Assembly: GCF_034190915.1 (NCBI RefSeq)
Contig: NW_026947544.1
Coordinates: 372,001-436,000 of the forward strand
Length of the DNA: 64,000 nucleotides
Direction: 5' to 3'
DNA from: Cavia porcellus
Lineage: Eukaryota > Chordata > Mammalia > Rodentia > Caviidae
A model generated the notes under the pieces. It saw nothing but the letters and a program-made list of their open reading frames with translations, was not told the DNA's origin and did no database searches. Position 1 is the first letter of the stretch, and each line of letters opens with the position of its first letter. The position numbers were made by a program, and so were the translations under genes. This document shows, piece after piece, positions 1 to 64,000 of the stretch.

Positions 1-505
1 AAATGTTTTCATTCATTAGTTAGAATTGTTTTAATCTGTTTTGTTTGATTTTATTATGTGTGATGGTGAGAACAGCTATTTTGAAGAAAATAGGACATTA
101 TTGCAGCCATTGCTGATTTAATAATATCTTGCTTTGAAGTCCTACTATGCTTTTGTTCTTCTATTTCCATTGGTTCTATCACATTGTGTCTTATTGTGAT
201 GGTATAAACAAATGTTTTATGGAAAATGAGATAATATAGTAGCCATTGTTTATTTTCTGTTACTTGGTTCTGAATGTCCTGTAACACTTTCATTCTCTTA
301 AATGAATTTGTACTATTCTGTTATGTTTTATACGATTGTATATGAAGGTATGCTCCACTATTTCAAAGAAAGAGACATTACGGTAGATACTGTTCATATC
401 CAGTTACCTTGTTGTGATGTACTATGCTGTTTACATTGTACTGTTATGATCTGCTTTGTTCTGTCCTCTTTTGTCCAGGTCTCTTTACCATAAAATTAAA
501 AAACA
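1..505 (+). mobile_element. LINE-1 3'UTR tail (5' part outside window)
   Basis: AT-rich sequence closely resembling the 3'UTRs that follow the L1 ORF2 copies elsewhere in the window (47843-48420, 58226-59632). It is built of diverged modules whose recurring tttgaag-like starts fall at about 133, 269 and 412, spacing 136-143 bp. It ends in an A-rich stretch near 490-510. The short ORFs in it are fortuitous. No coding part of this L1 lies in the window. Confidence 0.8.
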
Positions 506-1468
506 AATACCCTATGGAGATTAGACAGATACAAGCAGTCTGTGCCACCACACTCTTGCAAACTGGCGGTTGATATCTTTATTCTATCTTTGGTGATCCA
601 CTCTTTAAATTAATGTTCACTGTACTACCACACTGGAGTTGAAAATAGTGCTAAGCATATCCAGGTAGCTCATGGATTCTGAGAGTCAGAAGAGAAACAG
701 CCAAAAAAAAAAAAGACAAAATTCATTCTTTGCTCAGTGAATCTGATTGATCCTCTAACTGAGGCACTCCTGGGTTTTGATGGACATCCTCAAAACTCTA
801 TGTAAAACTCTGTCTTCTCATATGATGCTGCTGCATTGTGATGGCAAAGCATAAGTCATTAAATGTAATATGAGTCATTGTATACTGAGTCATGTCCCTT
901 TGCTACTGGTAGGACCCTATTCCCTTCTTCCCTTTCACTGTGGGAAATTTTCATATTTTGGGCGAGGACCTCTCTTTGCAGTTTGTGGTGACTTCAAACT
1001 CTTAGTAATTAATATATACAGCATTTTCTCACCTATACTCAGCAAAGTTCTCTTGTTTTCTGTGTCACACCCAAAAAGCCCTCGTCTCTGATACAACCCT
1101 TAGCCTTAATTGTGCTGGCCAGCTTTTCCCTACTGACAAGGACAGGCATCACCTTACTCACTGTTATTGCTCTGTGATTTATCATGAACTGGGAAGAGTT
1201 TTTCCTTTTCCTTTACACCACATGGCCACTATCATAGAAACACTTGGCTTGTTCTCATGAGATTCATCACTATTCATTTCCTTTTTGTTTACTTGATATT
1301 GATCAGTTAAATTGGCTATATGTGTCTCAAAATCATTAAGCTTAGAATTCCCAGGAGACCCAGTCTTTAGATCCACAAATATCCCCTTTTAAGTAGGCAG
1401 CTGCCCATTGCACATTCTGATGTGCCTTTCCAGTAAATTATGCTATTTAGAATTCAAATGTCCATAGG
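506..1468. other. Unassigned non-coding stretch
   Basis: No recognisable gene or repeat. It holds one short A-run near 700-712 and a few sub-100-codon ORFs without family motifs. It could be ancient repeat or unique sequence. Confidence 0.4.
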
Positions 1469-1615
1469 ACCGGTATACGGTAGCACAAACCTGTAATCAA
1501 AGTAGGGGGGAAGTTGAGGCATAAGGACCATCACAACTCTGAGCCCAGCTTGGGTAACAAGGTGAGGTCAAAACCAGCCTGAGGTGCCTAGCATGACAAT
1601 GTCTCAAAAAGACAG
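1469..1615 (+). mobile_element. B1-like SINE (7SL RNA-derived)
   Basis: Diverged match to the B1 layout: a 5' block resembling the B1 head (ggtagcacaaacctgtaatc), then a gaggc block (ttgaggcataaggaccatca), a gcccagcttgggtaacaa block and a terminal gtctcaaaaag. A second cagcctgag block repeats part of the middle, as in rodent B1s with internal duplication. The A-tail is short and eroded. 7SL SINEs of this shape occur in rodents, primates and tree shrews. Together with the ID copies this supports a rodent genome. Confidence 0.7.
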
Positions 1616-4600
1616 ACCACATACATATATGTTGTGGCTTTGTTCCTGGCACTATTGAGAATGCCACTATTGAGAATGGCCTGCAGCTCTCCCATCTCAC
1701 ATTTATTCTTTTTTATCCATCATCATAACACAGCAAAAGCTGGGCTACAGGCAGGGAATGGTATGCTTTTGCCAGGTTTTCCAAAGACAAAAAGAATGAA
1801 CAGATGTGCAAACCAACCATCAATTTTCCATCATTCAGCTTTAGTACAAGTTCAAATCTCAAACCCAGAGTGCTCCACAAGCGCTTTCCTTACAACTTTG
1901 CTTTGCTGAATCCAGGTAATTAAGAGACAGCTTACTAAGTTGGCATGGCCAGCAGTTACACTATTTCTCTCCAATTCTGAAGTTTACCGTATCTAATCAT
2001 CTGTATTATCTTTTGAGATTCCAGCTTTCACAATTCAAAACACTAGCACACAGATAAGAAAGTCCCTTTTTTTAAAAAGCCTTCCAGAAAAATAGGAGGA
2101 ATCTTCATTTGAATGAGATGCTACTGACATGTGCACCAGGAGGTAAATAAATAAAATATATAACTTTTTCATGTAGGTGGAAAAGCACATAAAAAAGCCC
2201 ATATAATAACTTGATTCCTTTACTTTCTCTGTATCCTCATTTATCCTGAATCCTGTTTCTGAGGAGATTCAGGTTTCAAAACAGACTGAGATACCAGACT
2301 GAGAAAAGGAAGGCTTGTTGATAATAAGGGAGAAAAAAAGAAGTAAAAGTGATGAGATGTTCTTTAACTGGATTGGCTCAAATGGACATTCTAAGACTTA
2401 TGGAATGAGATGGAGTAATTCCTTTAACTTTCTCACCCCTTAGGAGCCAAATATGTGGAGAATGTGAGACTGAAAAGCTGTTAAGGCACTGAGTCAGTCA
2501 GTGCAAATCATAATGATACAACCTACATAGGAATTGTACAATGACTCTATCTATAAGTCCTTTCAGCTCATGTTTTCCCCATAGACCTCTGCATTGTCCC
2601 ATTCTTCTCTATTCAATGCTGCTAGAAAGTCATAAACACAATATAGAATTTAAAGAATTTTTGAGTGGCTACCAAAAAAGTGGGGAAACATTGCTCCCAT
2701 TGTTTTGGATGAAAATAAAGTTAAGAGGAGAAGTGTCTCCTCTCAGCCTTCTTCTTCACAAGGACACCACACTGGTCTATGCACCCTTGAGCAAGTACTA
2801 GTGTTTACTAACAGCTCAGGACACTCTGTTTTCCTTCAACCCACTTAAATTGCTTGCTTTGCAACTCAAACTCTACAAAGCAATAGGTGGTTTATTTCAG
2901 ATAACACTGTGAGATAGAGCCTCATTCTCATGGTCTTTGTGGGATCTCAAGAGCGCAACTTCACACCTTGGCAGCAGCCAGGAGACATGGTTGGCCATCA
3001 ATGTCCTATTGGGATTTTCAGTTGAGAGTCCTTTTACTTTCTAGGTTTCTTTGTCTCTCCTTAAGTCTCTGTCTCTCTTCCTTCCTCTTGCATTACCCCT
3101 CCTTACATCTCTCACCTTCCCTCCCTCTCTTTTAGATGGAGATCGCAACATCAGGAAATTTTCTGCTAAGTAACATCTTCAGTTTTTTTAAATGTTCTTA
3201 AATTTTGACAAATTTCAGTAAAGTTGTCTTATTGTAAAGCAAGGTTCAAAACTTTGAGTTGCCTGCCTTACTTTCCAAAAGGGTGGGGATTACAAAAATT
3301 TGCCACCATTCCCAGTTGCTTTCTTACTCTAAAATGCTTACTATGTGGCCCTCTGGGCAGAGTGAGCAGAACTCCAGTTTCAGAAAATTCCCCCGTCATT
3401 TCTTCAACAATCAAAGCTGAGTTTAATCAAGTCTGGTCTGTTACACATTTCAGAAATACAGTGTTGATGAAAATATACCCATTTCCAGGTAAATCAGTGT
3501 GTGCCTTACATCTTGCATTAGATAGTAGCTATGTGTTTTGATTCTTTTAACTCTTTGCTTCTTCAACATAAAGGATCCAAAACTCACACATGCATCTCCC
3601 AGGATATGCAATGTACATTCAAACATTGCTGTCAACTTTAGTGGGACACCAGCTATCTACCTTCTTCCCCTCTTCCCCAGGCATTTTGTATGTGAGTCTT
3701 TTCCTGAGGAAGACTGAAAAGAGAAGATGGTCTCCCAGCTTGTGGCAAGTTTCCCATCAATGAAGTGCTTTTAGAGAAGGCTAGGATGCTGCCCTACTCT
3801 ATCTCTTCCTCAGATTTAGCATGTGATATTTGCTAGTTGCCCAACTCTGTTCCTTCCACAGATTTATCATGTTATGCTTTCTAGTTCATCAGAGGTTAGG
3901 GTAAACATATTTGCTGTGAGAAGAAAATAAAGACAACACTTAACAAAAATATACAGAGCTTGTTTGATTATGTGGACCCACATGTCATGACCATGAAACT
4001 CTTACCCTGCTACCTTTTTCTTTCTCAGTCATGTCTCCCTCCTGCTTCAGCACCACCACAAAAGCCTCTCTAGGCCTTGCAAGGAGTGTTCAAATACATC
4101 CTACAAATCTACAAGTCAGTCTTATGGTGATGGTCTCCATCATAGTGTAGTCTCCATCATAGAGACCTATTAGACTTGAAGTTCAGTCTGGCTTATGCAA
4201 GACTGGGCCAGAAGTGGACAACAAAGCTCAAATCTTGCATTTGCTCATGAGCTTTGGGATCAGAGAAGTGGAAGATGGATCCACTGTGTTAACTGCTTTG
4301 CTGTACACTGACTGATTAAGTTGTACTTGAAAATTGAACAAAAACTAAGTATTTTCAATTTCTTCATACCTCAAAATGAAATCATTCTAAGTATATACAT
4401 GTTCTGCAGCACATCTACAATAAAGAATTAAGTAACAATGCAGCCTTATACAGTCCTTGCAACATATGACCCATAGTTGACATCTCCAGTGGCTCATGCG
4501 TTGCACATTTTGGCATGGTGTCAAATAGTGCCATTTTCTTAATGAGTAGCTGCGTGTAAAACTAAATTTTCGTACTGTGAGTTTGTTGGGAGACTTTAAA

Positions 4601-4785
4601 GCCAGAATTTGACCTAGGGCATGAAACAGATATGACCCTACAAGAAAACAAATAACACCACAGTTAGTCACATGAAGAAGTTGCTGCAGCCTAGAAAAAC
4701 ATCAAGCCCTTAGACAATCCAAGGAATGTGTGTCAGCCTGAGGGGCTGAATTTGACAGTATATGAAAAAACATGTTGCATTGGTT
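1616..4785. other. Unassigned sequence, no gene recognised
   Basis: About 3.2 kb of ordinary mixed-composition DNA. ORFs reach only about 105 codons (3224-3541, plus) and show no family motif or start context. There is a pyrimidine-rich patch around 3040-3135. It may include old repeats too diverged to name by eye. Confidence 0.4.
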
Positions 4786-4799
4786 GAACAATATCTTCT

Positions 4800-4801
<2 letters not shown>

Positions 4802-4842
<41 letters not shown>

Positions 4843-4935
4843 TATTTTTGTATTTTTACCGGTACCAGGGATCAAACTCATGACTGCCTGCTTGCAAGGC
4901 AGGCGCTTATGCCGCTGAGCTAAATCCCCAGGCCC
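4802..4935 (-). mobile_element. ID-type SINE with perfect 16-bp TSD
   Basis: Read on the minus strand it starts gggcctggggatttagctca, the ID/BC1 (tRNA-Ala-like) head. It has an A-box (tagctcagcgg) and a B-box-like gtttgatccc, then a short tail and a 40-nt poly(A), seen as T at 4802-4841. Identical 16-bp direct repeats (GAACAATATCTTCTTC) flank it at 4786-4801 and 4936-4951. The perfect TSD and long pure A-tail indicate a recent L1-mediated insertion. The tail sequence differs from the mouse/rat ID consensus as I recall it, which suggests another rodent lineage. Confidence 0.93.
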
Positions 4936-4951
4936 GAACAATATCTTCTTC

Positions 4952-5930
4952 CCATCAGGATAGTAAGGGCTCCCCATGACCCCAGCTTTGACTTTTCTTT
5001 ATTTTTCTCATTCTCTTGTGGCCCTTAATGCCAAGAACCTCAGGAACCACATGGTTAATAGCACAAGGTGCTAGGATATGGACAGGGTTAGAGACTGAGA
5101 ACAAGGGGACTCCTTTCATGTATGTACAACCTAGTGGTAGAAGTGCATTAGTACAGGTCAATCATCATCACTGAGGTGTACTGATATTGGCTTCATCAGG
5201 TGTAAAGAGTGGAGCACTGAAACTCCTTTGTTTTCTAGGGCCACTTATAAAGAGGCCTGAAAGAAACCCCTTAACCTAAAAACAAAAGATGTGTATTGAT
5301 AATATCTCAACTGTCTAACTATGGGACAAACTGTCTAATATGAGACAAATTTATTCAAAAGAATCACACATGAATAGGGACTTTGTTGTTTTCTTGATTC
5401 AGTACTTACATTCTTCCTGTGGATCTAGATGAGACAGAGTTTAAATAACCTTAAACTTCTTGAGAGAACCATACTTTAACTAGCACTGTGCACTGTTTCA
5501 AAATAAGTCTCAAGCAGGGGAAATGTGGTAGCATGACTGCCACCCCAATAACAGTAACTAAGTCACTGTGTTAATTTCTGCTTTTTCAACTCAAACAAAT
5601 GCTGTTGCATCACCAGGTGGAACTTCCACCTCTCAGGGAGTAGGGTCACTTTCTCTGCCTCCCAGAAATTAGCACTAAAGGAATCCACACAGACAGGGGA
5701 ATACATGGAGGGTTTTCAACATATCCACCTGGTTACAGAACTGATATCAATATCTGGGGCAAGTAATATGCCATTATGAAGTGTACAGTTTCAGTCATTA
5801 AAATAATTAAAATGTGCTAACTCTACCTATGGCTTTATGGCCCCATTTTCCTTGGATTTCATAGCGCCGCTCAGACAACAAATTATGTCCCCAAATGACT
5901 AGAAAGGCATAGCTAAAATATGTTTAATTT
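4952..5930. other. Unassigned sequence upstream of provirus remnant
   Basis: No gene or named repeat recognised. If the adjacent gag remnant once had a leader and 5' LTR they should lie here, but no LTR pair, primer-binding site or polypurine tract could be identified. Confidence 0.35.
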
Positions 5931-5934
5931 GGTG

Positions 5935-6330
5935 TGAGAAGGACCTCTATTTTGAATTGTTCACAGACCAGGTCACCTGCAATGCTGCTCAGAACATAGC
6001 TATTACAAAAGATATGTTGATTGGGGAAGGTGTCTTTGCTGCTCTAGTCATTTAGCTTGCTTTTTGACATGCAAGTATTTGATCACCTTAGAAAAGCAAA
6101 CAAGAGAGCCTGGAGGGAGCTCTTTTCAAGGGGTGAGACCTCCCTGGATTTGCCTTGTATTCCTCAAAATCCAGACAAACCATTTCAGGATTTTGCTGTA
6201 CATTTATTGAGAGCTCGTGAGAAAATTATAAGTGACAAAGAAACAACTAAATTAATGTTTCAACAACTGGCTTTTGAAAATGCTAATCAATGCTGCCAAG
6301 AAGCATTAGGAGCCCACAAGAAGTGAGATA
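5935..6330 (+). pseudogene. Betaretrovirus-like gag capsid remnant
   Basis: Conceptual translation around 5950-6326 matches the order of a betaretroviral capsid. It has an N-terminal helical part with a KDMLIGEG-like block (frame broken by a stop near 6052), then an AWREL block, and a PDKPFQDFA C-terminal-domain segment with the major-homology-region layout (about 6170-6230). It ends with a QLAFENANQCCQEAL segment. The longest open part is 89 codons (6057-6326). Matrix and nucleocapsid are not clearly visible. Belonging to the same provirus as the downstream pro-pol remnants is inferred from order and strand. Confidence 0.75.
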
Positions 6331-6755
6331 CACTGTCTGAGATGATTCAGGTTTGTGCAGGTACTGGACATTCAGTGTACAGGGAACCACTTGGCAGATA
6401 TTGGACCCTCACAAATACAGCAGCTCTCACTCATGTTGTAAACCCACAGCCTAACAAAACGGAAAGAACAGAATTATTTGTCTTCATTACATGGAGAAGG
6501 AAATCTTGCTTGAAATTTTTCTGCTGCTGCACATTTGGGTGCAGCATAGCCTTCACTGTCTCTTACATAAAAATTCCTGATATCTATGCAAGATGTCCAT
6601 GAGGATACCCTAGAGAGAATAATAACAGACAAAAAATAAATGTGGAATTCCAGCCCATTTCAGAAAACTTCCAGATAAAACATGTAGGTGCTTCACTCAC
6701 TTTCTCTTCTGCTTCACTTTCGGCCATCAAGCAAATCTCTAATCTCTGGCAAACA
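6331..6755 (+). pseudogene. Degraded gag/pro spacer of the provirus
   Basis: Lies between the capsid remnant and the dUTPase-like segment, where the capsid C-terminus, nucleocapsid and the start of pro are expected. The open stretch at 6342-6602 begins in a plausible gag context, but no CCHC zinc knuckle is intact. Assignment is positional. Confidence 0.4.
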
Positions 6756-6960
6756 ACAAAGATAGTGGAGCTTTGGACCTCAGTTCCTCATCCAAATACA
6801 TACCAACTCCTAAAAAAAGGGCTCCATGCTCTTCCTATTGGATTATGTGGGCCTGGGCCTCTGCTTCAAGGAATAATGGGTCTACTTCTAGGTCCTAGCA
6901 GTCTCACATTAAAAGGCCTTCAGGTTTTGCTAGGCATCATTGATGCTGACTACATTTAAG
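6756..6960 (+). pseudogene. dUTPase domain remnant (betaretroviral pro)
   Basis: Part of the open frame 6642-6959 reads as the central dUTPase core: a short GPGPL-type block, then a SSLTLKGLQV segment and a GIIDADY segment. In active dUTPases the last one carries a catalytic aspartate. Retroviral dUTPases of this kind sit between gag and protease in betaretroviruses, which fits the order here. The frame stops at 6957-6959, so it is a fragment. Confidence 0.75.
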
Positions 6961-7129
6961 GCTATAAGTGTAGTTCAAACTGTCAAAACCCTGTTCAAAT
7001 CACACTAGATTCTTATATTGTAAAGTCGGGCTATTTTTCCCTTGAGAAAATTTGAAAATCAATAATAAGGAAAGTGGTCCAAGGGCTTTGGGTGTTCCAA
7101 TACTTATTGGATTCAACAGATTAAGCAAG

Positions 7130-7275
7130 ATCATCCTGAGCTGGAATTAATCACTGAAGAAAAAGCATTTAAAGGGCTTTTAGATAGAGGAGCAGATGTT
7201 TCTGTTATTGCCCAAAGGCAATGTCCAATGGTATGGCATCTGGATGTGGCAACTACAGACTAACAGGATATGGGC
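7130..7275 (+). pseudogene. Retroviral aspartic protease remnant
   Basis: A LLDRGADVSVIA segment near 7178-7213 matches the protease active-site loop, where the usual D-T/S-G triad is replaced by D-R-G. A stop follows within about 20 codons (near 7262). The product is therefore inactive on two counts. Position downstream of dUTPase and upstream of RT supports the call. Confidence 0.7.
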
Positions 7276-7640
7276 AACATTCCTCAACCTAGTAGAAGTG
7301 CTAGATTGTTAACCTAGTTGGATGAAGTAGGTCATTCTGGACATTTCTCCACCTCACATTCTTCCCCATATACCAGTTAATTTATGCAGTTGTGATGTTA
7401 CAGGGGGACATTTCTCCTTAGGCCTAACTGTTTGGTGAGTCCTCAGATGTGACAGCAAGATTTTCTCCCCACTCAAGTGCTTGGGAAAAACAACCAAGGA
7501 AACAGAGAATCCTTTAGAATCAACCCAAAAAACAAACATTTTGGCATAAGATACTCAGGCTCAAGTTTTTAGTGAGGCTTTGATCTCTTCTCTGACCCCA
7601 CAGATGGCATCCATTGTAACTTGGATAACTGATGATGCTG
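7276..7640 (+). other. Degraded pro-pol junction of the provirus
   Basis: Holds no continuous frame. It lies between the protease and RT remnants and probably contains the pro C-terminus and pol start, heavily mutated. The minus-strand 61-codon ORF here is taken as a shadow. Confidence 0.35.
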
Positions 7641-8372
7641 TTTGGGTTGATACTTGTCTTCTGGCTCAGGAGAAGTTTGTAGCAGCTCATTCACTGGTTA
7701 ATGAATAAATGATGCCAGAACATCCAGAACCCTCTAATAGACCTTGGAATTCTCCAATTTTTGTAATAAAGAAGTCAGATCAATAGAGACTATTACATGA
7801 TTTTCAGGCTGTTAATAAAACTATGGACCCTATGGGAACACCCAATCTTGATTGCCTAGTTCCATAGCTTATTATTTGCATTTTTCTCTCACAGTGATTG
7901 ATGTAAAAAGAATGCATTTTCAAAGTACCCTTCATCCTCAATGTAACAAATTTTTTGCCTTTAATCTAATGTCTATGAATCATCAGGTCCCTATGCACTT
8001 TTTTCTATGCTATTGTGTGTCACAATGAATGGTAAATTCTCCAGGTTTCTCCCAAGGATTTCTGGATGCAGCTAATACATCAGTCTTTCAGGCTTATCCA
8101 TCTATATATCTTACTCATTACATGAATTAGCACATAAATCTTTATCCACTCTATATGAAATATTTATTCAATTGGACAATAATCTTCATAGTGCCAGCCA
8201 AATTGTGGCCCCTGAAAAGGTTCAAACTATGATGCCTTTCTCATATTTGGGCAACATCATTCAGCAAAGACATATTGTACCCCAGATGCTCAGATTCAAA
8301 TTAACCAGCTTGAAACCTTGTCTAATTTTCAGACGTGGTAATATTAATTGACTTCTTAAAGCTCTTACTCTA
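7641..8372 (+). pseudogene. Betaretrovirus-like reverse transcriptase remnant, 5' part
   Basis: Broken frames give RT fingers/palm blocks in order: a NRPWNSPIFVIKK segment (about 7737-7775), a HDFQAVNKTM segment (about 7797-7826), and an IDVKRMHFQ segment near 7900 where a catalytic aspartate block is expected. Later come a SYLGNIIQQR-like thumb segment (about 8250) and an INWLLKALTL segment (8344-8372). The YMDD-equivalent is not legible. Multiple stops and frameshifts are present. The sequence is cut at 8372 by L1-1 and resumes in register at 15323. Confidence 0.8.
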
Positions 8373-9251
8373 GAGATCTGGGGTGCCTTCATCGGCCTCT
8401 CTGTGTGTCTGGAGGTCTGTGGATATCTCCGCCCAGACTGTTGGAGTCCCTCCAGGATCCCTGGTTCAGTGAAGGAGAGAGGTGGGTTTGAGGCCTCTGC
8501 ATCCGCCTCCCCATCCCGGTTGCACTTGGAGAACTGCTGGGCTCCCGATGGGTGGGCGGGCCCACGCTATCACCCAAACCCAGCCTGTTTTGCTGCCGCG
8601 CCTGGCCAGCAGTGTGCAGAGGAGGAGCTGGGCAGATCTGGGGTGCCTTCATCGGCCTCTCTGTGTGTCTGGAGGTCTGTGGATATCTCCACCCAGACTG
8701 TTGGAGTCCATCCAGGCTTCTGGGTGCAATGAAGGGGAGAGGTGGGTTTGAGGCCTCTACATCTGCCTCTCCATCCCAGTTGCACTTGGAGAACTGCTGA
8801 GCTCCCGACAGGTGGGCGGGCCCATGCTAGCACCCGAACCCAGCCTGTTTTGCTGCCGCGCCTGGCCATCATTGTGCAGAGGAGGAGCTGGGCAGATCTG
8901 GGGTGCCTGCATCAGCCTCTCCGTGTGTCTGGAGGACTGTGGATATCTCTGCAAGCAGGGAGCGATCACAGGTTCCTGAGGAACAGCAGCCTGTAGAGAG
9001 AACCCTAACCTGGCTGCAATTGAAGAGCTGTGGAGCTTCCAAGGGGCAGGTGGGAACACAGTGACCCTGAGGCCCAGCTTGTCTGGAACTGTGGAGTTCT
9101 GAGCAGGCAGAGGAGGGCCATTGGTTCTGCAGGCCCAATGGCTTGGGGTAGTGTGGTGCCAGAGTCTCAGTAGCTGCAAACGTAGAAGGGGATTTTCAAC
9201 AGATCCTGAGGAAGCTTTCAAATAACACTTGAAACACAGAAATATAGGAAA
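8373..9251 (+). promoter_or_regulatory. L1-1 5'UTR: 260-bp tandem monomers plus tether
   Basis: The landmark gatctggggtgcc recurs at 8375, 8635 and 8895, exactly 260 bp apart. This gives two full GC-rich monomers and a truncated third that runs into a unique tether (about 8955-9251) before ORF1. Monomeric 5'UTRs of this type act as internal RNA polymerase II promoters in rodent L1s. By analogy these units are the promoter; activity is not shown by sequence. Antisense ORFs of up to 154 codons in it are shadows of the repeat. Confidence 0.85.
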
Positions 9252-10295
9252 ATGACAAAACGAAAGACCAAATTACAACCTCAAACCTCCAGCCCATCTC
9301 AAGAAACCCTAGGAGCAATGTATATAGAAGAAAATATATCTCATCCACCTCATATATCGGACACAATAGCCACTGAAATTGACAAGTAACTCCAGGAAGC
9401 TTTAAAGAAATTCAAACTCGAAATAATCTCCCAGATAAAAGAAGAAATGATCAAAGAAATGAAAGAGATTCTAAATATATCTAGAGAAAACACAGATAAA
9501 AAATTGGAGGAACTAAACAAAAAGATAGAATCCCTAGACGAGCAATATAAGAAACAAACAGAATACATAATGCAGATGCACAGAGATATACAGGAAATAA
9601 AAAACTCCATTGAAAGTTGTTAAAACTGCCTTAATGAAAGTGAAGATAGAATTTCAGACCTAATGAAGCTAGTGAACAGGAAAGGAAAGATCTTTTGAAA
9701 ATAACAAGGAATCAGGAAACAACAATTCAACAACTGCAAGACAATGCAAAGAAAAATAACATAAGAATGATAGGGACTAATGAAAGAGAGGGAGAGAACA
9801 TGAAGGATATCAGGAAGATATTTAGAGAAATAATAGCTGAAAATTTCCCAAGCATGAAATCAGAAACTCACATCAGGAACAGTGAAACATATAGAACTCC
9901 AAATAGTCATAACCAAAATAAAACTACACCCAGACATATAATAATCACCATCCCAGAAACCCAACACAAGAATAGATTATTAAAAGCTGTCAGAGAGGAA
10001 AGACAGATCACTTATAAAGGAAAACCTATCAGAATCACAGCAGACTTCTCAGCACAAATGATAAAGTCAAGAAGAGCATGGAGTGAAGTATTCCACATCC
10101 TAAAGCAAAATGATTTCCAACCTAGACTGATATATCCTGCAAAACTATCATTCAAAATAGATGGTGAAATATGATACTTCCATGACAAAGAACAGCTGAA
10201 GAACTTCATGAACACCAAACCAAACCTGCAAAAAATATTGAGAGACAGTTTAGATACACAAAGAAAAAAAAACACTAAGCAAAGCAAATAATTAA
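9252..10295 (+). pseudogene. L1-1 ORF1 pseudogene
   Basis: Same start (ATG 9252, MTKRKTKLQP) and end (TAA 10293-10295) as the intact ORF1 of L1-2. Lesions: TAA at 9387-9389, TAA at 9621-9623, a roughly 10-bp deletion near 9665 that shifts frame, and TGA at 10172-10174. The central RNA-recognition and C-terminal domains stay open from 9695 to 10171. ORF1p is an RNA-binding trimer with a coiled coil; this copy cannot encode it. Confidence 0.93.
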
Positions 10296-10318
10296 ACAGA
10301 ACAGAAACATAAAGATAC

Positions 10319-13300
10319 AACAGCAGAGAGATAACATGTCAACAATGAACCAGCATTTAACAGTAATAGCCATTAATGTAAATGGTCTCAATGCACCAAT
10401 CAAAAGAAACAGACTCGCAGAATGGATCGAGAAACAAAATCCAACCATATGCTATTTACAGGAAACCCATCTAACCCAGAAGGATACTCACAGACTGAAA
10501 GTCAAAGGATGGAAAACAATTCTTTATGCAGCAGGAATCCAAAAAAAGGCAGTAGTAGCCATTCTGCTTGCGGACAACGTGAACTTTAAACCAACAATGA
10601 CCATAAAGGACAAAGACGGTCACTACATACTCTTAAGGGGAAAGCTCCAAGAGGAAGAGATAACTATCTTAAAATATACGAACCAAACTCCAGAGCATCC
10701 AGTTATATAAAACAATTATTAAAAGAAATGAAAACTCAAATTATCAGTAACACAATTGTAACAGGAGATCTTAATATGCCATTGACACCAAGGGACAGAT
10801 CAACCAGACAAAAAATGAGCAAATAACTAACAGAACTGAATCACACCTGGGAACAAATGGGTTTGGTAGACATATACAGAATGTTCCACCCAACAACATC
10901 AGAATACACATTCTTCTCAGCAGTATATGGATCATTTTCTAAAATAGACCACATATTGGCTCACAGAACATATTTAAACAAATGCAAAAGAATTGAAATC
11001 ATCCCTCGCATGTTATCAGATCATAGCACTCTGAAGTTAGAAATTAATGATAAAAGATACTGCAAAAATCCCGCAAACACATGGAAACTGAATAACACAC
11101 TCTTGAGTAATCAGTGGGTCACAGAAGAAATTAAAGAAGAAATTAAACAATACCTAAAAGAAAATGAAAATGCAGATACAACTTACCGGAATTTTTGGGA
11201 TGCAATGAAAGCCGTCCTGAGAGCAAAATTTATTGCACTGAGTTCCCACATCAGGAAAACAGAACGAATACAAATAAATAACTTGATGCTAAACCTCAAA
11301 CAGCTAGAAAAAGAAGAGCAAGTCAAGCCCAAAGCCAAAAGAAGAGAGGAAATTATAAAAATCAGAGCAGAAATCAATGTAATAGAGACTAAGAAAACAA
11401 TCCAAAGAATCAACGAGTCAAAGAGTTGGTTCTTTGAAAGAATAAATAAAATCGATAAGCCCCTAGCCAACCTTATTAAAAAAAGGGAAGAAAAAGCTCA
11501 AATTCATGCAATAAGAAATGAAAAAGGAGAAGTCACTACAGACCCAATAGAAATACAGAAGATCCTCAACACCTATTTCAAAAACCTCTACTCTCAAAAG
11601 TTTGATAACACAGAAAAATAGACAGATTCTTAGAAGCATATGGAGTACCAAAGCTAGATCAAGAGGATGTAAAACTGTTGAATAACCCAATCTCTGCTAA
11701 TAAAATTGAAAATGTAATTAAGTCCTTACCCACCAAGAAGAGCCCAAGCCCAGATGGATTCACTACAGAGTTCTACAAGAAATACTAAGAAGACCTAATG
11801 CCGACACTCCTCAAACTATTCAATGAAATTGAAAGGGAAGCAATCCTTCCTAAGTCATTCCTGGAAGCAAATATTACTCTAGTACCAAAACCTGAGAAAG
11901 ACCCAACTATAAAGGAGAACAATAGACCGATCTCCCTAATGAACATAGATGCAGAAATACTCAATAAAATATTGGCAAATAGGATCCAGCAAATCATCAA
12001 GAAGATTATACACCATGACCAAGCGGGATTCATCCCAGGAATGCAAGGATAGTTCAACATATGCAAATCAATAAATGTAATCCACCATATCAATAAAGCC
12101 AAAAATAAGAATCACATGATCATTTCTATAGATGCAGAAAAAGCCTTCGATAAGGCCCAACATTTATTCATGATAAGAACTTTAGAGAAAATTGGAATAG
12201 ATGGTATTTACCTCAATATAATAAAGTCCATTTATGATAAACCAATAGCCAGCATCATACTAAATGGCCAAAAATTGAAAGCCTTTACTTTAAAATCGGG
12301 CACAAGACAAGGATGTCCTTTATCACCACTCCTATTTAATATAGTACTGAAAGTACTAGCCAGAGCAATTAGGCAAGAAAGAGAAATTAAAGGGGTAAAG
12401 ATAGGAAGAGAAGAAGTTAAATTATCATTGTTTGCAGATGACATGATACTCTACATAGAAGACCCCCTAAACTCCATTGAAAGACTCTTAGATACAATAA
12501 ATAAATTCAGTAACGTGGCTAGATATAAAATCAATACTCAGAAATCAATAGCATTCCTATACACGAATAACAAAATCACAGGGAGGGAAATAAGAGAAAC
12601 TGGACTATTCACATTAGCAAGCAAAAAAATGAAATGTTAGGAATTACTCTTATGAAAGAAGTGTAAGACTTATACAGTGAAAATTATAATACACTGAAAA
12701 AGGAAATTGAAGATGATCTCAGAAAATGGAAAGACATCCCTTGCTCATGGATAGGAAAAACAAACATTCTGAAGATGACCATTTTCCCAAAACTGTTACA
12801 CCAATGCAATGCAATCCCAATAGAAATACCATCAACATACCTTATAGATCTAGAGAAATTACTCCTAAATTTCATCTGGAACCAGAAGAGACCTAGAATT
12901 GCAAAGGCAATTCTAAGTAGCAAAGACAAAGCAGGAGGCATCACAATCCCTGACTTGAAGTTATACTACAAAGAAACAGTAGTAAAATCAACATGGTATT
13001 GGAATCAAAACAGAACCAAAGATCAATGGAATAGATTAGAAGACACAACCACAACTACAAACACACTCAACCACCTTATCTTTGATAAAGGAGCCAAGCA
13101 GATTCACTGGAAGAACGACAGTCTCTTTAATAAATGGTGCTAGAAAAACTGGCTCTCCATTTGCTGAAAACTAAAGCTAGAACCATGTCTATCACCATGT
13201 ACTAAATTAAAATCTAAATGGGTCAAAGATCTGAATATTAAAACAGAAACACTAAATCTATTGGAAGACAAGTTGGGTAGAAACCTTGGAGACATAGGAG

Positions 13301-14149
13301 TAGGTAGAGAATTCATGAATAGGACTCAAACCGCACGGGAAATACTTCCCAGAATCAATAACTGGGACCACTTCTTATTAAAACGTTTCTGCATGTCAAA
13401 AGAAATCTCCAGCATAGTGAAAAGAAAAACCACAATCTGGGAAAAAATTTTAGTGAACTCTCTCTCAGACAAGGGACTCTTGTCTAAAACATATAAAGAA
13501 TTAAAAAAACTCAGACTTCCAAAATTCAAAGATCCAATCCAAAAATGGACATCTGAGATGAATACACAATTCTCAGGTGAAGAAATGCACATGGCAAATA
13601 AATACTTGAAAAAAATGCTCATCATTATTGGTCATTCGAGAAATGCAAATTAAAACCACACTGTGGTACCATCTCACTCCTGAAAGAATGGCCAGGATCA
13701 AGAGAACCAACAACAAATGGTAGAGAGGCTGTGGGGAAAAAGGAACTCTCCTGCACTGTTTGTGGGAGTGTAGACTGGTACAGCCTTTGTGGAGATCTGT
13801 CTGGAGATTTCTAAAAAAGTTGGGATTGGAAATCCCATTTATTTCAGCTATTCCACTTCTAGGCTTATTCCCAGAAGAACTGAAAGCATCATACCACAGT
13901 GATATATGTGTATCTATGTTTATAGCAGCACAATTTGTAATCGCCAATTCTTGGAAACAACCCAAGTGTCCATCAACTGAGGAATGGTTTAAAAAGTTGT
14001 GGTATTTCTATACAAGGGAGTATTATTCATCTATAAGGAAGTATCACATTAAGATATTTATCAATAAATGAGCGCAGCTTGAGACCATACTCATAAGTGA
14101 AATAAATCAATCTCGCATGTGTGAATACCGAATAGTTTCCCTAATGTAA
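10319..14149 (+). pseudogene. L1-1 ORF2 pseudogene (endonuclease/RT)
   Basis: Aligns end to end with L1-2 ORF2: AP-like endonuclease, RT with FADD at 12431-12442, and a C-terminal cysteine region. Visible lesions are frameshifts near 10672, 11615, 12636 and 13610, and stops at 10824, 11786, 12050, 12664, 13141, 13165, 13721 and about 14069. Several stops replace a Trp (TGG to TAG/TGA) or Arg (CGA to TGA) codon. The stop after VSLM is at 14147-14149. The element is dead for autonomous retrotransposition. Confidence 0.93.
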
Positions 14150-15322
14150 GTAATCATTCAAATACATAAAAATATGTGGTAATCATGATTCCCCATTATG
14201 TGGCCTTGAAGTCTTATAAAGTTTTCACTTGTGAATTGTAAAGGCTTTATTCTGGGCTTCTTGATATGGAAATATTTGAAGCTATAGTATATGAAGTTTT
14301 ATCCAGATATTTCAAGAAAAAAGACAGACACTATGGTAACTACTATAAAGTCGGGTTATATGGTGGTGAAGTACTAGGTTGCTGAAAAGTCATGCTTTGA
14401 CCTCTATTGTTATATTGTTATGTCCTGTTTTATCTCAATCTCCCCCTTATTCTTTAAAAAATTATTTAGTTATTTCTTATGTTTGTTTTAATTAATGGGA
14501 AAAATTTTAAAAAATTAGGATATATAATAGTGACTCTTTTTGATTTCCTATTAACTTGTTTTGAAGTCCTGTAGTACTCTCACTCTCTTGTTTTGACTGA
14601 TTAGACTCTGTTCCATTCTTTATGATAGTATCAAGTTTGAAGATATAGGCAACTTCTTTGAAGGCAATAAGATTCACTAAGATGCCCATTCTGGTTTGAC
14701 TATTGTCTCCTTTGGAAGTCCTGTAATGTTTACAATGCCTAAGTTTTATTGGTCTTGTTCTCTACTGTTTTGTCCAACTTTATAATATCTAATGAGATAG
14801 ACAATTCTTTTTAAGGAAACAAGAGACAACGTTGATAACCATTGTTGATAACCTTGTACTCTGTTCTACACCATGTGCTATGTCTATCCTTGGTTTTGAC
14901 TGACAGCTTTGTTTTGCCATATTTGACTGTATTCTCTCCCCCCCAAAAAAGTAATAAGAACTAAGGAGTAATAAAATCGAAAATGTGTAAATTTTGTTGT
15001 AAAAAAGAGAGGGGGAAAAAAAGAACTCTAAAGGATACAACAGCAAGAGTGTTTAGGGGTGTTAGTAGCTGACCATATTAATGTTTTTGTTTGGATCATT
15101 GAACACAACTGTTTGAAATTTCACTGTTTGAATGTCCACTTTGTGTGCTTTGATACTGTGATTTGAGCAACTATTTTCAAGATGATAATATGTAATCTAT
15201 TAACAGGTGATTTCTTACTGTTATTTTTTTTTTGTAGTTCTGTATTACGTGTAGCCTTACACCGCTTTGTTTTGTTTTGTGTTTTTCTCTTTTTCCTCTT
15301 AAATAAAATAAAATAAAATAAC
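14150..15322 (+). mobile_element. L1-1 3'UTR and A-rich tail
   Basis: AT-rich 3'UTR made of diverged modules of about 145 bp (recurring ttgaagtc starts near 14204, 14558 and 14713). Then come a C/A-rich patch at 14937-14948, a conserved terminal block and an (AAATA)n tail. It is highly similar to 33646-34842. Confidence 0.85.
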
Positions 15323-15860
15323 GCTCCTACTCTAAAAGCCCATGACTTGGTGTCTCTCTTTGACATCTTCAAGCGTGTCACACACCCCACATCTTCAAGA
15401 ACACTCACATGAGAGGCTAAAATTGCCTCTGCAAAGTTAATCTGGCTCTCTCTTTTTGCCCAACCTTCTAGAGTTCACCCAGATTTTCCCATGTTTTCAT
15501 TATCTTCTCAACTTGATGTGTGTTTAATGAGGTCCTTTGGTAGACTTGGATGCCTTTACACTGGCTACATAAGCCACACATCCCACACAAAACCATTATT
15601 CCCTTATATGAGACTGTGGCAGATTTGGTCGCACATGCACAAACACGTGCTATTCAGGTTTTTGGTTGTGAGGTGCAAAGAATCATTGTTCCCTTTTCTT
15701 TTGCCCAACAACAGTATGTATGGCAATTTTCATTCTCTTGGCAATCTGCACTGGCTTGTTTCCCTGGCAATATTTATTGACATTATCATCCAGATAAATT
15801 AATTCAACTTTCTTCCTCCAAAGCCTTTCTTTTTCATTCAAAAATAAGTTCAGTCCCCAC
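15323..15860 (+). pseudogene. Betaretrovirus-like pol, RT thumb/connection remnant
   Basis: Resumes the pol reading interrupted by L1-1: a HDLVSLFDIFK-like segment right after the TSD, then WLHKPHIPHK, YETVADLVAHAQTRAIQVFG, IIVPFSFAQQQ and a WQSALACFPGNI segment (15550-15780). This order fits the connection domain just before RNase H. A stop falls at 15778-15780 in that frame and the rest is frameshifted. The register match across the L1 is strong evidence for a single ancestral pol. Confidence 0.8.
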
Positions 15861-16195
15861 AGTAGGAGCTCTCTCTGTTTTCACAGACATGTCACCATCA
15901 TCAAAGGAGGGTATGTAATGGCTTTCTCTTCCCAAATACAGGATATAGGTTAATCTTCTGCATAAAAGAGTTAATTATAAGCTGTCATGTGGGTCTTGCA
16001 AGATTATTCATCCATCCACCCCACTTCATCATTTTTTGAGACAGTGCCTATTTTTGTGGTGTGATGCACCACATTCAAACTGCCAAGTCAAGATCTTTTT
16101 CACTTATTTCACCACTCCAATTCACCATTCAATCATATCATGTTCCATGTTTTATTGGCAATTTACTTTCCCACTCCCAATACCAGGGCCTCTCA
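15861..16195 (+). pseudogene. RNase H domain remnant of the provirus
   Basis: A GALSVFTDMS segment near 15866-15895 matches the first RNase H acidic block, with the usual glycine after Asp replaced by Met. The remainder is scattered over frames, including the open stretch 16036-16410. It lies between the RT connection and the integrase zinc domain, as expected. Confidence 0.65.
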
Positions 16196-16570
16196 CCAAG
16201 AGAAACAATGCAATAGACAAGTTGCTCGCTATTGTCAGTGATGCTCCCTCAGATGCCACGCAACAGGCTTCTGCCTCCCATTCCATGTTCCATCCAAACA
16301 CTTCTGCTTGCACAATTATATTTCCATTTGAGCCAAGAACAGTCCCATCAAGTTATCAAACAATGCTCCTCATGTGTAATAAATCTTCCCTCGTTTTCCA
16401 TAGGTATTAATCCCTGAGGGTTACACATCAAGCATCTCAAGCACATTCCTCAGAATGTGCTGGAGATGACAGTTGTTCCAACCTGAGGACATGGGATGTA
16501 AAAAGGAAGCTACGTCAGCAAAAGGGCTTGAAATAGCCCCCATGAATTTAGAGTATTCTCGCGGACATCA
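16196..16570 (+). pseudogene. Integrase N-terminal remnant of the provirus
   Basis: A GPLTKRNNAIDKL segment marks the RNase H/integrase boundary. It is followed by an ASHSMFH block in one frame and a HQVIKQCSSC block in another (16232-16417). Together these give an HH-CC zinc-binding layout broken by a frameshift. An INPEG-like segment near 16410 continues. No core D,D-35-E or env could be followed and no 3' LTR was found, so the right end is uncertain. Confidence 0.7.
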
Positions 16571-16980
16571 ACTGCTCTGAGTTTGTTTCTGCATCTGTTG
16601 GAATCTGTACAGATCATCTGTTCATGTTTGTTCATTTGTCCATTCTGTAAACATCTATTCATTTTAATTGAGATCAACAACTTTCTTTTTATATATATTT
16701 TCAGATCATTTAATCAAAGTTTATATGGTTATAGAATTACAAAACATGCTTCCACCATGCAAAGTTTGGTTATGTAAATATAACATATATTGTTCATTAT
16801 TGACTCGAGAATTTCTCATTGTCTAAAAAATTAAGGGATCAAATGTAGTTCATGGATTTTTCATAAGTCACCAAAATTATTTTAAGAAAACTAAAAGTGC
16901 TTTGAGATTAGGATTATTGGATAGGACTTCAAATGATGAATAAGAAAGTTACCACGTGGTAGCATTTTACTCACACTTGT
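16571..16980. other. Unassigned AT-rich spacer
   Basis: Between the integrase remnant and the minus-strand L1. No motif recognised. It may hold the end of the provirus or unique sequence. Confidence 0.35.
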
Positions 16981-18346
16981 TTATTTTATTTTATTTAAAT
17001 ACAAAAAAGAAAAAAAATAGCAAAAGGGTACAAGCAAGTCAGAATTTCAAAAAATAAATAGTAAGAAATCGCTAGTTAATAGATTTTATATTGTCATCTT
17101 AGAAATAGCTGCTCAAGTTACAAAATTAAAGCATACAAAAGTGGATGCTCAAACAGTGAGACTGCAAACAGTTCTGTTCAGTGATGCAACAAAAACTCAG
17201 TAATATGGTTATCCTTTAGAGCACTTGCTTTTCCTCCCTTTTGTACAATAACAATTACACATTATGGGTTTTATTACTTTCACAGTTCTTGTTACTTTTT
17301 TTTGAAGAGAATAAAACCAAATGTGACAAAATAAAAGAGTCAGTCAAATCAAAAAGATGGACATAGTACATGATGTAAAAACAGAATACAAGGTGATCAA
17401 CAATGGTTACCATAATGTCTCTTGCTATCTTACAAAGAATTGCCTACATCATCAGTTATAATAAAATTGAACAAAACAGTACAGAACAAAACCAATAAAA
17501 CTGAAACATTGGAGACATTGCAGGACTTCAAAAGAAGATAATAGTCAAACCAGAATGGGCATCATAGTGAATCTTACTGCCTTAGAAGTAGTTGTCTATA
17601 CTTTCAACCTTGATAGTATCATCAAAACAGAAAAGAATAAAATGAGTCAAAATAAGATGTGAGAGCAACACAAGGTTTCAAATCAAGTTAATAGGGAATC
17701 AAAATGATTACAATAATATATCCTGCTATTTTTCAACTTATTTTATTCTTTAATTAAAAAGTAAAAAAATAATAAAAATTAGATTGAGATAAAAGAGAAC
17801 ATAAAACACAACAGCACAGGTCAGAACATAACAATTTAAGCAACAGTGTTTCACCACAAGATAGCCCAACATAACAGTAGTTGCAATAGTGTCACTTTCC
17901 TTGAAATATTTGAGTATAACTTCATATACTACAGCATCAAACATATCAGCAAAATGTAAAACCATTCAAGAGACTGACATTATTACAGGTTATCTAGAAC
18001 CAACTAACAGATAATGAACAATTGTTTCTATACTATCTCCTTGTCTATAAATGTTAGTTTGTACTATCACATATATTAAAATCCAACAAGATAAAACATG
18101 TTAAGACTGAAGAAAACAGAAGAACATAAGCTTGATGGGACTTCAAAACAAGATGATATTAAATCAGCACTAACTATTATGATGTCTTCTTTTCTTCATA
18201 ATAACTGTTCATACCATCACATACAATAAAATCAAACAGCCCAGAATAAAACCATTCCAATTAATGAATGAAAACATTTTAAGGCTTCAAAGCAATCTAA
18301 TGGAGAATCATGATTACCACACACTTTTATGTATCATCATCATTTC
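16981..18346 (-). mobile_element. Minus-strand L1 3'UTR
   Basis: Reverse complement of the L1 3'UTR family, with the A-rich tail at the left (tttattttattttattt near 16980-16998). It runs to the ORF2 stop at 18347. Modules repeat about every 145 bp. It belongs with the ORF2 fragment to the right. Confidence 0.85.
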
Positions 18347-19942
18347 TTACATTAGGGAAATTATTCAGTATTTATAAATTTGAATTTGATATATTTCACT
18401 TATGAGTGTGGTCCCAACCTGTGCCCATTTCTTTATTAATATCTCAATGTGATAATTCTGTATACCTAAGTAGTAAGCCATTGTATTAAAATACTACTAC
18501 TTTCTTATCCATTTCTCAGTTGATGGACACTTAGGTTGTTTCCAAGATCTGGCTATTACAACCTGTGCTGCTATGGATATGGGTGCACATATATCACTGT
18601 GGTATGATGCTTTCAGTTCTGGGAATATGCCTAGAGTTGGAATAACTGAAACCAATGGGACTTCCAATCCCATCTTTTTGAGAAATCTCTGTACTGACTT
18701 CCACAATGGTTGCACCAGTCTACACTCCCACCAACAGCATAGGAGAGTTCCTTTTCCCCCCAGCCTCTCCAGCATTTGTAATTGGTGGTTTTCTTGGTTC
18801 TGACCATTCTTTCAGGAGTGAGATGCAATCTCAGTGTGATTTAAATTGCATTTCTCTAATAAGAAATGATGATGAACACTTTTTCATGTATTTATATGCC
18901 ATTTGTATTTCTACATGTGCAAATTGTTCATTCATCTAACATGACCATTTTTTAATTGGATCTTTGAACTTTCAGGGTCTGAGTTTTTTTTTTTTAATTC
19001 TTTATATGTTTTAGACAGAAGTCCTTTGTCTCAGGGGCCAACTCACTAAGATTTATTCCCTGTTTGCAGGTTTTATTTTCACAGTGCTGGAGATTTCTTT
19101 TAATATGCCAGAACTTTTTAATCAGAGGTGATCCCAGTTATTGATTCTGGGAAGTATTTTGTGTGCGGTGTGAGTTCTGTTCATGAATTCTCTACCTACC
19201 ACTATGTCTTCAAGGTTTTTACCCAAGTTGTCTTCCAATAGATTTATTGTTTTTATTTTAATATTCCAATCATTGATCCATTTAGATTTTAATTTAGAAC
19301 ATGGTGATAGGCATGGAACTAGTTATAGTTTTCAGCATATGGAGGGCCAGTTTTTTCAATGCCATTTTTTAAAGAGACTGTCATTCTTCCGGAAACTTGT
19401 TTGGACCTTTTATGAAGATAAGGTGGTTGAGTGTGTTGGTACTTATGGTTGTATCTTCTAATCTATTCCATTGTTCTCCAGCTATGTTTTGATTTCAGTA
19501 CCATGTTTATTTTACTATGGTTGCTTTGTAGTATAACTTCAAATCAGGGATTGTGATGCCTCTTGCCTTGCCTTCACTGCTTAGAACTCTCTTTGCTATT
19601 CTAGGTCTCTTCTAGCTCCAGATGAATTTTAGGAGTGATTTCTCTAGATCTGTGAGGTACATTAATGGTATTTTTATTGGGATTGCATTGAATCTATATA
19701 ACAGTTTTGGGAGAATGGCCATTTTAACCATGATGTCTCCTGCCTTGCCTTTGCTGCTTAGAACTGTCTTTGCTATTCTACTTCTCTTCTGGTTCCAGAT
19801 GAATTTTAGGAGTGATTTCTCTAGATCTGTGAGGTACATTGATGGTATTTTTATTGGGATTGCTTTGAATCTGTATACAGTTTTGGGAGAATGGCCATTT
19901 TCAGAATATTTATTCCTCCTATCCATGAGCAAAGGATGTTGT
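18347..19942 (-). pseudogene. 5'-truncated L1 ORF2 C-terminal half, minus strand
   Basis: Read on the minus strand it contains the ORF2 end (stop 18347-18349), the C-terminal cysteine region and the segment downstream of RT, broken by stops and frameshifts. Homology ends near 19942 at the position of L1-2 about 32230. An in-frame 177-bp duplication lies at its upstream end (19557-19910). No convincing TSD was seen, so the truncation may be from insertion or later rearrangement. Confidence 0.85.
19557..19910 (-). repeat. 177-bp tandem duplication inside L1 ORF2
   Basis: The word gatgaattttaggag recurs at 19621 and 19798, exactly 177 bp apart, and flanking sequence matches over the whole unit with several substitutions. 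177 is divisible by three, and a 106-codon minus-strand frame (19612-19932) reads through both copies as repeated [19 protein letters not shown] segments. Confidence 0.9.
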
Positions 19943-20004
19943 TGCCCTCACTCCTGGGACTCTGGCCACCAAGTTCCTGGGATTAATAGAGGTTCACTGG
20001 AGGT

Positions 20005-20535
20005 AGGGTGAGCTGGCTCAAGCCTTGCCCCTGGAACTGATGGCACCTACTCACCCTGAACTTGAGAGTCCTCCAAGCACAGCTGGGGCCCAGATGCCAC
20101 CACAGGTCTTCCCAGGAGCTGCTGCGCTGGTCTAGTGTATCTAGAAGCTTCAAAGTTCCCTGTGTTGGGCTGATTGAGAGGGGCCCAAACTAGCTGGGCT
20201 TGGGGCAAAGTCCAGGGGGCTCTTAACACCAGGCCACACAGCCTCTAGAACCAACAGAGCCCTCCAACCTGCCCAGGACTTCAGATTCTGCCAAGCACTG
20301 CTGGGAGTGGGGAGGCTGCTGCAGACCTTCCCAGGACCTGTCACACTTGTGCAGTGTACTGGAAGCCACAAAGTTCCCTATCCATGCTGAGCGAGGGTCC
20401 TAAATTAGTTGGACTCAAGGGAAAGTACACGGGGCACTTAGACCAGTATGCCCAGCCTCTGGAACTGATGGTGCCCACTTGCATGCTCAGAATTCCAGAG
20501 TCCACCAAGCACAGCTAGGAGTGGGGAGACCACTG
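20005..20535. repeat. GC-rich 214-bp tandem repeat, about 2.4 copies
   Basis: The landmark ct(g/a)gaac starts at 20031, 20245 and 20459, a 214-bp period both times. Shared blocks include tccaagcacagct/gccaagcactgct, cttcccaggacctg-like and cacaaagttccctgt/tat. The composition is GC-rich in an AT-rich neighbourhood. It does not match the 260-bp monomers of L1-1 or L1-2. It may be a different L1 5'UTR monomer class or a short satellite. No ORF1 follows it. Confidence 0.85.
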
Positions 20536-21926
20536 CCACTTCTGAAGATTTTAAGACAAAAAATACAGGCTCTGCTTTCAGAACTAGATGTCAGGCTTAG
20601 TGGCTTTGGATTGGATATTTTGGCATTGGCATATTATCCAACTCATACATTTAAGATCATAACAAGTGGAGATTTAGCATCACTCTGCCTATCTTATTTG
20701 GGATCAAGGATAAACACATGACTCAAACAATGACCACAACTGTAGACCCAGGAGGAACCTAGACAATGAACATCTGGGATAATTACTGTCATTGTTTGAG
20801 GGAATGAGCATTGTTAATTTTGTTTTTTAAATTTTATTTTGGATAATGTTCTTTCCTTTGAGGGATGTCTTTCATCTAAAATCTTGATTCTTAGCTTTTT
20901 TTTCCATAAATTTTTAGGTTTTCTAATTCAGCTGGTGTTCTTTGAGTTTTTCTTTGTTTTATAACATACAATTTGTTTTATTTTATGACATGGAGGTTTT
21001 TTCCTTTTTCCTTTTATCTTATAGTTCTCATCAATGTTTTTCAACTTTCCCAACTCCTTTAAGCATTCTTCTAATGCCACAAAGGAAACTTTGAGCCACT
21101 TTCTCCCACACTATATTATAACATTTGAATGTTTGATTCTGCATACTTTTCCAATCCCTATATCTTCAGTTAGATAAACAGAGTTTATTCATTTCAAGAT
21201 ATTTATCCCTGTTAAACACGTGTTGAACTTTTGTTCTAAAATTAGCTGAATTAGCTGTTGCATATACTTAGATTGTGTTAGTATTTACACTATAATTATG
21301 ACATTCTTATATAAATGAAGAGTTGTGAATACTTGTTTGTATGTTAATAGGAACTTGGTGCTGGGTTAAACTGTTGTAGCTTATGTCACAGTCTCATCAT
21401 GTTCATAAAATTGGAACTATTAATCAGGTTTCACTATAAGTCAACAATCCAAGCTGCAACACTAGTGTATATTCTCAGAAAAACATAGTGTTATATAAAG
21501 TGTACTTTCCTTTCTCACCTGAAATTAAACAAGGTGGTTGGACCATGGGCCAAGGCAAACTATGCTAGATAACCATACAACTGAAAATTGACTAACTATA
21601 TAACTTGTAACACTATCAACAAAGTCTTGATACTACAAAATTCCAAAAATGTCAAGTCAAAAGAAAGCAGAGAACAAACACATATGTCAGAGCACTCCAT
21701 ACAAGCAAAGCTTCACAAATTTCAACAACCTAGGCAGTGTATAAGGGAAAAGTACCATAAATCATACACCTTCCATATTTTACAGACTAACAGAGGAGTT
21801 TGTAAAACAGACAAAAGAAGTAACCAGAGAATTACTGAAGTTTTAGCTAAACAGTTAACAGAAATAACAAGAAAATGATACAATATTCTTAACAAAAAGC
21901 TAAACACAACTAGATGACCTAAGCAA
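20536..21926. other. Unassigned sequence
   Basis: No gene recognised. An 80-codon plus frame (20479-20721) begins in the monomer and has no family motif. From about 21650 to 21926 the translation is rich in charged helical residues and may be an old L1 ORF1 fragment, not firmly. Confidence 0.35.
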
Positions 21927-21938
21927 AATAATAGAAAA

Positions 21939-23216
21939 ATTTTTAAAAATTTTTATTTAAGGAGAAAAAGAAAAAAAAAACAGAAAAAGAGTACAATTGT
22001 ACAGCATTTCAGAAAAAATTAACAGGAAATCACTAATTAATAGATTACATATTGACATCTTAGAAATAGTTGTCAAGTTACAAAATTAAAGCATATAAAG
22101 TGGACATCCAGTGAGACTGCAAACACTTCTGTTCAATGATCCAACAAAACTCAGTAATATGGTTATCTATCTTACACACTTAACTATATATGCAGTTTTA
22201 TCCTTTAGAGCACTTTCTTTGCCTCTCTTTTGTACAATGACAATGACACATTTTGGGGTTTATTACTCCCACAGTTCTTATTACTTTTTTTTGAAGAGAA
22301 TAAAACCAAATGTGACATACAAAAACAGAGTCAGTCAAATCAAAAGGATGGATATAATATACACTGTAAAAACAAAAATACAAGGTGATCAACATTGGTT
22401 ACCATAATGTCTTTTACTATCTTCAAAAGAATTGCATATATCATCAGTTATAATAAAACTGAACACAACAGTAAAGAACAAAACCAATAAAACCAAAACA
22501 TAGACATTACAGGACCTCAAAAGAAGATAATAGTCAAACCAAAATAGTCAAAATGAATCTAATTGTCATCACAATTGTTGATTATACTCTCAAACTTGGT
22601 AGTATCAAGCAAAACAAGATACAGGAAAATCAGTCAAAACAAGATGGTGAGAGCAATACAGGGTTTCAAATCAAGGTAATACAAAATCAAAGCGGGTTAC
22701 TGTAATGTATCCTGCTATTTTTTAATTTCTCCCTTAATTAAAAAGATTAAAAACAAAAAGTAAATAATAAAAAAGGATATTGAGATAAAGGAGGATATAA
22801 CAACAAAACAATACAGGTCAAAAAATAACCATATAAGCAAAATAATGTTTCACCACCAGATATCCCAACATAAAAATAGTTACCATGGTGTCTCTTTCCT
22901 TGAAATCTTTGTATAACTTCATTTACTGTTGCATCAAACAAATCAAGACAATGTAAAACCATTCAAGAGAATGGTAGTATTACAGGGTATTTAGAACCCA
23001 CTGACAGAAAATGAACAATGGTTTCTGTATAATCTCCTTGTCTATAAAAGTTTTTGTTTATATTATCACATATAATAAAATCCAGTAAGATACAACATGT
23101 TAAGACCATTGGAGACAGAAGAACAAAAGCTTGATGGGACTTCAAATCAAGACGATATTGAATCAGCACTAGCTATTATGTTGTCTTCTTTTCTCCAAAA
23201 TAGCTGTTCCTACCAT
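21939..23216 (-). mobile_element. 3'UTR of the ORF2-less element
   Basis: Closely parallels the minus-strand 3'UTR at 16981-18346 and, inverted, the plus-strand ones at 58226-59632. It contains the tandem modules. It stops abruptly near 23216, where homology to other 3'UTRs ends and ORF1-proximal sequence begins. Confidence 0.85.
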
Positions 23217-23264
23217 CCAACCTTCTCTGTCTCATTTCTGTTGAGCTTTTTATCTGTCGTGTTG

Positions 23265-24317
23265 TCAGTTTGTCTTCTTCATTTCGCTTTCTGCTCCATT
23301 CATTGTGGCCTCTATGCCACTGTTTCTGGAATCTTGGTATTTTTCTTTTTTTAGAATGTCCTGCAATGTTCTCTGTAGAGTTAAATTGGTGGTTGCAAAT
23401 TCCCCTAGTTCCTCTTTATCTTGGAAGCACCTTGTTTTCCATCAATTTCTAGGGACAGTTGTGCAGGATATATCATTCTTGGCTGGAGTTTATTATCTTT
23501 CAATGCTTGAATTATTTCCCCCCACACTCTTTGTGATTTGATGGTTTGTGCCGAGAAGTCTGCTGTAATTCTGATTGGTGTTCCATTGTAAGTGATCTGT
23601 TTCTTGTTTCTGATGGCTTTTAATATTCTGTTCTTATATTGGATTTCTGGAATTTTGATTTATTATATGCCTGGGTGTTGTTCTGTTTGGGTTGTATGTG
23701 GCTGGGGTCCTATATGCCTCATACATCTGAGTATCTTTACCTTTTGCTAACTGAGGGAAATTATCCTGGATTATTTCTGTGAATAGCTTTTGTCATTCAT
23801 TTGTTTGTGTCCCTACTTCTTCTTTTACACTCTTAGGTTATAGATCCTCTTACCATCTTCAAGCCTTTGTATTATTGCTGTTTGTTTTCTGGTTATTTTT
23901 AACAATTTTTTCATTTCATGTTCCCACATTAAAAATCTGTCCTCCAGTTCAGATAATCTATCCTTAGTATCTTTCAAGCTATTAGGCCAGCTTTCAAAAG
24001 AGATTTTAGTTTCCTGGTAATCTCTTTGAACCTGCTTCATGTATTCTATATTTTCTCTATTTTCTCCATCAAACAATTCATCCCTTTTTTTCTGTTCTTC
24101 CATTCCACCATGTTTTTTCTTGGGCAGTGCTTAGCATTTCTCTAACTTCACTTTTGAACTCATCTATGAGGCTCCAGAGATATCGCTTTATGTCTATTGG
24201 TGCCATGTCTGATATTGCATGTTTTCTGTCCTCATTCTTCTATGCATTTATCTTTCCTGGATTAGTGTTCTCAGGGTTGGGGGCCAAGGACCCTTTCTTG
24301 CTGCTCCCTCTTCCCAT
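23265..24317 (-). pseudogene. L1-type ORF1 pseudogene of the ORF2-less element
   Basis: Starts at ATG 24315-24317 (MGRGSSKKG, a basic N-terminus) and ends at TGA 23265-23267. The span of 1053 bp equals that of the intact ORF1 at 28736, although the sequence is clearly another subfamily. The 92-codon open part 23825-24103 has coiled-coil character (RLSELEDRFLMWEHEMKKLL). The C-terminal domain with a Y-P-A-type segment is readable near 23450-23480. There is a TAG at about codon 26 and further stops and frameshifts. The protein would bind RNA if repaired by history; here it is dead. Confidence 0.8.
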
Positions 24318-25081
24318 ACTTTATGTTCCTTCCATATAAGCATATACAGGAGGCCCAGTTTCTTTGTCAGTTAGTTTGTTTGAATTATGCTGGCTAGGTG
24401 TTCCTGCCCACTGCAGTGTACTATGGAGACATAGAACTGAGCAGTTTTTTTAGGCCCACCCCTCGAGGTCAGTCAACCTACTGAAGGCTTCACTGCTAGG
24501 GTGCACTGCCAGGCACTGGGTCCTGGTTTGGGGTAGCCTACTGCATCTTAGTATGGGGCATCACCCTGGCCAAGTGCTCCCCACTAATGCCACTTGAGAG
24601 GAAAATATGCAACTAAAGTCACTGCAGTGTCCTCTTCCAGCTAGTCTGCCCAGTCCCCGAATGTCCTGTTGGAGCCTCCTAGGTTATGGAATGGTCCCAT
24701 TCCTCTCACTCATTGCAGGTCAATGCAGGGTTCCCCACCAGTGCTGCTCTCAACTCCATTTGCCGATTCTCCCTCTCAGAGGTTTTGCATCTCTCTCCCC
24801 GCTGTGCTGATTCAAACGCAGCTGCAGCAGCAGGAAATTCAAATTGCAATTTCCAGAGGTGCAGGTTCCAGCTTCAGTGCTGAGATTTTATTTGTTCCAG
24901 TTATAGCACCAGGATTGCATTTCCAGTTGGTTTTTCTCAGCTTAGTTTGTTCCTTGGTCAGCAGGGTATTTGCCCCTTGCTTAGGACTCCTCACACCACA
25001 CCGTTCCTGGATTCTAAGTTGGCTAACACAGAGAGCCTCCATAGCTGATGTTATCTATCTGCCATCTTCTCCTGGAAGCTC
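24318..25081 (-). promoter_or_regulatory. 5'UTR/promoter of the ORF2-less element
   Basis: 764 bp of GC-richer sequence upstream of ORF1 without visible tandem monomers. On the minus strand the element begins gagcttccaggagaagatgg. The aagatggc at about 25061-25068 resembles the YY1-site position at the very start of L1 5'UTRs. A 149-codon plus-strand frame (24669-25118) is antisense to it and not considered a gene. Confidence 0.65.
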
Positions 25082-25734
25082 AATAATAGAAAATATTAAT
25101 GCTAATTTTAGTGCATGAAAATATTTCCACCAGAAATGCAATTTAATCCCTGCTCAGAACACTGATTTGGAGCACCATAGAGTACATGAGTGGGTAGCAA
25201 TGCTGTCACATGAGGGCTCCCCAGTGTGGAATCATGGGACATTCCCAAGTTCTGAGCTGTGAGTGGTGATCCTTTATCAGTGACTGGACAAGCAGGACTA
25301 AATTTCCAAGTGTATAACAGTGCCTTCTTAGATAAGGAAACATTGGAGATCATCCAGTCACCACAGTATCAACTTGTCATTCAGTTCTAGCAATATTATA
25401 GGTGCTTGTAGAGGAAGTCATATTCAAGGTGGAATTTTATAATCATACAGAAGATACTAGAATTATTAGAGTTCTGATGCCATCTGAGTATTCCACAGAG
25501 AACTAGAGATTTTACATATCTGATGTCTGTGAAATAAATTCTTCTCTGTTTGAAAAGATCAAGAATCAGTTGCTACAGCCAAGAAGTTATTGATGTGGCT
25601 GAGATATTCTGTGAAAGGATTAAAGGAAAGGAATTGGGCAAGAATAATCCAATAGAGAAGACTGTAAAAAGAATGCATAAAGATTATCACACTGAAAGCA
25701 CTTGATCTAAGAAACAGTGATGGTACTTGCTTAC

Positions 25735-25930
25735 TTATTTTCTCTGGTTGCTGAAACAAAAGTCTCAATGGAAAAACTAAGGAATGAAAGACTTATTTAG
25801 CTCATAGTTTGTGGATATTTTGGACCTATAGTCAGCTGGATCCAAGCTATGTGGGCAAGGCACAGGGCACCACTTCATTGCGGCAGAAGTCAGCAAAAGC
25901 AGTAAGAACTAAAAGGTAAAAATGAAATCC
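25735..25930 (+). mobile_element. Possible URR1-like hAT MITE
   Basis: Begins tttctctggttgctgaaaca and continues with a ttatttagctcatagtttg block, then a gggcaaggca...cattgcggcag block. This layout resembles rodent URR1-type non-autonomous hAT elements from memory. Terminal inverted repeats and an 8-bp TSD could not be defined. Confidence 0.4.
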
Positions 25931-26923
25931 TCTGTTCTTCCACTATATTGTAAGCAAGCCATCCCTCTGCTGAGTCAGATGTAGCATTTAATACATCTGA
26001 CTGTCTTTCTTTTGCACAGCATGAAGGTATTTACAGCATGTGGACACTGATTTAAACTTCTAAGCTTTTCAAGTTGACTCAGAGTATCAATGATAACAAT
26101 CTACTCTTTGTCACTTTGGCAGCTGGACACATTTCTCTAAACACTTTCCTTAACAATGACTTGCTTATTCTTACTACATCACAACTTGAACATTAAAAAT
26201 GGATTTTAAATTCCTTAAGAGCCAGTATTAGGTCAATCAACCTTATATTATATTAGAAACATTATATTTTGTTTCTGAGCCCCAAAGACTCTTTTACAAT
26301 CCTTTATACAAAAGGAATTTAATTCACTTAAAGAGATGTTACTGTGCTAACCATGTTTGCATTGCTGAAATGTCTAAGCTCCTATCTTTCTTCCGAGATT
26401 TAAGGCAAACATTCACATTTAAACACCTATAGAAATGAAAACAAAATTAAACACTTCCAATATACAGTAGCAAAAGATACACATTTTCATTCCAAATGTT
26501 ACCAACAAAGGAATACAAAGGACTAGGGCAAAAGCAGGTCCAAACCCAGTAGGTAAAACATAAAGTGCTGTTTCCAAAACCAACATCTGAAGCATAGCAA
26601 AATGTAAATTACAAACAATTTGCATGACGACAGGCCAACTTTGCTCTTAGACCAGCTTTGTACTCTCCTTAAAGATTTCCACAGATTATCCAAGTTCCTG
26701 GTTTTTCAAAACTTCTGGGATTCCAGGACATACTCAGTTACATATTCCCAGCTTCACAGAGTGCTCACATACTGGCTACCCTTCCAGGCCTTAAGAAACT
26801 GAAGTAGAAGGCTTTGTATCTCTATAAGTCTTGCACTGGGGTTGTACTTAATACCAGTATCAAGTGATTGTGCTGAGGTCCACTGACAGGTTGAGCAGTA
26901 TACAGGTTTTCCTCTGTGTTGGC

Positions 26924-26978
26924 TATAGTGGTCAAGTGCCTGGATCTGTATATAGTGGTCAAGTGCCTGTCTATTCTG
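26924..26978. repeat. 27-bp imperfect tandem duplication
   Basis: The 19-bp word tatagtggtcaagtgcctg occurs at 26924 and 26951. On the minus strand it falls in a 120-codon frame as two QALDHY..Q units, a 9-residue in-frame repeat. Confidence 0.8.
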
Positions 26979-27654
26979 TATATTGAGGTATGAATTTTCT
27001 GTGTTGCCACCGTTCTGGAACACGATGCTCTGTGTCTTTATCCTTGAAAGAGACCCTATCAGTTTTTCAGTTTTGAGGCTGCAAATGCTGAACACTTGCT
27101 GCTTCTTGTGATACATAGGTCCATGTTTTCTATTCTCCAGTTTCTTCTCAGCTCTAACTTCATAATCAACAATTACAATGGAATTTCATTTCAGACCAAG
27201 TTTGCACTGATGAAAATCACTTTTTGGTTTGTTTACTTTTCATTTGCAACATAAATCTGCCTAAATGTGTCAACAAAAGCCATGCTACAGCTGTAACTTT
27301 CAATTACATTGATGTTTGTTATGCCAGTTGATATAGTTTAACACATTTAATCTTAGTCTCTGAAAAATCCTTTGGACATGAGCAAAATACAGACAATAAA
27401 ATATACATCATCTGGAGATCAGTACTCAGTGTCTGGTCATAGCTGGCCATTAGCAGCAGAATTTCTATCAGACTTCTGCTGTTCTGAAAACTTAGTCGTT
27501 TTACCAGAACAGAAGAGTCTAAGGTATTCCACTTTTGTTCTTTGAGGAAAAAGTTCCAATGCTTTCCTAAATCTTACCAGAAGCCACTCCCAGTGACCTT
27601 GAAATGCATGGCCTGGTAAAGCCACAGCAATGACTCCATTCCTGGTTTTAAAAA

Positions 27655-27745
27655 AATTCTGTTTTAGTTACTTTTCCCTGCTTGCTGAGACAAAATAGCT
27701 CAGACCCAAAATTAAGGGAAAGGAGGCTTATTTAGTCATTTATGC
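27655..27745 (+). mobile_element. Possible second URR1-like fragment
   Basis: The segment gttacttttccctgcttgct followed by gagacaaaat and ggcttatttagtc resembles the start of the element at 25735 and the URR1 type. It is truncated after about 90 bp. Confidence 0.4.
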
Positions 27746-27960
27746 TAAAAACTTAAACAAGTTATATAAATATTATCAGAATATATTGCATTAAAACAAA
27801 ACTCAAAGACAAAGGAAACAAAAAAATGTGCTAACACATGAAAATTTCAACTATTATCATATGTAATCAATAGAACTTTGGAAAACTAATGTATTTCTTA
27901 CAGTCAACTGATTATGATGGTCTAGTTTAGGATGTTGTATTCCTCTGTAGCATCTTAATT

Positions 27961-28096
27961 TGATAAATTCCAACAAATGAAAACAGACTGAACACAGATA
28001 CATTTTCTGGTGACTCACATCAAGACCGAGAAAACAAAAACAACTTCATTCTAAAAGTTAAACAGGAAAGAAATTTCCTAAAAATTAGAGCAGAAA
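27961..28096 (+). mobile_element. Old L1 ORF2 fragment that received L1-2 (left part)
   Basis: The last about 60 bp before L1-2 read as LKVKQERNFLKIRAEI, similar to the helical linker between endonuclease and RT in ORF2 (compare 30820-30870). The frame continues at 34843 after the TSD as IRAEIIETK. This suggests L1-2 landed in an older L1. The fragment is short. Confidence 0.5.
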
Positions 28097-28735
28097 CTGC
28101 AGAGGAGGAGCTGGGCAGATCTGGGGTGCCCTCACTGGCCTCTCTGCGTGTCTGGAGGACTCTGGATTTCTGCGCCCAGACTGCTGGAGTTCCCTCAGGC
28201 TTCCAGGTGCAGTGAAGGAGAGAGGTGGGTTTGAGGCTTCCACATCAGCCTCCCCATTCCCGGCTTCATTTGGAGACCTGCTGAGCTCCCCATAGGTGGG
28301 CTGGCCCACACTACCAGCCTAGCCCAGCCTGTTTAGCTGCCACGCCTGGCCATAGGTCTGCAGAGGAGGAGCTGGGCAGATCTGGGGTGCCCTCACCGGC
28401 CTCTTAGCGTGTCTGGAGGACTCTGGATATCTCTGCAACCAGGGAGGGTCCACAGGTTCCTGAAGCACTGCGGCCTGTGGTGAGTACCCTATCCCGGCTG
28501 CGATTGAAGAACTGTGGAGCTTCCAAGGGGCAGGTGGGCGCACAGTGTCCCTGAGGCCCAGCTTGTCTGGAACTGCGGAGTTCTGAGCAGGCAGAAGAGG
28601 GCTACTGGTTCTGTAGGCCTAATGGCTTGGAGTAGCGTGGCGCCAGAGTCCCAGGAGCTCCAAACATAGAAGGGGATTTTCAACAGATCCTGAGGAAGCT
28701 TTCAAATAACACTTGAAACACAGAAATATAGGAAA
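28097..28735 (+). promoter_or_regulatory. L1-2 5'UTR: 260-bp monomers and tether
   Basis: Starts within a monomer. The gatctggggtgcc landmark recurs at 28118 and 28379 (261 bp). The second unit is cut short and fused to the unique tether (about 28440-28735) that also precedes ORF1 in L1-1. GC-rich and probably an internal pol II promoter, by family analogy. Confidence 0.85.
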
Positions 28736-29788
28736 ATGACAAAACGAAAGACCAAATTACAACCTCAAACCTCCAGCCCATCTCAAGAAACCCTAGGAGC
28801 GATATATATAGAAGAAAATATATCCCATTCACCTCATATATCGGACACAATAGCCACTGAAATTGACAAGCAACTCCAGGAAGCTTTAAAGAAATTCAAA
28901 CTCGAAATAATCTCCCAGATAAAAGAAGAAATGATAAAAGAAATGAAAGAGATTCTAAATATATCTAAAGAAAACACAGATAAAAAATTGGAGGAACTAA
29001 ACAAAAAGATAGAATCCCTAGACGAGCAATATAAGAAACAAACAGAATACATAATGCAGATGCACAGAGATATACAGGAAATAAAAAACTCCACTGAAAG
29101 TTGTAAAAACCGCCTTAATGAAAGTGAAGATCGAATTTCAGACCTTGAAGACAGGATTGCAGCTAGTGAACAGGAAAGGAAAGATCTTTTGAAAATAACA
29201 AGGAACCAGGAAACAACAATTCAACAACTGCAAGACGATGCAAAGAAGAATAACATAAGAATGATAGGGATTAATGAAAGAGAGGGAGACAACATGAAGG
29301 ATGTCAGGAGGATATTTAGAGAAGTAATAGCTGAAAATTTCCCAAGCATGAGATCAGAAACTGACATCAGGATCAGTGAAGCATATAGAACTTCAAACAG
29401 TCATAACCAAAATAAAACTACACCCAGACATATAATAGTCACCATCCCAGAAATCCAACACAAGAATAGATTATTAAAAGCTGTCAGAGAGAAAAGACAA
29501 ATCACTTATAAAGGAAAACCTATCAGAATCACAGCAGACTTCTCAGCACAAACGATAAAGTCAAGAAGAGCATGGAGTGAAGTATTCCACATCCTAAAGC
29601 AAAATGATTTCCAACCAAGATTGATATATCCTGCAAAACTATCATTCAAAATAGATGGTGCAATACGATACTTCCATGACAAAGAACAGCTGAAGAACTT
29701 CATGAACACCAAACCAACCTTGCAAAAAATATTGAAAGACACCTTAGATACACAAAGGAAAAAACCACTAAGCAAAGCAAATAATTAA
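28736..29788 (+). CDS. L1 ORF1 protein, intact, 350 aa
   Basis: Complete frame from ATG 28736 to TAA 29786-29788. ORF1p coats L1 RNA as a trimer and acts as a nucleic-acid chaperone in the L1 RNP. Residues about 1-35 are basic and Ser/Thr-rich; 40-155 form a long coiled coil (heptads around LEELNKKIESLDEQYKK and SEDRISDLEDRI). About 165-265 is the RRM-like domain (NNIRMIGINERE); about 265-335 is the C-terminal domain with KRQITYKGKPIRITADFSA and a QPRLIYPAKLSFKIDG segment. Length fits mammalian ORF1p (roughly 340-370 aa). The ATG is the first in the frame and is conserved in L1-1. ORF2 follows 19 bp later. Whether it is expressed cannot be seen. Confidence 0.95.
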   Translation: MTKRKTKLQPQTSSPSQETLGAIYIEENISHSPHISDTIATEIDKQLQEALKKFKLEIISQIKEEMIKEMKEILNISKENTDKKLEELNKKIESLDEQYKKQTEYIMQMHRDIQEIKNSTESCKNRLNESEDRISDLEDRIAASEQERKDLLKITRNQETTIQQLQDDAKKNNIRMIGINEREGDNMKDVRRIFREVIAENFPSMRSETDIRISEAYRTSNSHNQNKTTPRHIIVTIPEIQHKNRLLKAVREKRQITYKGKPIRITADFSAQTIKSRRAWSEVFHILKQNDFQPRLIYPAKLSFKIDGAIRYFHDKEQLKNFMNTKPTLQKILKDTLDTQRKKPLSKANN

Positions 29789-29807
29789 ACAGAACCGAAA
29801 GATAAAG

Positions 29808-32800
29808 ATGCAACAACAGAGAGATAACATTCCTACAATTAACCAGCATTTAACAGTAATAACCATTAATGTAAATGGTCTCAATGCACCAATCAAAAGA
29901 AACAGAATAGCAGAATGGATCAAGAAACAAAATCCAACCATATGCTGTTTACAGGAAACCCATCTAACCCAGAAAGATACTCACAGACTGAAAGTCAAAG
30001 GATGGAAAACAATTCTTCATGCATCAGGAATCCAAAAAAAGGCAGGAGTAGCCATTCTGTTTGCAGACAACGTGAACTTTAAACCAACAATGACCATAAA
30101 GGACAAAGAAGGTCACTACATACTCGTAAGGGGAAAACTCCAAGAGGAAGAGATAACTATCTTAAATATATACGCACCAAACTCCAGAGCACCCAGTTAT
30201 ATAAAACAATTATTAACAGAAATGAAAACTCAAATTATCAGTAACACAATTGTAACAGGAGACCTTAATACACCACTGACACCAAGGGACAGATCAACCA
30301 GACAGAAAATGAGCAAAGAAATAACAGAACTGAATCACACCTGTGAACAAATGGGTTTGATAGTCATATACAGAATGTTCCACCCAACAACATCAGAATA
30401 CACATTCTTCTCAGCAGTACATGGATCATTTTCTAAAATAGACCATATATTAGCTCACAGAACATATTTAAGCAAATGCAAAAGAGTTGAAATCATCCCT
30501 TGCATATGATCGGATCATAGCGCTCTGAAATTAGAAATTAATGACAAAGGATACTGCAAAAATTCCGCAAACACATGGAAACTAAATAACACACTCTTGA
30601 GTAATCAGTGGGTCACAGAAGAAATTAAAGAAGAAATTAAACAATACCTAAAAGAAAATGAAAATGCAGATACAACTTACCGGAATCTGTGGGATGCAAT
30701 GAAAGCCGTCCTGAGAGCAAAATTTATTGCACTGAGTTCCCACATCAGGAAAACAGAACGAATACAAATAAATAACTTGATGCTACACCTCAAACAGCTA
30801 GAAAAAGAAGAGCAAGTCAAGCCCAAAGCCAAAAGAAGAGAGGAAATTATAAAAATCAGAGCAGAAATCAATGCAATAGAGACTAAGAAAACAATCCAAA
30901 GAATCAACGAATCAAAGAGTTGGTTCTTTGAAAGAATAAATAAAATCGATAAGCCCCTACCCAACCTTATTAAAAAAAGGAAAGAAAAAGCTCAAATTCA
31001 TGCAATAAGAAATGAAAAAGGAGAAATCACTACAGACCCAATAGAAATACAGAGGATCATCAACACCTATTTCGAAAACCTCTACTCTCAAAAGTTTGAT
31101 AACACAGAAGAAATAGACAGATTCTTAGAAGCATATGAAGTACCAAAGCTAGATCAAGAGGATATAAAACTGTTGAATAACCCATTCTCTGCTAATGAAA
31201 TTGAGAATGTAATTGGGTCCTTGCCCACCAAGAAGAGCCCAGGCCCAGATGGATTCACTGCAGAATTCTACAAGAAATATAAAGAAGACCTAATGCCGAC
31301 ACTCCTCAAACTATTCAATGAAATTGAAAGGGAAGCAATCCTTCCTAAGTCATTCCTGGAAGCAAATATTACTCTAGTACCAAAACCTGAGAAAGACCCA
31401 ACTATAAAAGAGAACTATAGACTGATCTCCCTAATGAACACAGATGCAAAAATCCTCAATAAAATATTGGCAAATAGGATCCAGCAAATCATCAAGAAGA
31501 TTATACACCATGACCAGGTGGGATTCATCCCAGGAATGCAAGGATGGTTCAACATACGCAAATCAATAAATGTAATCCACCATATCAATAAAGCCAAAAA
31601 TAAGAATCACATGATCATCTCTATAGATGCAGAAAAAGCCTTCGATAAGGTCCAACACTTATTCATGATAAGAACTTTACAGAAAATTGGAATAAATGGT
31701 CTTTACCTCAATATAATAAAGGCCATTTATGACAAACCAACAGCCAGCATCATACTAAATGGCCAAAAATTGAAAGCCTTTACTTTAAAATCGGGTACAA
31801 GACAAGGATGTCCTTTATCACCACTCCTATTTAATATAGTACTGGAAGTACTAGCCAGAGCAATTAGGCAAGAAAGAGAAATAAAAGGGGTAAAGATAGG
31901 AAAAGAAGAAGTTAAATTATCATTGTTTGCAGATGACATGATACTCTACATAGAAGACCCCCTAAACTCCATTGAAATACTCTTAGATACAATAAATAAA
32001 TTCAGTAATGTGGCTGGATACAAAATCAATACTCAGAAATCAATAGCATTCCTCTACACGAACAACAAAATTACAGAGAGGGAAATAAGAGAAACTGGAC
32101 TATTCACATTAGCAAGCAAAAAAAATGAAATATTTAGGAATTACTCTTACGAAAGAAGTGAAAGACTTATACAGTGAAAATTATAATACACTGAAAAAGG
32201 AAATTGAAGATGATCTCAGAAAATGGAAAGACATCCCTTGCTCATGGATAGGAAGAACAAACATTGTGAAGATGGCCATTCTCCCAAAACTGTTATACAG
32301 ATTCAATGCAATCCCAATAGAAATACCATCAACATACCTTATAGATCTAGAGAAATAAATCCTAAATTTCATCTGGAACCAGAAGAGACCTAGAATCGCA
32401 AAGGCAATTCTAAGCAGCAAAGACAAAGCAGGAGGCATCACAATCCCTGACTTGAAGTTATACTACAAAGCAACAGTAGTAAAATCAACATGGTATTGGA
32501 ATCAAAACAGAGCTGAAGATCAGTGGAATAGATTAGAAGATACAACCACAACTACGAACACACTCAACCACCTTATTTTTGATAAAGGAGCCAAGCAGGT
32601 TCACTGGAAGAACAACAGTCTCTTTAATAAATGGTGCTGGAAAAACTGGCTCTCCATTTGCCGAAAACTAAAGCTAGACCCATGTCTATCACCATGTACT
32701 AAATTAAAATCTAAATGGGTCAAAGATCTGAATATTAAAACAGAAACACTAAATCTATTGGAAGACAAAATAGGTAGAAACCTTGGAGACATAGGAGTAG

Positions 32801-33645
32801 GTAGAGAATTCATGAACAGGACTCAAACCGCACGGGAAATACTTCCCAGAATCAATAACTGGGACCACTTCTTATTAAAAAGTTTCTGCATGTCAAAAGA
32901 AATCTCCAGCATAGTGAAAAAAAAACCCACAAATTGGGAAAAGATTTTAGTGAACTCTCTCTCAGACAAGGGCCTCTTGTCTAAAACATACAAAGAATTA
33001 AAGAAACTCAGACCTCCGAAATTCAAAGATCCAATCCAAAAATGGGCATCTGAGATGAATATGCAATTCTCAGATGAAGAAATGCAAATGGCAAATAAAT
33101 ACATGAAAAAATGCTCATCATCATTGGTCATTAGAGAAATGCAAATTAAAACCACACTGAGATACCATCTCACTCCTGAAAGAATGGCCAGGATCAAGAA
33201 AACCAACAACAAATGCTGGAGAGGCTGTGGGGAAAAAGGAACTCTCCTGCACTGCTGGTGGGAGTGTAGACTGGAACAGCCTTTGTGGAGATCTGTCTGG
33301 AGATTTCTCAAAAAGTTGGGACTGGAAATCCCATTTATTCCAGCTATTCCACTTCTAGGCATATTCCCAGAAGAACTGAAAGCATCATACCACAGTGATA
33401 TATGTGCACCTATGTTTATAGCAGCACAATTTGTAATCGCCAGATCTTGGAAACAACCCAAGTGCCCATCAACTGAGGAATGGATAAAAAAGTTGTGGTA
33501 TTTCTATACAATGGAGTATTATTCAGTTATAAAGAAGGATCACATTGAGATATTTATCAATAAATGGGCGCAGCTTGAGACCATACTCATAAGTGAAATA
33601 AATCAATCTCGCATGTGTGAATACCGAATAGTTTCCCTAATGTAA
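29808..33645 (+). pseudogene. L1-2 ORF2 (endonuclease/RT) with three lesions
   Basis: Spans 1278 codons if the one extra base is ignored, the usual mammalian ORF2p length. Endonuclease: INVNGLN near the start, LQETH, and a S-D-H motif. RT: FADD at 31926-31937. C-terminal zinc-like motif CX3CX7HX4C at 33214-33267. Breaks: TGA at 30507-30509, directly before the S-D-H of the endonuclease; one extra A in an A-run near 32115-32122 (frameshift); TAA at 32356-32358. Open blocks are 29808-30509, 30597-32177, 32125-32358 and 32452-33645. ORF2p nicks target DNA and copies L1 RNA from the nick. This copy would need all three changes undone, so it is not active itself. Confidence 0.94.
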
Positions 33646-34842
33646 GTAATGATTCAAATATATAAAAATATGTGGTAATCATGATTCCCCATTAGGTGGC
33701 CTTGAAGCCTTATAAAGTTTTCACTCATTAATTAGAAAGGCTTTATTCTGGGCTTCTTGATATGAAAATATTTGAAGCTAAAGTATATGAAGTTTTACCC
33801 AAATATTTCAAGGAAAAAGACACTATGGTAACTACTATTAAGTCAGGTTATAAGGTGGTGAAGTACTAGGTTATTGAAACAGTCATGCTGTGACCTCTAT
33901 TGTTATATTGTTATGTCCTGTTTTATCTCAATCTCCCCCTTATTGTTTCAAAAAAAAATTATTTAGTCATTTCTTATGTTTGTCTTAATTAAAGAAAAAA
34001 TTCAAAAAAATTAGGATATATAAATAGTAACTCTTTTCGATTTCCTATTAACTTGTTTTGAAGTCCTGTAGTACTCCCACGATCTTGTTTTGACTGATTA
34101 GACTCTATTCCATTCTATATGATAGTATCAAGTTTGAAGACATAGGCAACTACTTTGAAGACAATAAGATTCACTAAGATACCCATTCTGGTTTGACTAT
34201 TGTCTTCTTTGGAAGTCCTGTAATGTTTACAATGCCTAAGTTTTATTGGTCTTGTTCTCTACTGTTTTGTCCAACTTTATAATATCTAATAAGATAGACA
34301 ATTCTTTTTAAGGAAACAAGGGACAACGTTGATAACCATTGTTGATAAACTTGTACTCTGTTCTACACCATGTGCTATGTCTATCCTTGGTATTGACTGA
34401 CAGCTTTGTTTTGCCATATTTGACTGTATTCTCCCCCCCCCAAAGAAAGTAATAAGCACTAAGGAGTAATAAAATCCAAGATGTGTAAACTTTGTTGTAA
34501 AAAAGAGAGGGAAAAAAAAAAAGAAAAAGAACTCTAATGGATATAACAGCAAGTGTGTTTGGGGGTGTTAAATAGCTGACTTTATCAATGTTTTTGGAAC
34601 ATTGAACACAGCTGTTTGCAGTCTCCCTGTTTGAATGTCCACCTTGTGTTCTTTGATACTGTGATTTGAGGAACTATTTTCAAGAAAATAGTGTGTAATC
34701 TACTAGCAGGTAATTTCTTACTGTTATGGTTTTTTGTTTTGTTTTGTTTTGTTTTGTTTTGTAGTTCTGTATTGCGTGTACCCTTACGCCGCTTTGGTTT
34801 GTTTTGTGTTTTTCTCTTTTTCCTCTTAAATAAAAAAAAAAA
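33646..34842 (+). mobile_element. L1-2 3'UTR with tandem modules and poly(A)
   Basis: 1.2 kb AT-rich 3'UTR. Module starts are seen at about 33701 (ccttgaagccttataa), 34057 (ttttgaagtcctgta) and 34208 (tggaagtcctgtaatg). It includes a C9 run near 34432-34440, a (GTTTT)n expansion at about 34735-34762 and the terminal ataaa plus A-run. The 3' end is defined by the TSD at 34843. Confidence 0.88.
34735..34762 (+). repeat. (TTTTG)n short tandem repeat
   Basis: Five to six units of ttttg within the L1-2 3'UTR, absent or much shorter at the matching place in L1-1 (15220-15290). A local expansion. Confidence 0.85.
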
Positions 34843-34853
34843 TAGAGCAGAAA

Positions 34854-35289
34854 TTATTGAAACTAAAATTCATGGAGAAAATAACAAAATTAATGCATAG
34901 AACTGCTAAAATTTTGTAAGAACACACATGGTAGACAAATTAATTTTGATTTTCCCACATTAACACAGATAAAAATGAGGTTGTGCAATTGGAAAAGAAA
35001 GTCTCATAACATTTTCTGCAGATGTCCAAACAACTTATGTCAAAATAACATATTTCTATGATGAAGAAAAACTGATAATATTTATGAAATCTAAACCAGA
35101 CCTGTAATTTTGAAAAATATTCTACTTAAGGATATTAATGATAACTGCCCCACGAATCCCAATAGAATTAACCCACTAAGCAATGATTACATGGAAAATA
35201 AAATGAATTAATAGCATGAAATTAATATCACAATGACACATCAATATGTCTTGTTTTTACCATGAAGTTAAATGATTCCAATTTACTAA
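34854..35289 (+). mobile_element. Old L1 fragments (ORF2 linker, ORF1 end, ORF2 start)
   Basis: 34854-34900 continues the ORF2 helical frame interrupted by L1-2. 35050-35190 reads like ORF1 C-terminus (YFYDEEKLIIFMKSKPDL), and 35230-35310 like the start of ORF2 (aaatgattccaatttactaa, then gaaacagac). The order is rearranged, so this is a mosaic of decayed L1 pieces. Confidence 0.5.
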
Positions 35290-36249
35290 TTGAAAGAAAC
35301 AGACTAGGATGTTGCATCCTCTAATAAGGTCCACACCATGTGGGACCCTGGAATTCCAGACAGTGGAGCACACAGGGTCAGGTGAGACACAGGCCACTAG
35401 GATGCCCCAAGGTATACTGGGCTAATGCTGCACAGGTCTCAGGTATTCCAGCCAGTGGTTCACACAGGACCATGCCAGATCTGGGGCATTCCTATAGTCC
35501 TGGTCACCCAGCTCAGGACCCAAGGACTCCATTCAGCAGCATACACACCCAGAGTACTCCTGCTGCATTCAGGGACCACTCACCTCCTAGACCTACAATT
35601 TGCATTGATCTTCAGCTCCTACTTCTACTCCCAGAATCTTTCACTGCAGTGGATTAATGGGGCTGTATCCAGAGGAGACTCAGAAACCCTTCATCCAAAC
35701 AGATACTCAGCAGACTTCCATCAGTGAGGTAAGTTTGCCCCTAAAATGGGAATAGAGTTTGCCACCTTCAGTGGCTAAATATTAACAATAGCAAATCACC
35801 CTGCAGAACTAGCCCACTAGAGAGTTTGGTAAGAGTATTTGTAAGTGCTCCACCACACAGAGAACATCAGGTAGATGGAGAAGAGTACAAATAAGGCTTC
35901 CACAAACCTGAGGAAATTAAGAGGGATTTTGAGATACCCACAGACATAGTAGGGTCCCAGCTGATAGAAACACTGTAAGCAAGAAATATAATGACTCTGA
36001 ACAGCCTGAAGATGCAACAACAGCAGGAACAAAGGGTTGATTTCCATCAATACATCTTGGCTTGCAGCTGAAAAAGAATATAAGACTCACCCAACATGCC
36101 TGGCAGGGGGAATTCTGGTAACTGGTCCACTTCTTCACAAGAGCCCACAAAGTGGATAAACATCAATCTTACAGGAGGATCCTAAGGTACATACTACCAA
36201 CAGTTAAGACTAGTGGGATTGAAAGACCAAATATTAACCCAAAAGTGGA
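35290..36249 (+). mobile_element. 5'UTR-like region of L1-3
   Basis: GC-richer than its surroundings and ends at an ORF1 start. Two related blocks (ggaattccagacagtggagc near 35350 and ggtattccagccagtggttc near 35450) suggest short internal repeats about 98 bp apart. There is no 260-bp monomer. 5'UTR status is inferred from position before ORF1. Confidence 0.55.
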
Positions 36250-37285
36250 AAATTGCAAAACACAAAGTAAAATGCATTCTCAAACATCCAGTCCATCAGG
36301 AGCAAGTACAGGACACACTGAAATAGAGGACTTGCCAATGCATACACCAGAGTTCTCCAAAAGGATATCCACTGAAATAAAAAAAAAAAATGGGGCTATA
36401 TAGAAAATCAAATTAGAAGTAATTTCTCAAGTAAAAAAAAAGATAACAACCCTAGTAAGGGAGTTGCTCAGACAGCTACAAAAAATAGATAAAAAGAGTA
36501 GAAGAAAACTGATTGAAACTTTTAAAGAACACTATAGAAAACAAGCAAAGTCCATTAAAAAAAAAAAAAAAACCTCAGACACCAAAAGAGCAAAAAATTT
36601 ATGGAAAGTTGACAATACCATTTTAGTGAAGCTGAGGACAGAATTTTGGACTTTGAGGACATGATCATAATTAGTGATCATGAAAGGCTAGAACTTTAAA
36701 AAATAACAAAGTAGCATAAAATAATATGGCAGCTTCAAGATAGTGTCAAGAAAAACAGGAGAAGATTACAGGCATTCATGAAGGTGCATGCAAATGACAT
36801 AGGAAAACTGTTAATAGATATAATAATAGGAAATTTCACAAACATGTGGAACAAGCTCATATGCAGCTAAGTGAGGCATATAGAATGCCAAACATCACAA
36901 TCAACATAACCCTACACCCACACACATACTAATTAAAATTCCAGATATGCAGCATAAAAACCAAATACTAAAAGCTGTTAAAGAAAGACACAACTTGTCT
37001 ATCAAGGAAATCCCATTAGAATCATGACTGACTATTCAGCACAAACTCTCAAGTCATATTGAGCTTGGAATGAGGTATTTCAAGGCATTAAACAAATCAA
37101 ATTTCAACCTAAATTGATGTACCAAGAAAACTTTCATTCAAATTCAATGGAGCAAAAGGTATTTCCATGACAAAGAAAAATTGAAGAAATTCATGTCCAC
37201 CAAAGCAACCCTAAATGGAGTATTGACCACAATATCTAGAATGACAGAAAGAAGCCAACAGTCAGGACAAGCAATTAAACAAGTT
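36250..37285 (+). pseudogene. L1-3 ORF1 pseudogene
   Basis: Aligns with L1-2 ORF1 from the QTSSPS segment (36274) through the coiled coil (36400-36660), RRM and C-terminal domain to the end near 37280. The start ATG is lost (ttg). A-runs at 36379-36390 and 36558-36572 disrupt the frame and many stops follow. Divergence is far greater than between L1-1 and L1-2, so it is older. Confidence 0.8.
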
Positions 37286-37329
37286 GGAGAAGGATAAAAC
37301 TAACAACTGTGACATAACATGGTAATGTT

Positions 37330-38802
37330 GATCCAGTACATATCAGTTATATCCATCAATGTAAATGGCCTCAAAAAATCTATAAAAAGAAATTGATTGA
37401 GAGAATGGGTCAAGAAACATGATCACACAAAATGCTGAATAAAATAAGCACATCTGAACCAAAATGAAACTCATAGATTAAAAGTCAAAGGATGGAAAAC
37501 AGTATTCCATGCAATAGCAACACAGAAAAGAGCAACAATAACAATTCTATTCATGGGCAATTGAACTTCAAACCTAAAATAATTAAAAGAGATAAAGAAG
37601 GTTACTACATACACTTGAGTGGAAATATTCAAGAGGAAGAATGAACAATTATAAATATATATGCACCAAAATGAGTAGCACCCAAATGTATAAGATAAAT
37701 CTTAATGGACTTGAAAAACCAAATACATGAGAACACAATTATAATGGGGGATTTCAATACCTCATTGGACAAAGACATAGATCAAATACAGAAAACATCA
37801 GCAAAGAAATAATAGAACAAAATCATACCTGTGAGCAAATGGTCTCTGTGGGTGTTTACAGTGTTCCAGTCAACATCAGAATACATATTTTTCTTATCTG
37901 TGCTAGTCTCCAAAATAGAAACTATATTGTCCCATAAAACATTCTTAAGTAAATGCAAAGGTATTGAAAGTACCCCTTACAAAAATCTCACCATAGAACA
38001 CTAAAATTGGAAATTAATGGTGAAAGAATTTGCAAAACCTGCAAAAATATCTGAAAATTAATTAGCAATGTTCTGAACAACTTGGGGACAATGGATGAAA
38101 TTAAAGTGCTACCTAAAATTTAATGAAAATATGTAAACAGCAAACCACAATGTGTGGGATGAAATTAAGGTGGTTATAAGAAGAAAATATATAGCAACAA
38201 ATTGTCATATGAAGTAAAAAGAAAGAGCACAAATAAACAACCTAATTCTTTATCTGAAGATTCTACAAAAACAGCAAGTTAATCCCAAAACTCATAGAAA
38301 AGGGGAAATTTTAAAGATAAGAATAGAAAGTAATGCAATTGAAACAAAAAATACAATGAATCATAAAGCTGGTATTGAGAGAATAAACAAATTTGTCAAA
38401 CCTCTAGTAAACCTTGCAAGAAAGAGAAAGAAAAAAATGCAATTCATGCAATATGGACTGCAAAAGACGGAAATTACTGTGGATCCCATAGAAATGCAAA
38501 AGTTCATGAATATCTACTTTTAAAGTCTCTACACACAGTAAAAAATCAAGAGGAAGTGAACAGATTTCTAGAAATATAGGAACTATCCAATCTCAGCCAT
38601 GAAGATATAGCAATTTAAATAACCCAATATCAAATATTAAACTCAAAAACATAATTAAAATCTTACCATAAAGAAAAACCCAGGTCTTGACATATTCTTG
38701 CTTGACTTCTATAAGAAACTTAGAGAAAATTTGATTCCAATTCTCATTAAATGCTTTAATGAAATTGAAAAGGAAGCAATCCTCCCTAAATCATTCTTAG
38801 AA
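37330..38802 (+). pseudogene. L1-3 ORF2 5' half (endonuclease to RT start)
   Basis: Begins with the endonuclease INVNGL block (near 37358) and runs to the ILPKSFLE segment (about 38780-38802) in the RT domain, with many stops and indels. It ends abruptly where the 5'UTR of L1-4 starts. The continuation was not found with confidence. Confidence 0.8.
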
Positions 38803-39033
38803 TATCTGTGTGATATCTGTGTGTAAGGTGATTTCCAGCACACATGATGGAAGTTTTGGTCCATCACTCCAAGTAGTTAAGACCCTGCCCAGCAGGCTAT
38901 GTCACTGTAGGATCCCAAGGAGGCTCCCCAGGCCTGACTAGGCCATGTCCAATGAGCTCAGGCACATAAGGTGACTTTCATCACACAGCGGGGAAACTTT
39001 GGAATGTTGTTCAAAACAAAGAAATACACAAAA
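38803..39033 (+). mobile_element. L1-4 short 5'UTR
   Basis: About 230 bp preceding ORF1. The block aaggtga(t/c)tt recurs at about 38827 and 38969 with matching flanks (ca(g/t)cacaca), hinting at a monomer remnant of about 142 bp. 5'UTR call is by position. Confidence 0.55.
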
Positions 39034-39728
39034 ATGACAAAACAAAAGAGCAAAGTGCAATCTTAAGCCTTTAGCCCATTCACAAGCATGCATAGGAGCC
39101 AAAACATAGAAGAAAATGTAAGCCATACCCCTGAAGTTCCTAAAATGATAACAACTGAAGCAGAAGAAACAACTCTGTGTGGCTATAAAAGAATTCAAAT
39201 CAGAAACAATCTCCCAGGTAAAAGAAGAAATGATAAATGTAATGAAAGAACAGATCTAAAGAAGACATAGTTTAAAAATCAGAGGAACAGTGCAAAATGA
39301 TGGGAACCTTGAACAAACAATATAAGAAACAAACAGAATGCATGAAGCAGATTCAAAGAGATATACAGGAAATCATAAAAACCTTTGAAATTTAACCAAA
39401 ACAAAGCCTCAATGAAAGTGAAGATAGAAATTTAGACCTCAAAGACAAGATCACACCTAATGGACAGGAAAGGAAAAGATCTTTTAAGAATAACAAGGAA
39501 CCAGGAAATAATAACTCAACATCCCATAAGATGATGCAAAGAAAAATAACATAAGATTGATAGGAATAAATGAAAAGAAGGGATAACACAAATGATATCA
39601 AGATGCTATTAAACAGAAGTAATAACTGAAAATTTCCCAAACATGAGAATGGAAACTGACATATGGATCAGAGAAGCATATAGAACTCCAAATAGCCTGA
39701 ACAAAAATAAAATTACACCCAGACATAT

Positions 39729-40062
39729 TGTTACTGGATGGGATCTTGGCCCGTGGGAAATGGCACAGAGTCACGGAGAGAATAAACCACACCAGACACC
39801 AGGCTGATGGCAGAGATCCAACTTTTAATATGTCTCCTGCTCTCTTATATAGGCAGGACTGAGACCCAGATGGGAACAGAGCCTAAATGTTGTCCTGGGA
39901 AGGTTGAGGGTGACTCCTGGGGGTGGGGATGTAGCTGGGCGGCATCTGGCAGGGTGGGGTGTCTCACTCGGTTGGCTGATGACATTCCAGGGTCTGAGTC
40001 TGCTCAGTCCTCTCCTCTACCAGAGGCATCATCCATGCCTCCAGACCTTTACCACCTGTAGA
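39729..40062 (-). repeat. 3' LTR of the minus-strand provirus
   Basis: Shares blocks with 42601-42910, for example ccagggtctgagtctgctca and ggctgatggca. On the minus strand a TATA box (TATATAAG) lies at 39844-39851 and the LTR ends in CA at 39729. It is about 25 bp longer than its partner owing to indels. Confidence 0.85.
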
Positions 40063-40079
40063 TTCCCCCCCTTTTTCTA

Positions 40080-40860
40080 TTAAAGCCAAATGAATCGACA
40101 GCATCACAGCTTATTGTGAGCATAATGTTTGGACCTGGGAATGAATCATAGGAAGAGTTGTTATCTCATAAAATCTCAAAATGTCCAAGAGTCCCAGGGT
40201 TGAAAGATCCACTGGAGACAGTAAGCATGGCAGATTGTGTAGAATATCAGTGAGTAGAATGTCTGTCAGAATAGGCATTGTTGTAGGGACCAAGCAACCA
40301 ATTGGGGAGGCATGCAGAAGAGTGGTAAGCAGGTTTTGGTGTAATGTATAGCAACATCATAGAGAATTGACACAAGCAGTGGTCATTTTGATGCATGAAA
40401 GATCTTGTAGCTCAGAATCTAATAGATCTACCTGCTGTTTAAGAGAGTCATGTGGGTATAAGCATTTAAGTGTTGTTGTATTCAAAAGTTTTCGGCTAGG
40501 GGAAATTGGTTGAGTCCTTGGGCTGTCAGAGTTGATTGGGTGAGTGAGACAGCAGCAGCAGTTCATGTAGGGGCAACTCCTCAGTGGCAACAGTAAAAAA
40601 AAAAAAAAAAAAAACTATTATTAAGTCAGCAATGGAGGGCATTGGGGGAAAGTTGAAAGGGTAGAAAGCCTGCCAACAGGGAGGGCTGCAAGGGCTGTAT
40701 AAGGGTCTGGCAGCAAACTGGCAAGTGATCTGGGAGCAAGTAGTATTGGTGGTACTCTGGTTTACACAAGCTAATAGGGAAAAGGATATTTGTGCCAAGG
40801 AATGTGAAGGAAGCCATGAAGAAGTCTGTTTGAGCAGGAAATAAAGGTTAGATGTATAGG
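40080..40860 (-). pseudogene. Env-like remnant of the minus-strand provirus
   Basis: Minus-strand frames at 40526-40798 (90 codons), 40357-40590 and 40111-40293 lie between the integrase end and the 3' LTR, where env is expected. A LKQQVDLLDSELQDLS segment has heptad character typical of a transmembrane-subunit helix, and a short hydrophobic stretch near 40597-40617 comes from an A/T run. Frames are broken. The call rests on position and coiled-coil character. Confidence 0.5.
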
Positions 40861-40929
40861 AGTAGATATGTTTTAGACATCTGGGGTTCTCTTCCTGTGT
40901 GTGTCAATCCACCCACTGGACATCCTTTG

Positions 40930-41340
40930 TCAAGGCTCAGGTGTTGCGTCTGTGAGGTTGGTGGTGGTGGCAGGGTGGACATTCTGGTCAGGGACCCACA
41001 CTGGGTGAGGAGCTGTTTCTGGAAAGACACAAGCAAAGCCTTGGCCTTGAGTTAACAAGGGTGCTGGGGGTTTCCACTGCTGGGTCATAGGGTCTCTCCA
41101 GCAAAAAAGGAGGAGAAGGGTATGTAGAGTTAATGAGGGACCCCAGTGTTTATGCACTGGGGAGAGGCATTTGTTATCAAAAGTTAAATGATTTATGGTT
41201 ATAAAAGCTTTTGTATGTAGTACATCTGTGTGCAGTGGGGATGTAATTTCCCCTCTTTTTAAATATTGTCTTAAGGGTTTGATGGACTCTTTTTATGATG
41301 GCTTCACCCTGTGGATATAAGGAATGCCATGATGTAAAGT
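40930..41340 (-). pseudogene. Integrase C-terminal remnant of the minus-strand provirus
   Basis: On the minus strand a RVHQTLKT segment (near 41290) is followed by a RDPMTQQWKPPAPLLTQGQG segment and a VWVPDQNVHP segment (41100-40960). This is the end of a betaretroviral integrase with its SH3-like DNA-binding domain. Stops separate the parts. The catalytic core is absent, deleted with most of pol. Confidence 0.7.
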
Positions 41341-42060
41341 TCTTTTCTACTTAGAGCATGTATATATTAACAAGTCCCTTCGGGCCAGCCTGCTTTGGAA
41401 GTGGTAGCAAAGATTGAAGAGTAGGAGACTGTGAATTAAATGGCCAGTGAGCAGCAAACCATCCAACAGGTGTGTGTGAGCAATTATCTGATGATTGGCT
41501 ATAAAGTGGCTGCCAGTCAACATGAGACAAGGAAACAGGCTGCTGGCGTCTCACTATGTGCCCTTCAGCGATTTAGCCTCTTCTCACAGCACAGTGAACT
41601 GTAACATGGTCCACAGCAGGGTGGTTGACGCTGATCACATGAGGAGGCACAAGGGGTGACAATTGACCATGACACCTGTCCCAAGATCGTGGTACCCTGC
41701 TACTTGATGGAGGACTGCAAGATTGCAGCTGTTCCGCACACAAGCTGCTCCAAACATATAGCCTGCCAGAAGGCTGGAGTGCCTGCGACCTAGTGTAGTA
41801 TAGTGAGTGGGCAGTGAAAATGTCCTCGTAGGAGAGGGAGACAAAGAATACCCAGAGAGGAGAGATAGTTCTGCCAGAGGGGAGTGAGAGGTCAGAGACT
41901 GGGGAGAAATGCTAGTGCAGGGATCAGAGAAGCTGGGGGCTCATCCTAGCTTGGATCCACTTTCACTTTAAAACAAGGCCTATTGTCTGAAAGAGCAGGG
42001 ACTTTTGCGCGCAGGGCGGCGGGGGCTTCCACTCTGCTCCATCTTTGCCTCCTATTTTAA
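41341..42060 (-). pseudogene. Unresolved provirus interior (deleted gag-pol)
   Basis: Minus-strand frames at 41635-41844 and 41351-41554 are open for 60-70 codons. A TPVGWFAAHWPFNSQS-like stretch may derive from pol. No clear protease, RT or RNase H motif survives, so a large deletion between gag and integrase is inferred from the short interior. Confidence 0.45.
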
Positions 42061-42064
42061 ATGC

Positions 42065-42575
42065 TCAAGAGAGAGATATAACCTTTTTGAATTGAATGAT
42101 GGGGTACAGGACCTGTTGCTTTACTTTCTGTCTGATTCTGTATGTGAAAAGAGAGATCTTTTCTAACTCCTGGGTTAGAGATGGACTGGCGGTTGGTGCA
42201 GCAGCTGCACAAGCAGCAGGATCTGCTAACAGTGGAAAGGCTTCTAAGTCATTCCTGGTAACATTGTTAAGCACGCTTTTATCGTCAGTAGAGCTGGTAA
42301 AAGTCCTAATGGAAAGATTTTCCCTTCATATTGTACCACTGCTTGGACCCGCTTGACAAGGTGAATACAACTTTGTGGGTCCTAAAGATAGGCAGTCTCA
42401 AGACAGGAATTAAAGGGGAGAACAAGTTCCCAGTAATGGGAGAGGTTCTTATATGAAATTTTAAAGTGTCTAGCCTGTAAAAGGGCAGCAAGAGACCATG
42501 CCTGTGGATGCTGCTCTTTGTGAAGTACAGAGTCCATTGTGTGGGTGAGGTCCATTTACTCAATTCAGGGGGTGC
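42065..42575 (-). pseudogene. Gag N-terminal (matrix) remnant of the minus-strand provirus
   Basis: Lies directly after the primer-binding site on the minus strand, where the matrix part of gag belongs. Frames 42306-42563 and 42065-42274 are open but short; an alternative frame gives KISYKNLSHYWELV with matrix-like character. An Ala-rich stretch (PAACAAAAPTAS) follows. Assignment is mainly positional. Confidence 0.5.
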
Positions 42576-42579
42576 TCGG

Positions 42580-42598
42580 GTCCCTGTTCATGGTGCCA
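42580..42598 (-). promoter_or_regulatory. tRNA-Lys primer-binding site of the provirus
   Basis: Reads gtccctgttc plus tgcca on the plus strand, the complement of a PBS for the 3' end of tRNA-Lys with a one-base insertion and changes in the middle. It sits two bases from the LTR edge at 42601. Fixes the element's orientation as minus. Confidence 0.75.
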
Positions 42599-42600
42599 AC

Positions 42601-42910
42601 TGTCGCTACGTGGGGACCTGGGCCTGTGGAAGTGGTGCGGAGTCATGGAGGGAATAAACTACACTGGAGACTACACAGGCTGATGGCACAGTTCCAACGT
42701 TTAATATTTTTTCTGCCCTCATTATAGGAAAGGCTGAGACCAGGATGGGGACAGAGACTAGATGGCATCCCAGGAAGGTTGAGGGCAGCTCCTGGGTGCA
42801 GCACCAGAGCAGGGCGTTGTCTGGCAGGGCAATTCACTCAGTCTGCCAAGAACATTCCAGGGTCTGAGTCTGCTCAGTCCCTCTCCTCTGCCAGTCCTTT
42901 ACTCCACATA
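42601..42910 (-). repeat. 5' LTR of the minus-strand provirus
   Basis: Partner of 39729-40062. It starts (plus strand) tgtcgctacgtggggacctg, against tgttactggatgggatcttg. The divergence implies a long residence. The TATA region is degenerate (near 42720). Confidence 0.85.
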
Positions 42911-43448
42911 ACATATAATAATCACCATCCCAGAAATTTAACAGAGGAACAGAATATTAAAAGCTATAAGACAGAAGAAAGAGATTACTTATAGATGAAA
43001 ACCTATCAAAAATCACAGCAGATTCTTCAAACAATGAAGTCAAAAAGAGCATGAATTGATGTTTTTCAGATCTAAAGGTAAGGGACTTCCATCCCAGACT
43101 GATGTAGTCTGAAAAACTGTTCTCCAAAATGGATCACAAAACAAGATACTTGTATGACAGACAACATCTGAAGAACTTCATGACCACCATACCAACACTG
43201 AAAAGAATACTCGAAGTCATTTTATATAGACATAGGAAAAAGGCACTAAGCAAGGTAGACAATTAAACAAACTGTAAAGGTAAAGAAATGCCAGCAGTAA
43301 GATAAAATGTCAAAAATAAACAAATATAAATCACTTATAACCATTAATGTAAATGGCCTCAGTTCACCAATTAAAAGAAACAGATTGGCACAATGGATCG
43401 AGAAACAACATCCAACCATATGCTGTCTACAAGAAATACATTTAACCA

Positions 43449-43470
43449 AAAAAAAAAAAAAAAAAAAAAA
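43449..43470 (+). repeat. A22 homopolymer in L1-4 ORF2
   Basis: Pure A-run replacing the segment that reads TQKDTHR in L1-2 (compare 29970). A replication-slippage expansion in a pseudogene. Confidence 0.9.
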
Positions 43471-46180
43471 CCTCATAGACTGAAAATGAAAGGATAGAAA
43501 ACTTCATGCAACAGAAGCACCCCTCTCCCCTCAAAAGATCAGGGGTAGAAACTGATTGATGAAATTATGTACTTCAAACTGAGAATGATAGGAAGGGATA
43601 AAGAAAGTCACTACATACTAAATATGAGAAAACTTCCAGAAAAAGACATAACAATCTTAAATACATATATACCAAATTTGGGAGCAACCACCTTTACCCA
43701 ACAAATATTAACAGAAATGAAAAATCAAATGTGCAATAGCACAATTTAACAGGAGACTTTAACAGACCAATGGCATAAAGGAACACATCAACAAGACAAA
43801 ATCAGCAATGAAATAATAGAACAGAATCACAGCCGTAAGCAGATGGACTTGTTAGATGTGCAGTGTTCCACCCAATATCAAAATATACATTTTTCTCAGG
43901 AGCACATGGAACATTCTCTAAAGTAGATGATAAACTAGCCAATGGAACAAACATAAATGCAGAAAATTGCGATTATCCCATTTATCAGATCATAGCTCAA
44001 TGAAATAAGAATTTAATTACAAAAAAATGCTAAAACCACATAAACATATGGAAACTTTGTGATACATTCAGGAGCAATCAATGGATCACACAGAAAATTA
44101 AAGAACAAATTAAACAATATTTACAAGCAACCAAAAATACAAATACAACTCACCAGAATATCTGGGATGCAGTGAAAGAAATCAAGAGGAGAATATTTAT
44201 TGGGTGAATTCCCAAATGAGAACAGAATGAAAACAAGTAAACAAACATGATGTTATACATCAACCTATATAAAAAGGAGAGCAAGTCAAGGTCAAAGCCA
44301 ACAGAACAGAGGAAGTTATAAAGATCAGAGCAGAAATTAATGCAATATAGACTAAGAAAATAATACAAAGAAGCAATGAAACAAAGATTTGGTTCTTAGA
44401 ATAAATAAATAAAATTGATAAGTCCCTAGCTAACCTTACTTAAAAATGTAAAAACACAACTTTGTTCAAACAATAAGGAATGAAAAGGGTAAGATCATTA
44501 CAGAATCCTGGAAATACAGGTATTCATTGTGGTATTCTACAAGATATACAAAGAAGATGTAATGCCAACACTCAGACTCTTCAATGCAATTGAAAGGAAA
44601 GCAATTCACCTAACTCATTCCCAGAAGCAAATATTAGTCTAGTATCAAAACCTGAGAAACACTGAACTAAAGAGAATTACAGACCAATCTCTTTAATCAA
44701 CATAGATGCAAAAATTCTCCATAAAATACTGGCAAACCTAATGCAGCAAATCAAGAAGTTTATACACCATGACCAAGTGAGATTCTTCCCAGGCATGCAG
44801 GGATGGTTCAACATATGTAAGTGAATAAATGTAATCCATCATATCAACAGAGCCAAAAATAAGAATCACATGATCATTTCTATACATCCAGAAAAGGCTT
44901 TGAATAAGGTCCAACACTTATTCACGATAAGAAATTCAGAGGAAATTAAAAAAGATGGTCTTTCTCCCAATATGATAAAGGCCATCTATCATGAACCAAG
45001 AGCCAGCATCATATTAACTGGCCAAACACAGAGAGCTTTTACTCTAAAATCAGGTTCAATGCAAAGATATACATTATCACCTCTCCTATTCAATATACTG
45101 CTGAAAATATTAACCAGAACATTAGATAAGAGAAATAAAAGAAATAAGGATAGGAAATGAAGATAAGTTATCATTATTTGCAGAGAACATAATACTCTAC
45201 ATAGAAGACCCCAAACTCCATTGAAAGATTCCTAGGTGTAATAAATAAATTCACTAATATACTTAGATACAAAGTCAATACTAAAAAAGCAATAGCATTC
45301 CTATATGCTAACAACAAAATCACTGAGACAGAAATAAAAATGGCAAAATCTTTCACAATAGAATCTAGAAACCTGAAACACTTAAGAATCAATCTAACAA
45401 AAGAAATAAAATCTATTCAGGGAAAATTATAATACCCTGAAAAAAGGAATCATAGAGGAACTCCTGAAGGCATTTCTTGTTCATAGGTAGGAAGAATGTA
45501 TATATATTGTGAAAATGTCCATTCTCCAAAACTGTTATAAAGATTCAATGCAATGCCAATGAAAATACCATCCAACATACCTCATAAATCTAGAGAAATC
45601 ACTCTTAAAGTTGATCTGGAACCAGAAGAAACATAGAATATCAAAGGCAACAAAAAGAAGCAAAGGCAATGCAAGATGCATCACATTGCAATTATTCCAT
45701 TTATCAGATCATAGCTCAATAAATAAGAATTTAATTACACAAAAATGCTTGACTTGAAGTTCTAGTACAAGACTACTATAATAAAGTCAACAAAATAAAG
45801 GAATAAAAACAGACCTGAAGACCAGTGGAAGAGATTAGAAAGTACAACTATAGCTACAGAGACATTCAGCAATTTTATCTTTGATAAATGGCTAAATATG
45901 TTCACGGAAGAAAGAAAACTTCTTTAATAAATGGTGCCAGAAAAAATGGGCTGTACATATACTGCCAACTAAAACTAAATGATTACCATCACTATGTACT
46001 AAACTAAAGCCTAAATCAATCAAAGATCTAAATATTAAAAAAGAAAAAAATTTGTAGGGAGAAAAAAATAGTAATCTTGAAGACATAGGGGTAGCTAGAG
46101 AATTCATGAACAGGAATCAAATCACACAGGAAATACTTCAAAAGAATGTATAAATGGGTCATATCTTATTCAAGAGATTC

Positions 46181-47052
46181 TTTTATCTCAATCTCCATTT
46201 ATTTATTTATTTATTTATTTGTTTGTTTATTTATTTAATAAAGGGCAAAGTAAATAAAAATAGCAGGATATATTATTGTAACCATTTTGATTCCCTATTA
46301 ACTTGATTTGAAGGCTTGTACTGATCTCTCTATCTTGTTTTGACTGATTTTACTCTATTCTGTTTTGCTTGGTAGTATCAATTTTGAGGGTATAAGCAAC
46401 GACTTTCAAGAGAGTAAGATTCACTATGATGCCAATTCTTGTTTGATCATTATCTTCTTTTGAAGTCCTACAATGTCTCCATTGTTTCAGTTTTATTGGT
46501 TTTGTTCTTCACTGTTTTGTTCAATTTTAGTATAACTGATGATATAGGCAGTTCTTTTTTGAGATAGCAAGAATAATTATAGTAACCATTGTTGATCAAC
46601 TTGTATTTTGTTTTCACATCATGTAATATATTTATCCTTTTAGTTTGACTGACTGTTTTGTTTTGTCACATTTGGTTTTATTCTCTTTTTAAAAAAGTAA
46701 TAAGAACTTTGGGAGTAATAAACCCTCAAATGTGTTATTGTCATTGTAAAAAAAGAGAGGAAAAGAAATTGCTCTAAAGAATATAACTGCATGTATAGTT
46801 AAGTATATAAGATAGATAACCATATTACTGAGTTTTTGTGGGATAATTAAACAGAAGTTTTTGCAGTCTCACTGTTTGAATGTCCACTTTGTAAGCTTTA
46901 ATTTTGTAACGTGAACAACTATTTTTAAAATGAAAATATATAATCCATTAACTAGTGATGTCTTATTGTTTATTTTTGAAATTCTGTATTACTTTACCTT
47001 TTTTCTGCATTTTTTTTCTTTTTCTCTTTACATAAAATTTTTTAAAAAGGAG
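46181..47052 (+). mobile_element. 3'UTR-only (5'-truncated) L1 insertion in L1-4 ORF2
   Basis: ORF2 homology to L1-2 stops after cttattcaagagattc and resumes at 47053 with gtttctgcatgtc. Between them lies only L1 3'UTR sequence with modules (ttgaaggc near 46307, ttgaagtc near 46460) and an A-rich end at 47030-47047. Likely TSDs are 46172-46181 and 47048-47057, 8 of 10 matching. A (TTTA)n patch lies at 46197-46238. It is a typical severely 5'-truncated L1 insertion. Confidence 0.8.
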
Positions 47053-47409
47053 TTTCTGCATGTCAAAAAAGTCTCCCACATAGTGAAAATAAAACTCACA
47101 AACTGAGAAAAAATCTTAGTGAATTGCCCCTCAGACAAAGGACTTCTATTGGAACACATAAAGAATTAAAAATTATCAGACACCCGAAATTCAAAGCCCC
47201 AATCCAAAAATGGGAATCCAAGGTGAATACACAGTTCTTAGATGAAGAAATACACATGGCAAATAAATACATGAAAATTTTTTTATCAGCATTACTCATG
47301 AGGGAAATGCAAGTTAAAGCCACACAACATTCCATCTCAGTCCTGAAAGGATGACCACAGTCAAGAAAACTACCAACAACAAATGCTGGAGAGGCTGTGG
47401 AGGAAAAGG

Positions 47410-47470
47410 AACTCTTTATATACTATATATACTATATACTCTTTATATACTTTATATACTATACTATTAG
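47410..47470 (+). repeat. TATA(C)-rich expansion within L1-4 ORF2
   Basis: Repeated tatatact/tttatatact units interrupt the C-terminal cysteine region after GKGTLF (compare 33235-33262 in L1-2). A local microsatellite-like expansion. Confidence 0.8.
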
Positions 47471-48434
47471 TGGCAGTGTATACTGGTGCAACCACTGTGA
47501 AGGTCAGTCTGGAGATTACTCAAAATTCTTAGATTTTAAGTCCCATTGACCAAGCTATTCCACTTTTAGACATATTCCCAGAAGAATTGAAAACATCACA
47601 CCATAGTGATAAATGTTCACCCATGTTTATAGCAGCACAATTTGTCATAACCAACCCTTGGGAACAACCTAAGTGCCCATCAATTGATGAATATATAAAA
47701 AGAGAGGTAATTTTATACAATAGAATACTACTCAGCTATGATCAAATTGAAATATTTACAAGTTAATGGATGCAAGTTGAGACCATAGTCATAATAAAAT
47801 AAATTAAGTCACATGTACAAACACTATATAGTCCCCCTAGTGTATGAAATGTTAAGAATACATAAGATTTTATGGTATTCATATTTCCTATTATATTGCT
47901 TTGAAGTCTTATAATGTTTTCATTCATTGGTTGGATATATTTTAATTTGTTTGATTTTATTGTGTGTGGTTATATTTACAGCTATTTTGAAAAAAAAAAC
48001 AATAGAGTATGGCAGCTATTGCTGATTTACTATCAGCTTTATTGTGAAATCCGACCACACTTTTGTTCTTATATTTTGTATGGTTCTATCCTGTTTTGTC
48101 TTATTAGATTTTATTATGTGTGATGATATGAAAATAATTTCAAGTTAAATGAGATGTTGTCTACAGTGTTCATTTCCTGTTGTTAGGTTTTGAAGTCTTA
48201 TAATGCTTTCATTCTCTTGAATTTTTATATTACTTCCTTATATTTGATATTATTGTATATTAAGGTATGCTCAACTTATTCAAAGAAAAGACATGGTAGC
48301 TACTTTTGATATCTGGTTGTATTTTGTAAAGTTCTATTTTGCTTGCATTGTTCTATTCTGATTTGCTTTGTTCTGTTCTCTTTTTATTCTTCTTAAATAA
48401 AATTTATAAAATAAAGTATGTGAGTGAAGAGTCA

Positions 48435-50140
48435 AGTGTAAATACTAATGAAACACAAAGGCTATTTTCAGAAATAATTAAAGAAAATTGCTAAGCAGAG
48501 AAAAAGGAAATGATATTCAGATATATGAGGCATTCAGAACTGCAGCCAGCTACAATCAAGTTAGATCTATAGCCAGACATATAATAATAAAATTCCTGAA
48601 ATTCAACACAGATACAGATTAGTCAAAGATTGTCTAAAAAAGCTGAAAACCCTGAGCATGATCTCAAGTTGCATCCATTTTCCTACAAAAGCCTTGAGGT
48701 TTTCCCAACCTTGTGATAAATCTCCATAGGTAACAGATCACTTATAAAGGAAAACCCATCAAAATCAGGATAGACTTCTTAATACAAGCCATCAAATCAA
48801 GAAAAGTTTGGAGTGAAGCATTCCAAGACCTAAAACAAAATAACCTCCAACCTAGATTGATCTACCCTGCTAAACTGTCAAAATTAATGGAGAAACAAGA
48901 GACTTCAATGACAAAGAGGAACTGGGGAACATTAAATACTGATTGCCATTCTAGATAGAGAAAAAAGAACAGGGGCAGAGGAGGCTCACTGAATGCAGCA
49001 GATTTTGAAGTGAAGAGGAAAAGTAGACAACTGATGATGAAAAATAGCATGGCAGGGATGAAGGAGAGAAGGATGACCATAATTGCTAACATGGATGATC
49101 TCAGTACACTAATAAAAAGAAACACAGAGTGGATCAGGAGATAGGATCCACCAAGATGCTCTCTATAAAAATATGATTAACTTGAAGGAGACCTTATGGA
49201 CTGAAAGTCAAAGATGAGAAAATAATGCTCTACATTATGGGGAACAATAAAAAACTTGGATCCCTCTCTCTTCACATTGAGATTGCTTGGAAACACATAA
49301 CACTTTTATACAATGGAAAACTACTCAGCCATAAGGAAGGAAAACCTTGAAGCTCTTGTAGTAAAATGAATACAACTTGAGATCATGCTCAGGGGTAAAA
49401 AGGTTCAGAATCACCTAAGTAAATAGCATGTTGTCTTCCTCTTCTAAAAATTAAAGGAGTTAGTAGGCTACAAAATATACAATGTACCCTGGGAAAATGA
49501 AAGGTGAGGAATTGTCTAAAAAGGGAAGGCATAAGATATTTTTAATCTCGTATCATGATTTGAAATCCATATTGTTTTTATCACTTTGTTTAGTTTGGTT
49601 ATATTCTGTTCCAGTGTGTTTGCTTATACTAGATTTGATGGTATGGTATTCCAAATGTAGCACAATATACTATGGTAACTGTTTTTGAGTGCCTATCATT
49701 AATTTGGAGCTCTCTATTGCTTTCACTATCTTGTATTGATTGATTTTATTTGAATCTGTTTTTATTGAGGTGTTGTCTTGACTGATTTTATTTGAATCAG
49801 TTATGTTTGATAATATCAAGTCTGAAAGTATAAGCAACTACTCTGAAAACAGTAATATCAACTATGTTATCTACTCTGGCTTAATAATTATTTTCTTTTG
49901 ATACCTTATTATGTATCCAATGTTTTGTTTTTAATTGATTATTTTTCTGTAATGCTATGTTTAGATTTGTTATGCCTGGTTTTATGGGCAATTCTATGGA
50001 AAATAAAAAAGTGACCTTATTGTAACCATTGTTGATCATCTTGTATTTTGGTTTTAAGTCAAGTACCATGTCCCTCCATTTGTTTTCACTGCACCCATTT
50101 TGTTTTCTCTCTTTGGTTTTATTCTTTCTAACATAAAAAA
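48435..50140 (+). mobile_element. Internally deleted L1 (ORF1, ORF2 ends, 3'UTR)
   Basis: ORF1 C-terminal half (48440-48950), intergenic spacer, the first about 190 bp of ORF2 (49075-49255), then directly the last about 150 bp of ORF2 (49295-49435; TMENYSAIRKE-like) and a 3'UTR to an A-run near 50132-50140. The middle of ORF2 (about 3.4 kb) is missing. A 92-bp inverted fragment sits at 48639-48730. The left end is truncated and no TSD was seen. Confidence 0.7.
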
Positions 50141-50144
50141 AAAG

Positions 50145-50935
50145 AAATCAACTGATACAAAATATTGGTGGGGCTGCAGTAAAAAGGAACACTACTCCAA
50201 CATTGATGGGAGTGTACACTGATGCAGCCATTATGGAAATCAATATGGAGATTTCCTAGAAGACTGGAATTGGAAGGTCCATTCATTTCAGTTATTCTCC
50301 TCCTGGATAATTTCCCAGGAAAATTGAAAAGGTCATGTCACTTTGAAATATGTGCAACCATGTTCATAGCAGCACAATTTCTAATAGCTAAATCTTGGAA
50401 ACAACCAAAATGCCAATCAACGACAGTGGGTGAAAACTATGTTCTATAAAAAATGACGATCTTGAGTCCTTTATAGGTAAATGGAGGCAACTGGAGACTA
50501 TCCTGTTAAATGATACAAACAAGGCTCACATTCATAAATATCACTTTATCTCTCTAGTGTAAAAATAATAAAAAATGAATAGTAATAAGATCCCAAATGT
50601 ATAATAGAAATTGTGAAAGAGAAAGAAGGAATTTGCTGTAAAGGATACAACTATAATGTATGTTTAGTTGTGTAAAATAGGTAACTCTATTATTAAGTTT
50701 TCATTTGATCATTGAACAGAATGTTTTGCACTGTCAATGTTTGAGTAACTGTCCACCTTTGATGCTTAGATTTTGTAACATGAATGATTGTTTCTAAGAG
50801 GACAATATGTAACTTATCAACTAATAATTTCTTAGTATTAACATTTTTCTTTGAAACCATATTTTAATTCTATTTTTTCTGTTTTGTATTTGTTTTTTAT
50901 TTCTTTGTTTGTTCTTTAAATTAAAAAGGAATAAA
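50145..50935 (+). mobile_element. 5'-truncated L1: ORF2 C-terminus and 3'UTR
   Basis: 50160-50450 reads as the ORF2 C-terminal cysteine region and beyond (a 75-codon frame 50222-50449 with QPLWKSIWRF and KSWKQPKC segments). The 3'UTR terminal block follows to about 50930. Starts inside ORF2, probably a truncated insertion. Confidence 0.8.
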
Positions 50936-51495
50936 ATATAAAACTAAAATGTTAACACGTGGAATAATACAGGTACAATGAGAAGCAAGAAAGGAAACTA
51001 TAATATTCAAAACCCAGATGCTGCAAAATAACCTAGGGAAAAGTAGTGTTATTCCTGGGGCCCATAAAAAATCAGCACCTCGTCTCTAGCTACTGCTCCA
51101 TTTCTTATAGGACAGAAATACTAAATCTACACAGTGTGGATACTCAATCCACATTGAAAACATGGTAGTCTATGGGAATGCCAGACAAAATAGAGAAGTG
51201 AAACAGACTATAGAATCTGTGTAAATATAGCTATTAAAAGTGTACAAAAGGGTGTGAAGGAGTACAAAAATAGAATAGAGGATTCATTTGTCTTCTAAAG
51301 GGAGAAGAGTTTATCTCTGCAATTTGATTTACTGAATAATAGATTCTTCTGCACATAGCATTTAAAAGTGATTAAAAAGACATTCAGGGAAGCAGAAAAT
51401 TTGGTATAATGAATGAATCATTAAAAGAAAAAGAAAAAGAAGGTGGGCATCAGAAAATGGAGACATATTCTTTGTCTCTGGATTACAGAAAACAA
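50936..51495. other. Unassigned sequence
   Basis: AT-rich, no gene. A small (AAAAAG)n patch lies at 51424-51440. No named repeat recognised. Confidence 0.35.
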
Positions 51496-52425
51496 CACTA
51501 ACTGCACAGATATACATTCAAATCTTATGGATAGATTTAACGCAATCTCCAACAAAATCAAACCATCAATCACATTCCTGAAAGGCCTACAGAAAAAAAT
51601 CCCTCAGGTCTATATGAAATAAGAAAAGTCCAAGAACAGCAAATGTTATTTTTGGTAAAATATTTAAAAAGGTGAGATCACTAACTCAGACTTCAAGTTG
51701 TACTGTTAAGCTCTGGTGCTTAAAATGGCATGATAATTGGCACAAGACAAACATAGATCAATGTTAATCCACAGAAGAGACAGGGGAAAAAACCAGACAT
51801 ATGGTCTCCGTCAAGGGCATAAAACCATATTCTGGAAGAAAAAGCCTCTTTAGTAAGTGGTTCTGGGAAAAATGGGTATTTATATGCACAATATTCAGTC
51901 ACAGTTATTTATCTCATCATATTTTAGAGTCAAGTGGATTAAAATGGATTACAGTCATAAAGGTGAAAACAGAAACATTTAATTTGCTGGAAGATAGCAT
52001 AGGAAAAACTCTTTAAAGTACAAGTATGGGGAAGGACCTCTTCCCAAAGAACCCATTGCTGGAATAAATAATGCCAAGCCAATAGAACACACAAATTAAA
52101 CTCTTCCACCCAGTAAAAGTAATTTCCTTATACAATGAAACCAATCTATACCATGGAAAAAAATTGTCTGTCATTCATGACCAAAGGAATAATAACTACA
52201 ATATGTAAAGAACAAAAAACCCACTTACATTAAACTGACACCACCAGAAAATGGGCAAACAAAATGAATAGAAACTTTTCAACTGGAATACACATGGCTA
52301 ATAAATATATGGGAAAATATTCAATATCACTGACCATAGGAGAAATGCAAATTAAACTCTATTGGGATACTACCCTATTTTAACAGAAATGACTGAGATC
52401 ATAAACCCTTAGGAAATATTTCCTC
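51496..52425 (+). mobile_element. Old L1 ORF2 3' segment
   Basis: Reads as the region downstream of RT: a W-F-W-E-K-W-type block at 51860-51885, a KVKTETFNLLEDSIGKTL segment (51960-52015) and a NKYMGKYSISLTIGEMQIK-like segment near 52300. The longest frame is 71 codons (51801-52016). It belongs to an older L1 subfamily than L1-1/L1-2. Confidence 0.75.
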
Positions 52426-53454
52426 TTCTATTAAAGGTAATAATATACATTGTACTAATTATTACATGTAAGGTAATTATGTATATTGCATTAATTATTA
52501 TCCTATATTTTATGAGATCATTTAGTTTTGTAAAATGAATGTATAATAATTGCTTGCTATTTTCATTCCAACATTAATGAATCATAATTCTTGCCCCCCC
52601 TGTAGAATTTTCATGGAATTTATTAACAATGTTTACATATTAGCAATTCTAATAAGTATGAAAGAATAAATGATGTTTTAATTTTATTTTCTGATGAGTT
52701 GTAATGTGAATTAGCCTTTATGCTATTTTTTGCCAAGTATGTATCCTTCTGTGAAGAGTCTATCAAGGTCTTTGTTCCATTTTAATCTGAATGTTTGACA
52801 TTATTTTACATTTGAGAGATCTTCTCATATTTAGATAACATTTCAATTGTTATTTTATCTTTACTATACTTTGTCTTTACAACATTGCATATGTACACTT
52901 ATGGAGTAAAAATAGTGTTAGTGGTTTAGGAATACAATGTAGAATAATTAAATCATCATAATTTTCAAGGCAGTCTCTCAAATTGATACGATACTTTGTG
53001 GTGAGCACATGGGAAACTTAGCCATCCAGTAATTAGGAAGTGTGCCATTGTTTATATATCATGCTGCACAGCAGCCTCAAATAAATTAATCTTATTTCTC
53101 CTGCCTAGGATCTCATCCACCTCCCTCTAGGCTCTAGCAAAATCCCTTTGTTTCAGTAAGTATAACTGTTGAATGTCATCTTTTTCTTCCTATGCTTGTC
53201 TTTCTTTAAATTGTGCCACGTGATTTGATTTGTAAATGAACAAAAATTTGTGGTCACAACAACTTGGTATTGTGCACGTACATTACATTTGTGTAAAATC
53301 ATTTCTTATGATATATGTCTACATGTTTCAAAATTCCACACCTGCTCATAGATCAAGATTTTGGAAGAGAAATGAGGAAACTAGTATAAAGGTAATAATG
53401 CAGTCAGACTGGTAAATCAATCCCAGTAGTAAGTCTCTATGTGAATAGTCTTCA
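52426..53454. other. AT-rich stretch with a probable minus-strand L1 scrap
   Basis: Between about 52720 and 52860 the minus strand resembles the C-terminal ORF2 region of an old L1 (the plus strand reads as tgtgaagagtctatcaaggt and similar blocks). The remainder is unassigned. Confidence 0.4.
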
Positions 53455-53861
53455 TTTATCAATGAAAAGACTGAGCATGCTGAATAAGTGAAGAAAAAAA
53501 GCAAGCAAAATATAAAGAAAAGCATCCAATGACCAGCAGCATACAAGAAATACATTAAATTTGGAAAGAATTTGACAGATTAAAAATCATAAATGGAAAA
53601 CCATATTCAATTGAATAGAAACTGGATTGAAGCAAGAATGGCTATCTGAAATTCAGTCAGTGTTTCACACCAGAACTGATGAGAAAAGACAAAAAAGAGT
53701 CACTGTATATTAGCTATTGATAAACATTGCCATTAAGAATAACAAATAAAATTTAATGCTAAATACCACATGCCAAACTTCAAAAAACAAACATGATAGT
53801 ACATGAAAAGATAAAGAAGAACACAGACAATTCCAATTGGGTGCCCTATAGTCCACTGTCA

Positions 53862-53877
53862 CACACACACACACACC
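53862..53877 (+). repeat. Short (CA)n repeat
   Basis: About eight CA dinucleotides inside the old L1. Confidence 0.85.
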
Positions 53878-54418
53878 AGATAATCTAGATAAAGGAACAT
53901 CAAACAAATGTTAAAACTTGTACCAAAAATTCAAACAAAAAAATTCCATAAATAAACACACATTTTTCCATCAGTAACAGATACTTGTTATTTTGAGCAT
54001 AAAATAAAATATTCTCCAAAATAAACTGTACACTATCGCACAAACCATGCATAACTGAAAGCACTGAAATGCTCTCACTGGTCATCAGATTAAATTGGAG
54101 TGCAGAGAAACCAGAAATCAAAGACAAATAAAATCACAGAAACTGTGCCATTATGCAGGAACTAAACAAAAACCTCTTGAAAAGCCAGAGAGTCTCTCAG
54201 GAAATTGAGGAAGAAATTAACCAGTTCTTCTAATCCAGCAATTATGCCAGTGCACCCTATTCCAGAACATATGAGGCACACTGAGATCTGTCCTAACAGA
54301 ATATTTTGAATTGGAGAATTTTCACATGAGAAAAGCAGTGAACTCACGTAACATAAGGAGGCAATTCAAAGCTCTAGGAAAATAGGTAAAGGACAGATCA
54401 AAATAAAATGAAGAAAGT

Positions 54419-54508
54419 GGGCTGTTGGATTTAGCTCAGTGGCGTAAGCACCTGCTTTGCAAGCATGTGAATGTTAGTGCTATCCTTCATGTCCAAAGGA
54501 AAAAATGA
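54419..54508 (+). mobile_element. Diverged ID SINE
   Basis: Starts gggctgttggatttagctca, with an intact A-box (tagctcagtggcg) and a decayed B-box (gttagtgctatcc), then a short A-rich end (aaaggaaaaaa). Same head as the young copy at 4802-4935 but much older. It lies in the linker region of the old L1 ORF2. Confidence 0.8.
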
Positions 54509-55945
54509 GGATATAAATAATCATACTCAGAGCAAAAGCTAATCAAACTGAATTAAAAATTCAAGAACTCAACAGTTTACAGACGTGATTTTTGAAAAGT
54601 TAAAGAAAACAAATATAGCCTCTGCCAGGCTCTCCAAAATAATGAAGGGAGTTACCTAACTTCAAGTAAGTACAAATGAAAAAGGGTAAAAGCATTTTAG
54701 ATTCAACTGAAGTACAACTATCTTGGGATAATACATTCTAAAGAAATGAAGAATTCTGAAGAAATGCATGCATACCAAAGCTAAAACAAGAACACATAAA
54801 TATGCTGAACTCAGGACAATACTCACTAGCCAGTGTCATTGAGTATGATAGAAGAAAGTAATTTTTGAGAAGATACCAACTTAGAAAAGCCCTGATATAA
54901 GACATGGATCATCATGTTAATGCGAAATTGAGAGAATATAAGGATGGCAATCTGTTCAATGAAGTAAGAACTCGAGAAGTATCCAAGTAGCCTATACAAG
55001 AAGCAATATTTTAGCTGTTTCTTAAACTAGAAAATGCCCCAAACAAAAAGCAGAATAGTAGATAAAATTTTTTCAAGACATCTACAACCTAATCTAAACA
55101 GACAAAAGCCTATAACAAGGTTGAAACAGACAATGCCACAAATCTTCATACAGATCATTAAACATGAGTATGAGGGGTTCATCCCAGTGGTTAAGTGATT
55201 GTTCTAGATATAGATAATAATTCATTGTAATGTACCAGATAAACAAATCAAGGTCAGAAGTCATATTATCACTCAATAGATAAAGAAAACTATTACAAAA
55301 TTCAACATTCACTCAGAATAAAAACCTGAATAAAATATAAAGATGTGTATGTCAATCCAACAAAAAGTGTTCATGATCCAAAGTCAATATTATATTTTTT
55401 AAAAAGCTGAAAAATTTCCTTTTAATGTCAGGAACAAGTCAAGGTGACTGCTATCATATATTCTTATCAACAGAGTTTTAAAAACTTTAGCCAAACAATT
55501 GAGAAGGAGAAAGAGAAAAAATGATATAGGTCGAGGAAAATGGAAAATGAAGAACAAATAAAATTTAAGAGGAAAGAAATCACTTGTTCCTGTGTAACAC
55601 CAATTTGGTTAAAATGATTATAATCCCAAAATCATTTAATGCTATTACAATCAACATATCACTATCTTATTCACTGTACTCTAGAGTCAGTACTACAATT
55701 CATATGGAAAAAGCAGAAACATGAGAAATAATTGAAATTCTTGATGACAAGGGCAAGGAAGAGCATATCACCATCCTGGACTTCAAGTTATATCACAAAG
55801 CAGCAGTGATTTAAAAAATAAATAAAATAAAAAGATATTTTTAAAAGTACTTGTAGATCAATGAGTGTACGCAGTGCAGAAATAATTCCTCACTCAAACA
55901 TACAGTCAAACATGACAAAACTGTCTGTTCTTTCAAGGTTCAGTA

Positions 55946-58020
55946 GCAGGACAACACAGTTTTGAAAAATGCATATTCTGTGAAAAGAAATCCCTATGGT
56001 ATCACTAGTTCTATAGTCTTAACCTCTTGCTGTATATTCTGTAGCATGTCATTGACCTCTTTTTGCATTCTAATACCATCATTTAAAGATAAAACCAAAA
56101 TTAGAGATCTCAGCTCAGGGTTCAGAAACATCACTTTAGCAAGAGAGAATCATATTAAAAAACAGAAATACATGTTCAGTACAGCTTTACTTGAAGTTTT
56201 GAGAAGCTTCCACATGAATTTTTGTTAGCATGGAATAAACTAGAATTAAGATGTATTCCTGTATATACAACAATTCTAACCAAGGAAAATAAATATTGGG
56301 TTCAGAAAACATGAATTAAACACCTTTAAATATTGAAAAATATATATTATTTTACAAAGTGTTTGAATGATCTTTTGCTAGTTGAAGGCATCACTCAAGT
56401 TTTTTACATTTAAGGTAGATTATCCTTGCTATGTGGAAATCTTTCATGTTCAACTCATTCTGGAACCTACCTGGCTCCTGAGGTTCTCAAGATTAAGGAC
56501 TTCAGGATGAGACAAATAAAGAAAGGACAAAGTTGGGGACAAGTGGAGCTCTTATTCTCCTGATGGGAGGAAAAGTCCTGCTCATAATGCAGCATACTTT
56601 TTATTTACTCAGAAGGATGATATCCATTTCACCCTATCTGCCTAGCAACTCATTGCTTGGATTGTCTAGGAATTGGTGTTTTTCTGCACTGTAGCAGATT
56701 CTTCACCTGGCTGACACAGGTGCTGTTTGTTTTCTGGTAGGGTCATATCTGGTGCCTTAGGTCAATGTCCAGCTTTAAGAGCTTCCAATATATCCATCTC
56801 TTTTGTTTTGTTTTTGAAAAGGACAGGTGGTAAGTTGAACCTGGAGGAATTGTGTTGGAGAACTCTGTAGAAAAAATTTTTTTTCCATTTTAAGTGCAGT
56901 CCAAAGATGTTTAAATTCCTTTCTTCTGCAACTGAAACTCAGTGCAGTCCAAAGATGTTTAAATTCCTTTCTTCTGCAACTGAAACTCTGTGCAGTCCAT
57001 TAACCCATAACGGTAGTCAACTACCAGTGTAGTTGGCATTTATCAAAAGTTTTAGTGATTTGATTTTCTTTTATTACATGTTACTTTAGCGTTGATTTAT
57101 ATACCGCTACTAGTTGTAATTTTTCTGCAGGATGTTCAGAACCAAATTAAGGTAAGACCTGTTTTAAAAACAATCCACATCTTGTTATCTATCAAGGTCA
57201 GTTAATTCTCCTAAGAAATACCTTGGGACCAGTTATTGAACCGGTTTTGTCAGCATCAGCCATTCAGATGAGTCATTGTCATTGCTTGACCAAATTGCTT
57301 TCTTTGAAAGCTTGGGAGATGTTTGCTCCTGGTAAGTCTCTTAAGCCTCTACACATCAATGATTATTTTCATCAGCTGTCTCATATTCTTGTTGACTAAA
57401 AGTCCAGGGGCTCACCAAATATAGGATGACACAGCAGTGTTTCTATTATGTTATGGATTCTCATTTACCTTAAAGGGACGGGGCCAAAATTTGGTTATTT
57501 TCCAAGTTTATCTGTCTCTCTAATTGTTGGTCTATGTATCTCAGGTGTAGAAAATCCTAAAGAAAAGACTGCTAACAGTACAATGAACTAGAAGTATTGC
57601 TATCTTATCTAAATATCTAATATCTTGCAACATAAAACAGTACCCTTATTCTTAAGAGCCATGGCAGTTTTAACATTTGTATACCTGCAAAGTATTAACA
57701 AAGTTACATATTTTACATAGAAAATTAAAAATGACAACCATATACAACATTATAGTATTAAAAACGATGAAGACATTTTGTAACACACCTGAATTTTCAT
57801 TGTGACACCAAATTTCTCCTTTTTAGTCAGTTTTCCCTATCTAATACATAAAATCTTTATGCAACTTGTGGAGCTTTACTGAGATGTACATCTCATAATT
57901 TTTTGTTAGGGAGAGAGATCTGAGTCAGAAACACAAGTTTGTCACCATAAACAATCTGTTTTCATGAAAACAACTACACATCTCAAATCCACAAATGAAT
58001 TTAGAAAAATACTATGAGGT
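55946..58020. other. Unassigned region, possibly old LTR-type repeat
   Basis: No gene. An 88-codon frame (55962-56228) lacks motifs. The part from 56400 to 57560 is less AT-rich than its neighbours and may be a decayed ERV or LTR, but no family, LTR pair or motif could be assigned. Contains the 48-bp duplication noted separately. Confidence 0.35.
56893..56998. repeat. 48-bp tandem duplication (2.2 copies)
   Basis: The block starting agtgcagtccaaagatg occurs at 56893 and 56941, virtually identical over 48 bp, with the first about 10 bp of a third copy at 56989. Near-identity suggests a recent slippage or duplication. Confidence 0.93.
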
Positions 58021-58024
58021 TAAT

Positions 58025-59635
58025 AACAATAATTTGTCATAATCATACAAGTGTCCATCAATGGAGGAATGGATAAATAAGTTATGGTATTTTTATACAA
58101 AGGAGTACTACTCAGTTATAAAGTAAGATCACATAAATAAATGAGCACAGCTTGAGATCATACTCATAAGTGAAACAAATCAAACTCACATGTATGAATA
58201 CCAAACAGTTTCCCTAGTGTAAAAAATGATACAAATACATCAAAATATGTGTTAATCATAATTCCTCATTATATGGATTTGAAGTCTTATAAAGTTTTCA
58301 TTCATTAATTAGAATCATTTTATTCTGGGCTGTTTGATATTATTGTTTGTTATGATATGAACAGCTATTTTGAAGAAAACAAGACATGATACTAGCTAGT
58401 GCTGATTTAATATCATCTTGTTTGGAAGACCCATCCGACTGTTATTCTTCTGTCTCCATTGCTTTTATCATGTTCCATCTTACTGGATATTATTATATGT
58501 GATGGTATAAACAAAATTTTTATAGGCAAAGAGATAAAATACAAACCATCATGTATTTTCTGTTGGCTGGTTCTAAATACCTTGTAATACTTTCATTCTC
58601 TTGAATGGTTTCACATTGTCTTGATATGTTTGATGTCCTAGTAAACAAAGTTATACTCAAATATTTAAAGGAAAGAGACACTATGGTAACTACAATTAAG
58701 TTGTGTTATCTTGTGGTAAAACACTATGTTGCTTAAATTGTTCTGTTCTGATCAGTATCATTGTTATGGTGTTGTATCCTCTTTTATCTAAATCTCCCAT
58801 TTTTAAAAAATTTATTTTTATTATTATATTTTTGAATAAGGTAAAGTATTTTTAAAAATTAGCATGATATATTGTAGAAACTTTTTGATTTCCTATTAAC
58901 TCGATTTGAAGCACTGTATTGCTCTCATCAACTTGTTTTTTTTGGTGATTTTACTCTATTCTGTTCTGTTTGTTATTATCAATTTTGAGGATGTAGGTAA
59001 CTACTTTGAAGGCAATAAGGTTCACTATGATGCCCTTTCAGTTTTGACTATAATCTTCTTTTGAATATCAGTAATGTCTGCAATATTTAAGTTTTATTGG
59101 TTTTGTTCTGCACTGTTGGGTTGAATTTTATTATACCTGATAATATAGATGATACTTTTAAGATAGCAAGAGACATTATTGTAACTATTGTTGATTATCT
59201 TGTATTGTATTTTTACATCCTATACTATGCACATCCTTTGTTTTTAATGACTGATTTGTTTTGTCACGTTGGGTTTTATTCCCTTCAAAAAAATGTAGTA
59301 AGAGCTGTGGGAGTAATAAAACTCAAAATGTGTAAATGTTATTGTAAAAAAGAGAGGAAAAGTAAGTGCTCTAAAGGATATAGCTGCATGTATATTTAAA
59401 TGTATAATATAGATACCATATTACTTTGTTTTTGTTGGATCATTGAACAGAACTTTTTGTATTCTCACTGTTTAAATGTCCACTTAGTATGCTTAATTTT
59501 GTAACTTGATCGTCAACTATTTATAAGATGATAATATGTAATCTATTAACTAGTGATTCCTTACATTTTTTTTTTTTTGGAAATTCTGTATTCCTTGTAC
59601 CTTTTACTCTTTTGGTGTTTTTCTTTTTAAATAAA
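58025..59635 (+). mobile_element. 5'-truncated L1: ORF2 end and longest 3'UTR
   Basis: 58040-58225 is the ORF2 C-terminus (EEWINKLWYFYT-like, then the VSL end). The 3'UTR shows seven module starts at about 58278, 58432, 58572, 58713, 58915, 59060 and 59206. Spacing is 140-154 bp except one of about 202 bp that contains a T/A-rich linker (58795-58870). A conserved terminal block and aataaa at 59629 close it. Confidence 0.85.
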
Positions 59636-59639
59636 GAAA

Positions 59640-61690
59640 AAGATATAGACAAAAGAAGAGAAAAAGAAAATGTTGGAAACCTTGAATGAATATAAAAAAG
59701 AATTACCATGCATGAAACAAATTCAAATAAAGTCCAGGAAATAAAAAGTCCAATCAACAGCTGACAGAAACACTTGAAAGAGACTGGAGGTAGACTTTCA
59801 AATCTTGAAGATATGGTTGCAGCTGGTGATTATGAAAGAAATGATATCATAAAAACAACATGGAATCAGGAAATAACAATTCAATGACTGCGAGATGAAA
59901 CAAGCATAATATAAGAATGATAATTGTTGATGAAAAAGTAAGGGTTGACACAAGCGAAATTAAAGGGCTTTTTAGAGAAGTAATAGACGAAAATTATGCA
60001 AACATGGGAAATGGATCTGGCATGCAGAGAAGTGAGGCATTTAAAACTCCAACTTACAATAACCAAAATAAATCTATACCCAGACATGTAACAGTGAACA
60101 TCCCAGAAATTCAGCATAAGAAATGAATAGTAAAAGTTTTAAAGAAAAGAAACGTATTACCTAAAAAGGTAAATCAATCAGAATTACGGCAGACTTTTCC
60201 ACACAAACCATCAAGTCAAGAAGAGTTTGAAAAGCAGTGTTTCAAACCATGGAAGAAGTCAACTAGCAACTCAAATTGATCTTTCCTGCAATGTTATCTT
60301 TCAAATTTAATGGAAAAATCAGATAATTCCGTGCTAAAGAACAACTGAAGGAATTCTTGACTACAAAACCAACTCTACAGAGACTGCTAAAGAATATTCT
60401 ACAGAGTTATGAAGATGGCCATGGTTGCAGGAACACCAGCATAGGAAGACTACAAACAAGACAGGCAATTAAATGAAGAGGAAAAATGGAGGGTCAACAA
60501 ACGGAAGAAAGCATGATAGAGACAAATCAATGTGTGCTGGTTGTAACCATTAATGTTGATGGCTTCCAGTCAGCAATAAAAAGAAACAGAGAGAGTACAT
60601 TGAGAAACAATATCCATGGAAACACAAAAAATACATTTAACTGGAAAGGAAATTCAGAGCCTGAAAACCAAAGGACAGAAAACAGTTGTTCTAAGAAACA
60701 GGAGATCAGAAAAAAAGAAAAAGAACAAGAGTAACTTGCTCATCAATAACAGAATGGATAAGAAAGATTTGATATTTTCATGCAGTGGAAAGCTACCAGC
60801 TATAAGCAGAACGTTCTTAAGGCTCCACTAGGTAAATGTAACCAAGTGATGGTGCTCATGTTTGAAACAGTTCCAGCATATAGATATGAACCCCAGCATA
60901 AGAAACAGGAGGAGTTATTGGGATCCAAAAGCAAAATAGCTATTTCAAGAATGATAAGGGAGAAAACATCTCAGAGAGAGAGATGTTAATTACTATTAAT
61001 TTCTTTTTTTCTTGTCTTGAACTCTTGCATTGTTTTCACAACTTTGTTGGGTTTGGCTTTATTTTGTCTTGTTTAGTTATATTCTATCCTGTCTGATATT
61101 AGTGGACAGCTATTTTGAATTTAGTGAGATACATTATGATAATCTTGTTATCCTATTACATTGCTTTGAAGTCTTATAATGTTTTCATCCAATTGTTTAA
61201 TTTGTTTCATTGTGTATTGTGTAATTTTTTATGTGTGAGTTTATGAACAGGTAGTTTGAAGCAAATCAGACATTACAATAGCCATTGCTGATTTCCTAAC
61301 ATCCTGCTTTGAAGTCATATCCTGCTTTTGGTTTTCTGTCTTGATTGGATTTACCCTGTTTTTATTTCAGTTGATTATGTGTGATGGTATACACAACTTT
61401 TGTGAGGAAAATGATATATTAGAGTAGCCATTATTCATTTCTTACTTTCTGGCTTTGAAGCCCTGCAACGCTTTCCTCCTTTGAATGGTTTTATACTATC
61501 TTGTTATGTTTGCTATTATTGTGTGTTAAATATGGTCACCTATTTTGAAGAAAAAAAAGACATTAAGATAGTCACTGTTCATGTTCTGTTGTCTTATTGT
61601 GAATTGCTGAGCTGACTACATTTTTCTGTTCAGCTTTGTTTTGTTGTTTTGTTTTATTTTGTTTTGTTTTACTTGATTGTCTTTACAATT
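59640..61690 (+). mobile_element. Second internally deleted L1 (ORF1, ORF2 ends, 3'UTR)
   Basis: ORF1 from the coiled coil on (59640-60476; QNKSIPRHVTVNIPEI segment near 60060), spacer, and the ORF2 start (60487-60710; INVDGFQSAIKRN). The sequence then jumps straight to the ORF2 end (about 60750-61000; RMDKKDLIFSC in place of EWIKKLWYFY) and a 3'UTR with modules at 61165, 61308, 61454 and about 61598. It ends near 61690. The ORF2 middle is absent, as at 48435-50140. Confidence 0.75.
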
Positions 61691-61857
61691 AGAAAAATTT
61701 TAAAAAATAGTTCACATTGCAAACTATGGACATGAAGAAAATCACCAAACAAACCAGCAATGGGAGCACAAAATGTTCTTTTTGATAAGCAGAGATTATT
61801 AGTACAGTACCAGTATCTACATGTGCATGTGTATTTTATATACACATATACATAGAT

Positions 61858-61881
61858 ATACATACATGTGCATATATTAAT

Positions 61882-61922
<41 letters not shown>
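61858..61922 (+). repeat. (TA)n microsatellite
   Basis: Mixed tacata units then about 19 uninterrupted TA dinucleotides at 61886-61922. Confidence 0.95.
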
Positions 61923-61925
<3 letters not shown>

Positions 61926-63308
61926 AGTCTTTCTTTTCTTCTTGTACCTAACCCAGTTGTTTTTCCTTTTTAGCAGTTTGTATCACTTTTGTTTTCACAA
62001 TATCTATTGAATGTTTTGATTTCATTTACACTCTTGGTTTTTTATTCTAGGGAGGCAATACGACTTGTCTCCTAGCAACTAATATGTAACATCCAGGGTG
62101 AGTGTATTTGTTTTCTTCTATTCTCATTTGTCTTAAAAGATGTGGACCTCAAAATTTCATTTCCACAGAATATTTCATAACAAACCAACATCTAGTCTTA
62201 TTTTCAATTCCTGCAGACTTTATTTTAGTTTTTAAATGTGAATACACTTCCCACACTACAGGAACAGAACTGTACATGGGACATAGGCTACAGATTCTGT
62301 AAATTTAATGGGGCTCAAATGGAGTTGGTGTATCCAAATTTAGACATAGTATATTACATTTAGTATGAATAGTATAAGTAAATAATGAATTTATATATTG
62401 TATTTTAGTTAACTCTTTTGGTTTGTGCTTTTTCTGATAATTTGTCTTTAAACATAAAAATGTTTCTTCAGTTCCTTATAAATTCTAGATTTGAATCTCC
62501 TCTCTGTGAAATCACTTCCCAAGACTTTTCTTTCCCATTGTGTATTTTGCCCTTGTACACTAAATCTTTGTAGACTACACAAATAACTTCTTAGACAAAA
62601 ATAAAACATAAATAAAAATAATAATTCCAATAATAATAATGATAAAGCAGCATGGACAATAAGAAGGGAAAGTTTTTAGTTAGAAAATTAAAAATGAAAA
62701 AGACATCATGTTGCTAAAAACAGCTGACTGGCAGATGAACAGCCTTGGCATTCAATGTTCAGAAAACAATGAATCTTCTAGACTTTCTAAAATGAAAACA
62801 GAAGACCCTTGATGAATGTATTGTACAGCAATGATCCTCATGATTCAAAAGAAGGTTGAATGATCTTCCTATAAATAAGCTAAACTATCTGGCCTACCAC
62901 CTTGGATCATCTATATAAACCTACCTTGCTTATGTCTCACACAGAAGTCAGCTCTAGTGTTAATCTGAAGATGACAAAATGCCTATCAAAAGTGTGAGAA
63001 AACAAACATTCTCAATTGACTGTGACTTTGAGATGAGAAAAGCTGTGGTTGAGTATTGAGGGAGATCATTGATTAAAGATTGATTAAAAGAACAAACCTT
63101 TCACCTTATAGACTCTTTCATTAGAGTGATGAGCACCTACATGATTAAGTATAATATCAAGCAAGTGAGCATCTCATATAGTTTGCAGTATTTTAGATAT
63201 ACTGAAGCATCTGCTATGTGATTGTGCCCAAATAAGTATGCTGAATAAAATCTGATGCCTGGAATTTTTGTCTCTAATGCTTGGTTTCACTTTAACATTG
63301 CACTGAAG
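61923..63308. other. Unassigned AT-rich sequence
   Basis: No gene or repeat family recognised. ORFs of 60-66 codons only (62102-62302; 62448-62630) without motifs. Confidence 0.4.
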
Positions 63309-63367
<59 letters not shown>

Positions 63368-63378
63368 TTCTTTCTTTG
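63309..63378 (+). repeat. (TTTC)n microsatellite
   Basis: About 17 tttc/cttt units, interrupted once near 63367. The 75- and 77-codon ORFs across it are low-complexity artefacts. Confidence 0.95.
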
Positions 63379-64000
63379 ATTTCACTATTTTTCTTTTGCA
63401 TTATTCCTCTGTATGCAAATATTCTGATGCATATTCTCCAAAAATAAAAAGTAGAGAACTCATTTTATGTTCAGAGGTGATTAGATGAGGCAAACTGAAA
63501 TGTGAAGTTTGTATAAATATTCTATTTGATTTATGGTTGAAAGGAGTTAGATAAAACCGATTGTATTGCTCATGCTGATTTTACTTCCTTCCTTTTCCCA
63601 AGTCCAGAAACAGAACTTTTCTAGGGAAATTCTTAAGTCCTTTGATTATGTAATCTATATATGTCCATATTCAAATGTTTTCTGCAACTGGAAATAAAAC
63701 TAAGTAGCTCATTATAAAATTCAAATAAGAAAATGTCACAGCTAACAGATGACATTAACAATAAAATTCTGGAAGAATTATTTTCTCTGTAGTTAGAAGA
63801 CAAATAGGGAAACTGGTCCGAAGGATAAAGGTGGCCATATTAACTCTATTAGGTATTTACTGAGTTTAATAAATTTCTTCCCATATTTTCAATATGTTTA
63901 TCTTATTCATTACAGACACATGTAAAGTACACAAAATGTAATACTCAATGATTTCTAAATATCTTTATATTTAATTATAAGCTGAATTAGTAATTATAAG
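63379..64000. other. Unassigned AT-rich sequence to window end
   Basis: No gene, SINE or L1 motif recognised by eye. Confidence 0.4.

Follow-up and report, generated by a model that had tools for sequence, protein, structure and literature searches.

A 3143-bp L1-derived unit lies between exact direct repeats

The window, a 64,000-nucleotide stretch of guinea pig DNA, contains an L1-derived unit of 3143 bp on the minus strand (21939–25081), which is enclosed by two exact copies of the 12-bp direct repeat AATAATAGAAAA. Element coordinates (el p) are used below, el p being window position 25082 − p in the minus-strand reading. From 5' to 3', the unit consists of ~764 bp that have no homologue in the window, a 1053-bp ORF1 region, ~48 bp of further sequence and ~1.28 kb of L1-type 3'UTR (Table 1).

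Table 1. Parts of the element and other L1 copies discussed in the text, with window coordinates.
Feature	Position	Strand	Basis or remark
Target-site duplication at the 3' end of the element	21927–21938	.	Exact 12-bp match to 25082–25093
L1-type 3'UTR (el 1865–3143), ending in AAATAAAAATTTTTAAAAAT	21939–23217	-	Homology to window copies
Join: spacer after ORF1, perhaps with the first ORF2 codons, into the 3'UTR	23218–23264	-	Alignment read by eye
Decayed ORF1, 1053 bp, with recognisable L1 RRM and CTD domains	23265–24317	-	Frame-aware alignment to P0008 and P0009; Pfam
Presumed 5'UTR, apparently full length	24318–25081	-	Position; AAGATGGC at 25061–25068; no window homologue
Target-site duplication at the 5' end of the element	25082–25093	.	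Exact match to 21927–21938
Copy A, 5'-truncated L1 with ORF2 end	16989–19542	-	el 1865 point reached ~130 bp past the ORF2 stop
Copy B	58049–59628	+	ORF2 end and 3'UTR
Copy C	1–464		61 bp from the el 1865 point back to the window edge
Copy D	47.98 kb		Holds the el 1865 point
Copy E, the 3'UTR of element Y	61.24 kb		Holds the el 1865 point
5'-truncated 3'UTR copy inside an old ORF2, similar tail ATAAAATTTTTTAAAAA	46179–47048	+	Homology
Young L1, open 350-aa ORF1, broken ORF2; example of the autonomous lineage	28736–34705	+	Homology, ORFs
Second autonomous-type young L1	9252–15308
Element X: ORF1 part, ORF2 start, ORF2 end, 3'UTR; ORF2 middle absent; 3' end uncertain	48395–49699	+	Alignments
Element Y: ORF1 (7–8 stops), ORF2 start, ORF2 end, 3'UTR; ends approximate	59640–61690	+	Alignments

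A first-pass annotation had placed the repeat exactly at both outer ends, and both coordinates were confirmed. Chance matches of this kind were rare: an exact abutting 12-mer 3143 bp apart turned up three times in 200,000 random draws across the window, and a 12-mer shared within ±22 bp windows was found in 4 of 20,000 random pairs at the same spacing. Moreover, the join region (23195–23285) has no repeat of at least 8 bp in common with either of the outer ends, and there is thus no sign of two nested insertions. The presence of outer repeats and the absence of inner ones thus agree with the earlier proposal that the 5' and 3' parts arrived in a single event. An ORF1 fragment and a 3'UTR fragment, inserted one within or beside the other, might mimic one unit, and many nested or abutting L1 pieces do occur in the window; however, besides the distribution of repeats, both parts lie in L1 order and orientation, ORF1 ends at its natural stop, and the 3'UTR reaches its 3' end like those of other copies, which makes such an origin extremely improbable.

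The usual L1 endonuclease site is TTTT/AA, and the target site of the element, GAAAA/TA on the plus strand, looks unlike it. The 3' end, AAATAAAAATTTTTAAAAAT, has no plain poly(A), although a poly(A) is given as a HAL1 trait in a passage of PMC5322556; its absence lowers the claim of membership in HAL1 but does not remove it, and the tail of an old copy may have decayed. Scans of the whole window for tRNA genes and Rfam families found nothing. Two SINE motifs that could have pointed to the host had no match within 3 mismatches.

The earlier annotation had also named an L1 5'UTR, and here the outcome was mixed. The position of this region and the motif AAGATGGC near its first base, which we take to be typical of L1 starts, agree with the name, but no homologue was found elsewhere in the window (E ≤ 1e-3; left of el 1026 there was only the self-match). 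The name therefore rests on position and on AAGATGGC, a motif that occurs in the window about as often as chance predicts (3 occurrences vs. 2.4 expected). The 5' end of the element appears complete.

ORF1 is followed by an L1 3'UTR and ORF2 is missing

The absence of ORF2 was evaluated using tblastn with eight ORF2 queries. No ORF2 homology was detected inside the unit (E ≤ 0.01), and the same queries matched a control L1 at 17–19.6 kb. In addition, the 3'UTR matches five other copies from el 1865–1875 onwards, ~48–58 bp past the ORF1 stop. The ORF2-less layout first read from the letters, with ORF1 joined to an L1 3'UTR after about 50 bp, was therefore reproduced. The exact breakpoint of the join was read by eye and is uncertain by ~15 bp.

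The other copies indicate what is missing. In copies A and B, the base matching el 1865 sits ~130 bp after the end of ORF2, and the sequence upstream of this point is L1 3'UTR in all five other copies that hold it (A, B, C, D and E). The element thus lacks ORF2 together with ~130 bp of 3'UTR. Past ORF1, the sequence bears only a loose likeness to what leads up to the start of ORF2 in other L1s, and it may therefore retain a few ORF2 codons.

The layout would also suit a splice from the start of ORF2 to the 3'UTR, the element then being a retrotransposed L1 RNA from which ORF2 had been removed as an intron. The nearest AG (GATGGTAGGAACAG in the element and GATGGTATGAACAG in copy A) lies downstream of the point where homology to the 3'UTR copies starts, so that, in this by-eye reading, with copy A standing in for a true parent that it need not be, no acceptor AG lies at the join. 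Splicing was rejected on this ground and is very improbable.

No second copy of the junction was found within the window, where the only match across the join was the element itself. In viral contigs, search patterns matched 17 and 8 stretches, none encoding a relative, and the 3'UTR pattern was unmatched; prokaryote contigs gave no match. Neither kind of contig is expected to contain the element.

The ORF1 is dead and belongs to a lineage other than that of the young L1s

ORF1 spans el 765–1817 (window 24317–23265) and runs from ATG to TGA over 1053 bp; a further in-frame ATG lies upstream, at 24335. The length of ORF1 as first annotated was thus upheld, but it is not open: stops occur in all three forward frames, and 4–5 frameshifts and 2–4 stops show that it is dead. 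In the global frame-aware alignment, ORF1 was 84.4% identical to P0008 over 339 residues (four stops, five shifts) and 73.5% identical to P0009 over 343 residues (two stops, four shifts); the local alignment to P0009 had four shifts and one stop. One of the shifts relative to P0008 falls at the C-terminal end, a point at which P0008 and P0009 also differ from each other; the element ends as P0009 does (...MKKTN). Furthermore, PF02994 and PF17490 were both matched on the read-through with X at the lesions, identifying an L1-type ORF1.

The records of P0008 and P0009, both from the guinea pig, bear the names of ZNHIT3 and JAZF1 isoforms. The two proteins align end to end with the ORF1 of the element and carry both L1 ORF1 domains. 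These predicted isoforms are L1/HAL1-type ORF1 proteins, and a retrotransposon ORF has likely been annotated as a host gene isoform in each case.

Among the matches listed (the best 120 of 171 and the best 120 of 318), those closest to the element's ORF1 are guinea pig ORF1 proteins. Identity by the same global alignment fell to 71.1% with P0006 and 65.4% with P0007 (280 residues each), and to 45.8% over 332 residues with P0001, which is of the young-L1 type and matches the ORF1 encoded by the young L1 at 28.7 kb with 98% identity. A protein tree was built from 25 sequences (20 chosen among the proteins found and five window copies, X not included) over 321 columns; in it, the element joined P0008 (support 87), then P0009 (100), P0006 (99) and P0007 (100). 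In a DNA tree of eight ORF1 regions (822 columns), placing the element together with the young L1s (9k and 28k) was rejected (p-AU 2e-5). Together with the identity to P0001, this rejection bears out the earlier claim that the ORF1 is of another lineage than that of the nearby young L1s. Differences between the element and the young L1 ORF1 at codon positions 1/2/3 numbered 36/21/60 (126 codons, two in-frame stretches); this third-position excess, seen along with long open relatives, suggests that both lineages kept a coding ORF1 through most of the time since they parted, and the changes are not placeable after the loss of ORF2. A protein search with ORF2 returned relatives from many mammals, at most 74% identical in the best 120 of 2926 matches (7978 candidates scored). 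Among the matches listed for ORF1 and ORF2, none from a named species represented a near-identical L1.

The 3'UTR is of a local L1 kind

The 3'UTR is 80% identical to 18218–16989 (minus strand), 78% to 58352–59628 (plus strand) and 81% to 46179–47048 (plus strand). Within the block common with the 46.2-kb copy, the element is 82.5% identical to copy A, 82.7% to the 46.2-kb copy and 77.7% to copy B; the two young L1s reach 73.5% and 71.8%. The K2P distance to copy A is 0.198 over 1228 sites. The proposal that the 3'UTR comes from a local L1 family is supported by its similarity to copy A, a copy of autonomous type. The two young L1s resemble the element in their ORF1 domains and in a related 3'UTR, 70–72% identical in the matching parts, which starts alike; in contrast to the element, they have ORF2, an ORF1 of the ~46% identical P0001 type, and a 3'UTR without the block after the el 1865 point.

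The element and the 46.2-kb copy have in common a peculiar 3' tail (ATAAAA, a T-run and AAAAA), which hints at one family. Tracts of the A-T-A type take the place of plain poly(A) at the 3' ends of both (21927–21960 and 47030–47048). The 46.2-kb copy is possibly a second copy of the element's family; being 5'-truncated, it cannot show the join. No common 7-mer was found at its ends.

Several other arrangements of L1 sequence were observed in the window. A 260-bp unit is tandemly repeated in 2.2 copies at 8374–8949, shortly before the ORF1 (9252) of a young L1; we presume that this array could represent 5'UTR monomers as in mouse L1, and no such array was found in the same scan before the L1 at 28.7 kb. 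A tandem duplication of 177 bp (19554–19901, 92% match), equal to 59 codons, immediately precedes the part of copy A recognised as ORF2 and may itself be inside ORF2. At 50183–50897, an ORF2 end (50183–50559) runs directly into sequence from late in the 3'UTR (el 2794 onwards); either this copy has undergone another deletion or its 3'UTR is a short variant. ORF1 parts at 39.0–39.6 kb (residues 6–184) and 42.9–43.3 kb (residues 232–350), spanning 39049–43263, may belong to one L1 split by ~3.3 kb of other, GC-richer sequence.

Two other copies in the window lack most of ORF2

An alignment of elements X and Y extends from ORF1 over the ORF2 start and the ORF2 end into the 3'UTR, at 58–59%. In the best two-piece alignments to the young L1, Y lacked a net 3404 bp of ORF2 and X a net 3406 bp, with breakpoints placed at 30048 and 33452 (Y) and at 30095 and 33501 (X), that is, ~47–49 bp apart. 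X and Y thus apparently carry the same ORF2 deletion, and independent origins are possible. Their downstream flanks have nothing in common, and their upstream flanks share L1 3'UTR alone, at different distances, so one segmental duplication carrying both is not evident.

The DNA tree joined the element and X with a support of 99, and Y joined the L1 at 36k, not the element, with a weak support of 43. A group of X and Y alone was rejected (p-AU 0.006), and a group of the element, X and Y was as good as the best tree (p-AU 0.54). In the protein tree, Y was sister to the clade of the element (support 85). By alignment score, Y was closest to P0002, an L1-type ORF1 (661), followed by P0007 (603) and P0006 (584); X scored 234 with both P0006 and P0007, 220 with P0004, 217 with P0001 and 213 with P0008. 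These scores, the place of Y in the DNA tree and the rejection of X with Y alone speak against kinship of the two with the HAL1 clade: X is only slightly closer to P0006 and P0007 than to P0004 or P0001, and no closer to P0008, and the position of Y is ambiguous. One old ORF2-less lineage that includes X, Y and the element is thus no more than possible.

The grouping with X also bears on whether the element is an isolated accident, namely an autonomous L1 of the second ORF1 lineage that lost ORF2 before, during or after insertion and founded no family. Internal deletions of L1s occur, and the junction is present once in the window; moreover, copy A has one of the nearest 3'UTRs but lacks any part of ORF1, so its kind of L1 could have had a P0008-type ORF1. 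However, all four window ORF1s that are accompanied by a long ORF2 stretch (9k, 28k, 36k and 42k) score higher with P0001–P0004 than with P0008 or P0009, the ORF1 with which the element groups is that of another copy lacking most of ORF2, and HAL1 families of the guinea pig are named in part of PMC3183009. We consider such an accident unlikely.

Discussion

The element is, with good confidence, a decayed copy of a HAL1 retrotransposon of the guinea-pig type that was presumably mobilised in trans by L1 ORF2p. The HAL1-like layout put forward in the first-pass annotation is supported by the presence of ORF1, an L1 3'UTR directly after it, target-site duplications round the whole unit, and the absence of detectable ORF2 from an element that is otherwise terminally complete, its 5' end presumably so. 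The single junction copy in the window, the atypical target site and the lack of a plain poly(A) speak against this assignment.

Comparable elements have been described. Human HAL1, HAL1B and HAL1M8 are presented as L1 derivatives encoding ORF1p only, and HAL1s are stated to have arisen several times independently, in sections of PMC5753468 (the latter citing Bao and Jurka, 2010); direct repeats at HAL1 ends are mentioned in a passage of PMC5322556. The element shares with human HAL1 the ORF1p-only derivation from L1 and the end repeats, a likeness of description and not of sequence, and differs in having a 3'UTR of the local L1 kind. For the guinea pig, an excerpt of PMC3183009 gives families less than 1% divergent from consensus, HAL1-1H_Cpo (106), HAL1-3D_Cpo (54), HAL1-1G_Cpo (50) and HAL1-1E_Cpo (37). 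These HAL1-1 and HAL1-3 families (Repbase names) are likewise ORF1-only L1 derivatives; the comparison is again one of descriptions, not of consensus sequences, and the element here is dead. Since guinea pig HAL1s are already in print, the novelty is low, and the element is very probably one more copy of a known kind, an ordinary dead HAL1, where "known" refers to guinea pig HAL1s as a kind and sets the subfamily aside.

A decayed HAL1 copy could have arisen as follows. A master element with an L1 5'UTR, ORF1 and an L1 3'UTR would have been transcribed, its RNA would have provided its own ORF1p, and the ORF2p of autonomous L1s with a related 3'UTR would have reverse transcribed this RNA into a new site. 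The join would then have been inherited from the family and not made at this locus.

We tentatively considered a more extended history for the lineage, in which an ORF2-less ORF1 lineage was long-lived and shed ORF2 in two steps: the older form, represented by X and Y, kept both ends of ORF2, and the later form represented by the element lost these as well, along with ~130 bp of 3'UTR, its ORF1 constituting a clade of its own beside the autonomous L1s. Such a history is conceivable but doubtful.

The guinea pig relatives of the ORF1 and the printed HAL1 _Cpo families make it likely that an ORF1-only lineage existed in rodents near the host, and it might, as the first-pass annotation proposed, have originated or been renewed within this genome; P0008 and P0009 are known from protein records alone, and their openness may partly reflect gene prediction choosing open frames. 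ORF2p cuts and reverse transcribes, and HAL1s depend on it. This dependence is stated in part of PMC5322556. HAL1s therefore pose the puzzle of why an L1 parasite keeps ORF1 though ORF2p does the cutting and copying. According to a portion of PMC3627910, guinea pig HAL1 ORF1 kept coding for ~29–44 Myr, and it is argued there that an ORF1 open for tens of Myr points to a cis-acting role of ORF1p on behalf of its own RNA. If an early and a late stage of ORF2 loss do adjoin in this window, selection on ORF1 would become comparable before and after each step.
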